This document shows, piece after piece, positions 1 to 64,000 of a stretch of DNA of 64,000 nt. Source of the DNA: Pelagibacterium limicola (GTDB taxonomy: Bacteria > Pseudomonadota > Alphaproteobacteria > Rhizobiales > Devosiaceae); NCBI RefSeq assembly GCF_015694405.1, contig NZ_JADQDB010000003.1:124001-188000 (forward strand). Direction: 5' to 3'. The notes under the pieces are model-generated. The model worked only from the letters and a program-made list of their open reading frames with translations. It was not told the DNA's origin and searched no databases. Numbering within the stretch: position 1 is the stretch's first letter; every line of letters starts with the position of its first letter. Both the position numbers and the translations under genes were made by a program.

Positions 1-107
1 GATTGGGTTACGCCGAGATCTTCAGCGGCCGCAGCCAACTTGCGGTGCTGGTAGACCAGCACAAAAGCACGAAGTTGCTTGAAGGTCAGGCGGCCAAGGA
101 TATCCAT
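1..107 (-). CDS. LysR-family regulator, N-terminal fragment (cut by window edge)
   Basis: Reading the minus strand from an ATG at 107 gives MDILGRLTFKQLRAFVLV and then a helix-turn-helix typical of LysR proteins (AAAAEDLGVTQ), after which the window ends. Only about 35 residues are visible, so the effector domain is unknown. It is divergent from the TAXI TRAP operon starting at 237, and LysR proteins commonly control the divergent operon, so it probably regulates that transporter and the linked amidohydrolase. The family call rests on the HTH pattern; the role is inference from position. Confidence 0.8.
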   Translation of the reverse strand, partial: MDILGRLTFKQLRAFVLVYQHRKLAAAAEDLGVTQ

Positions 108-129
108 AAAGCGACTGCATGAATGGTTT

Positions 130-150
130 TGAATTTTTCGATTTTATTCA
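130..150. promoter_or_regulatory. Candidate LysR box between the divergent lysR and TRAP genes
   Basis: The inverted repeat TGAAT-N11-ATTCA (arms 130-134 and 146-150) matches the T-N11-A layout of LysR recognition sites. It lies in the 129-base control region shared by the LysR gene and the TAXI operon. Function is inferred from pattern and place. Confidence 0.4.
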
Positions 151-236
151 CAATGCCGATGTCGTTCAATGCCCCGGAGCGAGCGCTCCAAAAACGCCGG
201 AAGGCGAGGGCGTGAAGCGATGAGGAGGAGAGAACA

Positions 237-1223
237 ATGAAATTGCGCACACTTTCGGCGCTGGCGCTTGCCGGCACCGCAATGCTGATGGCGGGGACTG
301 CCAACGCCCAGCGCTACACCATCGGAACCAATCCCCAGGGCACCGTCTATTTCACGATCGGCGGCGGGCTCGCCGCCACGCTGCAGGACGCGCTGGGCGT
401 GCAGGTTACGGTTCAGCCTTATACGGGGGCCTCGGTCTACCTGCCGATGATCAGTGCGGGCGAAGTCACGCTTGGCCTTAATTCGAGTCTCGACCTTGCC
501 AGCGCCCGCGAGGGCGAATTTGGCGAACCCATGGAAAACCTCAGGGTTCTCGCTCGCCTTTGGCCGCTTACGGTCGCCCTTGTGGCTCGCAACGACCTCG
601 GCATCACCGAAGTCGGAGAATTGAGCGGCAAGCGCGTCGTTACAGATCTCAGCGCCCTGCGCTCGATGAGCGTGGTTTCCCAGGTGATGCTGGAGTTGTC
701 CGGGCTTTCAACCGATGACGTGGAGAACGTCACGGTTGCCGGACTGGCACCCGGCATGGAAGGACTGACCGAAAATTCGCTGGATGCCACGCTGATCGCG
801 ACCGGCATTCCGCTGACGCAGCAGGCACATGCGACGATTCCCGGCGGCATACGCTATTTGAGCGTTGCCGGCCCGGATGCGACTTCGGAAAACGCCGACG
901 CCAAGCTGGCAGGTCTTTATCTTGCAGAATTGACTCCCAATCCCCGTCTTCCCGAAGTTACCGAGCCGGTGACCGTGGGGGCTTTCGACGTCTTCATTTC
1001 GGCAAGCTCGGACCTTCCGGACGAGGATGTGACGCGGATTCTGGAAGCGCTTTATGATGCCCTGCCCCAGCTCAAGACCGACTATCCCGCATTAGCGCAG
1101 GCCGGGCAGGATTTGCTGTCGCTTCCGTCCAATACGATACCCTACCACCCTGCGGCAGTTGACTTTTTCGTCTCGAAGGGTCTTTGGACAGAAGAGAACG
1201 CCGCACGAGACGCTGGGTTGTAA
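237..1223 (+). CDS. TAXI-family TRAP transporter substrate-binding protein
   Basis: 328 residues with a Sec signal peptide (KLRTLSALALAGTAMLMAG, cleavage expected after ANA at about residue 24). The mature start RYTIGTNPQGTVYFTIGGGLA is typical of TAXI proteins (TRAP-associated extracytoplasmic immunogenic), which capture a ligand in the periplasm and deliver it to a fused TRAP permease. A strong ribosome binding site (AGGAGGAGAG) precedes the ATG. The permease follows after 21 bases, so the two form one operon. The ligand cannot be read from sequence; the amidohydrolase/decarboxylase family gene at the end of the operon suggests an aromatic or other carboxylic acid (inference). Confidence 0.9.
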   Translation: MKLRTLSALALAGTAMLMAGTANAQRYTIGTNPQGTVYFTIGGGLAATLQDALGVQVTVQPYTGASVYLPMISAGEVTLGLNSSLDLASAREGEFGEPMENLRVLARLWPLTVALVARNDLGITEVGELSGKRVVTDLSALRSMSVVSQVMLELSGLSTDDVENVTVAGLAPGMEGLTENSLDATLIATGIPLTQQAHATIPGGIRYLSVAGPDATSENADAKLAGLYLAELTPNPRLPEVTEPVTVGAFDVFISASSDLPDEDVTRILEALYDALPQLKTDYPALAQAGQDLLSLPSNTIPYHPAAVDFFVSKGLWTEENAARDAGL

Positions 1224-1244
1224 GGCTCATAACAGGCAACTGAC

Positions 1245-3113
1245 ATGGCGGCGCGCATCCTTGCGATGATTCTCATCGCAACAGGCATCCTTTGGCTTTT
1301 GGACGTTCCCAGACATCTGGGCCTTGTCATCATGGGCGAGCAATATCTCGCCCTGATGATCGGTCTGACGACGCTGACCGGGTTCGTCATGAGCCCACTC
1401 AGCAAGCGTCTCGTCGTGCTGGATTGGGTGTTCGGGATTGCGTGCCTTGCCGCCTGGATCTGGCTGGCCATGAACTACCAGCAATGGCTGATGGATCCCA
1501 TCAACAGGGGGCCGCACAAATGGATTCCTGCCGTCATTGCCATTGCAGGCGTCATCGAGGGCACGCGCCGACATTGCGGTAACGTTCTCGCCATTCTTGC
1601 CGGAATCTTCATTGCGTATGGCCTTTTCGGGCACGTGCTGCCGGGAATTTTCTCGGCAGCACCGCTCGCCCCTGCCCGGTATGCACTCTACATCTTCACC
1701 GATACAAATGGCATTCTAGGTCTCGTGCTCAATGTGGGTGCGACACAAATTCTGGGCTTTATCGTTTTCGGGGCGGTTCTTAACGCCGTGGGCGGAAGCG
1801 CGGTGCTTACCAACCTGGCGATGGCCGCGATGGGCCATAAGCGAGGCGGGCCAGCAAAGGTTTCTATTCTCGCCTCCTCTCTCTTCGGTACACTGTCCGG
1901 CTCCACTGTCGCCAACGTCATGTCGACGGGCGTCGTGACCATCCCCATGATGATCCGCTCCGGATTTCCTTCGCGTTATGCCGCTGCGATCGAAGCGGTT
2001 GCCTCCAATGGCGGGCAGATCGCGCCCCCGGTCATGGGAGCAACGGCGTTCGTTATCGCCGAGTTTCTGCAGATTCCCTATTCCCAAGTCGTGCTTGCGG
2101 CGATCATTCCAGCTGCGGCCTATTACGTGACCCTCTATCTGCAGGTCGATCGCTACGCGGCCGTCAAAGGGCTTGTAGGCGAACCGCGCGAAAACCTACC
2201 CAAGCTGGGCGAAAGCATTTTCAAGGCGTGGCCACTTCTGATGCCGCTCGCCGTTCTCATGTATTTCCTGTTCGGCCTCGGATACTCCCCGGGCAAGTCG
2301 GCGCTCTATTCGGCAATGGTCGCGTATCTGAGCTTCGTCATCTTCGCCCCCAAGGGCACCCAACGGTTCGCGATACTGGGCACGATGGCGGAGCGCGCCG
2401 GCATGACGGTCGTGCCCATCCTGCTGGTCTGCGCCATTGCAGGCATTGTCATCGGCACCATCAACATATCGGGGCTCGGCTTTGCCCTGACCATGGCGCT
2501 TGGCAAGATCGCCGAGCATGGCGGCACGCTCGCCCTGCTTGCAACGACCGCGATCATCGCAATCGTCCTGGGCGTGGGCATGCCGACAACCGGCGTTTAC
2601 GTGGTTGTTTCCGTTTTGCTTGCGCCAGCCCTCGTCCGCGCCGGAATCGGTGAGATGTCGGCGCACATGTTCATCTTCTACTTTGGGCTGTTGTCGATGT
2701 TGACCCCGCCGGTCGCCATCGCCTCGTATGCGGCGGCAACGCTCGCCAAATCCGATATGTGGAAGACAGGCGTGACGGGTATCCAGCTTGCCATCGTCGC
2801 CTATCTCATACCCTTTGCCTTTGCGTTCAACCCAGCATTGCTGCTGGACGGCACGGCGCTCGAAATCGCAGTCTCGTGCGTCAGCGTTTTCGCGGCAGCA
2901 ATTCTGCTGGCGAACGTGCTTGCCGACCGTCGTGCGCTCGGTGGAGGCATAGGACGTTTGGCTGGGGGCGGCTTTGCCATCCTGATCGGCGCGACGACCT
3001 CGATTTTTTCCCCGGCAAGCATCGAAGCGATTGCCATCACGCTCGTTGCGGTCCCGCTTGTCGTTTTCCTCGTCTATTTCCGCGACCGCATTCCTACCCG
3101 TATATCCGAATAA
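1245..3113 (+). CDS. TRAP transporter fused permease (DctQ-DctM type, TAXI class)
   Basis: 622 residues, almost wholly hydrophobic, with about 16-18 membrane segments. TAXI systems have the small (DctQ-like) and large (DctM-like) membrane subunits fused in one chain, which fits this length. The DctM signature region is visible in the middle: SGSTVANVMSTG, then SNGGQIAPPVMGATAFV, and later GVGMPTTGVYVV. It is an ion-driven secondary transporter in the inner membrane working with the binding protein just upstream. The ATG at 1245 follows the upstream stop by 21 bases. Confidence 0.93.
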   Translation: MAARILAMILIATGILWLLDVPRHLGLVIMGEQYLALMIGLTTLTGFVMSPLSKRLVVLDWVFGIACLAAWIWLAMNYQQWLMDPINRGPHKWIPAVIAIAGVIEGTRRHCGNVLAILAGIFIAYGLFGHVLPGIFSAAPLAPARYALYIFTDTNGILGLVLNVGATQILGFIVFGAVLNAVGGSAVLTNLAMAAMGHKRGGPAKVSILASSLFGTLSGSTVANVMSTGVVTIPMMIRSGFPSRYAAAIEAVASNGGQIAPPVMGATAFVIAEFLQIPYSQVVLAAIIPAAAYYVTLYLQVDRYAAVKGLVGEPRENLPKLGESIFKAWPLLMPLAVLMYFLFGLGYSPGKSALYSAMVAYLSFVIFAPKGTQRFAILGTMAERAGMTVVPILLVCAIAGIVIGTINISGLGFALTMALGKIAEHGGTLALLATTAIIAIVLGVGMPTTGVYVVVSVLLAPALVRAGIGEMSAHMFIFYFGLLSMLTPPVAIASYAAATLAKSDMWKTGVTGIQLAIVAYLIPFAFAFNPALLLDGTALEIAVSCVSVFAAAILLANVLADRRALGGGIGRLAGGGFAILIGATTSIFSPASIEAIAITLVAVPLVVFLVYFRDRIPTRISE

Positions 3114-3125
3114 GTGGAGCCCAAG

Positions 3126-4172
3126 GTGCCAGAAAAGAACCCCAATCCCCCCTACAAGCGCATTGCGACCGAAGAAGCCTGGGCACCCCAGGAGCTTATC
3201 AAGCTCTATCGTCAGGAGATCGAAACCAAAGCCATAGGAGAGCCCGGCTTCCACAGCCTTTGGGGTTTTTTCTCGGGCACGAGCGAGAAGGCGCAGGCAC
3301 ATGGGCGCCGCATCCAGGACCTGGGCGAATTGCGCCTCAAGGATATGGATGACAGCGGGATCGACATGCAGATCATCTCGCTGACCTCGCCAGGGGTGCA
3401 GATTTTCGACCCAAAGGATGCCAGCGCTATGGCCATCCGGTTCAACGATGAGTTGGCCGAGGGCATTGCCAGGCATCCCGACCGCTTCGCGGGGCTTGCC
3501 GCGTTCAGCCCGCTCGATCCGGCGAATGCGGCCAAGGAGCTGGAGCGTGGCGTCAACACGCTCGGTCTCAAAGGCGGCATCCTCAACTCGCATACGCTCG
3601 GGACCTATCTGGACGACGAGCAGTATTGGGAGATTTTCGAGGCGGCCGAAGCGCTGGATGTGCCGATCTACCTGCACCCAAACACGCCGTCCCCGCAGAT
3701 GATCGAGCCGTTCCTCAAGCGCGGCCTAGATGCGGCGGTCTATGGCTTTGCCTGCGAGACAGGGCTGCATGCGCTACGGCTGATGGTCTCCGGCCTCTTC
3801 GACCGTTTCCCCAAACTGCAGATCATGCTGGGCCATTGCGGCGAGGCGCTGCCCTATTGGCTCTATCGTATCGACTACATGCACGGCCATATCTCGGTGA
3901 CAGGGCGCTATCCCGATGTGGGGCCGCTCAAGCGCCGGGCGCGGGATTATCTGCTCGAGAACTTTCTCTACAGCAACAGCGGCGTCGGCTGGGCGCCGCC
4001 CGTCAATTTCGTGCGCGATGTGATCGGGCCGGATCGAATGATGTATGCGATGGACTACCCCTGGCAGTTCGTGCCCGAGGAGGTGGGCGAGCTCGAAGCC
4101 AATCTCGGGCTCGATGCGGCCGGGCTCAAGCAGTTCTTCGAGGATAACGCCCGGCGAGTCTTCAAGCTCTGA
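3126..4172 (+). CDS. Amidohydrolase-2 family protein (ACMSD / gamma-resorcylate decarboxylase-like)
   Basis: A TIM-barrel metal-dependent hydrolase of the Amidohydro_2 family. Its opening YKRIATEEAW has the E-x-x-W pattern of gamma-resorcylate/2,3-dihydroxybenzoate decarboxylases. Later metal and active-site elements are IYLHPNTPSP, MLGHCGEALPYWLYR and YAMDYPWQF, where the last Asp is the usual catalytic Asp. Many family members are non-oxidative decarboxylases of hydroxybenzoates. A GTG at 3114 abuts the permease stop, but GGAG at 3116-3119 is 6 bases before the in-frame GTG at 3126, so 3126 is preferred. It probably acts on the compound imported by the TRAP system (inference); substrate unproven. 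Confidence 0.82.
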   Translation: MPEKNPNPPYKRIATEEAWAPQELIKLYRQEIETKAIGEPGFHSLWGFFSGTSEKAQAHGRRIQDLGELRLKDMDDSGIDMQIISLTSPGVQIFDPKDASAMAIRFNDELAEGIARHPDRFAGLAAFSPLDPANAAKELERGVNTLGLKGGILNSHTLGTYLDDEQYWEIFEAAEALDVPIYLHPNTPSPQMIEPFLKRGLDAAVYGFACETGLHALRLMVSGLFDRFPKLQIMLGHCGEALPYWLYRIDYMHGHISVTGRYPDVGPLKRRARDYLLENFLYSNSGVGWAPPVNFVRDVIGPDRMMYAMDYPWQFVPEEVGELEANLGLDAAGLKQFFEDNARRVFKL

Positions 4173-4185
4173 TCCCTTCTATGAG

Positions 4186-5244
4186 CTATTGGGTTTGGAT
4201 AAGTGCCTTGGTGTAGCCCAGGCAGAAGGCGAAGAAGCGTTCACGGTCCGGATCGAGATCCGATTGCGGGACATGATCCGGACAGAGCACGCCCTCGTAG
4301 CCGACCTCCCGATAGGCGCGGATCGAAGCGGCCATGTCGACGACGCCTTCGTCGGGCATAACCTCGTGGAAATCGAGGTAGCCGCCGACGATGTTGCGAA
4401 AGTGGACCATGAAAATACGCTTCTGCGGCCCGAATTCGCGGATGGCTTCGAGCACCGTCGCGTTCGGGTCGGTCGCCATCTCGGCGATGGTTCCCTGGCA
4501 GAAATTGAAACCATGCCAAGGGCTTTCGGGCGCCAGCACAATGAATTGCCGCATGCCCTCGAGCGAGCCTAGGACATGGTGGACGCCGTTCAGTCCCTCA
4601 GGGGGATAGGCCGGATCGTGGGGATGGCAGGCCAGCCGCACGCCGGCTTTTTCGGCAGCCGGCAGCAGGCCATGAACTAGATACTCGATGGCCTGCCAAC
4701 CCTGCGCGCGGGAGACGCCGTCGATCTGCGTTGCCAGCACCTGACCTCCGGCCTCCGCTTCATCCAGTAAGGCCCCATCGCCCTCCTCCGGGATCAGCGT
4801 GCCGCGGTAGGAGTACAGGACGTCATCCTGCTGCGAATAGCTGGCCGCCTTGAAGCTCGAGCATTTCACACCGCCACGCCCGATCACCGGCGCGGTCCGG
4901 GTGATGCCGACCATACCCACCATGTATTTCACCATCGGAATACCGGCATCGCCCGCCGCAAGTATGTCGCGGCGCAGCCTGTCCATTGTCGCGGCGGCCT
5001 TTTCGGGATTATGCAGGCTATCAAGGAGAACCGAGCCGACGTCGAGCGCCAATCCCTCGTACTTCATGCCGAACCCTTCGACGTAGCGGCGCCGTTGGGC
5101 GAGCCTGCGGTTGTCCCAGGAACCGTTGTCTCCCAGAACCGCATGATTGGGGCGCGCGTCGTCGACAATGCCCTCGGCGCCAAGCTGAGCGGAAAGCCGC
5201 AGGCGGTCGTCGGTCGGATTGATGAGTTGTTCGCCAATATACAT
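4186..5244 (-). CDS. Mannonate dehydratase (UxuA)-family protein
   Basis: 352 residues. UxuA enzymes dehydrate D-mannonate to 2-keto-3-deoxygluconate with a Mn ion in a TIM barrel. The metal-ligand motifs are present in order: LACHPHDP, NFCQGTIAEM, MVHFRNI and LCPDHVP. The start at 5244 is chosen over a longer reading because GGGGAGAGG lies just before it and MYIGEQLINP opens the barrel. The gene is convergent with the amidohydrolase (13-base gap) and divergent from the LacI gene. With the aldolase-like and enolase-family genes nearby it suggests hexuronate or aldonate breakdown. The exact sugar acid is not certain, since the N-terminal region is less like classical UxuA. Confidence 0.82.
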   Translation of the reverse strand: MYIGEQLINPTDDRLRLSAQLGAEGIVDDARPNHAVLGDNGSWDNRRLAQRRRYVEGFGMKYEGLALDVGSVLLDSLHNPEKAAATMDRLRRDILAAGDAGIPMVKYMVGMVGITRTAPVIGRGGVKCSSFKAASYSQQDDVLYSYRGTLIPEEGDGALLDEAEAGGQVLATQIDGVSRAQGWQAIEYLVHGLLPAAEKAGVRLACHPHDPAYPPEGLNGVHHVLGSLEGMRQFIVLAPESPWHGFNFCQGTIAEMATDPNATVLEAIREFGPQKRIFMVHFRNIVGGYLDFHEVMPDEGVVDMAASIRAYREVGYEGVLCPDHVPQSDLDPDRERFFAFCLGYTKALIQTQ

Positions 5245-5545
5245 TGCCTCTCCCCAACGGTCAGTGCGTTTGCCGCCCAAGGCGGGGGCAGCCTGAATGC
5301 GGCCGATTAATATTATTAAAGAAATATTACTCGGCTCGCCGCCCTTTGCAATCCAGATTAACCCAAGAAAAAGTACGGGCTTTTCCTCGACTCACGGGCA
5401 TGACAGCGGCTATCCAACCTTATCGAAATGGTCGAGTTGGGACGAAAGGCCGCGCCGATTCCAGGCCCCGGCGATTGCAATTTACCCTGTGCCTGTTAGA
5501 AACGACCAATATCCAAGTCTCTTGCCGCCCGGGGGCCCAGCGCGC
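5245..5545. promoter_or_regulatory. Divergent control region uxuA-like / lacI-family with palindrome 5307-5319
   Basis: A 301-base stretch without a convincing gene. Its upstream part is AT-rich and holds a perfect 13-base palindrome, TTAATATTATTAA (5307-5319). A second inverted repeat, TAATATT (5308-5314) with AATATTA (5323-5329), overlaps it. The core AATATTATT recurs in the control region of the ABC binding-protein gene (10994-11002), so it is a candidate operator for the LacI protein encoded beside it. An open reading extends upstream of the LacI start into this region but does not look coding. Confidence 0.45.
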
Positions 5546-6634
5546 ATGTCCAGAAGCAAGAACCGTGGTGGCAGCGGCCGCCCCACCATGGTGGACGTGG
5601 CTGTAAAGGCGGGCGTTTCGCAGGCGACGGTATCCCTGGTGCTCAATGGAAGTCCGGGCGCAACGCTCACAAGTGCTACGCGGCGCAGGGTATATGAGGC
5701 CGCAGAAGAAGTCGGCTATCGTTTCGTGCGGCGCAACAGCCAGAAGAGCACGGACCCCCATTCGGTAATTGTCTTCATCGCCGACGAACTGACGGCCGAC
5801 CCCTGGGTCGCGCTCGCCTATGAAGGCGCCCGCGAGAAGGCCTCGCAATTGGGGGTCGACATTTGTCTCGAAGTCAGCAATGGCGATCCCGATGTCGAGG
5901 CCGCCATTGTCGAGCGTATGCGCCGTCTTACCGTGCGCGGCTTCATTTACGCCTCCATCGTGACCCGCGCTATCGAGGTGCCCCCTGCCCTGCGCGGCCA
6001 GCGCGTCGTGCTGGTGAATGGCTACGATGCTAAGCGCGCTTTCGCTTCGGTCCTGCCGGCCAACCTGCTCGGCGCGCGCGCCGCGACCGAGCGGCTGCTC
6101 GCTGCAGGGTGCCGCCGCATCGGCTTCATTAACGGCCAACAGGGCGTGGAGTCCTCTCGCGACCGGCTGCGCGGGTATCGCCAGGCCCTGGCCAGTAACG
6201 ACATTCCCTATGATGCCGACCTTGTTCGGCCTGGCAGTTTCCAGCCCCCGTCAGGCTATGAACAGACCCACGAGCTCATGTCGCTCGCCAGCCCGCCGGA
6301 CGCGATATTCTGCGCCAACGACCTGATGGCGATCGGTTGTCTCGAGGCGTTGAAGGAATTGCATATCTCGGTGCCCGGCGACATCCCGGTGATCGGGTTC
6401 GATGACCGCGAGATCGCGCAATATACGCGCCCGCCACTCACGACCATGCGCTTGCCGCAGCGCCAGATGGGCGAAATTGCTGCCGAGCTGCTGCTCGACG
6501 GAACCACGGACCTCGACCCGCGCCTCAACCAGATCAAGGTCGAGTGCGAGCTGGTTGAAAGAGACTCCGTCCCGAGGCCGGAGCGTCAGACCGTTCAGAG
6601 CGAATCGGTTATTCGGGCTCTTGTCCAGTCCTGA
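5546..6634 (+). CDS. LacI-family transcriptional repressor
   Basis: 362 residues. A LacI-type HTH and hinge at about residues 13-60 (TMVDVAVKAGVSQATVSLVL, followed by TRRRVYEAAEEVGYR) is followed by a periplasmic-binding-protein-like effector domain with typical blocks (GVESSRDRLRGY, DAIFCANDLMAIG, PVIGFDDREIAQYTRPPLTT). The start at 5546 is the Met just ahead of the HTH; a reading from 5297 adds 83 residues of low-quality sequence and is not used. It is divergent from the UxuA-like gene and tail-to-tail with the RraA-like gene (26-base overlap). It most likely represses the sugar-acid genes on both sides in the absence of an inducer (inference). Confidence 0.93.
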   Translation: MSRSKNRGGSGRPTMVDVAVKAGVSQATVSLVLNGSPGATLTSATRRRVYEAAEEVGYRFVRRNSQKSTDPHSVIVFIADELTADPWVALAYEGAREKASQLGVDICLEVSNGDPDVEAAIVERMRRLTVRGFIYASIVTRAIEVPPALRGQRVVLVNGYDAKRAFASVLPANLLGARAATERLLAAGCRRIGFINGQQGVESSRDRLRGYRQALASNDIPYDADLVRPGSFQPPSGYEQTHELMSLASPPDAIFCANDLMAIGCLEALKELHISVPGDIPVIGFDDREIAQYTRPPLTTMRLPQRQMGEIAAELLLDGTTDLDPRLNQIKVECELVERDSVPRPERQTVQSESVIRALVQS

Positions 6635-7352
6635 CCAACCACTCGCGGTATTCGGGCTCGGCGTCCTTGTGGAGCGGGTAGTAGCGTTTCAAAGATTCGC
6701 CGGCGAGCAGTTTTTCGCGCGAGAACTCCTCCCAGCCGTGGTCTTTGTGGGCTTTCTCGACCATCTCCTCGGCCAACGCAACCGGAACACAGACGGCCCC
6801 GTCATCGTCGGCAACGATGATGTCACCGGGCACGACCGTTACGCCACCGCATGCGACCGGGACGTTGACGGCAAAGGGCATGATATTGGTCTGGGCGTGA
6901 TAATTCGGCGTGACGCCCCTGATCCAGAGGGCGAGATCGAGCTTCTGCACGCGACCCCAATCGCGGATGCAGCCGTCAATGACGACGCCCGCCCCTTTGC
7001 GCCCCTTGAAATAGGTCATCATCATGTCGCCGAATATGCCCGACGTCATATCGCCGCGCGCATCCACGACGACGACGTCCCCCTCCTCGACCTGATAGAG
7101 AACATGACGATGGAGCTGGGCTTCGACGTCGGCATATTCGCCTTCGTCCAACAGATCCTCGCGCTTGGGCATGCATTGCAGGGTCACAGCCGGCCCCGCC
7201 ACAACCCGACCGGGGCTGAAACACAGAGGACCGGTGAGGAAGCAATTACGCAGCCCCATATGGGCCAGCGTTGCGCTGGCGGTGGCAGCACCGACCTCCC
7301 GCACTCTATCGAGCAGGTCCTTGTCCTGCCTGCTGATCCTGGCAATGTCCAT
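6609..7352 (-). CDS. RraA / HMG-aldolase family protein
   Basis: 247 residues of the RraA-like fold. Family members include regulator of RNase E activity A and class II 4-hydroxy-4-methyl-2-oxoglutarate/oxaloacetate aldolases. The active-site pattern is seen in SGIFGDMMMTYFKGR followed by AGVVIDGCIRDWGRV, giving the G-D and R-D residues that bind pyruvate and the divalent metal in aldolases. It is the last gene of the binding protein-permease operon, 27 bases after the permease stop. In this place an aldolase cleaving a 2-keto-3-deoxy acid is more likely than an RNase E inhibitor (inference). Its last 26 bases overlap the LacI gene tail-to-tail. Confidence 0.87.
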   Translation of the reverse strand: MDIARISRQDKDLLDRVREVGAATASATLAHMGLRNCFLTGPLCFSPGRVVAGPAVTLQCMPKREDLLDEGEYADVEAQLHRHVLYQVEEGDVVVVDARGDMTSGIFGDMMMTYFKGRKGAGVVIDGCIRDWGRVQKLDLALWIRGVTPNYHAQTNIMPFAVNVPVACGGVTVVPGDIIVADDDGAVCVPVALAEEMVEKAHKDHGWEEFSREKLLAGESLKRYYPLHKDAEPEYREWLVRTGQEPE

Positions 7353-7379
7353 GTCTACACGCTCCGTTGTGTCGGCGCG

Positions 7380-9329
7380 CTATCCTTTGACGCCGCCAAC
7401 CGTCAAACCCTCGACGAGGAACCGCTGGGCGTAAATGTAAAGCACCGCCACCGGTATCGCCGTCAGCAAAGAGGCCGCCATCAGCTTGCCCCAGGGCAGG
7501 ATGTCACCCACCACCATCGAGAGCATACCGATCGGCAGCGTCCGGATCGACTCCGAAGTGATGAAGACGAAGGCGAACAGGAATTCGTTCCATGCAGTTG
7601 TGAAGGCGATCAGCGTGACCGAGAGGACACCTGGCATCGCCAGTGGCAGCGTGATCTTCCAAAAGGCATAGAGCCGCGTGGCGCCGTCGATCATGGCCGC
7701 TTCTTCAAGCTCGACGGGGATCGAACGGAAATAACCGAGCAGAACCCAGGTGGCGAACGGCAACAGGAACGTCGGATAGGTCAGAATGAGCGCGGCATAA
7801 GTGTTGATGACGCCCAGTTGGGTCAGGATCTGGTAAAGCGGGATGAACAACAGCGTGCCTGGAAGCAGGTAGGTGATCAAAAGCAGCGTCGTCAGGAGGT
7901 TCGCCCCGGCGAATTTCAGCCGTGACAGTGCATAGGCGGAAAGCGCCGAGAAGGTGACCGAAATGATGGTCGAAACGGTCGCGACCAGTACGGAATTGCC
8001 CAGCCATTGCAAGAAGTTGGTCGAGTACAGCAGGGACGTATACTGATCCAAGGTAAACGGATCGGGCCAGAAGATCGAAGCCCGCTCGCTGATCTGCGGC
8101 GTCGACTTCAACGAGGTTATGATCACCCAGTAGAAGGGGAACAGAACGAAGATCAGGAATGGCACCAGCAAGGCCAGCCGGCCCACGATGCCGAGCCGAG
8201 CGATATGTTTGCGGCCGAACTGACGACCCACACCCAAGGCCGCCTGAATTGCGCGACCGATGGCCGCGAACCCGCGTGCGCCCAATTGCAGGGGCAGGAA
8301 TATGATATCGAGCAGGATATCCAGTATCCGGGCGAAGACTCGGGAAACCTGGACGCCGATTCCACCCTTGCGGTTGGACGCGGATTTGCGTTCGTCCCGG
8401 CGCATGAATCTGGCCAGCAGCCAGATCAGGACCGCCATCAGGGGCGCAACCGAAAGCGCGATGGCAATGCCCGGTCCATATTGCAACGCGCCGATGGCCT
8501 TCTCATAGGCCAGAAGCGAATAGAGCTTGGTGGCGCCGGCTGGACCGCCACCCGTCATCAGGTACGGCAGACCGAACTGGTTGAAGGTCAGGATGAACGA
8601 CAGCAAAAGCATGATCAGGATGACGTAGCGCAGTCCAGGCAAGGTGACATGCCGGAACCGCTGAACTGCGTCCGCACCATCGACCGTGGCGGCCTCCAGT
8701 TGCTCCCGGTCGATGGCCTTGAGGCCCGCCAGCAGAAGCAGCACGAAGAAGGGAATGCCTTTCCACACGTTCACCGCGATGATGCTCGACATCGCGAGGT
8801 TGGGATCGGACAGCCATCCAAGCGGCCGGTCGATTACACCCAAGCCCTGAAGTATCGGGTTCAAGCCACCGAAAATCGGATCGAAAATGCTTTTCCAAGC
8901 CAGCGCCGTCACGATTTCCGGAACGATCCAGGGCAACAGAATTATGCCGCTCAACACATTGCGGTAAGGCAGACGGCTATTGAGGATCAGAGCGATGATC
9001 AGGCCAGTGATCAGCTTCAGGCCAAGCGACCACAGGGTGAAGTTGATCGTGTTACCCATCGCCAGGCGATAATCCGAGCTCGACGCCAGCCTCTCATAGT
9101 TGCGCAAGCCGACGGACACGGTTTCCCCGGTCAAGAGGTTGAATGTCGTCGTGCTGAGCATGATCGCCTGGATAAAGGGCCAAGCGATGAGACCCAGCAT
9201 CAGCACGACCATAGGTAGGACAAAGGGGAAACCCACACTCCAGTCCGGGCCAAAGAGCATCCTGAGCCGCTTTAGCAATGCAGGAGGTCGTTTTGAGGCG
9301 GGCAATATGGTCTCGTGAGCCTGATCCAT
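7380..9329 (-). CDS. Fused sugar ABC permease (MalF-like plus MalG-like in one chain)
   Basis: 649 residues holding two complete binding-protein-dependent permease domains that are normally separate proteins. The first half (about 1-315) is UgpA/MalF-like with EAA motif EAATVDGADAVQRFRHVTLP near 212. The second half (about 381-649) is UgpE/MalG-like with EEAAMIDGATRLYAFWKITLP. Between them is a roughly 65-residue basic, amphipathic linker. The open frame is continuous with no frameshift. It is flanked by the binding protein upstream and an aldolase-like gene downstream; the matching ATPase is encoded divergently at 11196. The start at 9329 is chosen because the domain begins soon after it; no strong SD is visible. 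Residues before it in the longer reading look non-coding. Confidence 0.92.
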   Translation of the reverse strand: MDQAHETILPASKRPPALLKRLRMLFGPDWSVGFPFVLPMVVLMLGLIAWPFIQAIMLSTTTFNLLTGETVSVGLRNYERLASSSDYRLAMGNTINFTLWSLGLKLITGLIIALILNSRLPYRNVLSGIILLPWIVPEIVTALAWKSIFDPIFGGLNPILQGLGVIDRPLGWLSDPNLAMSSIIAVNVWKGIPFFVLLLLAGLKAIDREQLEAATVDGADAVQRFRHVTLPGLRYVILIMLLLSFILTFNQFGLPYLMTGGGPAGATKLYSLLAYEKAIGALQYGPGIAIALSVAPLMAVLIWLLARFMRRDERKSASNRKGGIGVQVSRVFARILDILLDIIFLPLQLGARGFAAIGRAIQAALGVGRQFGRKHIARLGIVGRLALLVPFLIFVLFPFYWVIITSLKSTPQISERASIFWPDPFTLDQYTSLLYSTNFLQWLGNSVLVATVSTIISVTFSALSAYALSRLKFAGANLLTTLLLITYLLPGTLLFIPLYQILTQLGVINTYAALILTYPTFLLPFATWVLLGYFRSIPVELEEAAMIDGATRLYAFWKITLPLAMPGVLSVTLIAFTTAWNEFLFAFVFITSESIRTLPIGMLSMVVGDILPWGKLMAASLLTAIPVAVLYIYAQRFLVEGLTVGGVKG

Positions 9330-9443
9330 CAGTATGGTTGCTCCGGTTTGCGCCGCGCAGGCGGCCACAATGGTCCATCCGGAACGAACATCCCGGGACA
9401 CGCAGCCTCAAGAGGACGCCACCGGAACGATCGCAGACGAAGC

Positions 9444-9469
9444 ATCGGGGACGGCGTACCGCCCCCGAT
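9444..9469 (-). other. Intercistronic hairpin between binding-protein and permease genes
   Basis: ATCGGGG (9444-9450) pairs with CCCCGAT (9463-9469). After one mismatch, CGG pairs with CCG around a CGTA loop. It sits in the 154 bases between the binding-protein stop and the permease start and has no T run. Such hairpins often stabilise the upstream binding-protein message and lower permease expression; that role is inferred. Confidence 0.5.
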
Positions 9470-9483
9470 CGAGGACAGTGTCC

Positions 9484-10881
9484 CTATTGCATCGCGCCGC
9501 CTTCTTCGAACAGGTCGACGATTTTCTGATGCGCATCCTGCGCGGCCTCGTCCGGAGACATGCGGCCGGAGATGACGTTGCCCATCGCCTGTTCCAGAAT
9601 GCCCTGGGGGCGGATCGAGTCGATCAGGGGATTGGGATCCGCCGGCCAAGACGCGCCGATCCACGGATCTTCCACGCTCACCTGTTCCTTGATGATGGCG
9701 AAGTTGGGATCAGCAGCAATCAGTTCGTCGGTCCAAAGGTTTTCATAAGCCGGCATTAGCAGACCGCCAGCGACGGACGACATCGGCGTGAAGTTGTCCG
9801 GGTTGAGCAGATCGAGAGCCAGTTCCTTGGCCAGAGCAAGGTTCGGCGCACCTTTGAAGATGGTGAGCCATCCGCCGACCTGACCGCCGTCCGTGCTGGT
9901 GCCGTCGTTTAGACTTGGTTGGCGCAACAGAACGGTATTCGGGAATACCGGATTGTTATCGCGCTTGCCCGCCGCATAAAGCGAGAAGGCGTTGTGGGTG
10001 TAGCCGATATTGCCGGCCAGCCACGCCTCGTTATTGGAAATATCGCCCCAGCTTTCGACACCCGGGGGCAGCATGGCTGCGTATTCGCCGTTGCGGTCGT
10101 AGATTTTCTTGATGAATTCAAGCGCTGCAACGGTTTCGGGCGAATAGAAGGTCACCTTGAGGCCGGACGCATCCGTGAAGTGACCGCCGAAGGCATTGAA
10201 GATGCCCGAAGCAATTCCCCAACCGTCGCCGGACTGGTTGACGGTGTTGCCCCAACCCCAGAATTCGTTATCCGGATCGGAGATCGCAAGTGCCGCATCG
10301 ACCCGCTTCTGCCAGGTATCGAGCGATTGGGGATCGATACCCTTCTCCCTGAGCTTGTCGCCACGGAAGAAGGTGCCCGTGGTGTTGGCGATGAAGGGAA
10401 TGGAGTACCATTTGCCGTTGATCTTGCCGATCTTTTCGGCGTTGATGCCCGGCATGACACGGCCGTAGCGGCTGATAGCCTCTTCGACCACGTCGGTAAC
10501 ATCCTCCACGATATCGAGGACGGCCATCTGCTGGATGGACACGTTGCTGGTATAGGCGAGGTCGGGCGGATTGCCCGCGCGCACCGCGGCTGTCATCTTG
10601 CCCAGGAAATCGCCGAAGGCTTCGGCGTTCGTCGTTGAAATATCGAGTTCGACGCCCTTGGCTGATGCGAATTGGGTGACCGTTTCGCGGAATATGTTCT
10701 GTGCCGCTTCGAAATACTCGGTGCGGTGAATGACTGTAAGCTTGCCCTTCGCGCCCACAGGCAATTCCATCTCGGCATTGTCCTGCCCGAAGGCGCGAAG
10801 GCCGGTGCCGGCAGCGACTAGGCCGATGCCCGCCGCAGACGACGTCTTGAGCAAATGGCGACGCGTAATCTTGTCGTTCAT
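9484..10881 (-). CDS. Sugar ABC transporter substrate-binding protein (Tat-type leader)
   Basis: 465 residues, family 1 extracellular solute-binding protein (MalE/UgpB-like). The leader MNDKITRRHLLKTSSAAGIG contains a twin-arginine motif (TRRHLLK) followed by a hydrophobic stretch, so export through Tat is likely. Solute-binding blocks such as WYSIPFIANTTGTFFRGDKL and ENLWTDELIAADP fit the family. The start at 10881 has an excellent SD (GGGAGGG); upstream codons in the same frame are leader DNA. First gene of the binding protein-permease-aldolase operon. A promoter is visible upstream (TTGATG at 11024-11029, 17 bases, TATGAA at 11001-11006, minus strand), with a palindrome over its -10 box. 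Confidence 0.93.
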   Translation of the reverse strand: MNDKITRRHLLKTSSAAGIGLVAAGTGLRAFGQDNAEMELPVGAKGKLTVIHRTEYFEAAQNIFRETVTQFASAKGVELDISTTNAEAFGDFLGKMTAAVRAGNPPDLAYTSNVSIQQMAVLDIVEDVTDVVEEAISRYGRVMPGINAEKIGKINGKWYSIPFIANTTGTFFRGDKLREKGIDPQSLDTWQKRVDAALAISDPDNEFWGWGNTVNQSGDGWGIASGIFNAFGGHFTDASGLKVTFYSPETVAALEFIKKIYDRNGEYAAMLPPGVESWGDISNNEAWLAGNIGYTHNAFSLYAAGKRDNNPVFPNTVLLRQPSLNDGTSTDGGQVGGWLTIFKGAPNLALAKELALDLLNPDNFTPMSSVAGGLLMPAYENLWTDELIAADPNFAIIKEQVSVEDPWIGASWPADPNPLIDSIRPQGILEQAMGNVISGRMSPDEAAQDAHQKIVDLFEEGGAMQ

Positions 10882-11195
10882 ATTCGTTTCCCTCCCTGAC
10901 CCGCCCCGAGGCGTCGGTCGTGTGAAATGCCGATGACCGGCAAAACTGCCAGCATCCTCCTCCACAGCGGTGCCGGCGACCAAACCTATCCAGAATATTA
11001 TTCATATTGCAATCACTGATTGACATCAAAAAATTAGTAATAATAATTGCATCCAGCCAAGCCATTGAAGAAGCTTGTTTAATAGCTTTGCGGCACTTGA
11101 GGGATGTATCGCGGCCTTGCTAATCCGGCCTGACCGTAGCTAAATGCCCTACGGGGAGAAATGCGTGGGCCGCCACGGCGCAAAGGAGGAATTTC
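10882..11195. promoter_or_regulatory. Divergent promoter region of the sugar ABC transporter
   Basis: A 314-base gene-free, AT-rich stretch. On the minus strand a -35 TTGATG (11024-11029) and a -10 TATGAA (11001-11006) are 17 bases apart and face the binding-protein gene. The 11-base palindrome GAATATTATTC (10993-11003) overlaps that -10. On the plus strand a perfect -35 TTGACA (11020-11025) faces the ATPase gene. A second palindrome, CAATC-act-GATTG (11010-11022), sits between the two -35 boxes. This looks like a jointly regulated divergent promoter, probably under the LacI protein at 5546. Confidence 0.55.
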
Positions 11196-12317
11196 ATGGC
11201 CGATCTGCGGCTTAGGCAAATCGTAAAGAACTACGGCGCCGTTCCGGTCATCCGGAATCTCGACCTCGACATCGCGCATGGCGAATTGGTGGTCTTCGTA
11301 GGGCCGTCGGGTTGTGGCAAGTCTACTTTGCTGCGGATGATCGCCGGGCTCGAGGACATCACAGGCGGAGACCTTTTCATCGGCGATCGGCTATGCAACG
11401 ACGTCGCTCCGCGCGACCGCGGCATTGCCATGGTTTTCCAGTCCTATGCGCTTTACCCGCACATGACGGTCTACGACAATGTCGGCTTCTCCCTGAAGCT
11501 GGCCGGCGACCCGCCGAAGGTGCGCGACGAAAAAATCCGCGAGGCGGCGCGGATCCTCAAGATGGGTGAACTCCTCGACCGCAAGCCAGCCCAACTCTCC
11601 GGCGGACAGCGCCAGCGCGTCGCCATCGGCCGCGCGATCGTTCGCCAGCCTCAAGTCTTCCTGTTCGACGAACCGCTCAGCAATCTGGACGCGGCGCTGC
11701 GCGTCGAGATGCGCATGGAAATCGCCAAGCTCCATCAGCAACTCGGCGCCACGATGATCTATGTGACACATGATCAGGTCGAAGCCATGACGTTGGCCGA
11801 CAAGATAGTCGTCCTCGATCATGGCGTCGTCCAGCAGATCGGTTCCCCGCTCGAGCTGTACCGTGCACCCGCCAATCTGTTCGTCGCGGGTTTCATCGGC
11901 TCCCCCAAAATGAATCTGCTGCAGGTCGGAGCCGTTTCTGTGGACGGCTCAGGCATCAAGATCGGCTCGGACGATGTGTCCCCGGTTGTCTTTTCAGTTC
12001 CGCACCACGGTGTAGCCCCAGGCGATGCGCTCGTTCTGGGCGTTCGCCCCCAGGACCTTGTTATCGGCGGCCCCGACAGTTTTGCCACCGGCGTTGTCCA
12101 GATCGTCGAGCGCCTCGGCAGCGAGACCGTGCTCAATCTGGCAACGAGGAGCGGGGAAACGGTGATCGTCACGACAACCGGTGATGCTGAGGTCAGTGTC
12201 GGCGAAGAGATCGGCTTCGGTTTCGACCCGGCCAAGGCACATCTGTTTCTTCCCACCGGCGCAGCCGTCACCAATCGCGAAAAAATTGTGACGTCGAAGG
12301 CTGCTGCGGCCGCATGA
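11196..12317 (+). CDS. Sugar ABC transporter ATP-binding protein (MsmK/UgpC-like)
   Basis: 373 residues. Walker A GPSGCGKST, Q-loop VFQSYALYPHMTV, signature LSGGQRQR, Walker B VFLFDEPLSNLD and H-loop TMIYVTHDQ are all intact. A C-terminal TOBE/OB domain (from about 240, for example DALVLGVRPQDLVIG) places it in the CUT1 carbohydrate-importer class. A very strong SD (AAAGGAGG) precedes the ATG. It is divergent from the binding protein and fused permease and completes that transporter. One ATPase homodimer with one fused permease chain would give the full importer (inference). Confidence 0.95.
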   Translation: MADLRLRQIVKNYGAVPVIRNLDLDIAHGELVVFVGPSGCGKSTLLRMIAGLEDITGGDLFIGDRLCNDVAPRDRGIAMVFQSYALYPHMTVYDNVGFSLKLAGDPPKVRDEKIREAARILKMGELLDRKPAQLSGGQRQRVAIGRAIVRQPQVFLFDEPLSNLDAALRVEMRMEIAKLHQQLGATMIYVTHDQVEAMTLADKIVVLDHGVVQQIGSPLELYRAPANLFVAGFIGSPKMNLLQVGAVSVDGSGIKIGSDDVSPVVFSVPHHGVAPGDALVLGVRPQDLVIGGPDSFATGVVQIVERLGSETVLNLATRSGETVIVTTTGDAEVSVGEEIGFGFDPAKAHLFLPTGAAVTNREKIVTSKAAAAA

Positions 12318-12345
12318 TGCGACCGGGGCAGCGCGCTCTTCCCAC

Positions 12346-13503
12346 TCAGGAGAACCAGGTCGTCCCAGGATATTGATAGGCCCGGGCGACCTCTTCATCG
12401 AGCGTAACGCCGATACCTGGCGCGTCACTCAGCGCGATAAACCCATCTTCTATGATGTCGCGCTTCTCGGCGATGATCGTCGACCAGTAATCGCGCTTGG
12501 TCCAGTGGAACTCGAGAATGAGGAAATTGGGGATCGAAGCGCAGACGTGGGCCGACGCCATGGTACCGACGGGCGAAGACACATTGTGCGGTGCGAACGG
12601 CATTGAATAGATTTCGGCCATATTGGCGATCTTGCGGCATTCGCTCAGCCCGCCACATTTAGGGATGTCCGGCATAATGATGTCGACGGCATGCTTTTCG
12701 ATCAGATCGCGGAAGCCATGGCGGAGATAGAGGTTTTCACCGGCACAGATCGGCGTTGACGTCGCCGCGGTGATCTCGCGCATGGTATCGATGTTCTCGG
12801 GCGGTATGGGTTCTTCCAGCCACATCAGGTTCAGATGCTCGAGATCGCGCGCCAGCCTGATCGCCGAATGCTTATCGAGCCTCGTGTGCAGGTCACAGGC
12901 CACCTCAACCTCCGGCCCCGCCAATTCGCTGACCATTTGGGCGAGCTGGAGCATACGGCCATATTCCCACTTGTCCGGGGTCATGTTGAAGGCGTCCTTG
13001 ACGAAGCTCTCGGTCTCTGCCCCGCGATGACCGTAGGCAAAGATGTCGAGATCGATCTTGAGCGCCTTGAACCCCTGTTCGAGAATCTCGTCGACCGCGC
13101 GCTTGGCGTCGTCGAAATCAAGGCCGGGTTCGACTTCGCAATCGGCATAGACCTTGATCCTGTCGCGGAATTTGCCGCCCATCAGCTCATAGACGGGCAC
13201 CCCTAGTGCCTTGCCCTTGAGATCCCACAACGCAATCTCGATACCGGTCAGGGCGGTGATGAAAGCACCTGCAAAGCCGCCTTCGAACACAAGGCTGCGT
13301 CGCAGGCTTTCGAACAATGCATCGATGGCGAAGGGATCCTGGCCGATGAGCCTGCGTTCGAGATCCGCAATCAGGGCGATGGCAGCGCTCCCCCCATGGA
13401 CGCATTCCCCGAGGCCGGTGATCCCGGCGTCGGTTTCAACCCTAACCCACACATGCATGCAGTGGCCTATCGTGGCGGCCGTCTTGACAGATGTTATCTT
13501 CAC
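12346..13503 (-). CDS. Enolase-superfamily sugar-acid dehydratase (mandelate racemase/galactonate dehydratase-like)
   Basis: 385 residues from the GTG at 13503, giving the family-typical opening VKITSVKT. Numbered from there, K149 is the barrel strand-2 lysine, D204 in ACDLHTR, E230 in WLEEP and E256 in CAGEN are the three metal ligands, and H306 in APHN is the general base. The D-x-H pattern after strand 3 is that of D-galactonate-type dehydratases. A longer reading starts with GTG at 13548, but GGA is suitably placed only before 13503. It is convergent with the ATPase gene (28 bases). It probably dehydrates an aldonate to a 2-keto-3-deoxy acid, which the RraA-like aldolase could cleave (inference). 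Confidence 0.88.
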   Translation of the reverse strand: MKITSVKTAATIGHCMHVWVRVETDAGITGLGECVHGGSAAIALIADLERRLIGQDPFAIDALFESLRRSLVFEGGFAGAFITALTGIEIALWDLKGKALGVPVYELMGGKFRDRIKVYADCEVEPGLDFDDAKRAVDEILEQGFKALKIDLDIFAYGHRGAETESFVKDAFNMTPDKWEYGRMLQLAQMVSELAGPEVEVACDLHTRLDKHSAIRLARDLEHLNLMWLEEPIPPENIDTMREITAATSTPICAGENLYLRHGFRDLIEKHAVDIIMPDIPKCGGLSECRKIANMAEIYSMPFAPHNVSSPVGTMASAHVCASIPNFLILEFHWTKRDYWSTIIAEKRDIIEDGFIALSDAPGIGVTLDEEVARAYQYPGTTWFS

Positions 13504-13751
13504 GGAATTTCCAAATCCTCGCCCGCTTTGGAACGACGAATTTGGCACAACTGTTCAAAAATACTATCCTGAAACCGACCAAAATTCGCTGCGCGGGAAG
13601 TTGAAAAAACTCCAAAGGCCTTCAGGTCTGGGGGCATCCCGGCACGACCTTTTCGCAGCGCCGGTGACCTTCCGACCCTTCCCCAGTTGAGGCGGCAACC
13701 CTTTGATGCCGATGAGCACTGCCATAGCCTCTCAGCGCGCGTTGATTATGC

Positions 13752-13767
13752 GTAACCGATCTGTTAC
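13752..13767. promoter_or_regulatory. Candidate ArsR operator
   Basis: The inverted repeat GTAAC-CGATCT-GTTAC lies 11 bases before the ArsR start codon and is followed by a run of seven T. ArsR-type repressors bind such sites in their own promoter. The role is inferred. Confidence 0.4.
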
Positions 13768-13777
13768 ATTTTTTTGT

Positions 13778-14152
13778 ATGGATGCAATCGCCCACGCGCT
13801 CGCAGACCCTGTTCGTCGTGACATCCTGCGGATGTTGCGCGACCGACCGGTAAATGCGGGCCGTATCGCGGCGGCCTTCCCGGTCAGTAGACCGGCAGTC
13901 AGCCGTCACCTGCGGGTCCTGCGCGAATCCGGACTGGTGAGTGACGAATTGAGAGGGCGCGAGCGTGTTTACCGGCTGACGCTGGATGCGCTCGTGGAAT
14001 TAGAGGCGTTTCTGGCCGAATTGCGTGCGCCAAGCCGATGGGAGCGCCGGTTCATGGCACTCGAAACCGAGGTTCACCGCGTGTCGCGTACGCGACGGAG
14101 CACGCCAGTCACCCCAAAACGCTTGAACGATAGCAAGAAGGATACAGCATGA
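13778..14152 (+). CDS. ArsR-family transcriptional regulator
   Basis: 124 residues with a winged HTH (MDAIAHALADPVRRDILRML, then PVSRPAVSRHLRVLRESGLV, ERVYRLTLDAL). No metal-binding CxC motif is visible, so it belongs to the non-metal branch often paired with SRPBCC/AHSA1 proteins. The start at 13778 is the Met opening the canonical DPVRR helix; a Met at 13748 would add ten residues. The stop overlaps the next start by four bases (ATGA), so the pair is translationally coupled. Confidence 0.88.
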   Translation: MDAIAHALADPVRRDILRMLRDRPVNAGRIAAAFPVSRPAVSRHLRVLRESGLVSDELRGRERVYRLTLDALVELEAFLAELRAPSRWERRFMALETEVHRVSRTRRSTPVTPKRLNDSKKDTA

Positions 14153-14628
14153 GCCTCCAGCCCACCGGCCGTGTTGACGGCAACGACCTGATCCTCACGC
14201 GCATATTCCGCGCACCCATCGACGATGTCTGGACGAGCATCACGGAGTCCGAGAGCACGGCCCGCTGGTTTGGCCGCTGGGAAGGCGACGCGGGCCCCGG
14301 CCGAACCGTGCGACTGCAAATGGTCCACGAGAAAGATCAACCCTGGGCAAACGTCTTGATCGAGGAATGCGAGGCGCCGCGCCGTCTCACCCTCGTAATG
14401 AAAGATGACTACGGGGATTGGCGCCTCCAACTGACGTTGGCACAATCGGGCGATACGACCGAGTTGCGTTTCGTGCAGAACCTGAGCGACCGCACTCTAG
14501 CGGGCGAGGTAGGGCCGGGCTGGGAGTATTATCTCGACATGCTGGTCGCCGCGCGCGAGGGCAAGGCACCGCCGTCTTTCGATGACTACTATCCGGCACA
14601 GAAAGAGCATTACCTGAAAGAAGCCTAG
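14149..14628 (+). CDS. SRPBCC / AHSA1 (START-like) domain protein
   Basis: 159 residues of the Activator of Hsp90 ATPase homologue 1-like fold: LILTRIFRAPIDDVW at the start, STARWFGRWEGDAGPGR in the middle, LRFVQNLSD later and a C-terminal GWEYYLDML helix. These helix-grip proteins bind small hydrophobic ligands in the cytoplasm. It is coupled to the ArsR gene by an ATGA overlap, a common pair in actinobacteria and alphaproteobacteria whose substrate is mostly unknown. Confidence 0.88.
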   Translation: MSLQPTGRVDGNDLILTRIFRAPIDDVWTSITESESTARWFGRWEGDAGPGRTVRLQMVHEKDQPWANVLIEECEAPRRLTLVMKDDYGDWRLQLTLAQSGDTTELRFVQNLSDRTLAGEVGPGWEYYLDMLVAAREGKAPPSFDDYYPAQKEHYLKEA

Positions 14629-14652
14629 ACCACCGTCTTCAGCGGCCCTAGG

Positions 14653-16215
14653 TCATTCCCACTCGATTGTTCCCGGGGGTTTGGAGGTCACGTCATAAAC
14701 CACCCGGTTTATGCCCTTGACCTCATTGATGATCCGGGTTGCGGCGCGGCCGAGGACGTTCATGTCGAAGGGAAAGAAATCGGCGGTCATGCCGTCGACC
14801 GAAGTGACGGCGCGCAAGGCGCAGACGCTTTCGTATGTCCGGCCATCGCCCATGACACCAACCGTCTGGACCGGGAGCAGAACGGCGAAGGCTTGCCATA
14901 TCGTGTCGTAAAGGCCCGCTTTGCGGATCTCGTCAAGATAGATGGCGTCGGCCTGACGCAGGATATCGAGCTTTTCCCGCGTGACGCCGCCGGGCAAGCG
15001 GATAGCGAGACCCGGGCCGGGGAACGGGTGACGACCGACGAAATGTTCAGGCAGGCCTAGCTCCCGGCCCAGCTTGCGCACCTCGTCCTTGAAGAGCTCG
15101 CGCAGCGGCTCGACGAGCTGCATGTTCATGCGCTCCGGCAGGCCCCCGACATTGTGATGGCTCTTGATCGTGACCGATGGCCCGCCTGTGAAGGAGACGG
15201 ATTCGATCACGTCTGGATAGAGCGTGCCCTGGGCAAGGAACTTGACGCCGCCGATCTTTTTGGCTTCCGCCTCGAAGGTCTCGATAAAAAGCCGGCCGAT
15301 GATCTTGCGCTTGGCTTCCGGCTCGATGACACCTTCGAGCTCGCCAATAAAAGCGTTCGATGCATCCACATGGACCAGCGGGATATTGTACTGGTGCCGG
15401 AACATGGTGACGACTTCGTCGGCCTCGTTCTTCCGCATCAGGCCGTGGTCAACGAAGATGCAGGTCAGCTGGTCACCGATTGCCTCATGAATGAGGACGG
15501 CCGCAACCGAGGAATCGACGCCGCCGGAAAGGCCGCAGATGACCTTTTCCTTGCCGACCTGCTTGCGGATGGCTGCAACGGCCTGTTCGCGATAGGCGGC
15601 CATCGTCCAGCTCGCCTCGCAACCGCAGATCGCGTGTACGAAATTGGCGTAAAGCTTGGCGCCGTCCGGAGTGTGGACAACTTCGGGGTGGAACTGGACG
15701 CCATAATGTCTGCGGGTTTCGTCGGCAATCATTGCGAACGGCGCACCGGGTGAGGTGCCCACCACGTGAAAGCCATTGGGGAGTCTCGAGACCTTGTCGC
15801 CGTGGCTCATCCAGACCTGATAGGAATGATCGAGCGCCCAGACCCCTTCATAAAGCGCGCAGTCTTTTTCAATGCGGACTTCAGCGCGACCGAACTCGCG
15901 GACATAGCCCGGTTCAACGACGCCCCCGAGCGCAACGCACATCGCCTGCTGGCCATAACAGATACCAAGGACCGGAACGCCGTATTCGAGCAGCGCCGGG
16001 TCGACCTGCGGGGCCCCCTCCTCGATCACGCTGGCTGGGCCACCGGAAAGGATGATGCCCTTGGGCTTCAGCGTCTCGAGCGCAGTGACCGCAGAGTTGA
16101 ACGGATGAATTTCGCAGTAGACCCCGGTTTCGCGGACCCTGCGCGCGATAAGCTGGGTAACCTGCGAACCGAAATCAACGATGAGAATGGTGTCTGAAGG
16201 TGAGGCGTTCTGCAT
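14653..16215 (-). CDS. guaA: GMP synthase (glutamine-hydrolysing)
   Basis: 520 residues, full length. The class I glutamine amidotransferase domain has the nucleophile in [11 protein letters not shown] and the His/Glu pair in [11 protein letters not shown]. The ATP pyrophosphatase domain has the PP-loop [13 protein letters not shown], and the dimerisation domain ends in KPPGTIEWE. It converts XMP to GMP in the cytoplasm using glutamine ammonia. guaB, the preceding step, lies about 2 kb upstream on the same strand with rsmB and a MAPEG gene between. Confidence 0.98.
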
Positions 16216-16453
16216 GGCGAGGCTTTAATCGGAATCGTAGTGGCAGGCAATGGTTTGCGATGCTCTCAAGAATTTTCGTTCAAGACTGCAACTCATTGGA
16301 GGCGGGTGCGTTTGAGGAAACACAAGGGAGCGCTTCAACGGACTTCGCACCCCCATATTCGTTATCGCATCGGATGTAATCACCACAGTTTGGTCCGATG
16401 CCTTCAGCCGGTTGTACGGGCTCCGCGTCCCAGCCCGTCCAGACCGGCCTAGA

Positions 16454-16478
16454 GACCGAAGGTCAAATTCTTTCGGTC
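16454..16478. other. Small hairpin GACCGAA/TTCGGTC
   Basis: GACCGAA (16454-16460) pairs with TTCGGTC (16472-16478) around an 11-base loop; three further T follow on the plus strand. It sits just downstream of the larger hairpin after rsmB. It may be part of a compound terminator. Confidence 0.35.
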
Positions 16479-16486
16479 TTTGGCTG

Positions 16487-16517
16487 CCACCCCGGATGTC
16501 CCTCGCATCCGGGGTGG
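16487..16517 (-). terminator. Strong hairpin after rsmB (terminator or repeat element)
   Basis: A perfect 12-base stem, CCACCCCGGATG with CATCCGGGGTGG, around a seven-base loop, 11 bases past the rsmB stop. There is no T run directly after it on either strand, so it could be a Rho-independent-like terminator, an mRNA 3' end stabiliser or a REP-like element. No second copy of the full stem was noticed in the window. Confidence 0.5.
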
Positions 16518-16527
16518 TATCCAATCC

Positions 16528-17817
16528 CTACGCTTTTCTCATCCGCGCGCAGAAGAACCCGTCCGTGCCCGTGCTTGCCGGGGTAAGCGTTACGGTTTTG
16601 CCGTTCCGGCTTAAAGGCATCGGAGCGCCGGGGAAAATCTCTGTCCAGACCTCGGGCAGCGAAACGAGGGAAAAGTCCTTGTGCCGATCGAGAAAGGCAT
16701 CGACCTGATCGTCGTTTTCCTCGGGCAGGATCGAGCAGGTGACATAAACCAGTTCGCCTCCGGACTTGAGGAATCCGGCTGCCTGATCCAGCACAGCGAT
16801 TTGGTCGGCCAGGCGCGCATGGAGTTGTGCTGGCGTGAGCTTCCATTTGGTATCGGGGCGGCGTCGCCAGGTCCCCGTGCCGGTACAAGGGGCGTCGACG
16901 ATAACGCGATTCATCCGTCCTCCGAGATCATCGAGGGCTCCGGGATCGGGATTGCGGACCTGAACATTGCGGACGCCGTTGCGCTTCAAACGCTCGTGGA
17001 TGGGCGCCAAGCGTGGACGTTCGGTGTCATAAGCGAAGATTTGGCCTGAATTGCCCATCGCGGCCGCCAACGCCAACGATTTGCCGCCGGCGCCAGCGCA
17101 TAGATCAAGGACCTGTTCGCCGGATTTCGCGCCTGCAAGCAGGGAAACGACCTGGCTGCCCTCATCCTGAATTTCGAACCAGCCCTTCTGATAACCCTCG
17201 TCCGCCTGCACATTGGCAGTGCGGGCATCGGCGGTGCCGGAAGCAATGCGCAGGCCGTCAGGGGCTATGGCGCACGGTTCTGGCGAGAAGCGCGAAAGGC
17301 TTTTTACGACGCGGGTTCGGCTCGACTTGAGCGTATTGGCGCGCATGTCGAGCGGCGGACGGGTCGCCATGCCCTGCCCTTCGCGGATCCAATCGGCACC
17401 GAAATTGCGTTCCAGTGACGGGGAGAGCCATTCGGGAACGTCCGCCTGTATATGGGCGGGTGCTTCGGCAAAAAACGAGTCGGTAGAAAGCCTTGCGGCC
17501 TCGGCTTCCGAAATCGGCTCAGGAGCGAATCGATCGGTGTTGAAGTCCTGATTCAAGGACTTCACATCTTGATTCCAGTCGTTGACAGCCACTGAGAGGA
17601 CGAGCGCGCGGGGCGAATCCTCGCCCATGCGCCAAGCGTGGGAGGTCCGCTTGCGCAGCGCGTCATAGACAAGATTGCCGATGGCGGCCCTATCCCCTGC
17701 CCCTGCGAAACGATGATCGAGCGCCCAGCCCTTGAGCGCCTCCGAGACGGGGCGCTTGCGCAGCTCCATATCGGCCAAAACCTCAATGGCCGCCGCTATC
17801 CGTCCCGGCAAACGCAT
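16528..17817 (-). CDS. rsmB: RsmB/NOP-family RNA (cytosine-C5) methyltransferase
   Basis: 429 residues. The N-terminal half holds the helical RNA-binding region of RsmB-like proteins and the C-terminal half a Rossmann methyltransferase: AdoMet loop DLCAGAGGKSLALAAAM, the Cys in VDAPCTGTGTWRRRPD and the catalytic YVTCSILPEEND. It methylates a cytosine in 16S rRNA or a related RNA. The start at 17817 overlaps the MAPEG stop (TGATG), showing coupling; a longer frame running into the MAPEG gene is not used. Confidence 0.92.
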   Translation of the reverse strand: MRLPGRIAAAIEVLADMELRKRPVSEALKGWALDHRFAGAGDRAAIGNLVYDALRKRTSHAWRMGEDSPRALVLSVAVNDWNQDVKSLNQDFNTDRFAPEPISEAEAARLSTDSFFAEAPAHIQADVPEWLSPSLERNFGADWIREGQGMATRPPLDMRANTLKSSRTRVVKSLSRFSPEPCAIAPDGLRIASGTADARTANVQADEGYQKGWFEIQDEGSQVVSLLAGAKSGEQVLDLCAGAGGKSLALAAAMGNSGQIFAYDTERPRLAPIHERLKRNGVRNVQVRNPDPGALDDLGGRMNRVIVDAPCTGTGTWRRRPDTKWKLTPAQLHARLADQIAVLDQAAGFLKSGGELVYVTCSILPEENDDQVDAFLDRHKDFSLVSLPEVWTEIFPGAPMPLSRNGKTVTLTPASTGTDGFFCARMRKA

Positions 17818-18247
17818 CAGGCAAACCCTTCCATCAGCAGGCGCACTCCTATTGTGAGCCAAAGAACGGCGATGATGGCCGCACCGGATATAAAGGCCTT
17901 GAAGCGGTTGAACACATTATTGTCGGTGACGTGGACAAAGGCCTGTACGGCGCGGGCGGCGACGAAAAGCCAGCACAGCGATGCTTCCCACCAGCTTGCA
18001 CCGAGCCAAACGGCGATGCCGCCGGCCACAAACAACAGGACGGGAAGCTCGAACTGATTATTGTAAGCATTCGCGGCCTGCCGCGCGTCGGAGGGCCAGT
18101 TGCTGCTGTCGAGCGCGATATCGCGCACCTTGACGTCACCGCGCATGACGCGCGGGATGCGGCGGACGCAGAGAACGAGGATGAGCGCAAAAACGATCAT
18201 CCCCTGCATCCAGAGCGCCAGCGCGACGGCGAGTGCCGCGCCGCTCA

Positions 18248-18248
<1 letters not shown>
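17817..18248 (-). CDS. MAPEG-family membrane protein
   Basis: 143 residues with four membrane helices, family of membrane-associated eicosanoid/glutathione proteins. The conserved stretch NAYNNQFELPVLLFVAGG and the later ARAVQAFVHVTDNNVFNRFKAF are typical. Bacterial members have no assigned substrate. The GTG start at 18248 shares one base with the guaB stop (TAGTG), and its stop overlaps the rsmB start, so it is translated as part of a guaB-MAPEG-rsmB unit. Confidence 0.87.
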
Positions 18249-19771
<1,523 letters not shown>

Positions 19772-19883
19772 TCATCTAAGCGGATGAATTTCGATGGTTT
19801 GATGACCGGCGGGAGACTCACCTGCCGGTTTCGGGTTGGCGAGGGTCAATAGCACTGGCGATGGGGTTTGGGAAGTGGGCTGA

Positions 19884-20414
19884 TCAGCGCAATATAACCT
19901 CCTCTTGCACCTCCACTCTCGGCGACCTGAATCCCATCGCGATCCATGCGCCGAGGAGCTTTGCGAAAAACCCCCAAGTCTGGCGTTTGCCAATTTGTAC
20001 CGTTCCGTCCAGTACTCCCGGGTCGGGAAGGTCGGAGGTCATCGTGCGCAGTTCAACGGCAGGCATCGTGCCAACAGGCCAGACGCTCTTATAAAGCGAG
20101 AGCCAGTGTCCACCTTTGAACTCGAGGAATACGGGGGTGTTGCAGCAAGTGGTGATGAAACGGCGGGTCGAACCCGTCCCAAGGCGGATGGCCTTGAGGT
20201 GTTCGGAACCGGCAACGACGTCGACACGATCCTTGCGCATCATGACAAAAGGCGTGCCACCGTTGGGCGAGCGAAAATCCGGAGCGCCTAGCGCTTCGAA
20301 ATGGTCCCCGGCCGCACGACAGGAATTGCAATGGCATTCCGTCGTGATGATCGGCGCGCCGCGAACTTCCAGGCGAACCTTGCCGCAGGTACAGGCGAGT
20401 CGGGCAGTTTTCAT
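19884..20414 (-). CDS. GFA (glutathione-dependent formaldehyde-activating enzyme)-family zinc protein
   Basis: 176 residues. The cysteines of the Mss4-like zinc fold are present: LACTCGKVRL near the start, TTECHCNSCRAAGDHF, and FITTCCNTPVF. Known relatives act with glutathione S-hydroxymethyl adducts, but most are uncharacterised. The start at 20414 has GAGGAAG just before it. The gene stands alone between guaB and the Na/Pi symporter. Substrate unknown. Confidence 0.85.
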   Translation of the reverse strand: MKTARLACTCGKVRLEVRGAPIITTECHCNSCRAAGDHFEALGAPDFRSPNGGTPFVMMRKDRVDVVAGSEHLKAIRLGTGSTRRFITTCCNTPVFLEFKGGHWLSLYKSVWPVGTMPAVELRTMTSDLPDPGVLDGTVQIGKRQTWGFFAKLLGAWIAMGFRSPRVEVQEEVILR

Positions 20415-20575
20415 TGGGCTTCCTCTATCGGTTACAATCAAGAAACGACGTTGGCGGGTCGCCCTTCCCGACACCTATGGAATGAAATATGGAAGTCGTA
20501 GAGGCTTCAAGCCACCATTGATTTCCCTGCCCCCTTCGGCCATTGGTGAATCGGGTTCATTGGGCGGGCTGGAAG

Positions 20576-22183
20576 ATGGAAATCTGGGCGTCGCTGCTGG
20601 GTGGAATCGGATTGTTTCTGCTCGGAATGCGGTTAATGACGGACGGGCTGACGCGCGCGGCGGGGGCCGCGCTGAAGTCGGGACTGGCCACAGCAACCGG
20701 ATCGCCCTTACGCGGGCTGGCGGTCGGCGTCGTCATCACCGCGATCGTGCAGTCATCCAGCGCTGTCACCGTTGCGGCCATCGGTTTCGCCAATGCGGGG
20801 CTGATGACTCTCACCAACTCGGTCTGGGTGATCTACGGCACCAATGTCGGTACCACCATGACGGGATGGCTGGTGGCGACCCTCGGGATCAAGATCGACG
20901 TAGCGGCCCTGGCGCTGCCCCTGCTAGGACTGGGCATGGCGGGCCGGTTGATGGCCAGGAGCCGACCACGCACCGAAGGCGCCGGAGAAGCCCTGGCCGG
21001 GTTCGGCGCGTTTTTCCTCGGGATCAGCGTGCTGCAATCGGGGTTCGTCGACTTGGCACCCCATGTCGCGGAAATATCTGCCCCATTTGCTGGAACTGGT
21101 TGGGAATTGCCTGTGTTCGTGCTGCTGGGCGTCGTTCTGACCACCCTAACGCAGTCGTCGAGTGCCGCTATCGCCATTGCCCTGACAGCCGGCGCTGGCG
21201 GCACGCTCAGTCTCGAGCAGGCAGCGGCGACAATCGTAGGCACCAATATCGGAACCACTTCGACCGCCTTGTTTGCCTCTATCGGTGCGACCGCAACGGC
21301 AAAGCGCGTCGCGGTGATGCATATCATCTTCAACCTGCTTACCGGGGTCTTCACCTTTTTCGCCCTGCCGCTGCTGCTCCTGCCCGGAATTTGGCTTTCG
21401 GGTGGCGGGGTCGATGTGCCTGTTGCGCTGGCGGTGTTCCATACGTCGTTCAACTTGCTCGGTGTAGTTCTCATCTGGCCGCTGACGCCTTGGCTCGTCT
21501 CATTCCTGAGCCGGCGATTCGAGAAGCCGCACGAAGACAAACTGGCGCCGCGGCACCTCGACAACACTCTTTTCGCGGTGCCGGACCTGGCGCTCAGCGC
21601 CCTGGTCATGGAAATGGACCGGCTGTCGGACGCCACCTACGCGCTCGTGCACCATCGTCTAGCAGGATACCCTGCCGATGAGCCAGCCGCCGCGGATGTG
21701 CTCAAGCTCAGAATGTCTGTGCGGGATTATCTGGCACAGATGAATCGTGGCGCGCTCGATGACCGGACCGTCGAGGCGCTTTCGAATGTACTCCGCGGAT
21801 TGCATCACCTCGAAGACTTGGCGGAGGCTACCTTGCGTCTGCCGGAGAGGCCCGATCCCGCGACCGTTGGGCTCGCGCCTATGGCCTTCGCGATGGTGGC
21901 CGATATAACCGGGCAAAGCTGCCAGCGCGCCGAAGGCCCGGATGCAGCGAAAAATCTCGATGCACTGGGTGCGGCAAGCGAGGATGCCTACGCTGCAGTG
22001 AAGGCCGCGTTGTTACGCGCGGCCGTGAGCGGCGCGATGCCGATGACAAAAGCAGAGGCCGCCCTCACCTATGCCCGGGCTGTCAGGGGACTCGGCACAA
22101 CGGCTCGCAAGGCGCAGAAACGGCTCCTGCCTTGGCGTGCGGAACAGCCGGCTCCAACACTGGAAGAAGCGCCCCTGCCCTAA
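20576..22183 (+). CDS. Na+/phosphate symporter family protein with PhoU-like tail
   Basis: 535 residues. Two inverted Na_Pi_cotrans repeats are marked by their QSSSA motifs (AIVQSSSAVTVAAIGFAN near 55-75 and TLTQSSSAAIAIALTAG near 195). A C-terminal PhoU-like helical domain spans about 340-520 (LALSALVMEMDRL onward). It imports phosphate in symport with sodium, or in some bacteria lets phosphate out. A GTG at 20543 would add eleven residues; the ATG at 20576 fits the family start MEIWASLLGGIGLFLLGM. Confidence 0.9.
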   Translation: MEIWASLLGGIGLFLLGMRLMTDGLTRAAGAALKSGLATATGSPLRGLAVGVVITAIVQSSSAVTVAAIGFANAGLMTLTNSVWVIYGTNVGTTMTGWLVATLGIKIDVAALALPLLGLGMAGRLMARSRPRTEGAGEALAGFGAFFLGISVLQSGFVDLAPHVAEISAPFAGTGWELPVFVLLGVVLTTLTQSSSAAIAIALTAGAGGTLSLEQAAATIVGTNIGTTSTALFASIGATATAKRVAVMHIIFNLLTGVFTFFALPLLLLPGIWLSGGGVDVPVALAVFHTSFNLLGVVLIWPLTPWLVSFLSRRFEKPHEDKLAPRHLDNTLFAVPDLALSALVMEMDRLSDATYALVHHRLAGYPADEPAAADVLKLRMSVRDYLAQMNRGALDDRTVEALSNVLRGLHHLEDLAEATLRLPERPDPATVGLAPMAFAMVADITGQSCQRAEGPDAAKNLDALGAASEDAYAAVKAALLRAAVSGAMPMTKAEAALTYARAVRGLGTTARKAQKRLLPWRAEQPAPTLEEAPLP

Positions 22184-22348
22184 CTGGCTCCCGGTTTCAC
22201 ACGATGGCGCGGATTGCTCCAGTATTCGGCATATCCGATCAGATTTCGGTAACTTTACACCGCTATACATCAATTAGAATAGGGCTCCGTAACGAGCAGA
22301 ATGCATAGCCCGCAGCGTACCGGCGGGCCGGAACGAGAGTAATTGCGT

Positions 22349-23209
22349 ATGCGGCTGATCGTCGGCGCCATAATAGTCTTTGCATCTGTCCTGGGCGGCT
22401 ACGCGGCGATGGGTGGGCATCTCGAGGTGCTCTGGCAGCCGTTTGAGGCTGTGATCATTCTGGGTGCTGCGCTGGGCGCCTTCATCATCGGCAACACCAA
22501 AGCGATCCTCAAGCAGACGCTCAGCGTATTCTCGACTCTGTTCAAAGGCCCGCGCTACAACAAGCAATCCTACGTCGAACTGCTCGGCCTGCAGTTTTCG
22601 ATCTTCAAGCTTGTCCAGGCCAAGGGCCTGTTGGCGCTCGAACAGCATATCGAAAACCCGGAGCAATCCGATCTTTTTGCGCGCTTCCCGACATTTGCCG
22701 CCAACCACCACGCTGTCGAGTTCATGTGCGACTATCTGCGCATGATCACGCTCGGCTCTTACGCGGTGCATGAGCTTGAATCGCTGATGGACGAGGAATT
22801 GGAAACCCATCACCAGGAAACCGAGCGCGTCGTGAACGCCGTTCAGTCTATGGCCGACGCCACCCCCGCGCTGGGCATCGTCGCGGCGGTTCTCGGCGTT
22901 ATCAAAACCATGGGCTCGATCACCGCCCCACCTGAAGTTCTCGGGCACCTCATCGGCGGTGCGCTGGTCGGGACCTTCCTGGGCGTTTTCTGTTCCTACG
23001 GATTCTTTGGTCCGATGGCGCAGGCGCTGCGGAACACCCATGATGCCGAAGCCAAGTATTTCCTATCGATGAAGGCCGGCCTTCTTGCACACGTCGCCGG
23101 CTACGCTCCCGTGATCGCGATCGAATTCGCACGCAAGGCAGTGATGTCGGAAGACCGTCCTACCTTTGCCGAAATCGACAGGGCCACAGCCGACCTCAAG
23201 AGGGCATAA
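22349..23209 (+). CDS. motA: Flagellar motor stator protein MotA
   Basis: 286 residues with four membrane segments, two near the N-terminus and two after about residue 170, separated by the cytoplasmic loop that contacts FliG (charged residues in LARF...MCDYLRMIT). The conserved proline-bearing TPALGIVAAVLGVIKTMG and the GALVGTFLGVFCSYGFFGPMA helix are proton-path elements of the A5B2 stator. An alternative TTG lies at 22343. motB follows after three bases. No other flagellar gene is in the window. Confidence 0.95.
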   Translation: MRLIVGAIIVFASVLGGYAAMGGHLEVLWQPFEAVIILGAALGAFIIGNTKAILKQTLSVFSTLFKGPRYNKQSYVELLGLQFSIFKLVQAKGLLALEQHIENPEQSDLFARFPTFAANHHAVEFMCDYLRMITLGSYAVHELESLMDEELETHHQETERVVNAVQSMADATPALGIVAAVLGVIKTMGSITAPPEVLGHLIGGALVGTFLGVFCSYGFFGPMAQALRNTHDAEAKYFLSMKAGLLAHVAGYAPVIAIEFARKAVMSEDRPTFAEIDRATADLKRA

Positions 23210-23212
23210 GCC

Positions 23213-24133
23213 GTGCCCCGGGGGAACGAAACTGTCGTCATCAAAAGGGTAAAGAAGGTCGTCCATGGCCACCACGGCGGCGCGTGGAAGATCGCTTACG
23301 CCGACTTCGTGACGGCTATGATGGCGTTTTTCCTTCTGCTCTGGCTGATCTCGATGACGACGCCGGAGCAGAAGCAGGGGCTGGCCGACTATTTCGCACC
23401 ACCCAATATTGCCGAGACGACCAGTGGCGCCGGCGGCGTGCTCAGCGGGCGCGCACTCGACCAGGCCGGCCAGCAGATGGCAGGGTCGTCCGAGGTCGAG
23501 CGCGGCGGCGTCGCTCTGGTGACCGAACGCGCCGTTCCTCTTTCCATCCAAAGCGCGGCAACCGGGCGCGAAGGGGAGACCGGCAACCTCAACGACGCCA
23601 TCAATGCTTCACAGATCGATATCAACGCGACCTACGAGCAGGTATTCCACAGTGCGGCGGCCAGTATCCGCCAAGCTTGGCAGGCCCTACCGGAGATCAA
23701 CGAGATCGCCGACAACCTCATCATCGAACAGACCGAGGAGGGGCTCGATATCCAGATCGTGGATCATGAGGGGCGCCCCATGTTCCCGGAGGGCTCGAAA
23801 TTCCCGTTCGAGCGTACGCGCAACGCCATAACGGTTCTCGGTCCCATCCTTCAGCAATTGCCGCATCAGATCCGCATTTCCGGTCATACGACAGCGGGGG
23901 GGCACTACAGCGATCCGCGTTACGGAGCCTGGGAGCTTTCTGCCGACCGGGCGAACGTTGTCCGCGCACTGCTGGGCGAATTCGGGCTGTCGGACGACCG
24001 CATCCATTCGGTCGTAGGACGCGCATCTACCGAGCCATATTTCGCCAACGATCCTTACCTTGCCGCGAACGAACGCATCCGCATTACGATCCTCAATAAC
24101 GCGCCGCCGGTCCCCTACAACCTGAGGCCCTGA
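23213..24133 (+). CDS. motB: Flagellar motor stator protein MotB
   Basis: 306 residues, GTG start. One membrane helix (AYADFVTAMMAFFLLLWLIS) holds the essential proton-carrying Asp at residue 31. A long periplasmic linker leads to an OmpA-like peptidoglycan-binding domain (about 165-300) with IRISGHTTAGG and the ELSADRANVVRALL helix. It anchors the MotA/MotB stator to the wall. It is convergent with the phosphoesterase gene, which its 3' end overlaps by 19 bases. Confidence 0.95.
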   Translation: MPRGNETVVIKRVKKVVHGHHGGAWKIAYADFVTAMMAFFLLLWLISMTTPEQKQGLADYFAPPNIAETTSGAGGVLSGRALDQAGQQMAGSSEVERGGVALVTERAVPLSIQSAATGREGETGNLNDAINASQIDINATYEQVFHSAAASIRQAWQALPEINEIADNLIIEQTEEGLDIQIVDHEGRPMFPEGSKFPFERTRNAITVLGPILQQLPHQIRISGHTTAGGHYSDPRYGAWELSADRANVVRALLGEFGLSDDRIHSVVGRASTEPYFANDPYLAANERIRITILNNAPPVPYNLRP

Positions 24134-24978
24134 TCCGCAGGAACCGGAGGAAGCTCGCTTTCGCTCGTCTTTTCGCGGGTCACCCACTTGCTCCCCAGCC
24201 ATTCGCGCACCGCAATATCGATTTCTCCGTTATGGAACTCGATCACATTATATGCATTGGGCTCGCCCCTGAGCCTTGTCGACGTCGTCGAGGACGCCTG
24301 GGCGACGAGAATTGGAGCACTGGCGGCAAAACGCGGCCCGACAGGCGCTGCTTCGCGGACCGCACCCGGCCCTTCGTGACGCCTCACGTAGCTCAAGTGA
24401 AAATGTCCGGACAGCACAAGCCGGACACCGATCCGCGCGAATACTTCGAGCGCCTTGTCGGCCCTCTTCACGCGCCGCTGAAAGCGGGCCATGGGTTCTT
24501 CGGGATGGAGAAGCGGATGATGGGCCACGATCACACGGCATGTTGCCTCGGGATGCAGGTCGAAACGCTGCTCGATACGCTCCAGCTGCGCACGGCTGAT
24601 CGTGCCGTCGGACCAATTGAAACTCAATCGCGCTCGCCGGGACGTTTTAATCCCGGCAATGGCAACGTCCCCGAAGACCCCGAAAGGCTCCAGGTCCTCA
24701 TGGATGTATTTCCGGTAGTGACCGTAGGGATTGATAAACCGCTTGACCAGGTTGCGTTCGGGAACGTCGTGGTTGCCCGGCACGGCGAATACGGGAGCGG
24801 ACAGCGTATCGAGAAACTCCCGCGCTCGCGCAAATTCCCTCCTGCTGCCGATCTGGGTGAAATCGCCGGAAACGACGATCAGATCCGGGTTCTGCGCACG
24901 GATTTCAGCGCTCAATGTATCGACGACGGCATCGTCATGATGGCCGAAATGCAAATCCGATAAGTGAATCAACCTCAT
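24115..24978 (-). CDS. Metallophosphoesterase (calcineurin-like)
   Basis: 287 residues. All five metal blocks are visible in order: DLHFG (residues 7-11), VVSGDFTQ, VPGNHDVPER, VIVAHHPLL and LSGHFHLSYV. This pattern fits cyclic-nucleotide phosphodiesterase/Icc-like cytoplasmic enzymes; the substrate is unknown. The ATG overlaps the lipid kinase stop by four bases (ATGA), so the two are coupled and may both act in lipid or nucleotide phosphate turnover (inference). Confidence 0.92.
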   Translation of the reverse strand: MRLIHLSDLHFGHHDDAVVDTLSAEIRAQNPDLIVVSGDFTQIGSRREFARAREFLDTLSAPVFAVPGNHDVPERNLVKRFINPYGHYRKYIHEDLEPFGVFGDVAIAGIKTSRRARLSFNWSDGTISRAQLERIEQRFDLHPEATCRVIVAHHPLLHPEEPMARFQRRVKRADKALEVFARIGVRLVLSGHFHLSYVRRHEGPGAVREAAPVGPRFAASAPILVAQASSTTSTRLRGEPNAYNVIEFHNGEIDIAVREWLGSKWVTREKTSESELPPVPADQGLRL

Positions 24979-25934
24979 GGCGCCAACTCCTTGGTGGTCC
25001 CTGGCTCAATGCCAGGGTCTGACAACATAGGCGGCGCGAGGATGTTCAGCCCCTGTGGGACAATGGCAAATTCAAGCGGAGAGGTCAGGGTCTCCACCTC
25101 GCCGTCCAGCATGACCTTCAGCGCGGGTTTTCTGCTCATAACTGTCACGGTTTGCGCCTCTTCTATTTCTAGTGCTTCGTCGTCCTGCCAATGGCCGGCA
25201 ATCATGAGCAGCGAAAGGCGAATAACATCGCCGAGCGTCAGGTGCTTGAGCCGGTAGAGGGTCAGTTTGCCGGCATCGAGCTTGGAGCGGGAAAAGAACA
25301 TGCCGACGCCCTCCTCGTATGCGTTGGACGCTATCGCCAGCGCCTGTAAGCGCTCGGCGTGGGGCAGGCCCCCGTCCGTGGAAACCGAGAGCGCAATCCT
25401 GCGCGTGCGGGCCAGGCGCCGCACGAAAAAACGGCAGTATCCAAGAATCGCACCTCCCCCTTCGCCGCGGATGTATTCGCGCCCAGCGGCAAGCGCAGGC
25501 AAAAGGCCAACCACCACCTTGTGGAGAAAAATCCGCCCATTCACTACACCCACATCCACTGCCCGCGGCTGCATGGCCTCAAGCGCTTCGATCCAGGTGT
25601 CAACATCGAGCGGGATGTTGAGATCGCGCGCCAGCATGTTCGCCGTGCCAAGGGGCAGGATGCCCAAAGACTTGTCTGTGCCAAGCATGGCTCCAGCCAG
25701 CGCCGTGACCGTGCCGTCTCCACCGGCGGCGACAACGATATCGGCATCAGAAGCTGTCGCGCGCGCGACAGCGCCGGCGAGGTCGCCCTCCAGTTCGGCA
25801 TCTACAACGGCCGCAATGCCGCGTGCGGCAAGAACGTCACGCAGACGATCGGCCGTCAGGCCGAGTGCTGCGACACTCCCCGAGTTGCCGTTAATCAGGA
25901 AATAATAGCGACGCGCGGTCATCATGCTTCCCAT
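24975..25934 (-). CDS. Diacylglycerol/sphingosine kinase-family lipid kinase (YegS/DgkB-like)
   Basis: 319 residues. The DAGK catalytic domain opens with YYFLINGNSGS and carries the nucleotide loop VAAGGDGTVTALAGAML, then LGILPLGTANMLARDLNIP. The C-terminal beta domain follows. Such enzymes phosphorylate a lipid at the inner membrane. In-frame Met codons at 25934, 25925 and 25922 are all possible starts; none has a perfect SD. Coupled with the downstream phosphoesterase. Confidence 0.9.
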   Translation of the reverse strand: MGSMMTARRYYFLINGNSGSVAALGLTADRLRDVLAARGIAAVVDAELEGDLAGAVARATASDADIVVAAGGDGTVTALAGAMLGTDKSLGILPLGTANMLARDLNIPLDVDTWIEALEAMQPRAVDVGVVNGRIFLHKVVVGLLPALAAGREYIRGEGGGAILGYCRFFVRRLARTRRIALSVSTDGGLPHAERLQALAIASNAYEEGVGMFFSRSKLDAGKLTLYRLKHLTLGDVIRLSLLMIAGHWQDDEALEIEEAQTVTVMSRKPALKVMLDGEVETLTSPLEFAIVPQGLNILAPPMLSDPGIEPGTTKELAP

Positions 25935-26059
25935 TTTGCTTCATTCCGTTGAATAAGGCGCCAGGGGGCGTTTGGGTTCAGTTTCCTCGCGATTTCATTG
26001 GCCCGAACGGACCAATTGACCCTTTGGTCCGGTTGCAATCGGTTGCCGGTGGCCCGATT

Positions 26060-27535
26060 GTGGACCTCCGTTCTTTTCCGATTCTGCCCGGTCCGTTGAA
26101 GCGCATAGTCCCCATCACCTTGGCGGTTGCTCTGTTCATGGAGAACATGGACGCTACCGTTATCGCGACGTCCCTGCCCGCGATCGCCGCCGATATCGGC
26201 ACGTCGCCGGTGGCACTCAAGCTCGCGTTCACAGCCTACTTCGTTGCCTTGGCGATATTCATCCCTGTGAGCTCCTGGGTGGCGGACCGTTACGGGGCAA
26301 AGAGGGTCTTTTGCTTCGCCATCATCGTTTTCCTGCTCGGCTCGGTGGCATGCGCCTTCGCAGGATCGCTGACTGAATTCGTGCTCGCACGTTTCTTCAA
26401 AGGTATGGGCGGCGCGATGATGACGCCGCTTGCGCGGCTCATTCTGTTCCGGTCAGTACCACGATCCGACCTTATCGGCGCCATGACATGGCTGACGGTC
26501 CCGGCCCTCGTCGCGCCGACGCTGGGGCCGCCGGTGGGTGGCTTTATCACCACCTTCGTGAGCTGGCACTGGATTTTCCTCATCAATGTGCCCATCGGCC
26601 TGGCTGGCCTCGGGCTGATTGTCAAATGTCTACCTGAGCTCGAGCCAGGCCCACCACGGCGGCTCGATGTAACCGGTTTCGTCCTGCTCGGCCTGGCATT
26701 TTCGGGGGTTATTTTCGGACTTTCACTCGTCAGCCTGCCCGTGCTCCCGGTTTGGGTAGCGATCGTTACCGGCGGAACGGGCATCGCGGCGATCATTCTA
26801 TATGGCTTTCATGTAAGACGCACTGACGAGCCGCTTCTCGATCCCAGGATCTTTCGGGAACCGGCGTTTCGCGCGACCATTTTCGGCACTGCGCTTTTCC
26901 TGATCGGGGTCGGCGCCATGCCGTTTCTCCTGCCCCTGATGCTACAACTCGGTTTCGGCATGACGCCATTCGAGACGGGGCTCGTGACATTCATGGGCGC
27001 CTTCGGAGCGATGCTCACAAAGTTCTTCACGCGGCAGCTTTATGCCGGGATCGGCTTCAGGAATGCGCTGATGGGCGCGACGATCCTCTCGACTTTGGGC
27101 ATGGGTGTGCTCGGTTTCGTGACACCTCAGACGTCAACCGCACTGATTGTAGTGCTGCTTTTCGTCACCGGTCTCGTTCGCTCGGCATATTTCACCGGAC
27201 AGCACGCATTGGGCCTGTCACAGATCGCCGAGGACGAAGCCGGACAGGCCACCGCGATTTCAACCGTCACGCGACCTGTTGCGACGGCACTGGGGGTTGC
27301 CCTGGCGGGGTTCGTGCTCGAGGTGAGCGCTCACGGCGACGCGTTAAGCCTGGGTGATTTTCACGTCGCATTTTTTGTCGTCAGCGGGGTGTCGGCGCTT
27401 GCGGTGGTGCCGTTCATCCTGCTGCCCAAGGATGCCGGCAGCGTGGTGTCGGGTCACCTTTCCTCAAGGTCCCGGGAAGAGGCGCTCAAGCGCTCGCGCG
27501 AGCGTGGAAATGACGGGCAATCGCCGCGGTTCTAG
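26060..27535 (+). CDS. MFS transporter, DHA2 (EmrB/QacA-like, 14-helix) family
   Basis: About 491 residues. Motif D/C-like elements of drug:proton antiporters are present: MENMDATVIATSLPAIAADI in helix 1 and SSWVADRYGAKRVFC in the loop 2-3. The 14-helix topology fits DHA2 exporters. The start is uncertain: a GTG at 26060 (VDLRSFPILPG) precedes the first helix closely, while a TTG at 25949 would add 37 mostly non-conserved residues. No adaptor or regulator gene is adjacent, so the exported compound is unknown. Confidence 0.87.
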   Translation: MDLRSFPILPGPLKRIVPITLAVALFMENMDATVIATSLPAIAADIGTSPVALKLAFTAYFVALAIFIPVSSWVADRYGAKRVFCFAIIVFLLGSVACAFAGSLTEFVLARFFKGMGGAMMTPLARLILFRSVPRSDLIGAMTWLTVPALVAPTLGPPVGGFITTFVSWHWIFLINVPIGLAGLGLIVKCLPELEPGPPRRLDVTGFVLLGLAFSGVIFGLSLVSLPVLPVWVAIVTGGTGIAAIILYGFHVRRTDEPLLDPRIFREPAFRATIFGTALFLIGVGAMPFLLPLMLQLGFGMTPFETGLVTFMGAFGAMLTKFFTRQLYAGIGFRNALMGATILSTLGMGVLGFVTPQTSTALIVVLLFVTGLVRSAYFTGQHALGLSQIAEDEAGQATAISTVTRPVATALGVALAGFVLEVSAHGDALSLGDFHVAFFVVSGVSALAVVPFILLPKDAGSVVSGHLSSRSREEALKRSRERGNDGQSPRF

Positions 27536-27543
27536 TCGTAGTT

Positions 27544-28260
27544 CTAATCCTGGCGCGTCCCTTTGAAACCACGCGCAATAAGATAGGTCTCAGCAGATTC
27601 CGCCCGGCTTGATGGCGGCTTGGCATGGAAGGTGGACGCAAAGTTGCGTTTAAGCATGGCAAGAAGCTCATGCTCGGTACCGCCTTGGAAAACCTTGGCG
27701 AGGAACGTCCCGCCCGGCGCCAGGACATCAAGGGCGAAATCGGCGGCGATTTCGACAAGCGCGACAATGCGCAAGTGGTCCGTCGCCTTGTGACCCGTGG
27801 TTGGCGCGGCCATGTCGGACAGCACAATGTCGGCCTTGTGCCCGCCAAGCGCATCGATAAGCGCCTGCGGGGCGTCATCGTCCGTAAAATCCTTCTGGAG
27901 CAAAAACGCACCCGGCACGGGGTCCATTTCGAGGTAGTCGATCCCGACCACCGTAGGATTTTCAGGATCCGATTTTACCGCCTTAGCCGCCACCTGACAC
28001 CAGCCGCCGGGCGCGGCGCCCAGATCGACCACACGCATCCCGGGCTTCAAAAGCCCGTACTTTTCGTCGAGTTCGAGAAGTTTGTATGCTGAACGCGCGC
28101 GAAAGCCCTCGGCGCGGGCACGGGCGACATAAGGATCGTTCAACTGGCGCTGCAGCCAGAGGGTCGATGATGTTGTGCGCTTGCGGGCTGTCTTCACGCG
28201 GGTCTTGAGGTCGCGTTCGCTGCGGCGGCCGCTGCCCTTTCCCGTGGGCTTATTTGGCAA
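27544..28260 (-). CDS. rlmE: 23S rRNA 2'-O-methyltransferase RlmE (FtsJ/RrmJ)
   Basis: 238 residues. It methylates U2552 of 23S rRNA. The AdoMet loop [14 protein letters not shown], the catalytic Asp in [11 protein letters not shown] and the catalytic Lys in FLAKVFQGG are intact, and the opening [20 protein letters not shown] is the usual RNA-binding start. A TTG at 28260 is chosen because GGGGAGG lies five bases ahead of it. This puts the start inside the end of ppx/gppA (11-base overlap), so the genes are coupled. A longer reading to 28308 has no SD. Confidence 0.93.
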
Positions 28261-29455
28261 TGCGGCCTCCCCGTTGGCTACGGAACGGCCGGCCGCGCTT
28301 CCACACACGATCTTCCGACATCATCGATATCAGAATGCCCTCCCTCAGGCCGCGATCCGCAACGCGGATGCGCTGGCAGGGCCATTCGCGGCGGATGGCC
28401 TCGAAAATCGCACAGCCCGGGATAACGAGGTCGGCCCGTTCCCTGCCGATGCACGGGTTGGCCATGCGGCGCTCATAACTCATGGCGAGCAGCACGCGCA
28501 TTGTCGCATCCACGTCCTCGGACCGCATCCAAAGGCCATCGACCTTGGAGCGTTCATAACGATCGAGCCCCAGATGAAGTCCGGCAAGCGTCGTCACGGT
28601 ACCCGAGGTGCCCAAAAACGGGATGGGGTGCGAGGCGAGCATCGCACGCAGCTTTTCGCGGCCGCGGAACTGGCGTAACTGGTGGCTGACATGGGCAACC
28701 ATCGCCTCGAATATTTCGGGGGTGACATCGACGCCCCCGAACTTTTCGGCAATCGAGACGACGCCCACGGGCAGAGACTGCCATGACCTGATCGAGGAAG
28801 CCGTCTTCCCCTGATTCTTGGGGCGGCCGCCGCGGAAATCGAGCCAGGCGAGTTCCGACGAGCCGCCGCCGATATCGAACAGCAAAGCCCCCGGCGCATC
28901 GAACTCGATAAGGTCCGCGCAGCCGGTGACGGCAAGTTCAGCCTCCGTCTTCCGGTCAACCACCTCGAAGTCGAGGCCGACCTCTCGCTTTACACGACTG
29001 AGAAAAGTCTGGGAATTATCCGCCGAGCGGCAGGCCTCGGTTGCGATAATGCGGGCACGCACGCCTTCGTACTGGGCAAGCTTGCCGCGGCATAGCTTGA
29101 GCGCCTCAATGGTGCGGTCCATTGCCGCCTCCGAGAGACGGCCAGTCTGAGAGAGCCCTTCCCCGAGCCTCACGATCCTCGAAAACCCGTCGAGCACGCG
29201 GAATCCGTTTTCCGTGGGATGCGCGATCAGCAGGCGGCAATTATTGGTCCCAAGGTCGAGAGCGGCATAAACAGGCGCACGCTTTTTTCGCGTGTCCTGC
29301 GGCCTTGGGGGGTGAGTCCGCCTGGGGTCCCGGCCAATCCCGCTGCCGCGGGATTTACGGGCACCCTGCCCATGCCCGCCAAATGTTGCGGGCACAGTTT
29401 CCGCAGGCACTCCATCGGCCTGCGAAAGGGCGACGGACCGATCGGAATCGGTCAC
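28250..29455 (-). CDS. Ppx/GppA exopolyphosphatase-family phosphatase
   Basis: 401 residues from a GTG at 29455 that has GGAG eight bases upstream. A roughly 55-residue basic, low-complexity N-terminus precedes the ASKHA-fold domain. Phosphate-binding loops are [16 protein letters not shown] and [14 protein letters not shown]; the central [11 protein letters not shown] block is also present. Family members hydrolyse polyphosphate or pppGpp. No C-terminal HD domain is present, as in the short Ppx/GppA form that is common beside rlmE in alphaproteobacteria. Confidence 0.92.
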
Positions 29456-29853
29456 TGGTCGATCTCCAAGCTGCCCGGTCGCCCGCTCGATCGGCCTTCG
29501 AGGTGATCGCTTTTCGTCCCCCGAAACCCGCACTGGCGCCCATTGGCAGACGCGTTTCATGTTCGTCGATCAAGGTAGTGCATCGCGACGCGCAACGCAA
29601 TCGTGACAATCAGGCCGAATGGCTGACGTCAATTTATCGCCACAAAACGCCTGTTTATGCCGCTCACGCATTGGGGGGCAGCGCTGACGGGCGCACTCTC
29701 TTTGCCGTGGGCATAGGGTCCCGTGACGCTGCCTGACCGAGCGGACGGCATTCGCCGTCGATGGTTCAAACCAGACAGGTATCGAGCAGCGTACCGGCGC
29801 TTCTGGCATTCATCTGGATCAGTCCAGGCGCCGCCATCAGGGACTAGAGTTAT
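29456..29853. other. Gap between ppx/gppA and the small secreted protein gene
   Basis: 398 bases with no convincing gene on either strand; the open readings here overlap non-coding composition. It must hold the promoters of the two divergent genes, but no clear boxes were identified. Confidence 0.4.
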
Positions 29854-30270
29854 ATGCGTATGATCCTTTCCGCCGTGCTCGCGGCGGTAGCCTTCTTTTC
29901 GTTCGCCGGCGCCGGGCAGACCCGCGATGCCCAATCCGTCATCAACACCATGCTTGCCGAACTCGGAGAACGCCGCCCTCAAGGCTGTCCGAGCCGGTGG
30001 TGCGCCTGCTACATGGACACCGTTCTTGCCCGCCTGGGCCTCCAGCCGCACGGCACCAACAAGGCGCGAGACTTCGCATCTTATGGCAACGAAGCAGAGC
30101 CTGGCGCGGTCGGGGCGATCATGGTCATGTCCAATCACGTGGGCGTCGTCGTCGGCGAATGCGATAACGGGCACGTGCAGATCGTTTCGGGCAACTACTC
30201 CAACCAGGTGGCCCTGGGTTGCTACAACCCCAGTCGCGCCATTGCATGGCGGGTACCCGTCCGGCACTGA
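29854..30270 (+). CDS. Small secreted CHAP/NlpC-P60-like amidase (TIGR02594-type)
   Basis: 138 residues with a Sec signal peptide (about 1-21). The mature part has a papain-like cell-wall amidase pattern: Cys in GCPSRWCACYMDTVL (C45, C50, C52), His95 in VMSNHVGVVVG and a polar residue in SGNYSNQ. It matches the short TIGR02594/CHAP-like proteins, which probably cleave peptidoglycan peptides in the periplasm. Which of the three cysteines is catalytic cannot be said with certainty. It stands alone before tRNA-Gln. Confidence 0.72.
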   Translation: MRMILSAVLAAVAFFSFAGAGQTRDAQSVINTMLAELGERRPQGCPSRWCACYMDTVLARLGLQPHGTNKARDFASYGNEAEPGAVGAIMVMSNHVGVVVGECDNGHVQIVSGNYSNQVALGCYNPSRAIAWRVPVRH

Positions 30271-30341
30271 AATCATGATCGGCAAAGTTCAATTGCGGGC
30301 TTGAAATCGCCACCGTGTGCCGCTAAACAGGCGCCACACTG

Positions 30342-30363
30342 AAGCGGGCGCCACCGCCCGCTT
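30342..30363 (+). terminator. Hairpin terminator before tRNA-Gln
   Basis: A perfect stem, AAGCGGGC (30342-30349) with GCCCGCTT (30356-30363), around GCCACC. It ends four bases before the tRNA. Without a T run it is a plausible but not certain terminator for the upstream small gene. Confidence 0.5.
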
Positions 30364-30367
30364 GTGC

Positions 30368-30441
30368 TGGGGAATAGGTTAACGGTAGACCCACGGACTC
30401 TGACTCCGTTAGTCCTGGTTCGAATCCAGGTTCCCCAGCCA
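30368..30441 (+). tRNA. tRNA-Gln (anticodon CTG), CCA encoded
   Basis: A cloverleaf can be drawn by eye. The acceptor stem TGGGGAA pairs with TTCCCCA; the D-arm holds AGGTTAACGGTAGA; the anticodon stem ACGGA/TCCGT flanks loop CTCTGAC with anticodon CTG at 30400-30402; and the T-arm holds CCTGGTTCGAATCCAGG. Discriminator G at 30438 is followed by a genomic CCA. It reads CAG codons. Confidence 0.96.
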
Positions 30442-30951
30442 GACTCTCAGCAAAAACTATTTCCTCCCAAAGGCTTAAGCCGGCTTTCGCCGGTGAAATC
30501 GTGGGCTTTCCCACCGGTTTGGCCACCAGCTTGACCATCCCACTGACGGCCCTTGATTCGATGTCGATGAACCTATGGCTAACCTAGATCGCATCCGCGA
30601 AGCGTGCTGTCGATTGCAAGTACGGTCTCGACTCGCTCTTCTCGATCCAGGAAGAAGCAAATGGCCCGATTTGCTTTTGCGTCAAAGGACGCTTGGTTTC
30701 AACCGTCTTTCCAGTATTCCAAGCGGCACGGCACGGGCCGTAGCATCATATCGAGACTATCCCATTTCAGTTCTCTTTGGCCTTGATTGGCCGAAGGAGA
30801 ACTGATTGGGGCGGCTTGCATCGGTGGGGCCGAAGGCGGATTGTCGGCTTGGATAGAAGAACTAAATATGCCATCATTTGCCGCCCGTGCCGGGTAACCC
30901 CGTTCGACACTTTGGGCTCACGCGACCACTGCCTGACCAAACAATTCTATC
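30442..30951. other. Gene-poor, lower-GC stretch behind tRNA-Gln
   Basis: 510 bases with no recognised gene and visibly lower GC than the flanks. Short frames exist on both strands but show no family signature. A weak hairpin, CCGGC-tttc-GCCGG (30480-30493), may end the tRNA transcript. The site just behind a tRNA and in front of an accessory gene block is typical of an old integration point, but no integrase or direct repeat of the tRNA 3' end was found. Confidence 0.4.
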
Positions 30952-33900
30952 TTAGAATGGGTAATGCTGATTTGGGTCCTCAATAGTAACCCAGCGAAGG
31001 TCAGTAAACTCGGCAATACCCGCCTTGCCGCCAAAGCGGCCATAGCCACTGCCCTTTACGCCGCCGAACGGCATTTGCGGTTCGTCGTGCACCGTGGGGC
31101 CGTTGATGTGGCAAATACCCGTCTCGAGCTGTTCGGCAATCTTGAGTGCGCGCTGTATGTTACGGCTGAAGACCGCCGATGAGAGGCCATATTCCGTATC
31201 ATTGGCAACCTTGACGGCCTCCTCATCGCCCGACACCCGGATGACGGGTTTGACCGGGCCAAACGACTCTTCGATATAAATGCGCATGTCGGCACGGACA
31301 TTGTCGACCAGAGTCGCGTTAACCACCGATCCTTCGCGATAGCCCCCCGCGACGATATTGCCGCCCCTGTTGCGGGCGTCGGCTATGAACTCCTCCATGC
31401 GCTCGGCCGCGCTGGGTTCAACGAGCGAGCCAAGCACAACCTGCCCGCGTGGATCTCCGGCCAGCAAACCCTTTGCCTTTTCGGCGAGTTTGGAAACGAA
31501 CGCGTCCGCGACCTTCTCGTCGACGATGATGCGTTCCGTGGACATGCAAATCTGGCCCTGATTCATGTAGGAGCCGAACGCCGCAGCATTGACCGCCGCA
31601 TCCAGATCCGCGTCATCGAGCACAATGAAAGGGGCTTTTCCGCCCAGCTCGAGCAAAGCGGGTTTGAGATGGCGACCGCAAAGTTCGCCGATGATCTTGC
31701 CAACACGGGTAGAGCCGGTGAAGTTGACGCGTCGTACGGCCGGATGCGCAATGAGCGCTTCAACGATCTTGGGTGCGTCTTCGGGCGCGTTGGAGATCAC
31801 GTTGATAACCCCCTTGGGTAGCCCGGCCTCGGTCAAAACTTCGCCTATAAGTCGATGTGTTGCTGGACAGGCTTCGGAGCTTTTGAGCACCACAGTGTTG
31901 CCACAGGCAATCGGCATGGCGACGGCACGCACACCCAGTATGACCGGCGCGTTCCACGGTGCCATGCCAACGCAGACGCCTGCCGCACGGCGCATGGCCA
32001 TGGCAAGATTCCCTGGTTTGTCCGAAGGAATGATTTCGCCACCGATCTGGGTCGTCATAGAGGCTGCCTCGGTCAGGATCTTGGCGGCAAACATGACGTT
32101 GAACGCGCCCCATGGACCGGTCGAGCCGGTTTCCTCGGTCATCAGGCGCGCGAAGTCATCCGACCGGCTCTTGAGGATATCGGCGGCCTTTAGCAGTATT
32201 TCACGGCGCTCGCTCGGACCGGTTTTGGACCAGGCTGGGAAGGCTGCCTGGGCAGCTTCAACAGCCTTGACAGCGTCATCAACTGCTGCCGCCGCAGCGC
32301 GCGTTGCAACCCGGCCGGTAAAAGGATCGTTACGTTCAAATGTGGCGCCACCGGTTGCTCCGCGATCCTCGCCGTCGATCAGAAGTCTTTGGTCCATAAT
32401 CTTGCTCTCCTCTGTCGGGTGTGTGCTGCTCGGCGTGGTCTCCGATGTGGCAATGGCTCGGGGTTCCGATTGCTGCTTGGGCGCTGGTGCAACGGCACCT
32501 TCCGCAAGGTGCGGTACCCAAACATCGAGAACCGCTGATCTGTTTTCGTAACGCACAGCGCGGAGTGCCGTAACAATTGCATCGTCAAGCTGACTGCGGT
32601 CGGTCACCTTGATCGCAAGGGCTCCACCCGCAGCCGCGGCGATCCCGCCATAGTCGGCCGGCTCGTCGAAAGTGACATCCACAGTGTCGGCCCGGCTCGC
32701 ATATCCGTCCGGATGAACGGCGAGCGCTGAAAGACGCGGCGACTTCCAGCCGCGATTGTTGAAAACGACCTGAAGGATGGGAGCTTTGTACCGCCGGGAC
32801 ATCCAGTGGACGCTCGAAGGCACCGAGAACATATAGGACCCATCACCTGTCAGCGCGACGATCGTCTTGTCCGGATAGGCGAGCTTGGCCCCCAAGGCGG
32901 CCCCGCCATTCCAGCCTAGCGAGCCCCCACCACTGGTAAATAGGCTTCCGGGCTTATCGAGCTGCAGGTGATCGCCGATTGTGTGATAATGCGAGATGCC
33001 TTCGCTGATATAAATCGCGTCCTCGCCAATATGGCGGCGAAGGGCGGCGACGAGCACTTCGCCCGTGAGCGATTCATTCTGCTCAAGCGCACTAAGCCGT
33101 TGCCGGCGTTGCTCATGCAGATTTGCATAGTGGCTACGGCGTTCGGACAGAACCGGGTCGTCCAGATGCAGCGTTTCGCAACGGCGATTGATCTGCTTGA
33201 GCGCAGTCGCTGCGTCAGCGCGATAGGAACGTCGGGTGGGGAAGTGCCAGAGCGGCATCTGCTGTTTGAGTGGATCGATATCGATGTGATGGATGATGGC
33301 ATCATCCTTGGGACGGCTGACCGCAGGGATCCAGGGAATGTCGCTATCGATCAGCAACACGACGTCGGCTTCCGCCAGCACCGGATTCTGCACCGGCTGG
33401 TTCCACTGATTGCCCTGATGGAGCGGATTGCTCGCCGGGAAATTGACGTAGTTGGGGACGGATTCCAGAACAGCGATGCCCAGCCGGTCGCAGAGTTTCA
33501 CCAGCTCGGCGACCGCTTCGGGCCTGCGCCCCAGATATGAGGTGATAACTAGAGGGCGCCGCGCCCGCATAAGGTCACCAAGGATGTCTTCCACGCTGTC
33601 GTCAGATAGCGCCGTAAGTGCGGGCGGGCGGAAATCGATCCGTTGGCGAACCTCGGGGACCTCCTCTTCCATAACCTCTCGTGAGCCCATGAGATAGACG
33701 GGACCCTTGGGGTCTGCATAAGCGAATTTCAGCGCCCGCTCGACCAACTGGCCGATGTTGCGTCCTGCCCGTATCTCATTGTCATAGCGCATATAGCCGC
33801 GCACGATACCGCGCTGGTCGTGTACGTCCTGTATCCACTGGATGAATTCGTTTCTGCTGCCCTTGTATTCGCCTGACTGGGTACTAGGAGAACTTCCGGC

Positions 33901-34209
33901 AAATATCAGTACGGGAACGCGCCCCTTGTCGGCGTTGTGCACGGCGCCAGCAAGCGCCTGCGTGCCGCATTCTACGTGAACAATCACCGCCTGAGCGCGT
34001 CCGGTTGTCTGTGCAAAGCCATGCGCGGCCGATAGGGCGACCATCTCATTAGGGCAAATGATGATCTCGGGTACCTTTTTGCCCGTCGCACGCGCAAATG
34101 CGATGCCTTCGATCAGCGCAGGGTGGTCGCTGCCCCAATTCGCGAAAATATACGATACACCGGCCTCAACGAGAGCGTCGAGAAAGGCGCTGCTGGCAGT
34201 ATAGGTCAT
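30952..34209 (-). CDS. Natural fusion: ThDP-dependent 2-oxoacid decarboxylase-like enzyme + aldehyde dehydrogenase
   Basis: 1085 residues in one uninterrupted frame. Residues 1-570 are a thiamine-diphosphate enzyme of the acetolactate synthase/benzoylformate decarboxylase superfamily: cofactor-activating E55 in PNEMVALSAAHG, and the metal/ThDP motif GDGS (455-458) ending NN (484-485). Residues 571-604 are a Ser/Thr/Pro/Gln-rich linker. Residues 605-1085 are a complete NAD(P)-aldehyde dehydrogenase with PWN753, FTGST (830-834), E854 in LELGGK and catalytic C888 in GQICMS. The ALDH Met605 (at 32397) is preceded by a perfect SD (GAGGAG), so separate ALDH may also be made. Together the parts could turn a 2-oxo acid into the shorter carboxylate through a bound aldehyde, as MdlC and MdlD do for phenylglyoxylate (inference). 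The MarR gene lies 20 bases upstream. Confidence 0.93.
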   Translation of the reverse strand: MTYTASSAFLDALVEAGVSYIFANWGSDHPALIEGIAFARATGKKVPEIIICPNEMVALSAAHGFAQTTGRAQAVIVHVECGTQALAGAVHNADKGRVPVLIFAGSSPSTQSGEYKGSRNEFIQWIQDVHDQRGIVRGYMRYDNEIRAGRNIGQLVERALKFAYADPKGPVYLMGSREVMEEEVPEVRQRIDFRPPALTALSDDSVEDILGDLMRARRPLVITSYLGRRPEAVAELVKLCDRLGIAVLESVPNYVNFPASNPLHQGNQWNQPVQNPVLAEADVVLLIDSDIPWIPAVSRPKDDAIIHHIDIDPLKQQMPLWHFPTRRSYRADAATALKQINRRCETLHLDDPVLSERRSHYANLHEQRRQRLSALEQNESLTGEVLVAALRRHIGEDAIYISEGISHYHTIGDHLQLDKPGSLFTSGGGSLGWNGGAALGAKLAYPDKTIVALTGDGSYMFSVPSSVHWMSRRYKAPILQVVFNNRGWKSPRLSALAVHPDGYASRADTVDVTFDEPADYGGIAAAAGGALAIKVTDRSQLDDAIVTALRAVRYENRSAVLDVWVPHLAEGAVAPAPKQQSEPRAIATSETTPSSTHPTEESKIMDQRLLIDGEDRGATGGATFERNDPFTGRVATRAAAAAVDDAVKAVEAAQAAFPAWSKTGPSERREILLKAADILKSRSDDFARLMTEETGSTGPWGAFNVMFAAKILTEAASMTTQIGGEIIPSDKPGNLAMAMRRAAGVCVGMAPWNAPVILGVRAVAMPIACGNTVVLKSSEACPATHRLIGEVLTEAGLPKGVINVISNAPEDAPKIVEALIAHPAVRRVNFTGSTRVGKIIGELCGRHLKPALLELGGKAPFIVLDDADLDAAVNAAAFGSYMNQGQICMSTERIIVDEKVADAFVSKLAEKAKGLLAGDPRGQVVLGSLVEPSAAERMEEFIADARNRGGNIVAGGYREGSVVNATLVDNVRADMRIYIEESFGPVKPVIRVSGDEEAVKVANDTEYGLSSAVFSRNIQRALKIAEQLETGICHINGPTVHDEPQMPFGGVKGSGYGRFGGKAGIAEFTDLRWVTIEDPNQHYPF

Positions 34210-34229
34210 CGAAAGCCCTCCCTTGAAGT

Positions 34230-34715
34230 TTATGCGGTTTCGACGGCGGCTTGCTGTGCTGCCTGAAGCGTGGTCTCCACGCTGAGTGCGTCCTGGATGC
34301 GTTTGAGCATCGATATCAAATCGGACTTGTTCTCCGGACCCACGATTTGATCGAGAAGTGCGTCATGAACGACGGCAAGGTCTTCGAGACGGGCCAGATG
34401 CGTTTTACCCGCTGAAGTCAGTTCGATCCGATAGCTGCGCCGGTCGACATCGGATCGTTGACGCTGGACATAGCCCTTGCGCGAGAGTTCGCTGAGCGTT
34501 GAGGTCAGTGTCGAGGTGTCCCGTGCCGACGCCCTGCTTAGTTCGCCCTGGGTCAAACCCGGATTGCGGGCAATTATGCTCAGAATTGTATAATGCCCCG
34601 GCTTCAGGTCAGGATCCCCGAAGCGGCGCCTGATCGCGGCAAAGCTCGCCTCCTGAGCGAGCCGAAGATGATAGGCGATGGTCTGTTCTACTGCAACGGG
34701 CCGTGCACTGGGCAT
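34230..34715 (-). CDS. MarR-family transcriptional regulator
   Basis: 161 residues with the MarR winged-helix pattern: HYTILSIIARNPGLTQGELSR, DTSTLTSTLSELSRKGYVQR, then the wing SDVDRRSYRIELTSAGK. MarR proteins are dimeric repressors released by phenolic or other small ligands. It is the first gene of a two-gene unit with the decarboxylase-ALDH fusion, and two tandem palindromes lie just upstream of it. It therefore most likely represses itself and the fusion gene (inference). Confidence 0.93.
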   Translation of the reverse strand: MPSARPVAVEQTIAYHLRLAQEASFAAIRRRFGDPDLKPGHYTILSIIARNPGLTQGELSRASARDTSTLTSTLSELSRKGYVQRQRSDVDRRSYRIELTSAGKTHLARLEDLAVVHDALLDQIVGPENKSDLISMLKRIQDALSVETTLQAAQQAAVETA

Positions 34716-34758
34716 CCGCCTCCCTCCCCTTTTTGGCCTGCCTTCTCGGCGGCATGAT

Positions 34759-34800
34759 TAGTTTGATATCAAACTATAAATTTAGTTTGATGGCAAACCA
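34759..34800. promoter_or_regulatory. Tandem MarR operators
   Basis: An 18-base perfect palindrome, TAGTTTGATATCAAACTA (34759-34776), is followed after six bases by an imperfect copy, TAGTTTGATGGCAAACCA (34783-34800). Their centres are 24 bases apart. They lie 44 bases upstream of the MarR start in an AT-rich promoter-like stretch. Palindromes of this size are typical MarR sites. Confidence 0.7.
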
Positions 34801-34898
34801 ATATTTTTCTTAGGAACCGGCCGAGTAACAGGAGGTCTATGGGAAATCGAAGATCGCGCCTCGCCGAACACGGCCTGACATGACCGACCGTACGAGCC

Positions 34899-35831
34899 TT
34901 ACTCGTCAGGCACCTCAAGGAGTTTTTCGCGATGGTTCCACACGATCTGCAGCACCCATTGCACAAAAGGGTCCAAAGTGCTGCGCTGATGCCACACGAC
35001 TGAAAGCTTCACCGGCGGCAGGCGTATCGGGGCTTTATGGATGGCAATTCGCCGTTGGTTGCCGAGCCATTCTGCAGGTTTGCGTGGCAGGGTCGCCAGA
35101 AGATCACTGCGCGAAGCCAGATGCAGTGCTGTGACATAATGGGGTACTGAGATCGCAATGCGGCGACGTTGCAGGGTATTGTCGAGATGGGCCTCGATCG
35201 GGTCGGCCTGCAGTCCCTGGTTGACGAGCGATATGTGGCTCGCGGCGAAATAACTGGCCTCGGTCAAGGGCCCAAACTTTTCCGTCCAGTCCGATCGGCT
35301 GACGACAACGACGTCGCCTGTCATCAAGACCGTTTTGTGCAGACCTTCAGCAACCTCACGAAACGGGGCAATGGCAAGATCCAAATCTCCACGAGCAAGC
35401 ATCCCCGGGGCTTCTATCGGGCCGGCGTGCACAAATTGTATTTTTGCGCGTGGCGCTTGTGCCTGAAATATTTCGAGCAGGTGCGGCGCGAGCGTAATTG
35501 TGGCGAACTGGTACGTGCCAATGCGCAGCGTGCGATCCGATTTCGTCGGATCGAAACTGCGTTCTCCTGCGATAATGCCGCCTAGCCGATCAAGCACATC
35601 CTGGATGGTCGGCGCCAGTGCATTCGCCTTTTCGGTCGGCGCCATGCCTGACGCCGTGCGTACAAAAAGTGGGTCGTCGAAAATGACCCGCAGGCGACCA
35701 AGCGACTGGCTTAGTGCCGATTGGGTCAATCCGCAGCGCACTGCCGCACGGGTCAGATGACCTTCGCTGTGGATGACCTGAAACGCTATCAGCAACTTGA
35801 TGTCGAGTTGCCGCAGCAATGATGAATACAT
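34899..35831 (-). CDS. LysR-family transcriptional regulator
   Basis: 310 residues. The N-terminal HTH (LDIKLLIAFQVIHSEGHLTRAA, then GLTQSALSQSLGRLR) and an effector-binding domain from about residue 95 (RTLRIGTYQFATITLAPHLL) show the NodD/LeuO/LinR-like branch. It is divergent from the M24-ABC operon and shares with it a control region holding a perfect inverted repeat, so it probably regulates that operon in response to its substrate (inference). Confidence 0.93.
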   Translation of the reverse strand: MYSSLLRQLDIKLLIAFQVIHSEGHLTRAAVRCGLTQSALSQSLGRLRVIFDDPLFVRTASGMAPTEKANALAPTIQDVLDRLGGIIAGERSFDPTKSDRTLRIGTYQFATITLAPHLLEIFQAQAPRAKIQFVHAGPIEAPGMLARGDLDLAIAPFREVAEGLHKTVLMTGDVVVVSRSDWTEKFGPLTEASYFAASHISLVNQGLQADPIEAHLDNTLQRRRIAISVPHYVTALHLASRSDLLATLPRKPAEWLGNQRRIAIHKAPIRLPPVKLSVVWHQRSTLDPFVQWVLQIVWNHREKLLEVPDE

Positions 35832-35866
35832 GCCAACCTCCTTACCCCTGCCCGCTCCTCCTGCAA

Positions 35867-35889
35867 CATCATTAGTATTATCAATGATG
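35867..35889. promoter_or_regulatory. Candidate LysR box, CATCATT-N9-AATGATG
   Basis: A perfect inverted repeat with 7-base arms (35867-35873 and 35883-35889) and a nine-base spacer. It contains T-N11-A spacing and lies 36 bases upstream of the LysR start in the divergent control region. Confidence 0.5.
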
Positions 35890-35988
35890 CTTCGTTAGGT
35901 AAATGAATTTGACGAATGAGAGGCAGTGCCAGAAGCTGCCCAGAAAGTGATGCTCCGAGCATCCCGAATTAGGCGGAGGAAATATCTG

Positions 35989-37278
35989 ATGAATGCGGCC
36001 CCAAGAGGTGCAGGTGCGGTATTGTCTGCGCACGCGAGCGAAAGAATGCCCAGCCCGTGGCCTTCTTTGTCGCTAAAAGAGCGCGATTGCCGCTGGTCCA
36101 GGACGCGTGCAATGCTGGAGGAGCATAACCTCGATTGCCTCGTCCTTTTTGGCTACAAGAGCCATGACCACTATGACTGCTATCTCACCAACGAGCAGTT
36201 CGATGGGGCTGTCATCCTGCCGCGGGAAGGTGAACCCATCGCCTTTACTGCGCTGACCCAACGCCTGACACGCCGCCTTGCGAGCAATCTTCCCGGCGAA
36301 TTCTGGGTCAACGACGTTCGGATTGGCCGCTATGGACCACAGACAGTAAGCGTATTGAAAGAACTCGGCCTCGAGCGTGGGCGCATCGGCGTCTTTGGCC
36401 TCGACTCCTGGGGGCCTGGCGAATTTGACGGCCTCGTACCCTACCGCATGTGGCAGACCGTACTTGAAGGCCTGCCCGGAGCCGAATTCGTCGACATTTC
36501 CGTGCCGTTCAAGAAAATGATGCTCAAAAAGAGCGCCGAAGAAATCGAACTGTACCGGTTCAGCGGAAAGATCGGCGATATCGCCTGTCGTGCCATGCTC
36601 GAAGCGACGGCCGAAGGCGTTCCCGAGACTGAAATCTACGCCGCGGTCCAGCATGCCATTTTCAGGAACGGAGCCGATGCCTGGTGGCCTCACCTCAACT
36701 TGACGGTCGGGGCGGACGATATCGGCTGGGGACCCCCGATATGGATTTATCGTGGCGGTGAACCGCGCCGGGTCCGTCAAGGCGATCTGGTCCAGGCCGA
36801 GATCTTCCCTTGCTATGGGGGTGCAGAAACCCAGCAACAGATGTCGATTGCCGTCGGGCCAGTTCCTGACCTCCATTATGAGTTGGGCGAAGTCGCGTCG
36901 AAGTCGCTGGCAGAGGGCGCAAACATTCTCAAAGCGGGTGTGACGCTTGGCGAAGTCGCACAGGCGATGTTCGCGCCGATCCGCGAGAACCCTGATTACT
37001 GGACGCTTTCGCCGCTGGTTCACACCCTCGGCCCGGGGCCGTTCGTCAGCAATCTTGGATACAATATCGAGAACTCGCCAGCGCGCGCACTCAGCCCTCG
37101 CGTCGCGGAAATGACCGGCAAAGGTCAGGACACCGTGCTCGAGGCCGGGATGATCATCGCGTTCGAGCCAAATGTCTGCAAGGGGCAAACCCGCGTCAAT
37201 ATTGGCGGCACGGTAATCGTTACCAAAACCGGGTTTGAAGACCTCAACACTCTCCCCAATCGCCTGAATGTGGTTTGA
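35989..37278 (+). CDS. M24-fold (creatinase/aminopeptidase P-like) hydrolase lacking most metal ligands
   Basis: 429 residues with the creatinase N-domain (about 35-170) and a pita-bread C-domain. True M24 peptidases need two Asp, a His and two Glu. Here the strand that should carry the two Asp reads GDLVQAEIFPCYGGAETQQQMS, so both are replaced; the last Glu is replaced in TRVNIGG; H345 and E393 (FEPN) remain. Creatinase-type members work without metal, so a C-N hydrolase for a small imported compound is a better guess than a peptidase. An excellent SD (GGAGG) fixes the start at 35989. First gene of the operon with an ABC importer, three bases before the ATPase. Confidence 0.85.
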   Translation: MNAAPRGAGAVLSAHASERMPSPWPSLSLKERDCRWSRTRAMLEEHNLDCLVLFGYKSHDHYDCYLTNEQFDGAVILPREGEPIAFTALTQRLTRRLASNLPGEFWVNDVRIGRYGPQTVSVLKELGLERGRIGVFGLDSWGPGEFDGLVPYRMWQTVLEGLPGAEFVDISVPFKKMMLKKSAEEIELYRFSGKIGDIACRAMLEATAEGVPETEIYAAVQHAIFRNGADAWWPHLNLTVGADDIGWGPPIWIYRGGEPRRVRQGDLVQAEIFPCYGGAETQQQMSIAVGPVPDLHYELGEVASKSLAEGANILKAGVTLGEVAQAMFAPIRENPDYWTLSPLVHTLGPGPFVSNLGYNIENSPARALSPRVAEMTGKGQDTVLEAGMIIAFEPNVCKGQTRVNIGGTVIVTKTGFEDLNTLPNRLNVV

Positions 37279-37281
37279 GTC

Positions 37282-38418
37282 ATGTCAGAACCAACCAATG
37301 ACAAGCCGTTGCTGAGTGTTAGGGGGCTGGCCGTCTCATACGGACGTGCAGGGCAATCCGAAAACGCGGTGCAGTATCTCGATCTGGATGTGTCGGAAGG
37401 CGAGATGTTTGTCCTGCTTGGCCCAAGTGGGTGCGGCAAGACAACATTGCTGCGTGCGGTCGCAGGGCTACAGGCCCCGCATTCGGGCAGCGTCACCATT
37501 GATGGGCAGGACGTCTACAACTCGAAATCTGGCAATTCGGTACCGCCTGAAAAAAGGCCGGTCTCGATGGTTTTCCAGTCCTACGCCCTTTGGCCGCATA
37601 TGAGCGTCGCTGAAAACGTGGCTTTTCCATTGCGTGAAGGCAGACGTGGCGTGCCGCGCGACGAGGTTGCGGAACGGGTGACCGAGGTTCTCGAAATGCT
37701 GGGCCTGTCAAACATGCGGGACCGGCCTGTCACAACGTTGAGTGGTGGCCAGCAGCAGCGCGTCGCACTTGCACGGGCGCTGGCTTTGCGTCCGCGCCTT
37801 TTGCTGATGGATGAGCCATTGAGCAACCTCGATTATGAACTCCAGGTACGGTTACGCGGACAGGTCAAGGAGTTGGTTTCCAGGATTGGCGTGACCACGC
37901 TTTACGTGACCCACAATCAGAACGAAGCACTGGAGATGGCCGACCGGCTGGCTGTCATGGATGCGGGAAAGTTTCGCCAGATAGGCTCTCCGCGCGAACT
38001 CTATCATGGACCATCGAGTGAATTTGTCGCCCGCTTCATCGGCGATATGAACCTGCTGCCTGCCAGGATTGCCGAGGTCGGACCAAACTTATGGGTCGAT
38101 ACGCCGCTTGGTCGTTTGCGGGCTGGAACGAACTGCATTGACGATGCCAAAGTCGGGCAATCGTGCCTGTTTGGCGTCCGTCAGGAAGATATCGAGATTG
38201 GCGACAATCAGGGTGCCGACAATATCGTATCGGCCAGTGTTGATCGCGCCACATTTTCAGGGGACTCGATCAGCTACCAGATGAATGTCAACGGAACGGG
38301 TCTTCAATGCCGGCTTCATCGCCGTTTCGATGTTCCTCCCGGACGCGACGTTCTACTCAGATTGCCTGTTGAACATTGTCTCGTTGTTCCAACAGACGGC
38401 CAAACGGGTGCGTCATGA
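37282..38418 (+). CDS. ABC transporter ATP-binding protein (FbpC/PotA-like)
   Basis: 378 residues. Walker A GPSGCGKTT, Q-loop VFQSYALWPHMSV, signature LSGGQQQR, Walker B LLLMDEPLSNLD and H-loop TLYVTHNQ are complete. The C-terminal TOBE-like domain (about 245-375) is of the iron(III)/polyamine/phosphonate importer class. It starts three bases after the M24-like gene and overlaps the permease start by four (ATGA), so all are translated together. Confidence 0.94.
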   Translation: MSEPTNDKPLLSVRGLAVSYGRAGQSENAVQYLDLDVSEGEMFVLLGPSGCGKTTLLRAVAGLQAPHSGSVTIDGQDVYNSKSGNSVPPEKRPVSMVFQSYALWPHMSVAENVAFPLREGRRGVPRDEVAERVTEVLEMLGLSNMRDRPVTTLSGGQQQRVALARALALRPRLLLMDEPLSNLDYELQVRLRGQVKELVSRIGVTTLYVTHNQNEALEMADRLAVMDAGKFRQIGSPRELYHGPSSEFVARFIGDMNLLPARIAEVGPNLWVDTPLGRLRAGTNCIDDAKVGQSCLFGVRQEDIEIGDNQGADNIVSASVDRATFSGDSISYQMNVNGTGLQCRLHRRFDVPPGRDVLLRLPVEHCLVVPTDGQTGAS

Positions 38419-40094
38419 CGCTCGGCCCAAAAGGATTTGTGATCCTCCTGCGGATCATTGCGGCGACCGCAGTGATCTGCGTGTTTGCGATGCTGGCCAT
38501 GCTGATTATCGCCAGCTTCAGCCCGAAGTCTGAATTCGGCGCATGGACGCTCGCCAACTACATCGATATGGCCGGAATGCGGCAGCTTTGGCCGGCCATC
38601 TTCAACACTTTGGTTGTAGGCATCGGCACGACAACCTTCTTGCTGATGTTCGCGCTGCCCTTCACTTGGGTACTGAGCCGGACAGATTTTGCCTCAAAGG
38701 GAGTTTTGCTGACCATCCTCACGGTATCGCTGGCCCTCCCGGCCTTCGTGACCGCAATGGCCTATGTCTGGCTGCTCAACCCCAATTCGGGAATCTTCAA
38801 CCGGTTGCTGGAATCCGCCTTCGGTTGGAGCCGGGTGTTCAATGTCTATTCGCTTGGCTGGATCTGCTTCATTCAGGCGCTGATGCTCACGCCTGCCGCT
38901 GTCTTCATGATGCTCCCGGCGTTCCGCAATTTCGATTCAACGCTTGAAGAGGCCGCTTCTGTCAGCGGCATCAGCCCTCGCCGCGCGTTTTTCAAGATTG
39001 TCCTGCCCACGCTGGCACCAGCGGTTGGTGCGGTGTCGATCTTCTTTTTCATCCTAGCGGTCGAGATATTTGACGTTGTCGGCGTTATCGGCATGCCGGG
39101 CAATATCGATGTGATCACGACGCTGGTCTACCAGTCTACCTACACCGTCTATGGGCCGCCCGATTATGGGTTCGCCGCCACTCTGGGCATGCCCCTGCTC
39201 GCATTATGTGCCATTGGCGTGCTGATCTATCTTTGGCTGCTGCGCCGAGCCGATCGCTATTCGATGCTGAGCGGCAAGAACCGTGCACCCATATTGCGCG
39301 ACCTCGGTCGCTGGCGCTTCGCCGTATGGGGTCTGATTGGGACATGGGGCACGCTCGCCGTCGTTCTTCCGCTGTTGACGGTGATCTGGACCTCACTGAC
39401 CCCTTACCTTCAGCCCCCGTCGATGGCAGCACTCTCGCAGTTGAGCTTCAGCAGCTATCGTGGCGCTGCCGGACTTGTGTGGGCGCCCTTTGTAAACACA
39501 ATCCTCTTGGTTATCGGCACAATCGTCTTTTCGATTGTGTGGAGTGTCAGCGTTTCGTGGTTGGCAACACGCGTCCGCTCCAAAATCGATAAAGCTCTCG
39601 ATGCCATCGTGTTTCTGTCGCTCGCAGTGCCTGGAATGCTTGCCGCCGTGGCCATGCAATTCCTGGCGCTCAGCGCATATCACTGGGTCCCCCTGCTCGG
39701 AACGCTTTGGCTGATCATCATAACCATGGCTATCCGCTCGCTGGCCTTTACCACACGCACGCTCAATTCTTCCGCGTTGCAGATCCATTCCTCGCTGGAA
39801 GAAGCGGCCTATGTGTCCGGTGTGGGTCGCATGCGTACATTCCTCCGCATCTTTTTGCCGGTGATCAAGCCAGCGATCATGTTTGCGGTGCTCGTTACCA
39901 CGTTGATTTCCGCGCGTGAGTTGACCATCCCGCTGATGCTCTATTCGCCGCGCTCTTCAGTCATCTCGACCACCATTTTCGATCTTCAGGCGACCGGCCG
40001 CTACGACGAGGCCGCCGTATTCAGCCTGCTGATAATCGCGATCCTGCTTGTGCTTGCACTCGCGTCGCGAAGAAGGACGGCCCCGATCGCATGA
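38415..40094 (+). CDS. ABC transporter permease with two permease domains (FbpB/AfuB-like)
   Basis: 559 residues, about twelve membrane helices. Two internally similar halves each carry an EAA loop (LEEAASVSGISPRRAFFKIVLP and LEEAAYVSGVGRMRTFLRIFLP). Two-domain permeases of this length are normal for Fbp/Afu/ThiP-type importers, unlike the sugar permease fusion at 7380. The ATG at 38415 overlaps the ATPase stop (ATGA). Confidence 0.94.
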   Translation: MTLGPKGFVILLRIIAATAVICVFAMLAMLIIASFSPKSEFGAWTLANYIDMAGMRQLWPAIFNTLVVGIGTTTFLLMFALPFTWVLSRTDFASKGVLLTILTVSLALPAFVTAMAYVWLLNPNSGIFNRLLESAFGWSRVFNVYSLGWICFIQALMLTPAAVFMMLPAFRNFDSTLEEAASVSGISPRRAFFKIVLPTLAPAVGAVSIFFFILAVEIFDVVGVIGMPGNIDVITTLVYQSTYTVYGPPDYGFAATLGMPLLALCAIGVLIYLWLLRRADRYSMLSGKNRAPILRDLGRWRFAVWGLIGTWGTLAVVLPLLTVIWTSLTPYLQPPSMAALSQLSFSSYRGAAGLVWAPFVNTILLVIGTIVFSIVWSVSVSWLATRVRSKIDKALDAIVFLSLAVPGMLAAVAMQFLALSAYHWVPLLGTLWLIIITMAIRSLAFTTRTLNSSALQIHSSLEEAAYVSGVGRMRTFLRIFLPVIKPAIMFAVLVTTLISARELTIPLMLYSPRSSVISTTIFDLQATGRYDEAAVFSLLIIAILLVLALASRRRTAPIA

Positions 40095-40123
40095 CGGGGT
40101 CTTAACGAGGAGGAGAAACTGGA

Positions 40124-41209
40124 ATGACCAATTTGAGAAACACACCCCAACCGACCGAAAGGCCGCCCCGGCGCAATGTGCTAAAGCAGGCAGCGGCGGG
40201 CGTGACAATGCTGGCATTTGGTATGGTTCAGCCTGCCTTTGCACAGGGCACCGCGCAATTACCAGAATCGATTGCCGCCCTGATACCCGCCGCGCAGAAC
40301 GAGCCCGAAGCCGTGATGTTCGGCCTATCGATACCCGCAGACAGCGCCGCCGACTTCAAGAAAGCGCTGGACGACTTTTACGGGTTCTCGCTCAACATTC
40401 AGTTTCAGGGCGGCCTGGGTCCCCAGAAGGCTGCAGAAGTTGCACAACTGGTCAATCGGGGCGTTCCTGCCGGAGTGGACGCCTTCTATGCGGGTGAAGG
40501 CACAACGATATTTCTGCGGAGCGAAGGCGCACTCATCGAGGAGGAATGGGCCCGTGAGCTGGGAATACCCGAAGACCGCCTTGTTGACGGCGCCTCGGTA
40601 AAAATTATCGATAGTTCCCTCCCGCTTATGTCCTACAACACCGAGCTGGTCGCGGCTGAGGACCTGCCGACCTCATGGGAGGACCTTCTTGATCCCAAGT
40701 GGAAAGGCAAGATCACGACTCCAAAACTCCCGGGCGGCACGTTCTTTTTCAACACATACTCGGTGGGTGAAGAAAAGATGACGGAGATCCTCAAAGGCAT
40801 CATGGAGCAGGATGTCATCTGGGTACCCCGCACCCCAGACGCCGCAACACGCCTTCTCAGTGGCGAAGCCTCCCTTGCACTCGGTGTCGATATCGAATCC
40901 CAGGTGATCCGCGGTGCACCGCTCGATTATGTACACATCGAACCCATGTTCCTTGCCCCATGGGCACTGAACCTGGTGAAGGGCACGCAGAGCCCAAACA
41001 CAGCCAAGCTCTATGCCTACTTTGTCGCAACCGATGAAGGCCAGGCTGCACTGAACGCGGCAACGGGTTACTCAACGATCAACCGCGCTGACTCCACCAA
41101 GGCGCAGCTGCTCGCCCAGTACAATCCCGGCTACGTGCCACAGGAATGGATCCGCGAAAACTATGAGCGCCTGGTCGCCAAATATTCCGAGATCATGGGC
41201 CTTCGCTAG
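40124..41209 (+). CDS. ABC transporter substrate-binding protein (FbpA/AfuA-like, Tat-type leader)
   Basis: 361 residues. The leader contains RRNVLKQAAAGVTMLAFGM, a twin-arginine-like signal, with cleavage expected after AFA at about residue 40. The mature part is a type 2 periplasmic binding fold (LPTSWEDLLDPKWKGKI is the family block). The Tyr cluster that binds Fe3+ in FbpA is not evident, so the ligand is more likely an organic or phosphorylated compound than free iron (inference). Very strong SD (GAGGAGGAG). Last gene of the operon. Confidence 0.92.
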   Translation: MTNLRNTPQPTERPPRRNVLKQAAAGVTMLAFGMVQPAFAQGTAQLPESIAALIPAAQNEPEAVMFGLSIPADSAADFKKALDDFYGFSLNIQFQGGLGPQKAAEVAQLVNRGVPAGVDAFYAGEGTTIFLRSEGALIEEEWARELGIPEDRLVDGASVKIIDSSLPLMSYNTELVAAEDLPTSWEDLLDPKWKGKITTPKLPGGTFFFNTYSVGEEKMTEILKGIMEQDVIWVPRTPDAATRLLSGEASLALGVDIESQVIRGAPLDYVHIEPMFLAPWALNLVKGTQSPNTAKLYAYFVATDEGQAALNAATGYSTINRADSTKAQLLAQYNPGYVPQEWIRENYERLVAKYSEIMGLR

Positions 41210-41246
41210 CGCAGGGGACATACTGGAACTGGCCGATTAGAAGCAA

Positions 41247-41273
41247 GAACGGGGAGCCAATCGCCCCCTGTTC
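41247..41273 (+). terminator. Candidate terminator after the Fbp-type ABC operon
   Basis: GAACGGGG (41247-41254) can pair with CCCCTGTTC-side bases up to 41273 in an eight-pair stem with one G-T pair. It is the only stem in the gap to the convergent LysR gene. No long T run. Confidence 0.45.
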
Positions 41274-41341
41274 AATCTAACCCCTTAAAATAGAAGACGA
41301 AATCAATCCGAATGCAAATCGGCTCGTACTTCGCTTCCGGT

Positions 41342-42235
41342 CTAGCGCACCTGGTTGGCCATTTGGCGCGCTTCGGCGAGGAAGGCAGCGACTTGGGGGG
41401 TTTGTGGCTCTCGGTTGGCGGCGATAATGCCTACCGTATGGCTTACGGTGGGTTCGACAATAGGGATGCTGAGGATGCCTGGCGAAAAGTCGAGGCCTCC
41501 AACGAGATTGCCTGGCATGATCGAGGCCCATTTGCCCGACCGGACGTGAGAGAGCAACACGATCATGGAATTGGAATCGAGTGCGGGACGGGCCGGTGCC
41601 CCGGCCTGACTCAGATGCCGATCGATGATGCGCCGGTTCTGCATGTCGGCGGTCAAGAGGCATAGCGGCAATGCCCCGACCTCCGCCCAGGTCACTTCGC
41701 CTTTCTCGGCGATAGGCGCCGAGGTGGCCGTCACAAGATGGTAGCGCTCGGTATAGAGCGGCACGGAGACGACCGGCCCCAGAGGTTCATTGTCGAGATA
41801 GGTGATGCCGATATCGGCTTCGAAGCTGCCGACCAGAGAAAGAATCTCGATCGACGTACAGGAAAAGACCGAAAAGCCGACATGCGGATGCCGCAGGAGA
41901 AACGGCGTGGTGAGATCTGATACGGCGGTCAGCGCGGTGGGTATTACCGCAATGCGCAGCCTACCCGACAAACCATGACGCGAGGCTTCAAGTTCTTCCT
42001 GCATGGCGCGGGCATCGCCCACGATGCGCCGGGCCCACTCGAGAACGAGTTCGCCTTCTGGCGTCAGTCCCCCAAAACGGGCCCCGCGCCGGACCAGCAT
42101 GACTCCAAGGGCGTTTTCAAGCTGCTTTATGGCGGACGAGAGGGTTGGCTGGGTAATACCGCAGGCTTCCGCCGCCCGGCCGAAATGTTTCTCGCGCGCC
42201 AAGACGATGAAGAGTTCCAGACGTTCGATCAACAT
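41342..42235 (-). CDS. LysR-family regulator at the formate dehydrogenase operon
   Basis: 297 residues with an N-terminal HTH (ERLELFIVLAREKHFGRAAEAC, GITQPTLSSAIKQLE) and an effector domain starting SGRLRIAVIPTAL. It follows fdsD by 66 bases on the same strand. LysR proteins of this kind lie next to fds operons in other proteobacteria and control them, so regulation of formate oxidation is likely (inference). It would be transcribed with or after the operon rather than divergently. Confidence 0.92.
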   Translation of the reverse strand: MLIERLELFIVLAREKHFGRAAEACGITQPTLSSAIKQLENALGVMLVRRGARFGGLTPEGELVLEWARRIVGDARAMQEELEASRHGLSGRLRIAVIPTALTAVSDLTTPFLLRHPHVGFSVFSCTSIEILSLVGSFEADIGITYLDNEPLGPVVSVPLYTERYHLVTATSAPIAEKGEVTWAEVGALPLCLLTADMQNRRIIDRHLSQAGAPARPALDSNSMIVLLSHVRSGKWASIMPGNLVGGLDFSPGILSIPIVEPTVSHTVGIIAANREPQTPQVAAFLAEARQMANQVR

Positions 42236-42300
42236 GGCGGACTTTCAGCGTACCCTCATTGCGGGAGCCTGAAAGGTTCACCACGGGCGGGCGCCGTTCG

Positions 42301-42570
42301 TCAAGCCGGCGGCGTCCGTTCCTGCTCGGCAGTTGGCCGCCGGATGACGCTCGAGGCCTCGAGGACCAGCGGCGCCAATCCCGTCCCTCCGCTATCGACC
42401 ACCTCGAAGAGCTGACGGCGCATGCGAGGCTCCCAGAACTTGTTGATATGCTCGGCGACCCCCGCCACGCCTTCATCGTGTGGCTTGGAGCGGAAAAAGG
42501 CCCCGATCTGGTTGGCCATGCGGACGATCTTTGCGTGCGGCGAAGACGCCCCGGCCTCCTCATGCGACAT
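42301..42570 (-). CDS. fdsD: NAD-dependent formate dehydrogenase, delta subunit
   Basis: 89 residues. The conserved FdsD core is present: KIVRMANQIGAFFRSKP near 14-30 and VAEHINKFWEPRMRRQL near 38-54. FdsD is a small cytoplasmic protein needed to mature or stabilise the molybdenum formate dehydrogenase. Its start lies inside the end of fdhD (11-base overlap), so the two are coupled. Confidence 0.93.
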   Translation of the reverse strand: MSHEEAGASSPHAKIVRMANQIGAFFRSKPHDEGVAGVAEHINKFWEPRMRRQLFEVVDSGGTGLAPLVLEASSVIRRPTAEQERTPPA

Positions 42571-43384
42571 GCTTTCCTGCCTTGCTTTCGGTGCGTTCGG
42601 GATGGGTAAAAACGTCGAATTCGGTTCCTCGGACCAGGGCGATCAGCGTCATCCGGGCAGCCTCGGCCGTCCGGACGGCCAGCGCGGTCGGCGCCGAAAC
42701 CGCCAGGATCGCCGGTGCGCCGATCGCGGCGGCCTTCTGCACCATTTCAACGGAGATGCGGGAGGTCACCACCACCGCCCCGGTCGCCCCGTCGCGCCCT
42801 GTCTTGCACAATGCTCCAGCCAATTTATCGAGCGCATTGTGCCGTCCCACATCCTCGCGGGCCGCCAGAAGACCCTGACCGGGCACATAAAAGCCGGCTG
42901 CGTGAACGGCTCCGGTTTCGCGATGTTGAGGCTGGTGTTCGGCAAGGGAGGCTACAGCGTGCGCAATATCGTCGGACGACAGCTGCAGGGTAGACCTCCC
43001 CACGTCCTTTACCGCGCGCATCGCCTCCTCGATGGATTCGATGCCGCAAAGCCCGCAGCCTACCGGACCGGCCAGCCTGCGGCGGCGCGCTTCAAAGCGG
43101 GTATTGGCTGCATCCTTGAGGCGTACCCGGATATCGATGCCCAAACCCAGATCCTCGATCTCGATGGCCTCGATTTCGTCGGGGCCCCCGACGATGCCTT
43201 CGGTAATCGCAAACCCAAGCGCAAAATCCTCCAGATCGGACGGGCTTGCCATCATGACGGCATGAGTCGTCCCCTTGAAGGTAAACGCCACAGGTGTTTC
43301 CTCGGGCACGGACCTTGTGGCGCGCGATATCCCATCCTTCCGGTGGGCCAAACGCATCGCGGATTTGACTGGCAGATGCGACAT
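42560..43384 (-). CDS. fdhD: Sulfurtransferase FdhD, formate dehydrogenase maturation
   Basis: 274 residues from an ATG at 43384 that starts MSHLPVKSAMRLAHRK, three bases after the fdsA stop; a longer frame into fdsA is not used. FdhD passes sulfur from a cysteine desulfurase to the bis-MGD cofactor. The sulfur-carrying cysteine pair is seen in GPVGCGLCGIES, and the cofactor-binding block is LAAREDVGRHNALDKLAG. Placed between fdsA and fdsD, as is usual. Confidence 0.96.
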   Translation of the reverse strand: MSHLPVKSAMRLAHRKDGISRATRSVPEETPVAFTFKGTTHAVMMASPSDLEDFALGFAITEGIVGGPDEIEAIEIEDLGLGIDIRVRLKDAANTRFEARRRRLAGPVGCGLCGIESIEEAMRAVKDVGRSTLQLSSDDIAHAVASLAEHQPQHRETGAVHAAGFYVPGQGLLAAREDVGRHNALDKLAGALCKTGRDGATGAVVVTSRISVEMVQKAAAIGAPAILAVSAPTALAVRTAEAARMTLIALVRGTEFDVFTHPERTESKAGKHVA

Positions 43385-43386
43385 CG

Positions 43387-46269
43387 CTATTCGGCCGCAT
43401 CCCTGGGCACGATACGGCGCGACCGGCGTGAGAGTGCATCGTACTCTACCTGCCAATCGGACGGGCCGTTGGACGGCGAGACCTGCACTGCGGTCACTTT
43501 GTATTCAGGGCAATTGGTGGCCCAGTCCGAATAGTCGGTCGTGATGACATTGGCCTGGGTCTCGGGGTGGTGGAACGTTGTATAGACCACGCCCGGCGCG
43601 ACCCGGTCGGTAATTGTCGCGCGCAGCGCCGTCTCGCCGGCGCGACTGGCCAGACGTACCCAGTCGCCCTCGCGGATGCCGCGTTGCTCTGCATCGTGGG
43701 GGTGAATCTCCAATACGTCCTCTGCGTGCCAGACAACGTTTTCCGTCCGGCGCGTCTGGGCACCAACATTATACTGGCTGAGAATACGTCCGGTGGTCAA
43801 AAGCAATGGGAAACGTGGGCCCGTCTTTTCATCCGTGGGGATGTACTCGGTGCGGATGAACTTGCCCTTGCCGCGCACGAAGCCATCGACATGCATGACC
43901 GGAGTTCCGTTTGGCGCCTGCTCGTTGCAGGGCCACTGAACCGAGCCCAATTCCTCGAGCAGCGCATAGGAGACCCTGGCGAAAGAGGGCGTCGTGGCCG
44001 CGATCTCGTCCATGATCTGGGATGGGTGAGTGTAGTTCCAGTCGATTTCCATCGCCTGGGCTATCCCCTGGGTTACCTCCCAGTCGGCGTATCCGTTGCG
44101 CGGCGCCATCACCTTGCGCACCCTGTTAATACGGCGTTCCGCATTGGTGAAGGTTCCGTCCTTTTCTAGGAAGGTCGAACCGGGCAGGAACACATGTGCG
44201 TAATTGGCCGTCTCGTTGAGAAACAAGTCCTGCACCACGACACACTCCATCGCCGCAAGGCCTGCCGAGACGTGCTTGGTATCGGGGTCGGACTGCAGGA
44301 TATCCTCGCCCTGGATATAAATCCCCTTGAAACTGCCCTGGACGGCAGCATCGAGCATATTGGGGATGCGCAGCCCAGGTTCGTGGTCGAGCTTCACGCC
44401 CCAGAGCATTTCGAATGTTTCGCGTGCCGCATCGCCGGAGATGTGCCGATACCCCGGCAATTCGTGCGGGAACGACCCCATATCGCATGAACCCTGCACG
44501 TTGTTCTGACCGCGCAAGGGGTTCACGCCCACGCCCGGCCGGCCGATATTGCCGGTCAACATGGCAAGGTTGGCGATCGCCATGACGGTGGTCGAGCCCT
44601 GACTGTGCTCGGTGACCCCCAACCCGTAATAGATCGAGCCATTGACTCCCCTCGCGTATAGCCGAGCCGCACCACGCAGGGCGTCTGCCGGCACACCCGT
44701 ATAAGCCTCTGTTGCCTCCGGGCTATGGCTAGGATCGGCGACGAACTGTGCATAGTCCTCGAATTCGGACCAGTCGCACTTTTCGCGGATGAAGGCTTCA
44801 TCGAACAGGCCTTCGGTGACGATTACGTGTGCAAGCGATGTGATGACCGCGACATTGGTGCCGGGTTGGAGTGCCAGATGATAGGCGGCCTCGACATGGG
44901 GCGCGCGTACGGTCTCGGTTCGGCGCGGGTCGATGACGATCAGCTTTGCACCCTGCCGCAACCGCTTCTTGAGCCGGGAGGCAAATACAGGGTGCCCTGC
45001 TGCCGGATTGGCACCGATAACGATTGCAACATCGGTATGCTCGACGGAATCGAAATCCTGCGTGCCTGCCGAGGTGCCAAAGGTCTGACCAAGCCCGTAG
45101 CCGGTCGGGGAATGGCAGACGCGCGCGCAGGTATCGACATTGTTGTTACCGAAGCCCTGCCGGACCAGTTTCTGGACCAGATAGGTTTCTTCGTTGGTGC
45201 AGCGGGAGGACGTGATGCCACCCACCGAGCCGCGGCCGTATTGGCTCTGGATGCGCTTGAACTCGCTGGCCACGTGCGCGAACGCCTCGTCCCACGTGAC
45301 TTCGCGCCAGGGATCCGAGATTTTCTCGCGGATCATGGGGTTGAGAATACGGTCCTGGTGGGTGGCATAGCCCCAGGCAAAGCGTCCCTTAACGCAGGAG
45401 TGGCCGCGATTGGCCTTCCCGTCCTTCCAAGGCACCATGCGCACCAGTTCATCGCCGCGCATTTCCGCCTTGAACGAACAACCCACTCCACAATAGGCGC
45501 AGGTGGTTACGACCGAATGCTCGGGTTGGCCGATCTCGATGACGGACTTTTCGGTGAGCGTTGCTGTGGGGCAGGCCTGAACGCAGGCACCGCAGGAAAC
45601 GCAGTCGCTTGAGAGAAAATCCTCATGCATACCGGGCGAGACCCGGCTATCGAATCCCCTGCCCTCGATGGTCAACGCAAAGGTGCCCTGAACTTCCTCG
45701 CAAGCGCGCACGCACCGCGAGCAGACGATGCATTTTGACGGATCGTAGGTGAAATAGGGATTGGATTCATCCTTGGGCATCCAGCGGAAATTGTCGTTCC
45801 CGCCATCGCGGCTCTTGGCCGAGACGTGATTGTCGCCCTCATAGCCATAGCGTACGTCTCTTAGGCCGACAGCGCCGGCCATGTCCTGCAATTCACAATC
45901 GCCATTGGCCGCGCAGGTGAGGCAGTCGAGCGGGTGGTCCGAGATGTAGAGTTCCATGACGCCCTTGCGCAGCGTCTTAAGCCTCTCGGTCTGGGTCCGT
46001 ACTACCAGCCCCTCGGCCACCGGGGTCGTGCAGGAGGACGGCGTGCCGTTACGCCCCTCGATCTCTATGAGGCACAATCGGCACGAACCGAATGCATCGA
46101 CCATGTCGGTGGCGCAAAGCTTGGGAACCTTGATCCCCGCCTCCATCGCCGCGCGCATGACGGAGGTGCCTTCAGGGACGGTGACCGCAAATCCGTCGAT
46201 CGTCAGCGTTACCTGCTTTTCGGATTTCGCCTGGGGCGTGCCGTAGTCGATTTCCTTGATGAGACCCAT
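43387..46269 (-). CDS. fdsA: NAD-dependent formate dehydrogenase, alpha (catalytic) subunit
   Basis: 960 residues. In order: a [2Fe-2S] ferredoxin domain (Cys in CATDMVDAFGSCRLC), a His/Cys [4Fe-4S] region (HPLDCLTCAANGDCELQ), two [4Fe-4S] motifs (CIVCSRCVRAC and CVSCGACVQACP), another cluster at TTCAYCGVGC, then the bis-MGD domain with cysteine as Mo ligand (CARVCHSPTGYGLG) and a C-terminal molybdopterin-dinucleotide domain. No in-frame TGA, so no selenocysteine. It oxidises formate to CO2 in the cytoplasm. ATG at 46269 has AGGAG upstream; eleven bases from fdsB. Confidence 0.97.
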   Translation of the reverse strand: MGLIKEIDYGTPQAKSEKQVTLTIDGFAVTVPEGTSVMRAAMEAGIKVPKLCATDMVDAFGSCRLCLIEIEGRNGTPSSCTTPVAEGLVVRTQTERLKTLRKGVMELYISDHPLDCLTCAANGDCELQDMAGAVGLRDVRYGYEGDNHVSAKSRDGGNDNFRWMPKDESNPYFTYDPSKCIVCSRCVRACEEVQGTFALTIEGRGFDSRVSPGMHEDFLSSDCVSCGACVQACPTATLTEKSVIEIGQPEHSVVTTCAYCGVGCSFKAEMRGDELVRMVPWKDGKANRGHSCVKGRFAWGYATHQDRILNPMIREKISDPWREVTWDEAFAHVASEFKRIQSQYGRGSVGGITSSRCTNEETYLVQKLVRQGFGNNNVDTCARVCHSPTGYGLGQTFGTSAGTQDFDSVEHTDVAIVIGANPAAGHPVFASRLKKRLRQGAKLIVIDPRRTETVRAPHVEAAYHLALQPGTNVAVITSLAHVIVTEGLFDEAFIREKCDWSEFEDYAQFVADPSHSPEATEAYTGVPADALRGAARLYARGVNGSIYYGLGVTEHSQGSTTVMAIANLAMLTGNIGRPGVGVNPLRGQNNVQGSCDMGSFPHELPGYRHISGDAARETFEMLWGVKLDHEPGLRIPNMLDAAVQGSFKGIYIQGEDILQSDPDTKHVSAGLAAMECVVVQDLFLNETANYAHVFLPGSTFLEKDGTFTNAERRINRVRKVMAPRNGYADWEVTQGIAQAMEIDWNYTHPSQIMDEIAATTPSFARVSYALLEELGSVQWPCNEQAPNGTPVMHVDGFVRGKGKFIRTEYIPTDEKTGPRFPLLLTTGRILSQYNVGAQTRRTENVVWHAEDVLEIHPHDAEQRGIREGDWVRLASRAGETALRATITDRVAPGVVYTTFHHPETQANVITTDYSDWATNCPEYKVTAVQVSPSNGPSDWQVEYDALSRRSRRIVPRDAAE

Positions 46270-46279
46270 TGCAAGGCTC

Positions 46280-47836
46280 CTATTCGGCGGCGACCGCGGC
46301 GGGGCGCGGTGCAAAGTCATCGGGGAAATGCGTCATCGCACTCATCACCGGGTATGGCGTGAACCCGCCCAGTGCGCACAGCGACCCGAACTTCATCGTG
46401 TTGCACAAGTCTTCTATGAGAACGCGGTTGATTTCAGGATCGATCCCCGCCGCAATCTTGTCGAGCGTCTCGACGCCGCGTGTGGAGCCGATACGGCACG
46501 GGGTACACTTGCCGCAACTCTCGATGGCACAGAATTCCATCGCAAAGCGCGCCATTTTCAGCATGTCGGCACTGTCGTCGAACACGGTCAACCCGGCGTG
46601 GCCGATAAGTCCGTCCTTAGCTGCAAAAGCCTCGTAATCGAACGGGGTGTCGAATAAATCTCGCGAAAAATAGGCACCCAGCGGTCCGCCCACCTGCACG
46701 GCCTTGACCGGCCGACCCGAAGCCGTGCCGCCGCCGATCTCATCGACAATCTCGCCCAAGGTCAGGCCGAACGCGGTCTCGAACAGGCCAGCGTGTTTCA
46801 CATTGCCCGCGATCTGGATAGGAATTGTGCCGCGCGAGCGGCCCATGCCGAAGTCCTTGTAGAAATTTGCGCCCTTCTCGAGAATGACCGGCACCGAAGC
46901 GAGCGATATAACGTTGTTGACGACGGTCGGCTTGCCGAACAGTCCTTCCAGGGCAGGCAGCGGCGGCTTGGCGCGCACGACGCCGCGCTTTCCCTCGAGG
47001 CTGTTGAGCAGCGAGGTCTCCTCGCCGCACACATAGGCCCCTGCCCCGACACGGACTTCCATGTCGAAGGCGTGGGCGGAGCCGACCACCGACGAGCCCA
47101 GCACGCCAGCATCGCGCGCGATTTCGATGGCCTTACGCATTGTGGCGACGGCGTGCGGATATTCCGAGCGAATGTAGATAAAGCCCTTGGTGGCCCCAAC
47201 CGCGATCCCGGCAATGGCCATGCCTTCGATCAGGACGAACGGATCGCCTTCCATGATCATGCGGTCGGCGAAGGTGGCAGAATCTCCCTCGTCGGCGTTG
47301 CAGACGATATATTTGCGGTCGGCAACGGCGCCGAGAACCGTATTCCATTTGATGCCGGTCGGAAAACCCGCACCACCGCGCCCGCGCAACCCGGACACGG
47401 TCACTTGCTTGACGATGTCTGCTGGCGCCATCGCCACCGCCTTCTCAAGGCCCTTCAGTCCGTCATGAGCCCGGTAGTCGTCCAATGAGAGCGGATCCGT
47501 GATCCCGCAGCGCGCAAACGTCAGCCGCATCTGCTTTGCGAGAAACGGAATATCCTCGGTGGGCCCCAGGCAAAGCGGGTGATCGTTGCCCCTCGGCAAT
47601 CCCGCATCGAACAGCGACGGCACATCGGCCGCCCGGACAGGGCCATACGCAATGCGGCCTGTCTCCTTTTCCACTTCCACTAGCGGCTCGAGCCAGTGCA
47701 TGCCACGTGAACCGTTGCGGACGATCCGCGCGTCGAGACCGCGGGCGGCGATTTCTTCTTCGATCGCCTTCACCACAGCATCCGCGCCCATTGCCAGCGC
47801 CGCTGCGTCGCGCGGTACGAAAATCCTCACGCTCAT
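46280..47836 (-). CDS. fdsB: NAD-dependent formate dehydrogenase, beta (NAD/FMN) subunit
   Basis: 518 residues, homologous to the 51-kDa subunit of complex I with a thioredoxin-like N-terminal part. The FMN loop GLRGRGGAGFPTGIKWN, the NAD-binding YVCGEETSLLNSLEG and the [4Fe-4S] motif ESCGKCTPCRIG are present. It passes electrons from formate to NAD. The ATG at 47836 overlaps the fdsG stop by four bases (ATGA); an upstream extension within fdsG is rejected. Confidence 0.96.
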   Translation of the reverse strand: MSVRIFVPRDAAALAMGADAVVKAIEEEIAARGLDARIVRNGSRGMHWLEPLVEVEKETGRIAYGPVRAADVPSLFDAGLPRGNDHPLCLGPTEDIPFLAKQMRLTFARCGITDPLSLDDYRAHDGLKGLEKAVAMAPADIVKQVTVSGLRGRGGAGFPTGIKWNTVLGAVADRKYIVCNADEGDSATFADRMIMEGDPFVLIEGMAIAGIAVGATKGFIYIRSEYPHAVATMRKAIEIARDAGVLGSSVVGSAHAFDMEVRVGAGAYVCGEETSLLNSLEGKRGVVRAKPPLPALEGLFGKPTVVNNVISLASVPVILEKGANFYKDFGMGRSRGTIPIQIAGNVKHAGLFETAFGLTLGEIVDEIGGGTASGRPVKAVQVGGPLGAYFSRDLFDTPFDYEAFAAKDGLIGHAGLTVFDDSADMLKMARFAMEFCAIESCGKCTPCRIGSTRGVETLDKIAAGIDPEINRVLIEDLCNTMKFGSLCALGGFTPYPVMSAMTHFPDDFAPRPAAVAAE

Positions 47837-48312
47837 GCGCGCACCCTTTCGATGATCCCTACAATCTTCTCGTCGTCGAGACGACCCACCGGCTCGCCAT
47901 CGAACATCGCCGCAGGTGCGCAGGAGCAAAGGCCGAGACAATAGACAGGATCGATCGTCACAGCGCCATCGGCGCTGGTTTCCCCGAAGCGCGCGCCCAG
48001 TAGGATCTGCAGCCTTTCGGCAACCTGCTCACCGCCCATCGATTGACACGCTTCGGCGCGGCAGACTTTCAGGACGTGGCGGCCAGCGGGTTCCTTGCGG
48101 AAATCATGATAGAACGTGACGACGCCATGGACTTCGGCGCGGGAAATATTGAGCGCATCGGCAACGACCGGCAAGACACTGGTAGGGACATGGCCAAATT
48201 CTTCCTGTAACCCGTGAAGTATGGGAAGGAGCGGCCCTTCAAGCCCTTTGAAACGCTCGATAATATCAAGGGCGCGGGCCGCCGCCCGGCCATCATCTGT
48301 CTGCAGCGCCAT
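47833..48312 (-). CDS. fdsG: NAD-dependent formate dehydrogenase, gamma subunit
   Basis: 159 residues, related to the 24-kDa subunit of complex I. Four [2Fe-2S] ligands are seen in VCRAEACQSMGG and CLGLCSCAPAAM. SD GGAGGG sits six bases before the ATG at 48312. First gene of the fdsGBA-fdhD-fdsD operon; a palindrome 18 bases ahead of the start may be an operator. Confidence 0.96.
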   Translation of the reverse strand: MALQTDDGRAAARALDIIERFKGLEGPLLPILHGLQEEFGHVPTSVLPVVADALNISRAEVHGVVTFYHDFRKEPAGRHVLKVCRAEACQSMGGEQVAERLQILLGARFGETSADGAVTIDPVYCLGLCSCAPAAMFDGEPVGRLDDEKIVGIIERVRA

Positions 48313-48610
48313 GCAGATTCCCTCCGATTGCTTGGAATGCCAAGCCAAGTCGTTAGAAAATCAAAGAAAGCGGGTTCAATCAATAAAGCATTCCCGTCAG
48401 CCGATAGACGATATCAATTGAAACGGGCGACGCAGGCTTTCCCATCACGTCGGCGGACCGCCAGGCGCAAAAAATCCTCCTAGAGACCTGACATCCCTTG
48501 CCTCTATGCGATCGGGTTACAGACGCTTAACCATATCTGTGGACAATTTTATTTATCGGAACGAACTCCCGCAGCTTTCGCTTTCACTATCGAACAGCCG
48601 GAGACGGGCG
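48313..48610. promoter_or_regulatory. fds operon control region
   Basis: About 300 bases without a clear gene. It contains the perfect inverted repeat GCTTGG-aatg-CCAAGC (48330-48345), which sits in the fdsG leader just ahead of its SD, and AT-rich sequence further upstream. Promoter boxes could not be fixed by eye. Confidence 0.4.
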
Positions 48611-48811
48611 ATGGTGAAATTCTCAGAAAAGTCCCTCGAAGTTGCGCAATCGCAGATGAGTCGCGAGGCCCTGAGCCATTGGGATGCATTTCATCTGCCG
48701 TCACCGAGCAAGAAAATCGAAACATTGCTCGCAGCGCTGGGAGAGGACGAGAACCAGGAGTCCGCTTCAGATCAGGCGGACGATTCCCACGAGTCGAAAC
48801 ACTGGGAATAG
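48611..48811 (+). CDS. Small acidic hypothetical protein
   Basis: 66 residues from the ATG at 48611, which has GGAG seven bases upstream; the same frame is open back to 48506. The sequence is MVKFSEKSLEVAQSQMSREA followed by HWDAFHLPSPSKKIETLLAAL and a very acidic tail (EDENQ...DQADDSHESK). No family is recognised. No membrane segment. It could be a real small cytoplasmic protein or a chance frame. Confidence 0.4.
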   Translation: MVKFSEKSLEVAQSQMSREALSHWDAFHLPSPSKKIETLLAALGEDENQESASDQADDSHESKHWE

Positions 48812-48868
48812 TTTGGCGAGGTTGCCATCCTCTCGGCAGAACTGGTCGAGCAAAAAGCAATTGCAAAC

Positions 48869-49630
48869 CTAGCGTAGGTAGCGAATGCGCGGTCTGTCTT
48901 GATCGGAATCGAACTCTATCCGCGTTTCGACCCGGAAAACGCTGAGCAGAAGCTCTTCGGTCAACTCCTCTCTTGGCCGGCCGGCAGCCACGATCCTGCC
49001 GCTATCGAGCACGATCAGGGAATCGCAGAACATGGCGGCGTGATTGAGGTCGTGTAGCGCGATGACGCTCGTCAATGGCAGCCCGGCAACCAGCCGCATC
49101 AGGGCAATCTGGTGTTCGATGTCCAGATGGTTCGTAGGTTCGTCCAGAATGAGTTCGGACGGAGCCTGAGCCAAGGCGCGCGCGATATGGACGCGCTGCC
49201 TTTCCCCACCGGAAAGGCTTTGCCAATTCCGGTCGCGCTTGTCGGCTATGCCCACGCGTTCGAGCGCGTTTTCCACGGCCTCTTGGTCCGCCAATGTCCA
49301 CCCCGAAAAAAGCGAACGGTGCGGAAATCTGCCCAGCTTTACAACCTCGATGACGGGAATGTTGGCATTGGTCGAAGCATGTTGCTCGACAAAGGCCACC
49401 CGTGACGCCACCTTGCGTCGATTGAGCGCGCCAATCTCATTGCCATCGAGCAGGACACGACCGGAATGAGGCGAACGCAATCCGGCCAGCAAGCGCAGAA
49501 GGGTCGTTTTTCCCGACCCGTTGGGGCCCAGCAGACCAAGTGTCTTGCCTGGCTCGACGGCGAGTGACACCCCCTCCAGCACGCGCTTGGAACCAATTCT
49601 CCAGCCCAGATTCTCGGCCACGATGCTCAT
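48869..49630 (-). CDS. FecE/BtuD-like ABC ATP-binding protein (iron-siderophore/corrinoid importer)
   Basis: 253 residues. Walker A LGPNGSGKTTLLR, signature LSGGERQRVHIARAL, Walker B LILDEPTNHLD and H-loop VIALHDLNHAAMFCD are complete. The ATG at 49630 overlaps the permease stop by four bases (ATGA). In the same frame an open reading runs back to 50422, but that part is antisense-frame noise over the permease gene. Completes a FecBCDE-type importer with the binding protein and permease upstream. Confidence 0.95.
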   Translation of the reverse strand: MSIVAENLGWRIGSKRVLEGVSLAVEPGKTLGLLGPNGSGKTTLLRLLAGLRSPHSGRVLLDGNEIGALNRRKVASRVAFVEQHASTNANIPVIEVVKLGRFPHRSLFSGWTLADQEAVENALERVGIADKRDRNWQSLSGGERQRVHIARALAQAPSELILDEPTNHLDIEHQIALMRLVAGLPLTSVIALHDLNHAAMFCDSLIVLDSGRIVAAGRPREELTEELLLSVFRVETRIEFDSDQDRPRIRYLR

Positions 49631-50666
49631 GAAGCGATCTGTGAGCGGTAAAGGATAAGTGCGAATAGCAGCACGCCCACCAGCGCGGTCACAACGCCGA
49701 TTGGCAGGCTCTGTCCAGGAATGAGCACACGGGAGGCGACATCCGCCAGGACCATGAAGATCGCACCCACGACGGCGCAGGCCGGCAAGAGCCTTCCATG
49801 GAGCGGGCCGACCAGGAACCGCGCGGCATGAGGCACGACGAGGCCCACAAGGCCAATAGAGCCCACCATGCTCACAATGGTGGCAGTCATGACGGCGGTG
49901 ATGGCAAAAAGTCCGAGTCGTGCGCGGCCGACATCGACCCCCAGGGCAGCAGCCGCTTCGTCCCCAAATGCAAAAGCATCGAGAATACGGCCGTAGAACA
50001 GGCACGCGACCAGGCCGAGGCTTACGACGACGGACGATAGGGCGAATTCGGGCCATCGCACGCCGCCGAAACTTCCCAGAAGCCAGAACATGACGTCCCG
50101 CGCCTGTTGTGCGTTGCCCGATGTCGTGACCACATACGAGGTCGCGGCATTGAAGAGCTGGGACGCTGCCACGCCGGCCAGGATGGTGCGTTCTGGCCCA
50201 CCCCGCGCGCCGTTCGATAACAAGGCTACGAAAAAAAGGCCGCAAAAGCACCCAGAAAGGCGCCGAAAGAAAGCGAGAGCGCACCAGCTCCGATCCCGAG
50301 AATGACAACCGCCACAGCGCCGGTGGAGGCTCCTGCCGAAATGCCCAGTACGTAGGGCTCTGCCAGCGGATTGCGCAACAGCGACTGCAGTATGGCGCCG
50401 CAAAGCGCAAGCCCGGCACCACAAAAAGCCGCTACCAGAGCGCGGCTCAGCCGGTAGTCCCAGATCACCGCATCATGAATGCCGTTGATTTCAAGCGCGG
50501 TCCAGCCCAACCGGTTGAAGATGATGGTCCATACGCTCGAAAGGGGGATGGGCAAATCGCCAACCCCCACGCTAATGCCGACCGCAAACGCAATCGCCAG
50601 GAGGGAGGCCAACAGCAGGAAGAGAAAACCTCCCTGCTGACGCGCGGTTGATATCAAGGTACTCAC
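49627..50666 (-). pseudogene. FecCD-family permease, broken by a frameshift in an A7 run
   Basis: Two frames together make one full FecCD permease. Frame one from GTG 50666 encodes the N-terminal 146 residues (RNPLAEPYVLGISAGASTGA is the family block) and stops at 50226. Frame two continues at FVALLSNGARGGPERTILAG to the normal end at 49627. The break is at A7 (50231-50237; T7 on the coding strand): one more or two fewer T would restore ...GAFAAFFVALLSNG. It may be a sequencing or assembly error, a fresh mutation, or transcriptional slippage. The neighbours are intact and all gene junctions overlap by four bases, which argues for recent damage or an error. Confidence 0.85.
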
Positions 50667-51682
50667 CTGATTAAACCAAGTTCCTTGAGCTGTGTTGCGA
50701 TCTGTTCGGCGCCATAGATCGTGCGGATCGTCGGATTCATGGCCTGACCATCCATGACCACGATGGCGTGGTTCCGGACCGCCGGCATCTGGCTGGTCGC
50801 GGGGTCAGTGGTCAGGAATTCGATCTTGGCTTCAGGTTTGTCGAGTTCCCAACGATTGCGGTCAAGGCTTGCCACCACGATGACATCGGGTTCGAGTGCA
50901 ATGATCCCTTCCCATCCAAGGGTGGGCCACTCCGCATCAGCAGTCACCGCGTTGTGCCCGCCAAGCAGTTCAGCGATATAGCCGGACGCCGCGTTCTTGC
51001 CGCCCAGATAGGCGTCGGCGGTGGGCTCGGGGCTCGAAAACCAGAAGACGTAGGACAAGTCCCGCCCCCCTGCCGCGACAGCAGAGCGCAGCGCGGCCTC
51101 ACGCGCCCGGAAGCTCTCGATCAACGCCTGCCCGCGCTCCTCCACGTCGAAAATCTGCGAGAGTTGGTCGATCTCCCGGTAGAGAAGGTCCATGTTCCAC
51201 AGGGCATCCCGGCTGCCATAGGCATCGTGAACCTGCGCGGTGCTCAGGCATGTGTTGGGCGAAAGGTAGGTCGTAATGCCGATGTTCTCGAAATCCTCGC
51301 GCTTGGCGACATTGCTGTCCGGGCCCATGAGCGTGGGAAGCGCAGCCGCAACGAAATCCGGCTGTTCTGCGAGGATGGACTCGAAAGTCGGAAACTCGAC
51401 CGTGAGCAGCTTCACCGCCGCATTGGCATCCGCCAGTTCGGGCAGTACGTTGTTGGGCCAAAATGCCGTACCCGCCATTTTGTCTTCGAGCCCTAGAAGA
51501 AGCATGATTTCCGCGCTGTTCTGCCCCAAAGCGATAGCACGCTCAGGTGGGTTATCGTACGTCACCTCGACACCGCAATTGCTGAGGGTAAGCGGATAGT
51601 ATGTGGCGCCTGCACCTGCGGGAGCCGCGATAGCGGCCAGTGCTGAAAGGCTCGAAACGATGAAGAGGGATTTTATCTGCAT
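50663..51682 (-). CDS. FecB/FepB-like ABC substrate-binding protein
   Basis: 339 residues with a Sec signal peptide (MQIKSLFIVSSLSALAAIAA, cleavage after about residue 25). The class III binding fold is shown by YDNPPERAIALGQNSAEIMLLLGL at the start and GWEGIIALEPDVIVVASLD later. Family members bind iron-siderophores, haem or corrinoids in the periplasm; the ligand is not certain, and no TonB receptor gene is nearby. SD GGAGGG precedes the ATG; the stop overlaps the permease GTG by four bases. Confidence 0.92.
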   Translation of the reverse strand: MQIKSLFIVSSLSALAAIAAPAGAGATYYPLTLSNCGVEVTYDNPPERAIALGQNSAEIMLLLGLEDKMAGTAFWPNNVLPELADANAAVKLLTVEFPTFESILAEQPDFVAAALPTLMGPDSNVAKREDFENIGITTYLSPNTCLSTAQVHDAYGSRDALWNMDLLYREIDQLSQIFDVEERGQALIESFRAREAALRSAVAAGGRDLSYVFWFSSPEPTADAYLGGKNAASGYIAELLGGHNAVTADAEWPTLGWEGIIALEPDVIVVASLDRNRWELDKPEAKIEFLTTDPATSQMPAVRNHAIVVMDGQAMNPTIRTIYGAEQIATQLKELGLIR

Positions 51683-52002
51683 TTGTGCCCTCCAAAGGCT
51701 GGCAGATTACGGAGGCGCGCCGCCTAAATACCCCTGCACACGTTAAAACAAGAGTATTTTTATCATATTTATGCGTGTTAGTTGGTGGCCGACCTGCTCG
51801 CTGCGAGCCCGGTAATTGAGCGCCTGCTTTACGGCTGCTGGGGTGGACGATTGGTACGGTTGCCGCCAGGGTCATCAGTGACCTGGAGGGCGGGTTCAAT
51901 CCGGATATGCACGTGACCGACCTCTCGCTTTTGCGCTACACTTGAGCCCAATCGCGTCAGCCACAGTCTAGGGTCTCGAGAAAGTCCACCGCCCTTGGTG
52001 GC
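51683..52002. other. Gap upstream of the FecB-like gene
   Basis: 320 bases with no recognised gene. An AT-rich patch around 51750-51780 is the likely promoter of the importer. I looked for a cobalamin riboswitch B12 box and saw none, and no clear Fur or Irr box can be called by eye. Confidence 0.35.
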
Positions 52003-52368
52003 TCAACGTGTGCCACTCTGGACATTGAGGATATCGACAAGATGGCTGTCCGGCGACTTCGCGCAGGCGGCCAAGACATATTGGGCATCCACTTGCGGCG
52101 CGGTAAACGCCGATGTCTCAAGCGGAGCCGCGCCCGGGGATTCGCCCGATGCGTCCCCGTCGGCGCCCGTGCCGTCAGGCCCATCGCCGGGGCCCAGCAG
52201 TTCCATCGGGCCTGTGGTGCCCAGGGTCATCGCATCGCGTTGGGCGTCGGCATAACCTGCGTTCGGACCGCCCGAGCTGCTCTCGAGGCCCGCAGCCTGA
52301 GACTGTGCTGTTGCGGTTGCAGGTAAGGCGACCAGGCAAGCGGAAAGGCAGAGCAAACGCAGGGGCAT
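52003..52368 (-). CDS. Small secreted hypothetical protein
   Basis: 121 residues from the ATG at 52368, which has GAAGGAAA upstream. A clear Sec signal peptide (LRLLCLSACLVALPATATAQ) leads into a Gly/Ala/Ser/Asp-rich, probably disordered stretch (GPGDGPDGTGADGDASGES). A short C-terminal part holds one Cys (VLAACAKSPDSHLVDIL). No family is recognised. Periplasmic location is likely. Confidence 0.6.
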   Translation of the reverse strand: MPLRLLCLSACLVALPATATAQSQAAGLESSSGGPNAGYADAQRDAMTLGTTGPMELLGPGDGPDGTGADGDASGESPGAAPLETSAFTAPQVDAQYVLAACAKSPDSHLVDILNVQSGTR

Positions 52369-52624
52369 GATATTTCCTTCAAATGAGGTTATGCTCGTCA
52401 ACGCGCCCCCTGCGTGTTTGTTTCATTGGCCTGATGTGTTCCTTCTGGGCGAGCAGAGGAACGACAAAAGCAACCCAGGTCCAATTCCTCTTCCGATCCT
52501 AAACAGTGCTTAACGAAGCTGATTTATGGATGGATTCTCGTTTTTCATTCGAAGCAATACTTATGGCCACTCGCGGTTGCATTTTTGACGAGCCTGACCG
52601 GTTAGCGGTAACGCTAAGCCGGGA

Positions 52625-54001
52625 ATGGCTAGTGGAACGATGATCCGGACAATCAGCGCACGGCTGGCGACCCTTGTCGGGACCGGCGGCGGACAGATGA
52701 GTCTGTCCGGTTTTGTGGTGATTGCCATACGCATAGGCGGCGCCGGCCTTGGGCTTGTCGCACAGGTCCTTGCTTCGCGCCTGGTTGGCGCGGAAGCGTT
52801 TGGATACTACGCACTGGCCTTGGTATGGCTCCTGCTGTTGGGCCACGGTGCCACTGCGGGGACCAACCAGATCGTCTGCCGTTTCCTGGCCGATTATCTC
52901 ACCAAAGGGGACAGGGCAGCCGCATCCGGACTCCTCCGGTTTGCGTTCTGCATGGCGGGGGCCGCTGCGGTCTTGGTGGCCAGCATATCCATTGCTGTTG
53001 TTCAAACGGGTGTTTTCGATCTCGAGCCCGCAACGGTGCTGTTGTTCACCCTTGCCTTTGCGGTCATCCCGCTGCTCGTGCTGCAGGATTTTCTTGAAGC
53101 CATCGCGCGCGGCCTGGATAAGCCCAATCTCGGCATCGCGCCTGCACTGATGCTCCGGCACGTGGCGATCATCGCCGGCGTCCTGGCTATGCTCGCCATG
53201 GGCGCGGGCGGAGACGCGATAACGATCATGGCGATGACCGTTGTGGGACTCGCAGCCAGCGTATTCGTGCAGTATCTCCTGTTGCGTCGCCACCTGTCCG
53301 CCACTCTCGGCGGCTCGCGCCCGGAATATCGCGTCGGATACTGGTTCCGCACCGCGCTCCCCATCGCGTTCCTCGACGCCTCCGAGGTACTGTTCCATAA
53401 TGCCGATATCCTTGTGCTGGGCCTTTTCGTCCCGGCAGAAACGGTAGCCTTCTATTTTGCAGCTACGCGGTTTGCTCAGGTCTTGAGTTACGTGCCCTAC
53501 GGCATGACGGCGGTTTCGGCTCAGAAATACGCCAGCCTCTCGGCTCAACAACGGCATGCCGATCTCCAACGGCTGATCGGGCAGGTTACAAGCGTATCGA
53601 CCGTCGCAACCGCAATTGCAGGTACCGTTCTCTGGCTTATGGCGGTTCCTTTGCTGACACTGTTCGGACCTGAATACGCGGCAGCCGCTCCCGTACTCCC
53701 CCTGCTCTGCCTCGGCATCGTGATCGCCTGCGCGCTGGGACCTGGCGAGGATGTACTGACCATGCTCGGTCAGGAGCGCATCTGCTCCGTCGTCGTCACC
53801 CTCTCTTTGGGACTCAATGTCGGGCTCAATTTCCTTCTGATTCCGCATTGGGGAATGGCCGGCGCAGCCCTCGCGACCGCGGCCGCCTTCGCTGGAAGAG
53901 GAATGCTTTTGTCATACTTCGCATACCGCCGCCTCGGGCTGATGTTGCCCCTAGGGACGGCAGCCTTCGGATTCAAGGTGCCCAAGGAGGTCCAACTGTG
54001 A
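52625..54001 (+). CDS. Polysaccharide flippase (Wzx/MATE-like)
   Basis: 458 residues with about 12-14 membrane helices. The pattern of the MVF/oligosaccharide flippase superfamily is seen: LVAQVLASRLVGAEAFGYYAL in helices 1-2, then DASEVLFHNADILVLG and the C-terminal GLNVGLNFLLIPHWGMAGAA. It would move a lipid-linked sugar or teichoic-like unit across the inner membrane. Coupled to the following acyltransferase-like gene (GTGA overlap). No glycosyltransferase genes are nearby, which is unusual for a Wzx protein. Confidence 0.87.
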   Translation: MASGTMIRTISARLATLVGTGGGQMSLSGFVVIAIRIGGAGLGLVAQVLASRLVGAEAFGYYALALVWLLLLGHGATAGTNQIVCRFLADYLTKGDRAAASGLLRFAFCMAGAAAVLVASISIAVVQTGVFDLEPATVLLFTLAFAVIPLLVLQDFLEAIARGLDKPNLGIAPALMLRHVAIIAGVLAMLAMGAGGDAITIMAMTVVGLAASVFVQYLLLRRHLSATLGGSRPEYRVGYWFRTALPIAFLDASEVLFHNADILVLGLFVPAETVAFYFAATRFAQVLSYVPYGMTAVSAQKYASLSAQQRHADLQRLIGQVTSVSTVATAIAGTVLWLMAVPLLTLFGPEYAAAAPVLPLLCLGIVIACALGPGEDVLTMLGQERICSVVVTLSLGLNVGLNFLLIPHWGMAGAALATAAAFAGRGMLLSYFAYRRLGLMLPLGTAAFGFKVPKEVQL

Positions 54002-55266
54002 AGGCAGTGGCTGATGCGCACCCCCATAATCCCGGTCACCGCCGCTCGCGCGCCGGAGCAACAACAGGCCGTTTCGCGTTCGATGCGCGCGTGGTCTCCG
54101 GGTCCGAACTGGCCGGCATCGACCGCGGCGCCTGGGACCGGTTGGCGGCGAATGCACTTGAGGAAAACCCGTTCTTTGCCCGGCCGTTCGTCGAAGCAGG
54201 CGTGACGGCCCTTGGCCAGTTTTCCGACGTCCAGATCCTGGTAATTTCTCACAAAGGACAAGACGACCTTCTGGCGCTGGTGCCATTTCGCCAGACGGTG
54301 CTTGCGGGGGGCCTTCGCATCGGACCAGCCCGGACAGCGCTGAACCTCTATCAGGTGAACGGGGCTCCCCTGATAGACAGGGATCACGCCGAGCATGCGG
54401 CGGACGCATTGTTCGAAGCCATGAACTCGTTACCGGACCTTCCCCGGCACTGGACGTTCCCGCATATCGACATGAAGGGGCCCTTTGCCGAATACTGCGA
54501 GCGCCACGCCCGTCGGCACAACAAAGCCATCGCGGCGATCAAACGCTATATGCGTCCCAGGCTGTCGCAGATGTCCGATGGATTCGCTGCGCATGTCGAG
54601 GCTGTCATCGGCAGCAAACGGGCCAAGGAGGTCCAGCGAAGCCTGCGACGCCTGCGTGAACTGGGCGAGGTACGGTTCGAGCGCACAACGGATCCCGACC
54701 TCGTCCGTTGGCGCGTGGAAGCCTTTCTCGAGATGGAGCACTCGGGATGGAAAGGCGAGCGTGGCACTTCATTCCTGTCGAACCCCGCCCATGCCGCCTT
54801 TGCGCGCGAAGCCTTCGGCCACAGTGGCGCGGAGGATGGCTATGTGGTGGTCGATAGCCTCCTGCTCGACAACAAACCGATCGCGATCAGCATCAATATC
54901 GGCACCGGCGGCATCCTCTTTACGCCCAAATGCGCTTTCGACGAGCGCTACCGCAAATTTGGGCCGGGAATCGTCCTCGAATACCTGGTGGTCGAGGCCT
55001 TCTATGCCCAGAAGAAGCACACCGGGATGGACGCCGCAACAACGGTTGATGGCCATCTCATTTCGGGTTTCTGGAATGAAACACGTCCGCATGGAACGCT
55101 CATCGTAGGACCGTCCGGATGGCAAACGCAATTTCTGGCGCGCCTCGAGGAGATTGAACATACCCTGCGGGGACACGCGAAGCGCGTACTTGGATACGCC
55201 AAGGCCGGGCCGTTACTGGTGCTCCTGGAGCCTGACCGGCTACTCCCGCTGATCGCCATGTGGTGA
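53998..55266 (+). CDS. FemAB/BioF2-like (CelD) GNAT-fold acyltransferase
   Basis: 422 residues from a GTG at 53998 with a perfect SD (AAGGAGG) seven bases upstream; a frame open back to 53848 overlaps the flippase and is rejected. Two GNAT-like halves are seen, the second (about 240-400) with FLEMEHSGWKGERGTSFL and KFGPGIVLEYLVVEAFY, typical of the BioF2-like/CelD family found with exopolysaccharide genes. The acceptor is unknown; modification of the flippase cargo is a guess. Its 3' end overlaps the AraC gene by 27 bases tail-to-tail. Confidence 0.85.
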   Translation: MKAVADAHPHNPGHRRSRAGATTGRFAFDARVVSGSELAGIDRGAWDRLAANALEENPFFARPFVEAGVTALGQFSDVQILVISHKGQDDLLALVPFRQTVLAGGLRIGPARTALNLYQVNGAPLIDRDHAEHAADALFEAMNSLPDLPRHWTFPHIDMKGPFAEYCERHARRHNKAIAAIKRYMRPRLSQMSDGFAAHVEAVIGSKRAKEVQRSLRRLRELGEVRFERTTDPDLVRWRVEAFLEMEHSGWKGERGTSFLSNPAHAAFAREAFGHSGAEDGYVVVDSLLLDNKPIAISINIGTGGILFTPKCAFDERYRKFGPGIVLEYLVVEAFYAQKKHTGMDAATTVDGHLISGFWNETRPHGTLIVGPSGWQTQFLARLEEIEHTLRGHAKRVLGYAKAGPLLVLLEPDRLLPLIAMW

Positions 55267-56172
55267 AACGGCGCGGACTTCCCCGGGATCGAGCTGACCC
55301 GGATTGTTGAAACCCACCCGGCGGCGCGCATTCCTGAAGGCTCCCGGCGATTGGCCATATAACCGGCGGAATGCCTTTGCGAAATAGTTGGGATCCGGAA
55401 AACCGCAGGCAGGCGCTATGTCCCTTACCGGCAAGTCCGTCGCCAGCAGCAACCGCTCTGCACGGTTCATACGTGCCGCCAGAACGAAGGCGGACGGAGT
55501 TGCCCGGGTAGCCTTGGTAAAGGTCCGCACGAAATGGGCCCTGCTCTGTCCCGCAATACGTGCGAGAAGGCCGACATCAATGGCACGCGCCGGATTGCTT
55601 TCGATGAAGCCGACAGCGCGCTGGACGGCAGGCGGCAGCGAGACTTCCTCGCGAGATGAACCAAGAGCGGTATCATAGAGCGTCATCAGCATCGTGTATG
55701 CGGCGCTCGAAACCGCGCCGGGGGTATCGGAACTGCCCTCCAGCAGGTCGAGGCACGCGCCGGCCAACCTATCCACCCCAGACTTGGACGGACGCAGGAT
55801 TGGCCCGGTCACGGACAGGATCGACCCTGCAAGCCGCAGCGCCTCTCGGCCCTTGAGTATGGCCCAGAAGTACTCCCAGCTTTCGCCGCTGGCCAGCCAG
55901 TACCGATGGGCATGCGGGAAGGTCAATAGCATGGTTTCTCCCGGCCCGGGCTTATGCAGCACGCCACCGAAATCAAGGCGGCCCGTTCCAGATACCGTAT
56001 GCTGGATTAGGGCGAACGGCGCCCCGCCACGCTGCAGGCCGTCCCATGAATAAATCTCGTTAGCGCGCATTTCGAAGCCGACGCCGCCTGCCATGCAATG
56101 CAGCCCGGTCTCGCCCCGCACAAGAGCGATCTCCCTCATGCTGTGGCCATGCGCAATCAGCGACTTGAGCAC
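55240..56172 (-). CDS. AraC-family transcriptional regulator
   Basis: 310 residues. The N-terminal part is a cupin-like sugar-sensing domain (LIQHTVSGTGRLDFGG, PHAHRYWLASGESWEYFW). The C-terminal part is a double HTH (VGLLARIAGQSRAHFVRTFTK and VRDIAPACGFPDPNYFAKAFR, then GQSPGAFR). GTG start at 56172 with SD GGAGGG. Divergent from the first GH4 gene, so it probably activates the glycosidase-halogenase unit in response to a sugar (inference). Confidence 0.92.
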   Translation of the reverse strand: MLKSLIAHGHSMREIALVRGETGLHCMAGGVGFEMRANEIYSWDGLQRGGAPFALIQHTVSGTGRLDFGGVLHKPGPGETMLLTFPHAHRYWLASGESWEYFWAILKGREALRLAGSILSVTGPILRPSKSGVDRLAGACLDLLEGSSDTPGAVSSAAYTMLMTLYDTALGSSREEVSLPPAVQRAVGFIESNPARAIDVGLLARIAGQSRAHFVRTFTKATRATPSAFVLAARMNRAERLLLATDLPVRDIAPACGFPDPNYFAKAFRRLYGQSPGAFRNARRRVGFNNPGQLDPGEVRAVSPHGDQRE

Positions 56173-56271
56173 AAGATTACCCTCCCTCGCACATCCTTTC
56201 TCTACAACTTTAGGTCATGCCGGGCTAGTGGTTGAGCATAGCAACGACGGCGAGAAAGGGAGAAGGCCGCC

Positions 56272-57717
56272 ATGAGCTTCAAGATTGCCATTATCGGCGC
56301 CGGTTCGGTGGGCTTTACAAGGACCCTCGTCTCGGATGTTCTGAAGGTACCCGACTTCGCGGATATCGAGATTGCCCTCACCGATATCAACGCGCACAAT
56401 CTCGACATGATCCGGCAGATCATCGAACGCATCGTGTCGGTCAACAACCTGCCCGCCAAGGTTACGGCGACCACAGACCGGCGTGCTGCGCTGGCGGGCG
56501 CCCGTTATATCCTCAGTTGCGTACGCGTCGGCGGACTGGAAGCCTTCGAAACCGATATCAACATCCCGCTCAAATATGGCGTCGACCAATGTGTAGGCGA
56601 CACGATCTGCGCCGGCGGCATCATGTACGGCCAGCGCAATGTGCCGGTGATCCTCGATTTCTGTCGGGACATCAAGGAAGTTGCCGAGCCGGGAGCGCTG
56701 TTCCTCAACTATGCGAACCCGATGGCGATCAATACCTGGGCGGCTCTCCAGTACGGTGGGGTCAATACCGTGGGCCTCTGCCACGGCGTGCAGCACGGGG
56801 CGCACCAGATTGCAAAGGTGTTGGGCGTAACGGACGACGAACTGGATTATATCTGTTCAGGCATCAACCACCAGACGTGGTATGTCGATATCCGCGCGAA
56901 GGGACGGAAAATCGAAGCGGACGAACTCATTGCCGCTTTTGAACGACACCCCGTTTACTCGCGGCAGGAAAAGCTGCGTATCGACGTGCTCAAGCGGTTT
57001 GGGGTCTATTCGACCGAGAGCAACGGGCACTTGTCGGAATACCTGCCCTGGTACCGCAAGCGGCCCGAGGAAATCGGCAAGTGGATCGATACCAGTGAAT
57101 GGATTCACGGCGAGACGGGCGGCTATCTGCGCCACTGCACGGAACAACGCAACTGGTTCGAAACCGATTTTCCCCAATTCCTCGAGCAAGCAGGCAAGTC
57201 CTTGAGCGAGCACAAGCGCACCTCCGAACATGCGAGCCATATCATTGAGGCCATCGAAACCGGCCGCGTCTATCGCGGCCATTTCAACGTGCGAAACGAT
57301 GGGGCGATCACAAATTTACCCGCCGACGCGATCATCGAGAGCCCGGGCTTCGTAGACCGGTTCGGGATCAACATGGTCGAGGGCATTACGCTGCCATTGG
57401 CCTGCGCCGCGACGTGTTCGGCAACCATTTCTGTGCAGCGCATGGCAATGGAGGCTGCGGTCAAGGGCGACATCGATCTGCTGAAGCTCGCCATGCTGCA
57501 CGACCCGCTCGTAGGTGCGATCTGCACGCCCGAGGAGGTGTGGGCCATGGCCGACGAGATGGTCGTCGCGCAGGCCAAGTGGCTGCCGCAATATGCCGGT
57601 GCCGTTCCCGCGGCCAAGGAGAGGCTTGCCAAGTCCACGGTCAAGACGCGCGAATGGGAAGGGGCGGCGCGGCAGCGTATCCGGGCGGTCGAGGAATTGC
57701 GGACAACCGGCCGTTAA
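56272..57717 (+). CDS. GH4 alpha-galactosidase/alpha-glucosidase-family protein
   Basis: 481 residues. GH4 enzymes cleave by an NAD-assisted redox mechanism with a Mn ion. Visible are the NAD loop IGAGSVG (8-14), NYANPMAIN (146-154), the metal Cys in GLCHGVQ (C170) and His in SGINHQTW (H200). The conserved TICAGGIMYG is near 111-120. It has no predicted export signal, so it acts in the cytoplasm on imported oligosaccharides. 90 bases before the halogenase-like gene. Confidence 0.92.
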   Translation: MSFKIAIIGAGSVGFTRTLVSDVLKVPDFADIEIALTDINAHNLDMIRQIIERIVSVNNLPAKVTATTDRRAALAGARYILSCVRVGGLEAFETDINIPLKYGVDQCVGDTICAGGIMYGQRNVPVILDFCRDIKEVAEPGALFLNYANPMAINTWAALQYGGVNTVGLCHGVQHGAHQIAKVLGVTDDELDYICSGINHQTWYVDIRAKGRKIEADELIAAFERHPVYSRQEKLRIDVLKRFGVYSTESNGHLSEYLPWYRKRPEEIGKWIDTSEWIHGETGGYLRHCTEQRNWFETDFPQFLEQAGKSLSEHKRTSEHASHIIEAIETGRVYRGHFNVRNDGAITNLPADAIIESPGFVDRFGINMVEGITLPLACAATCSATISVQRMAMEAAVKGDIDLLKLAMLHDPLVGAICTPEEVWAMADEMVVAQAKWLPQYAGAVPAAKERLAKSTVKTREWEGAARQRIRAVEELRTTGR

Positions 57718-57806
57718 CATCTTTAAAACCCGCAAATCTGGTCTTCGTTACCGGATTGCCGATTGCCGCGCCGCGGGGCAGACTGCCGCGACGCGGGAGG
57801 GTTAAG

Positions 57807-59351
57807 ATGGACGGACGGCAAAGCCATTTTGTGGTTGTAGGCGGTGGGACGGCAGGCTGGATCACCGCCTTCATCATTCAGGATAGCGCGTGGCGTAAAG
57901 GGCTGAACGCAAGGATTTCGGTCGTCGAGTCCTCGAAAATTCCTACGGTTGGCGTCGGCGAGGCGACGACGGCCGCGTTTCGTGTGCTGCTCAAGCATTT
58001 CAACATCGATGAGTTCGAATTCTTCCGGGAGACGGAGGCCAGCTTCAAGCTCGGCATCCGGCACGAAGACTGGCGGCGCAAGGGCTATACCTATTACGGT
58101 CCGATCGACGATCCGCACCAGGTCATCCAGCCGCCGCGCGGGGCACCGAGCGATTACCTTAACGTCTACGCGGTGTCGGCGGGCAAACCGGTGCAGGATA
58201 TGCATCTTTTCGGACCGCTGCTCGAACGCAAGAAGGCGCCCTATGCGCTGGGCAAGGACGGTTCGCTGGTACCGCTTGGTCCCTTCCATTATGCGTTCCA
58301 TTTCGATCAAGCGCTGGTCGGCAAGTTCTTCGCGCGCAAATCCAAGGGGGTAGATATTGTCGATGCGCTCGTCTCCGGTGTCGAGCGCGATCCTGAAACC
58401 GGGCTTATCAATGCGCTCGTCCTGGATGAAGGAAGGCGGCTTGAGGCGGACTTTTTCATCGACGCCACGGGTTTTCGCAAGCAGATCATCGTCAAGGAGT
58501 TGCAGGCGCCCTGGATCTCCTACGCCCATGAACTGCCCGTCAATCGGGCCCTGCCCTTCTGGATCGACATCAAGGAGGGCGAGGAGATCGCCAACTACAC
58601 GCGCGCATGGGCCCAAAGCGCGGGCTGGATGTGGCAAATTCCCACGCAGTACCGTTATGGCTGCGGCTACGTCTATTCCGACGAATTCCTGACGCCCGAG
58701 GAAGCCAAGGAAGAGGTCGAGCGCGTTCTGGGGCACGGGATCGAAGTGCGCAGCGACATTCGTTTTTCCATTGGCCGGCTGGAAACACCGTGGATTGGCA
58801 ACTGCCTTGCGGTGGGGCTTTCGTCGAGTTTCCTCGAACCGCTCGAATCCACATCGATCCACGGCACGATCGTCCAGGTGATGCTGTTTGCCGGGCGATT
58901 CCTGAAGGAGCCCAGCAAGATGAGCCAGGCGGACCGGGATGATTATAACCGTCGTGTCGGCCGTCAGGTCGACGACTTCCGGACATTCGTCAACACGCAC
59001 TATGTGGTCGAGCGCGAGGACACCCCCTTCTGGCGCGAGGTGAAGGCCAATCGCATCCATCCCGAGACCAAGGATCGGCTTGCGCGCTGGGGACGGGAAA
59101 TGCCGCGGCACGAACACTTCCCGAACTACCTCGATGGCCTCCCGCACATCGAAACGCAATTGCATTATCCTGTACTCGACGGCCTGGGGCTGCTCGACCG
59201 CGATCTCGCAAAGCGCGAGATGGCGCGCGACCCTGCGCTGCGCACGTTTGCGAAAAAGAGCTATGATAGCCTCGTCAAGGAGTACAAGCAGGCCGCGACC
59301 AAGGCCCTGGGGCACGCGGAGTTCCTCAGAATCGTCCGGGAGATGGCATGA
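57807..59351 (+). CDS. Flavin-dependent tryptophan-halogenase family protein
   Basis: 514 residues. The FAD loop GGGTAGW (12-18) starts the chain. The halogenase signature WxWxIP is intact (W274, W276, I278, P279). The lysine that forms the chloramine in PrnA/RebH is K81 in SFKLGIRHEDW, and the partner Glu is in LEPLESTSIH (E347). So all residues needed for FADH2-dependent halogenation are present. The start at 57807 has a perfect SD (GGAGGG); the longer frame back to 57414 overlaps GH4 and is rejected. It lies among sugar-use genes, not next to Trp genes or an evident flavin reductase. Substrate unknown. Confidence 0.92.
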   Translation: MDGRQSHFVVVGGGTAGWITAFIIQDSAWRKGLNARISVVESSKIPTVGVGEATTAAFRVLLKHFNIDEFEFFRETEASFKLGIRHEDWRRKGYTYYGPIDDPHQVIQPPRGAPSDYLNVYAVSAGKPVQDMHLFGPLLERKKAPYALGKDGSLVPLGPFHYAFHFDQALVGKFFARKSKGVDIVDALVSGVERDPETGLINALVLDEGRRLEADFFIDATGFRKQIIVKELQAPWISYAHELPVNRALPFWIDIKEGEEIANYTRAWAQSAGWMWQIPTQYRYGCGYVYSDEFLTPEEAKEEVERVLGHGIEVRSDIRFSIGRLETPWIGNCLAVGLSSSFLEPLESTSIHGTIVQVMLFAGRFLKEPSKMSQADRDDYNRRVGRQVDDFRTFVNTHYVVEREDTPFWREVKANRIHPETKDRLARWGREMPRHEHFPNYLDGLPHIETQLHYPVLDGLGLLDRDLAKREMARDPALRTFAKKSYDSLVKEYKQAATKALGHAEFLRIVREMA

Positions 59352-59378
59352 CGCGGCAAACCGGCGAGCCTCTGCCTT

Positions 59379-59957
59379 ATGGTTGAGTGGCCGCTATTCC
59401 TTTTCGCCGTGCTCGTGCTGCTTGCCACCCCCGGGCCGACGAATACGCTCGTCGCGGCTGGCGGCGCCGGGCGCGGGGTCGCCGGTGCAATGCCGTTGCT
59501 GATCGGTGAGTTGGCCGGCTATGGGCTGGCGATAACGTTCTGGACGGAGATCGTCGGCGCGGCCGCGTCTGTCCAGCCGTCGGTGCTGATCGTCAGCAAG
59601 CTTGCCGCTTCAGCGTTCCTCGTATGGTCGTCGGTCAAGCTCTGGAAGATCGCTGGCACCGACTGTCTGCCAGGCAACGGCATTGCGGTACGCCGCGTGT
59701 TCCTGACCACGCTGCTCAATCCCAAGGCGCTGGTGCTGGCCTTCGGCATCTTCCCGCCCGTCGGCTTTGTTTCGCGGCTCCCTTACTTCGCTGCATTTTC
59801 CGTACTCGTCACCGTCACCGCAATCGGCTGGATGACCTTCGGGGCGCTGCTCCGGCGCTCCGGCATGGAACGGCTGACCCTAAGGGGCATCGACCGGATC
59901 GCGGCGGTCGTTCTGACCGTTTTTGCCGTTCTTGTCGCACTGAGCGCAATCGGTTGA
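59379..59957 (+). CDS. LysE/RhtB-family exporter
   Basis: 192 residues with six membrane helices. The family start FLFAVLVLLATPGPTNTLVA and the mid-chain TTLLNPKALVLAFGIFPP are typical of LysE translocators, which export amino acids or related small molecules. It starts 27 bases after the halogenase-like gene, so it is likely co-transcribed and could export its product (inference). Ahead of a strong terminator. Confidence 0.87.
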   Translation: MVEWPLFLFAVLVLLATPGPTNTLVAAGGAGRGVAGAMPLLIGELAGYGLAITFWTEIVGAAASVQPSVLIVSKLAASAFLVWSSVKLWKIAGTDCLPGNGIAVRRVFLTTLLNPKALVLAFGIFPPVGFVSRLPYFAAFSVLVTVTAIGWMTFGALLRRSGMERLTLRGIDRIAAVVLTVFAVLVALSAIG

Positions 59958-59969
59958 GGTGAAGAGAGA

Positions 59970-60000
59970 GACGGCCCCGGATTTGTGCGCCGGGGCCGTC
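59970..60000. terminator. Bidirectional terminator between lysE and the second GH4 gene
   Basis: A perfect 11-base stem, GACGGCCCCGG with CCGGGGCCGTC, around a nine-base loop, placed between two convergent genes. No T run. It can serve both strands. Confidence 0.75.
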
Positions 60001-60025
60001 TGCTGTGACGGCCGGGAGGTAGCCG

Positions 60026-61396
60026 TCAGGCAACGCGCTGCTGGCGGGATCCTCGCGCCCATTCGGGCAGCATGTCGCCGTGAGCTGCGAGGAGATCGTC
60101 GACAAGCGTCCAGATCTGATCGAGATCGAGTTCGGCGGCAGTATGCGGGTCCATCATCGCGGCGTGATAGATGTGCTCGCGGTTTTCGGTCATCAGCGCC
60201 CGGACGGTCAGTTCCTGAACGTTGATGTTGGTTCGCATCAGCGCGGCGAGCTGGGGCGGGAGTTCGCCGATATAGGTGGGCTGGATGCCCATTGAATCGA
60301 CGAGACACGGAACTTCTGCGGCGCAATTGGCCGGCAGGGACGTGATGCAGCCGTTATTCCTGATGTTGCCATAGATCACCGACGGCTCGCCCGTCCAAAC
60401 AGAGTTGACGATGGAGGAAGCATATTCGTGGCTTTCCTCGACCTTGATGGTGTCGGTATTACGGTACTGCTCGGCCTGCTTGCTCCAGCGCTCGATCTGC
60501 TCGATGCAGCGCTTTGGGTACTCGTCGAGCGGAATGCCATACTTCTCGATGAGATCCTCCCGGCCCTCCTTGATGAAATACGGAACGTATTCGGCGAAAT
60601 GCTCCGAGCTTTCGGTGACGAAATAGCCCAGTCGCGTCATCATTTCGTAGCGCACCTTGTTGGGGCAGCGCGGGTTCCAGTGGCTGGGCTTCGGGATGCG
60701 CCCCTCGCGATACCCCTTGAGCAGATCGGGATAGAGGCTCTTGTAGCTGCCGTCCTGCTGTCTCTGCTCAAAGGTGAGGAAGAAGGACATGTGGTTGATG
60801 CCAGCGGCCTTGTAGCGCAGCGTCTCGTAAGGAATGTCGAGATCGCGGGCGAGCTCCCACGCGGTGCCCTGAACCGAGTGACAGAGGCCGACCTGCCTGA
60901 TCTGCGGATATTTTTCCGCAATTGCCCAGGTGTTGATGGCCATCGGGTTCACATATTGGAGCATGATCGCCTGTGGGCAAAGCTCGAGCATGTCTTCGCA
61001 GATCTTCCAAAGGTGCGGCACGGTGCGAATGCCCCGCATGATGCCGCCCACGCCGAGCGTATCGGCAATGGTCTGGCGCAGACCGAATTTTTTGGGCACT
61101 TCGAAATCGATGACGGTCGAGGGCTCATACCCCCCGATCTGGAAGGCGACGACCACGAAGTCGGCCCCCTCGAGCGCCTTGCGCTGGTCAGTGGTGGTAC
61201 TGACGGTCGCGCCGACACCCAGTGTCGAGATGATCTTGCCGACGACGATCTCGCTCTCTTCGAGACGGGTGGGGTTGATGTCCATAAGGGCGATGTGGGT
61301 ACCCGACAGCGCGCGGCGCTGCAGGATATCGCCGACGATGTTCTTCATGAACACCGTCGAACCGGCGCCAATGAATGCGATTTTGGGGTTGGCCAT
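60026..61396 (-). CDS. GH4 alpha-galactosidase (MelA-like)
   Basis: 456 residues. NAD loop FIGAGST (8-14), metal Cys in GLCHSVQGTAW (C172), LQYVNPMAINTWA (146-158) and KAAGINHMSFF with the metal His. It is closer to the classical bacterial alpha-galactosidases than the paralogue at 56272. It is the last visible gene behind the Opp/Dpp-type ATPase gene (20 bases), as in alpha-galactoside uptake operons of rhizobia, where MelA is encoded with peptide-type ABC importer genes. ATG at 61396 has GGAGA upstream. Cytoplasmic. Confidence 0.92.
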   Translation of the reverse strand: MANPKIAFIGAGSTVFMKNIVGDILQRRALSGTHIALMDINPTRLEESEIVVGKIISTLGVGATVSTTTDQRKALEGADFVVVAFQIGGYEPSTVIDFEVPKKFGLRQTIADTLGVGGIMRGIRTVPHLWKICEDMLELCPQAIMLQYVNPMAINTWAIAEKYPQIRQVGLCHSVQGTAWELARDLDIPYETLRYKAAGINHMSFFLTFEQRQQDGSYKSLYPDLLKGYREGRIPKPSHWNPRCPNKVRYEMMTRLGYFVTESSEHFAEYVPYFIKEGREDLIEKYGIPLDEYPKRCIEQIERWSKQAEQYRNTDTIKVEESHEYASSIVNSVWTGEPSVIYGNIRNNGCITSLPANCAAEVPCLVDSMGIQPTYIGELPPQLAALMRTNINVQELTVRALMTENREHIYHAAMMDPHTAAELDLDQIWTLVDDLLAAHGDMLPEWARGSRQQRVA

Positions 61397-61415
61397 TGGG
61401 AAAGTCTCCAAGGAA

Positions 61416-63083
61416 TTAGGCGGCAATTTCAAATGCGGCGCGAACGAGTCGAGCCGTGTATTCGGTTTTCGGGTTGGTCAGGACCTCGCTGACCGGCCCC
61501 TGTTCGACAATCTTGCCGAACTGCATCACCATCACGCGGTGGCACAGAGCGCGGACGACCTTGAGGTCGTGCGAAATGAAAAGGTAGCTCAAGCCCTTCT
61601 CATCCTGGAGCTTGCGCAGCAGATCGATAATCTGGGCCTGCACCGAAAGATCGAGGGCCGAGGTGGGCTCATCGAGCAGGATGAACTCGGGTTCGAGCGC
61701 AATAGCGCGGGCGATGGCTATGCGCTGGCGCTGGCCGCCGGAGAATTCGTGCGGGAACCGCGTCAGGATGTTATCGGGCAGGCCGGCATCGCGCAGGGCC
61801 GCGCGGACGCGATCCACCCGCTCCCGGCCGTTGGCGCCGATATTGTTGACGATCAGTCCCTCCTCGATGATCTGGCGGATGGACATGCGGGGGTTGAGCG
61901 AAGCGAACGGATCCTGGAAGACGATCTGGATGCGTGAGCGCAGCGGGCGCATCTCGTTGCGCGACTTGTCGTGCAACGACTGGCCGTCGAAGAAAATCTC
62001 GCCGCCATTGTTCCGTATCAGGCGGATGAGAGCCTGGCCGAACGTCGTCTTGCCCGAGCCGGACTCGCCGACAAGCCCCAGCGTCTCATGACGCTGAAGC
62101 CTGATATCGAGATTGTCGACGGCGAGCAGTTCGAAATAATCAGGCTTGAAGAAGCCGCCGCGCTTCAGGGTAAAGGCCACCTTGACGCCCTTGCCTTCCA
62201 GAACGACCGGCTCGTCACCCTTAATCGGGTTGGCAACGCCCCTAGGCTCGGAGGCGAGAAGATGTTGCGTATAAGGATGCCGCGGGATGGAGAATAGGGC
62301 TTCAGTCTCGTTATGCTCCTGAACCGTGCCATTCTGCATCACATAGACGTATTCGGAGAACTGCCGGACAATGGTCAAGTCGTGGGTGATGAGGATCACC
62401 GCCATTCCGTACTTGTCCTTCAACCCCTTTATGAGATGGAGAATCTGCGCCTGAACCGTCACATCGAGCGCCGTTGTCGGCTCATCGGCGATCAGCACGT
62501 CGGGGCGGTTGGCGAGCGCCATGGCGATCATCACGCGCTGGCGCTGTCCGCCTGAGAGCTGGTGAGGATATTGCTTGAGTCGGGCCTCCGGTTCGGGAAT
62601 CTGCACCTCTTCGAGCAGCTGCTTGGCGCGCTCCATGGCCTCCTTGCGGGACATCTTGTTGTGCAGGTGCAGGATTTCGCAGATCTGCTGGCCGACGGTG
62701 TAAACCGGATTGAGCGAGCTCATCGGCTCCTGGAAGATCATGGCAACGTCGTTGCCGCGCAGCTTGCGCATGTCGTCTTCCTTCATGGAGACGATGTCCT
62801 TGCCGGCGAGCATAATCTTCGTCCCGGGAAGGATGGTGGCGCGCTTGGTGAGCAGCCGCATGATGGTCCGCGCGGTCACGGATTTGCCCGATCCGGATTC
62901 GCCGACAAGCGCGATGGTCTCGCCCTTGTGGAGTTGAAAGGAGACGTCGCGCACCGCGTTCACCGTGCCGCCTTCGACCTTGAAGTCGACCGCGACATTG
63001 CGGGCATCGAGGATCAGCTCCCGACCATGTTTGCCAAGGTCGTAACGTTCGGGGGGAGCGAGATTCGGTTGCGTTCCGGTCAT
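61416..63083 (-). CDS. Opp/Dpp-type ABC ATPase with two nucleotide-binding domains
   Basis: 555 residues, two tandem ATPase domains each with its own motifs: [25 protein letters not shown] and [13 protein letters not shown] in the first, then [26 protein letters not shown] and [13 protein letters not shown] in the second, with an oppD/F-type C-terminal extension after each. It powers a peptide-type importer, here most likely for an oligosaccharide given the GH4 genes (inference). ATG at 63083 with SD GAGGGAGAAG; 13 bases after the permease gene. Confidence 0.95.
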
Positions 63084-63096
63084 CTTCTCTTCTCCC

Positions 63097-64000
63097 TCAA
63101 TACGGATCGACGGCATCGCGCAGGCCGTCGCCCAGCGCGTTGAAGGCAAAGACGGTAATGAGCACGAAAACCACTGGCGAGAGTATCCAGGGATACGAGC
63201 CGATCACCGAGAAGGTGCCCGTATCTTGCAGCATCAGCCCCCAGGAGATAAGCGGCGGCTTGACGGCGAAGCCGAGGAAACCGAGGAAGCTTTCCAGTAA
63301 CACGACCGTCGGGATTGCTATCGTTACCGCGACGATGATGTGGCTCAAGACGTTGGGCAGAATGTGCCGCGTGATGATGCGAGCATCCCCCGACCCCACG
63401 GCAATTGCGGCGCGCACATATTCGATACGCGCCAACGCAAGGGTTTTCGAACGCACCTCGCGCGAGAGCTGCGCCCAGCCGAGTGCCGCCATGACCCCAA
63501 TCACGAAGGCGATGAACACATTGGATGGCGCCGTCACCGGGATCAGAGAGGTGAGCGCGAGATAGAGCGGCAACTGCGGGAAGGCCAGAACGAACTCAAC
63601 GAACCGCTGCAGCCAGGTATCGAGATGCCCGCCCAAATAGCCGGACGTAATGCCAACAAGCGTGCCGACGGTCGTCGTTATGGTCACCACGGCCAAGGCG
63701 ATCATGAGCGAGATGCGGGCGCCGTGGATGCCGCGCGAGAGAATGTCGCGGCCGAACTTGTCGGTACCCAGGAAATGCACGGGACGACCGTCCCTGGTCC
63801 CGAGAAAATGGATGTCGGCCGGGATCACCCAGAAAATCATGTACGGGTTGCCCTTTACGAAAAAGCCCATCGGGGTGGGATCGTCGAGGACCGGGCCGGT
63901 CAGAGGCTGGAAGGTAATGGGGTCGAACTCACCCGTTTCCCCGATCGGGTAGACGTGGGGAATGAGCGTGAAGTTGCCCTCGGGATCGGTAAAGCTGATC
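63097..64000 (-). CDS. Opp/Dpp-type ABC permease (DppC/AgpC-like), cut by the window edge
   Basis: At least 301 residues are visible; the frame is open to the right edge with coding-like sequence upstream of the Met at 63870 (DPITFQPLTGPVLDDPTP), so the true start is outside the window. Permease motifs are FLGTDKFGRDILSRGIHGAR and the EAA-like EYVRAAIAVGSGDARIITRH, with a C-terminal ISWGLMLQDTGTF. It forms the membrane channel with a DppB-like partner expected further right. Confidence 0.93.
   Translation of the reverse strand, partial: ISFTDPEGNFTLIPHVYPIGETGEFDPITFQPLTGPVLDDPTPMGFFVKGNPYMIFWVIPADIHFLGTRDGRPVHFLGTDKFGRDILSRGIHGARISLMIALAVVTITTTVGTLVGITSGYLGGHLDTWLQRFVEFVLAFPQLPLYLALTSLIPVTAPSNVFIAFVIGVMAALGWAQLSREVRSKTLALARIEYVRAAIAVGSGDARIITRHILPNVLSHIIVAVTIAIPTVVLLESFLGFLGFAVKPPLISWGLMLQDTGTFSVIGSYPWILSPVVFVLITVFAFNALGDGLRDAVDPY

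Follow-up and report, generated by a model that had tools for sequence, protein, structure and literature searches.

The pairing of a benzoylformate-type decarboxylase with an aromatic aldehyde dehydrogenase (ALDH), each of them a separate enzyme, is textbook biochemistry. In the mandelate pathway of Pseudomonas the two are MdlC, a benzoylformate decarboxylase, and MdlD, a benzaldehyde dehydrogenase; Ser26, His70 and His281 are active-site residues of benzoylformate decarboxylase, and (S)-mandelate dehydrogenase belongs to the Pfam family FMN_dh. The handling of a reactive aldehyde by two domains of one chain, as would occur in the protein described below, is familiar from AdhE, in which an acylating ALDH is fused with an alcohol dehydrogenase, and from other fused aldehyde-handling enzymes, but AdhE operates without ThDP chemistry. 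The bzfRABCD cluster of Pseudomonas sp. LLC-1 brings together a benzoylformate decarboxylase (BzfA), a benzaldehyde/vanillin dehydrogenase (BzfC), an MFS transporter and a regulator, though decarboxylase and dehydrogenase are encoded separately, on either side of the transporter gene, and the regulator is of the LysR rather than the MarR family (PMC7760541). A few term combinations applied to open-access full texts returned no description of a natural single chain with both a decarboxylase and an ALDH, and the gene fusion reported here is a new form of this known enzyme pair.

The fusion lies in a stretch of 64,000 nucleotides of the Pelagibacterium limicola genome (contig NZ_JADQDB010000003.1, positions 124,001 to 188,000), hereafter the window, whose relevant features are the following:

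34230..34715, minus strand: MarR-family regulator (Pfam), 20 nt upstream of the fusion gene and on the same strand
34216..34222, minus strand: Shine-Dalgarno sequence GGGAGGG of the fusion gene
30952..34209, minus strand: fusion gene, 1085 codons plus stop, ATG start (reading frame and Pfam)
32506..34209, minus strand: ThDP-dependent, benzoylformate-decarboxylase-like half of the PRK08327 family, residues 1-568 (NF006203, AlphaFold2)
32398..32505, minus strand: linker AEGAVAPAPKQQSEPRAIATSETTPSSTHPTEESKI, predicted disordered, residues 569-604 (ends of homology, AlphaFold2)
32405..32412, minus strand: internal Shine-Dalgarno sequence GAGGAGAG ahead of ALDH Met605, 7 nt before the ATG at 32397-32395
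30955..32397, minus strand: ALDH half of the salicylaldehyde/vanillin dehydrogenase type, residues 605-1085 (phmmer)

A first-pass annotation of this DNA had proposed that one open frame holds two complete enzymes with their catalytic residues intact, and on both counts it was correct. The frame runs uninterrupted from ATG to stop over its 1085 codons, and Pfam places TPP_enzyme_N/M/C at residues 4-562 and Aldedh at 622-1074 (E 4e-149), so that both domains are whole. Among the matches listed, the gene is the only full-length match in its own genome and a second copy is absent; the next ALDHs there are at most 43% identical, and the remaining ThDP matches reach 22 and 31%. Pairing of the Shine-Dalgarno sequence at the gene's own start is predicted at -11.8 kcal/mol, and the gene is probably in the same operon as the MarR-family gene. 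A promoter and terminator scan of 30600-35000 was uninformative, with 1 and 2 sites where 1.7 and 3.5 were expected.

The ALDH half carries the Asn, Glu and Cys of the ALDH superfamily as N753, E854 and C888, at the positions first assigned to them, with E854 invariant in the ALDH alignment, and its whole-domain similarity places it in the salicylaldehyde/vanillin group. In phmmer searches against solved structures its best scores are to 6qhn (E 8e-174) and 9ihb (E 2e-164), and its nearest solved relatives are salicylaldehyde dehydrogenases (6qhn and NahF, 4jz6) and vanillin dehydrogenase (9ihb), which match nearly the whole half at E 4e-162 or better but are stand-alone enzymes. None of the 25 listed named NCBIfam ALDH models (38 matched) reaches its cut-off for this half.

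The ThDP half belongs to PRK08327 (NF006203), which it matches with 651.8 bits over residues 2-567 against a curated cut-off of 456; a search of open-access full texts turned up no mention of PRK08327. It possesses the catalytic Glu and the GDG(S)...N(N) cofactor motif of the ThDP decarboxylase superfamily, and an alignment of 65 ThDP sequences, the window included, shows no variation at E55, H78, G455-D456-G457 or N485. Modeled alone with AlphaFold2 (pLDDT 93.9), this half finds its best Foldseek matches in the 4-hydroxybenzoylformate decarboxylases 7orx (Rhodococcus jostii RHA1) and 6qsi (Pseudomonas fluorescens Pf-5), which are stand-alone and only about 20% identical to it. Benzoylformate decarboxylases also come first in the VIA list (Z 43.6, 516 residues, rmsd 3.0), with HKA synthase (Z 43.4) and acetohydroxyacid synthase (Z 42.7) both less than one Z below the best. 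Because these two are in effect tied with the benzoylformate decarboxylases, the fold leaves the chemistry of the ThDP half undecided. At the level of residues, S27 and H78 align with Ser26 and His70 of benzoylformate decarboxylase, and both are invariant in the 25-sequence alignment of the window's clade; across the 65 ThDP sequences Ser27 is variable, the consensus there being GTD. The position of His281, however, is occupied by Pro295 (from the alignment with 4k9o, a distant match), a difference from MdlC, and the benzoylformate decarboxylase profile PRK07092 (NF005485) gives 134.8 bits against a cut-off of 493, which rules out assignment to that family by profile. We therefore do not file the ThDP half as a benzoylformate decarboxylase, as it misses the family cut-off and lacks His281. 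The MdlC parallel drawn in the first-pass annotation needs correction to that extent.

Other chemistries were considered as well. The ThDP half could be a different lyase, such as a 2-hydroxyacyl-CoA lyase yielding formyl-CoA and an aldehyde, or a carboligase, with the ALDH still removing the aldehyde. The tie with carboligating ThDP enzymes in the fold comparison and the fact that PRK08327 is without a stated activity leave room for such a reading, as does a profile of the 65 sequences, which scores 2-hydroxyacyl-CoA lyases at E 7e-51 and benzoylformate decarboxylases at 2.6e-50. A profile of the window's clade alone, however, ranks benzoylformate decarboxylase first (5e-37 vs. 1.5e-29), the ThDP half reaches 99.8 bits against the cut-off of 600 for the 2-hydroxyacyl-CoA lyase equivalog NF058623, and CoA-ligase and CoA-transferase families are absent from the 30 neighbor genes scanned, several of which have no Pfam match. 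On balance we consider this alternative unlikely, and continue with a 2-oxo acid decarboxylase as the preferred assignment.

Between the two halves, the first-pass annotation had seen a 34-residue linker rich in Ser, Thr, Pro and Gln. A linker is indeed present, but placing the end of the ThDP half, and hence the linker length, at the point where similarity ends gives 36 residues, among which Ala, Glu, Pro, Ser and Thr are abundant. Separate ThDP relatives commonly terminate in '...WLPHL' or '...WLPHLMEG' followed by a stop codon, where the window protein reads '...WVPHLAEGAVAP...' and continues past the usual stop as '...WVPHLAEGAVAPAPKQQ...'. In an AlphaFold2 model of the whole fusion, most of the ALDH half exceeds a pLDDT of 90, whereas residues 567-600 fall below 50. 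The model as a whole has a mean pLDDT of 75.6 and a pTM of 0.53, and large parts of its ThDP half are poor, an effect that probably stems from the mixture of half-length sequences in the alignment; the model was used for the linker and the ALDH only, and the placement of the domains was left uninterpreted. The chance that 36 codons of this composition stay free of stops is about 47%, so that the open linker is by itself unremarkable; the remarkable point is the joining of two whole enzymes.

The ribosome binding site that was said to survive ahead of Met605 is borne out by GAGGAGAG, whose predicted pairing with the 16S tail (-9.1 kcal/mol) is the strongest among the 21 internal in-frame ATGs. 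Pairing of this strength is found at 2 of 50 ATGs when all frames are taken (itself included) and at 4 of 143 among all ATG, GTG and TTG triplets. Its strength is typical of genuine ALDH starts: those of 96 separate ALDH relatives have a median of -8.0 kcal/mol, with 32 of them at -9.1 or better, and 480 random ATGs have a median of -2.7, with 7 attaining -9.1. This signal fits the loss of the stop codon of a first gene, as does the arrangement of certain unfused relatives: in two loci (L041 and L046) both genes stand in the window's order, in the same frame and with a single stop separating them, and a third (L093) shows the same with a more distant ThDP gene. The claim that the fusion arose by stop loss in an operon pair is accordingly plausible. 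A single stop mutation would suffice from the L041/L046 arrangement, and this, the disorder predicted for the linker and the ease with which 36 codons stay open also agree with a neutral fusion, in which the halves act as separate enzymes would, with neither channelling nor measurable advantage, and the linker is a mere tether.

To place the fusion among its relatives, we read 220 non-redundant loci from public contigs and genomes, with 124 ThDP sites. In a tree of 122 of these sites, two groups each have a support of 100, namely the window's clade with 34 rows and a second clade with 34 to 35 rows; all other sites are referred to as the rest. Counting only sites sought via the ThDP half, a close ALDH (at least 55% identity) lies in the flanks at 9 of 14 sites of the window's clade, 4 of 22 of the second clade and 0 of 53 of the rest, some of the last having short flanks (e.g., L302 and L293; L150 offers only 1.5 kb on each side). 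The named loci stand at 7 of 20 for the window's clade and, counting L040, at 13 of 13 for the second; they were excluded from this tally because their ranking probably favors pairs that join into one long match; an excess of same-frame pairs (7 of 11 unfused pairs) was set aside on the same grounds. Among the other 34 rows of the window's clade, 18 have no such ALDH within the stretch read, and the ThDP-ALDH partnership is thus common but not obligatory. Where present, the partner ALDH varies in position and orientation: it occurs on both sides of the ThDP gene and on both strands, either directly adjacent or about 6 kb off behind an ABC transporter. A MarR homologue occurs in 27 of 35 loci of the window's clade (window included; the 35 rows count L241 and L098, which are the same place, separately), 10 of 35 of the second clade and 0 of 54 of the rest. 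Other neighbors in the window's clade include TRAP DctP (12/35), TctC (10/35), an MFS transporter (4/35) and FMN_dh (4/35). At locus L333, from another genome of the phylum, the gene directly before an ALDH 62% identical to that of the window encodes a true benzoylformate decarboxylase (868.6 bits against the cut-off of 493), and an MFS gene is nearby. The parallel with MdlC and MdlD, separate proteins that share the two-step logic and, in MdlC, the ThDP fold, hence gains support from structure, from the active-site Ser and His, from the FMN-dehydrogenase and transporter neighbors of some relatives, and from the L333 pair.

A second fusion exists in Nioella nitratireducens (L040:1179-4433, contig NZ_MNBW01000011.1). 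At 1084 aa it has the same domain order as the window protein, a linker of about 36 residues (here Ala/Pro-rich) and an internal Shine-Dalgarno sequence whose pairing of -9.5 kcal/mol is the strongest at any of the 26 internal in-frame ATGs. The two ALDH halves share 67% identity, but the Nioella ThDP half is only 33% identical to the window's and falls in the second clade beside unfused neighbors, and the Nioella ALDH clusters with unfused enzymes of Actibacterium, Pararhodobacter and Thalassovita (Rhodobacterales) with support 100, apart from the window's. Given a ThDP half from the second clade and an ALDH that groups with unfused enzymes, the fusion arose at least twice, and the two cases, judged by their sequences, are convergent and of independent origin. 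That an internal Shine-Dalgarno sequence is present in the window gene and again in a separately formed fusion suggests that free ALDH may be made from Met605.

Nioella also bears on whether the join is real. It weakens the case that close relatives all keep two genes and that the junction is an assembly error, an error confined to the window genome being still conceivable. An artifact of sequencing or assembly, or a damaged allele, with two genes in living cells, might seem favored by the fact that no close relative has a fused match among the genome-search matches listed. Set against this are the intactness of both halves, the clean frame, a linker of the kind that separates domains and the same architecture in a second, unrelated assembly, and we regard such an artifact as very improbable.

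Decarboxylase-ALDH fusions are rare among the candidates scored and listed. Across the two partner groups (35 and 37 rows, 72 together), only 2 rows encode a chain of more than 600 residues, namely the window and Nioella nitratireducens, and no further fused match appears among the matches listed for 136 genomes from the family, sets of 397 and 297 from the order, 385 from the class and 329 from the phylum. These samples overlap, and the candidates scored per genome numbered 5 for the family, 3 (397) and 4 (297) for the order, 3 and 2 for the class and 2 for the phylum. Frames listed at 1000 residues or more were followed up, shorter ones (e.g., 926 and 799) being left out, and four of them (L207, 1276; L208, 1161; L209, 1007; L215, 1027 residues) proved on reading not to be decarboxylase-ALDH fusions. 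In a further genome (G1150) a listed open frame of 1061 residues was excluded by a TGA between the genes in the DNA; as this case illustrates, a listed frame can run past a stop codon, and its length is a hint only.

Such rarity is in keeping with a neutral fusion, against which stands the fact that a similar fusion has two independent origins, each joining whole domains through a linker of about the same length; we hold neutrality to be a real possibility that falls only a little short of probable. It is compatible with the chemistry that we propose below. Alternatively, stop loss may have been selected twice, in unrelated alphaproteobacteria, each gene having a dual output of fused enzyme and free ALDH, with mixed oligomers or ThDP/ALDH lattices that hold the toxic aldehyde and free ALDH that serves other routes, a scenario we find doubtful.

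Our preferred reading, which we hold to be probable, is that stop-loss fusion of a MarR-linked pair produced a bifunctional aromatic 2-oxo acid decarboxylase/aldehyde oxidizer; of its parts we infer the substrate, the activity, the stop loss and the free ALDH. An ancestral catabolic pair would have comprised a gene for a ThDP 2-oxo acid decarboxylase followed by one for an aromatic aldehyde dehydrogenase, and with loss of the first gene's stop codon the former spacer would have become the disordered linker. The fused chain most likely converts an aromatic 2-oxo acid to CO2 and the matching benzoate in two steps: the ThDP half would release the aldehyde and CO2, its likeliest substrate being a benzoylformate such as 4-hydroxybenzoylformate or vanilloylformate, and the ALDH half would oxidize the aldehyde to the benzoate with NAD(P)+. 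Kinetic channelling between the halves is possible, and stands outside the main claim. Since the old ALDH start and its Shine-Dalgarno sequence survive, some free ALDH is plausibly made as well.

The window genome encodes PcaH/PcaG (protocatechuate 3,4-dioxygenase) and PobA (4-hydroxybenzoate 3-hydroxylase), and an aromatic acid product could therefore be used, passing through 4-hydroxybenzoate hydroxylase and then protocatechuate 3,4-dioxygenase. Its only strong FMN_dh gene, by contrast with those near some relatives, lies elsewhere (contig C4) and is about 29% identical to one beside a relative; a mandelate-type first step is therefore unsupported in this genome.

With two independent fusions and unfused relatives in the same order, the fusion of an operon pair by stop loss and the fate of the internal start become directly testable. 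A natural decarboxylase-ALDH fusion also represents a ready-made scaffold for converting lignin-derived aryl C2 acids to benzoates without free aldehyde.

Opposite the ThDP-ALDH fusion gene, the plus strand of the window holds a 320-residue open frame (31589-32551), antisense to the linker and to part of the ALDH half, which is probably a mere by-product of base composition. Two further regions of the window were noted, the gene families in the second being assigned by Pfam, and a LysR gene adjoins the first:

35926-41209, plus strand, M24-peptidase-family gene with the genes of an ABC importer downstream
56272-57717, plus strand, family 4 glycoside hydrolase gene
57414-59351, plus strand, tryptophan-halogenase-family gene, flanked by the two glycoside hydrolase genes
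60026-61432, minus strand, family 4 glycoside hydrolase gene

The importer set comprises an ATPase, a permease and a binding protein, and the ATPase most closely resembles putative 2-aminoethylphosphonate/polyamine types. Judged from the letters of their reading frames, the genes adjoining the halogenase and glycoside hydrolase group (56272-61432) look like peptide-type ABC transporter genes.

Among relatives, related ALDH genes lie as a head-to-tail pair in L057, L050, L058, L059 and L097 (about 6001-8970), which are contigs of Rhizobium, Ciceribacter and Thioclava. L208 (genome G844) carries a tandem pair of PRK08327-type ThDP genes (4828-8234) with about 40% identity to the Nioella ThDP. 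Near the second-clade ThDP gene of three loci, in all of which the ALDH is also present, stands a cupin (Cupin_7) gene of 177 residues:

L101, 9289-9822
L245, 6532-7065
L266, 8773-9306

A third ThDP-ALDH pair that could be fused by a single mutation is found at L333 (5265-8447, minus strand; genome G1150), where a genuine benzoylformate decarboxylase gene closes with TGA and the ALDH gene, in frame with it, starts at an ATG 10 codons downstream.
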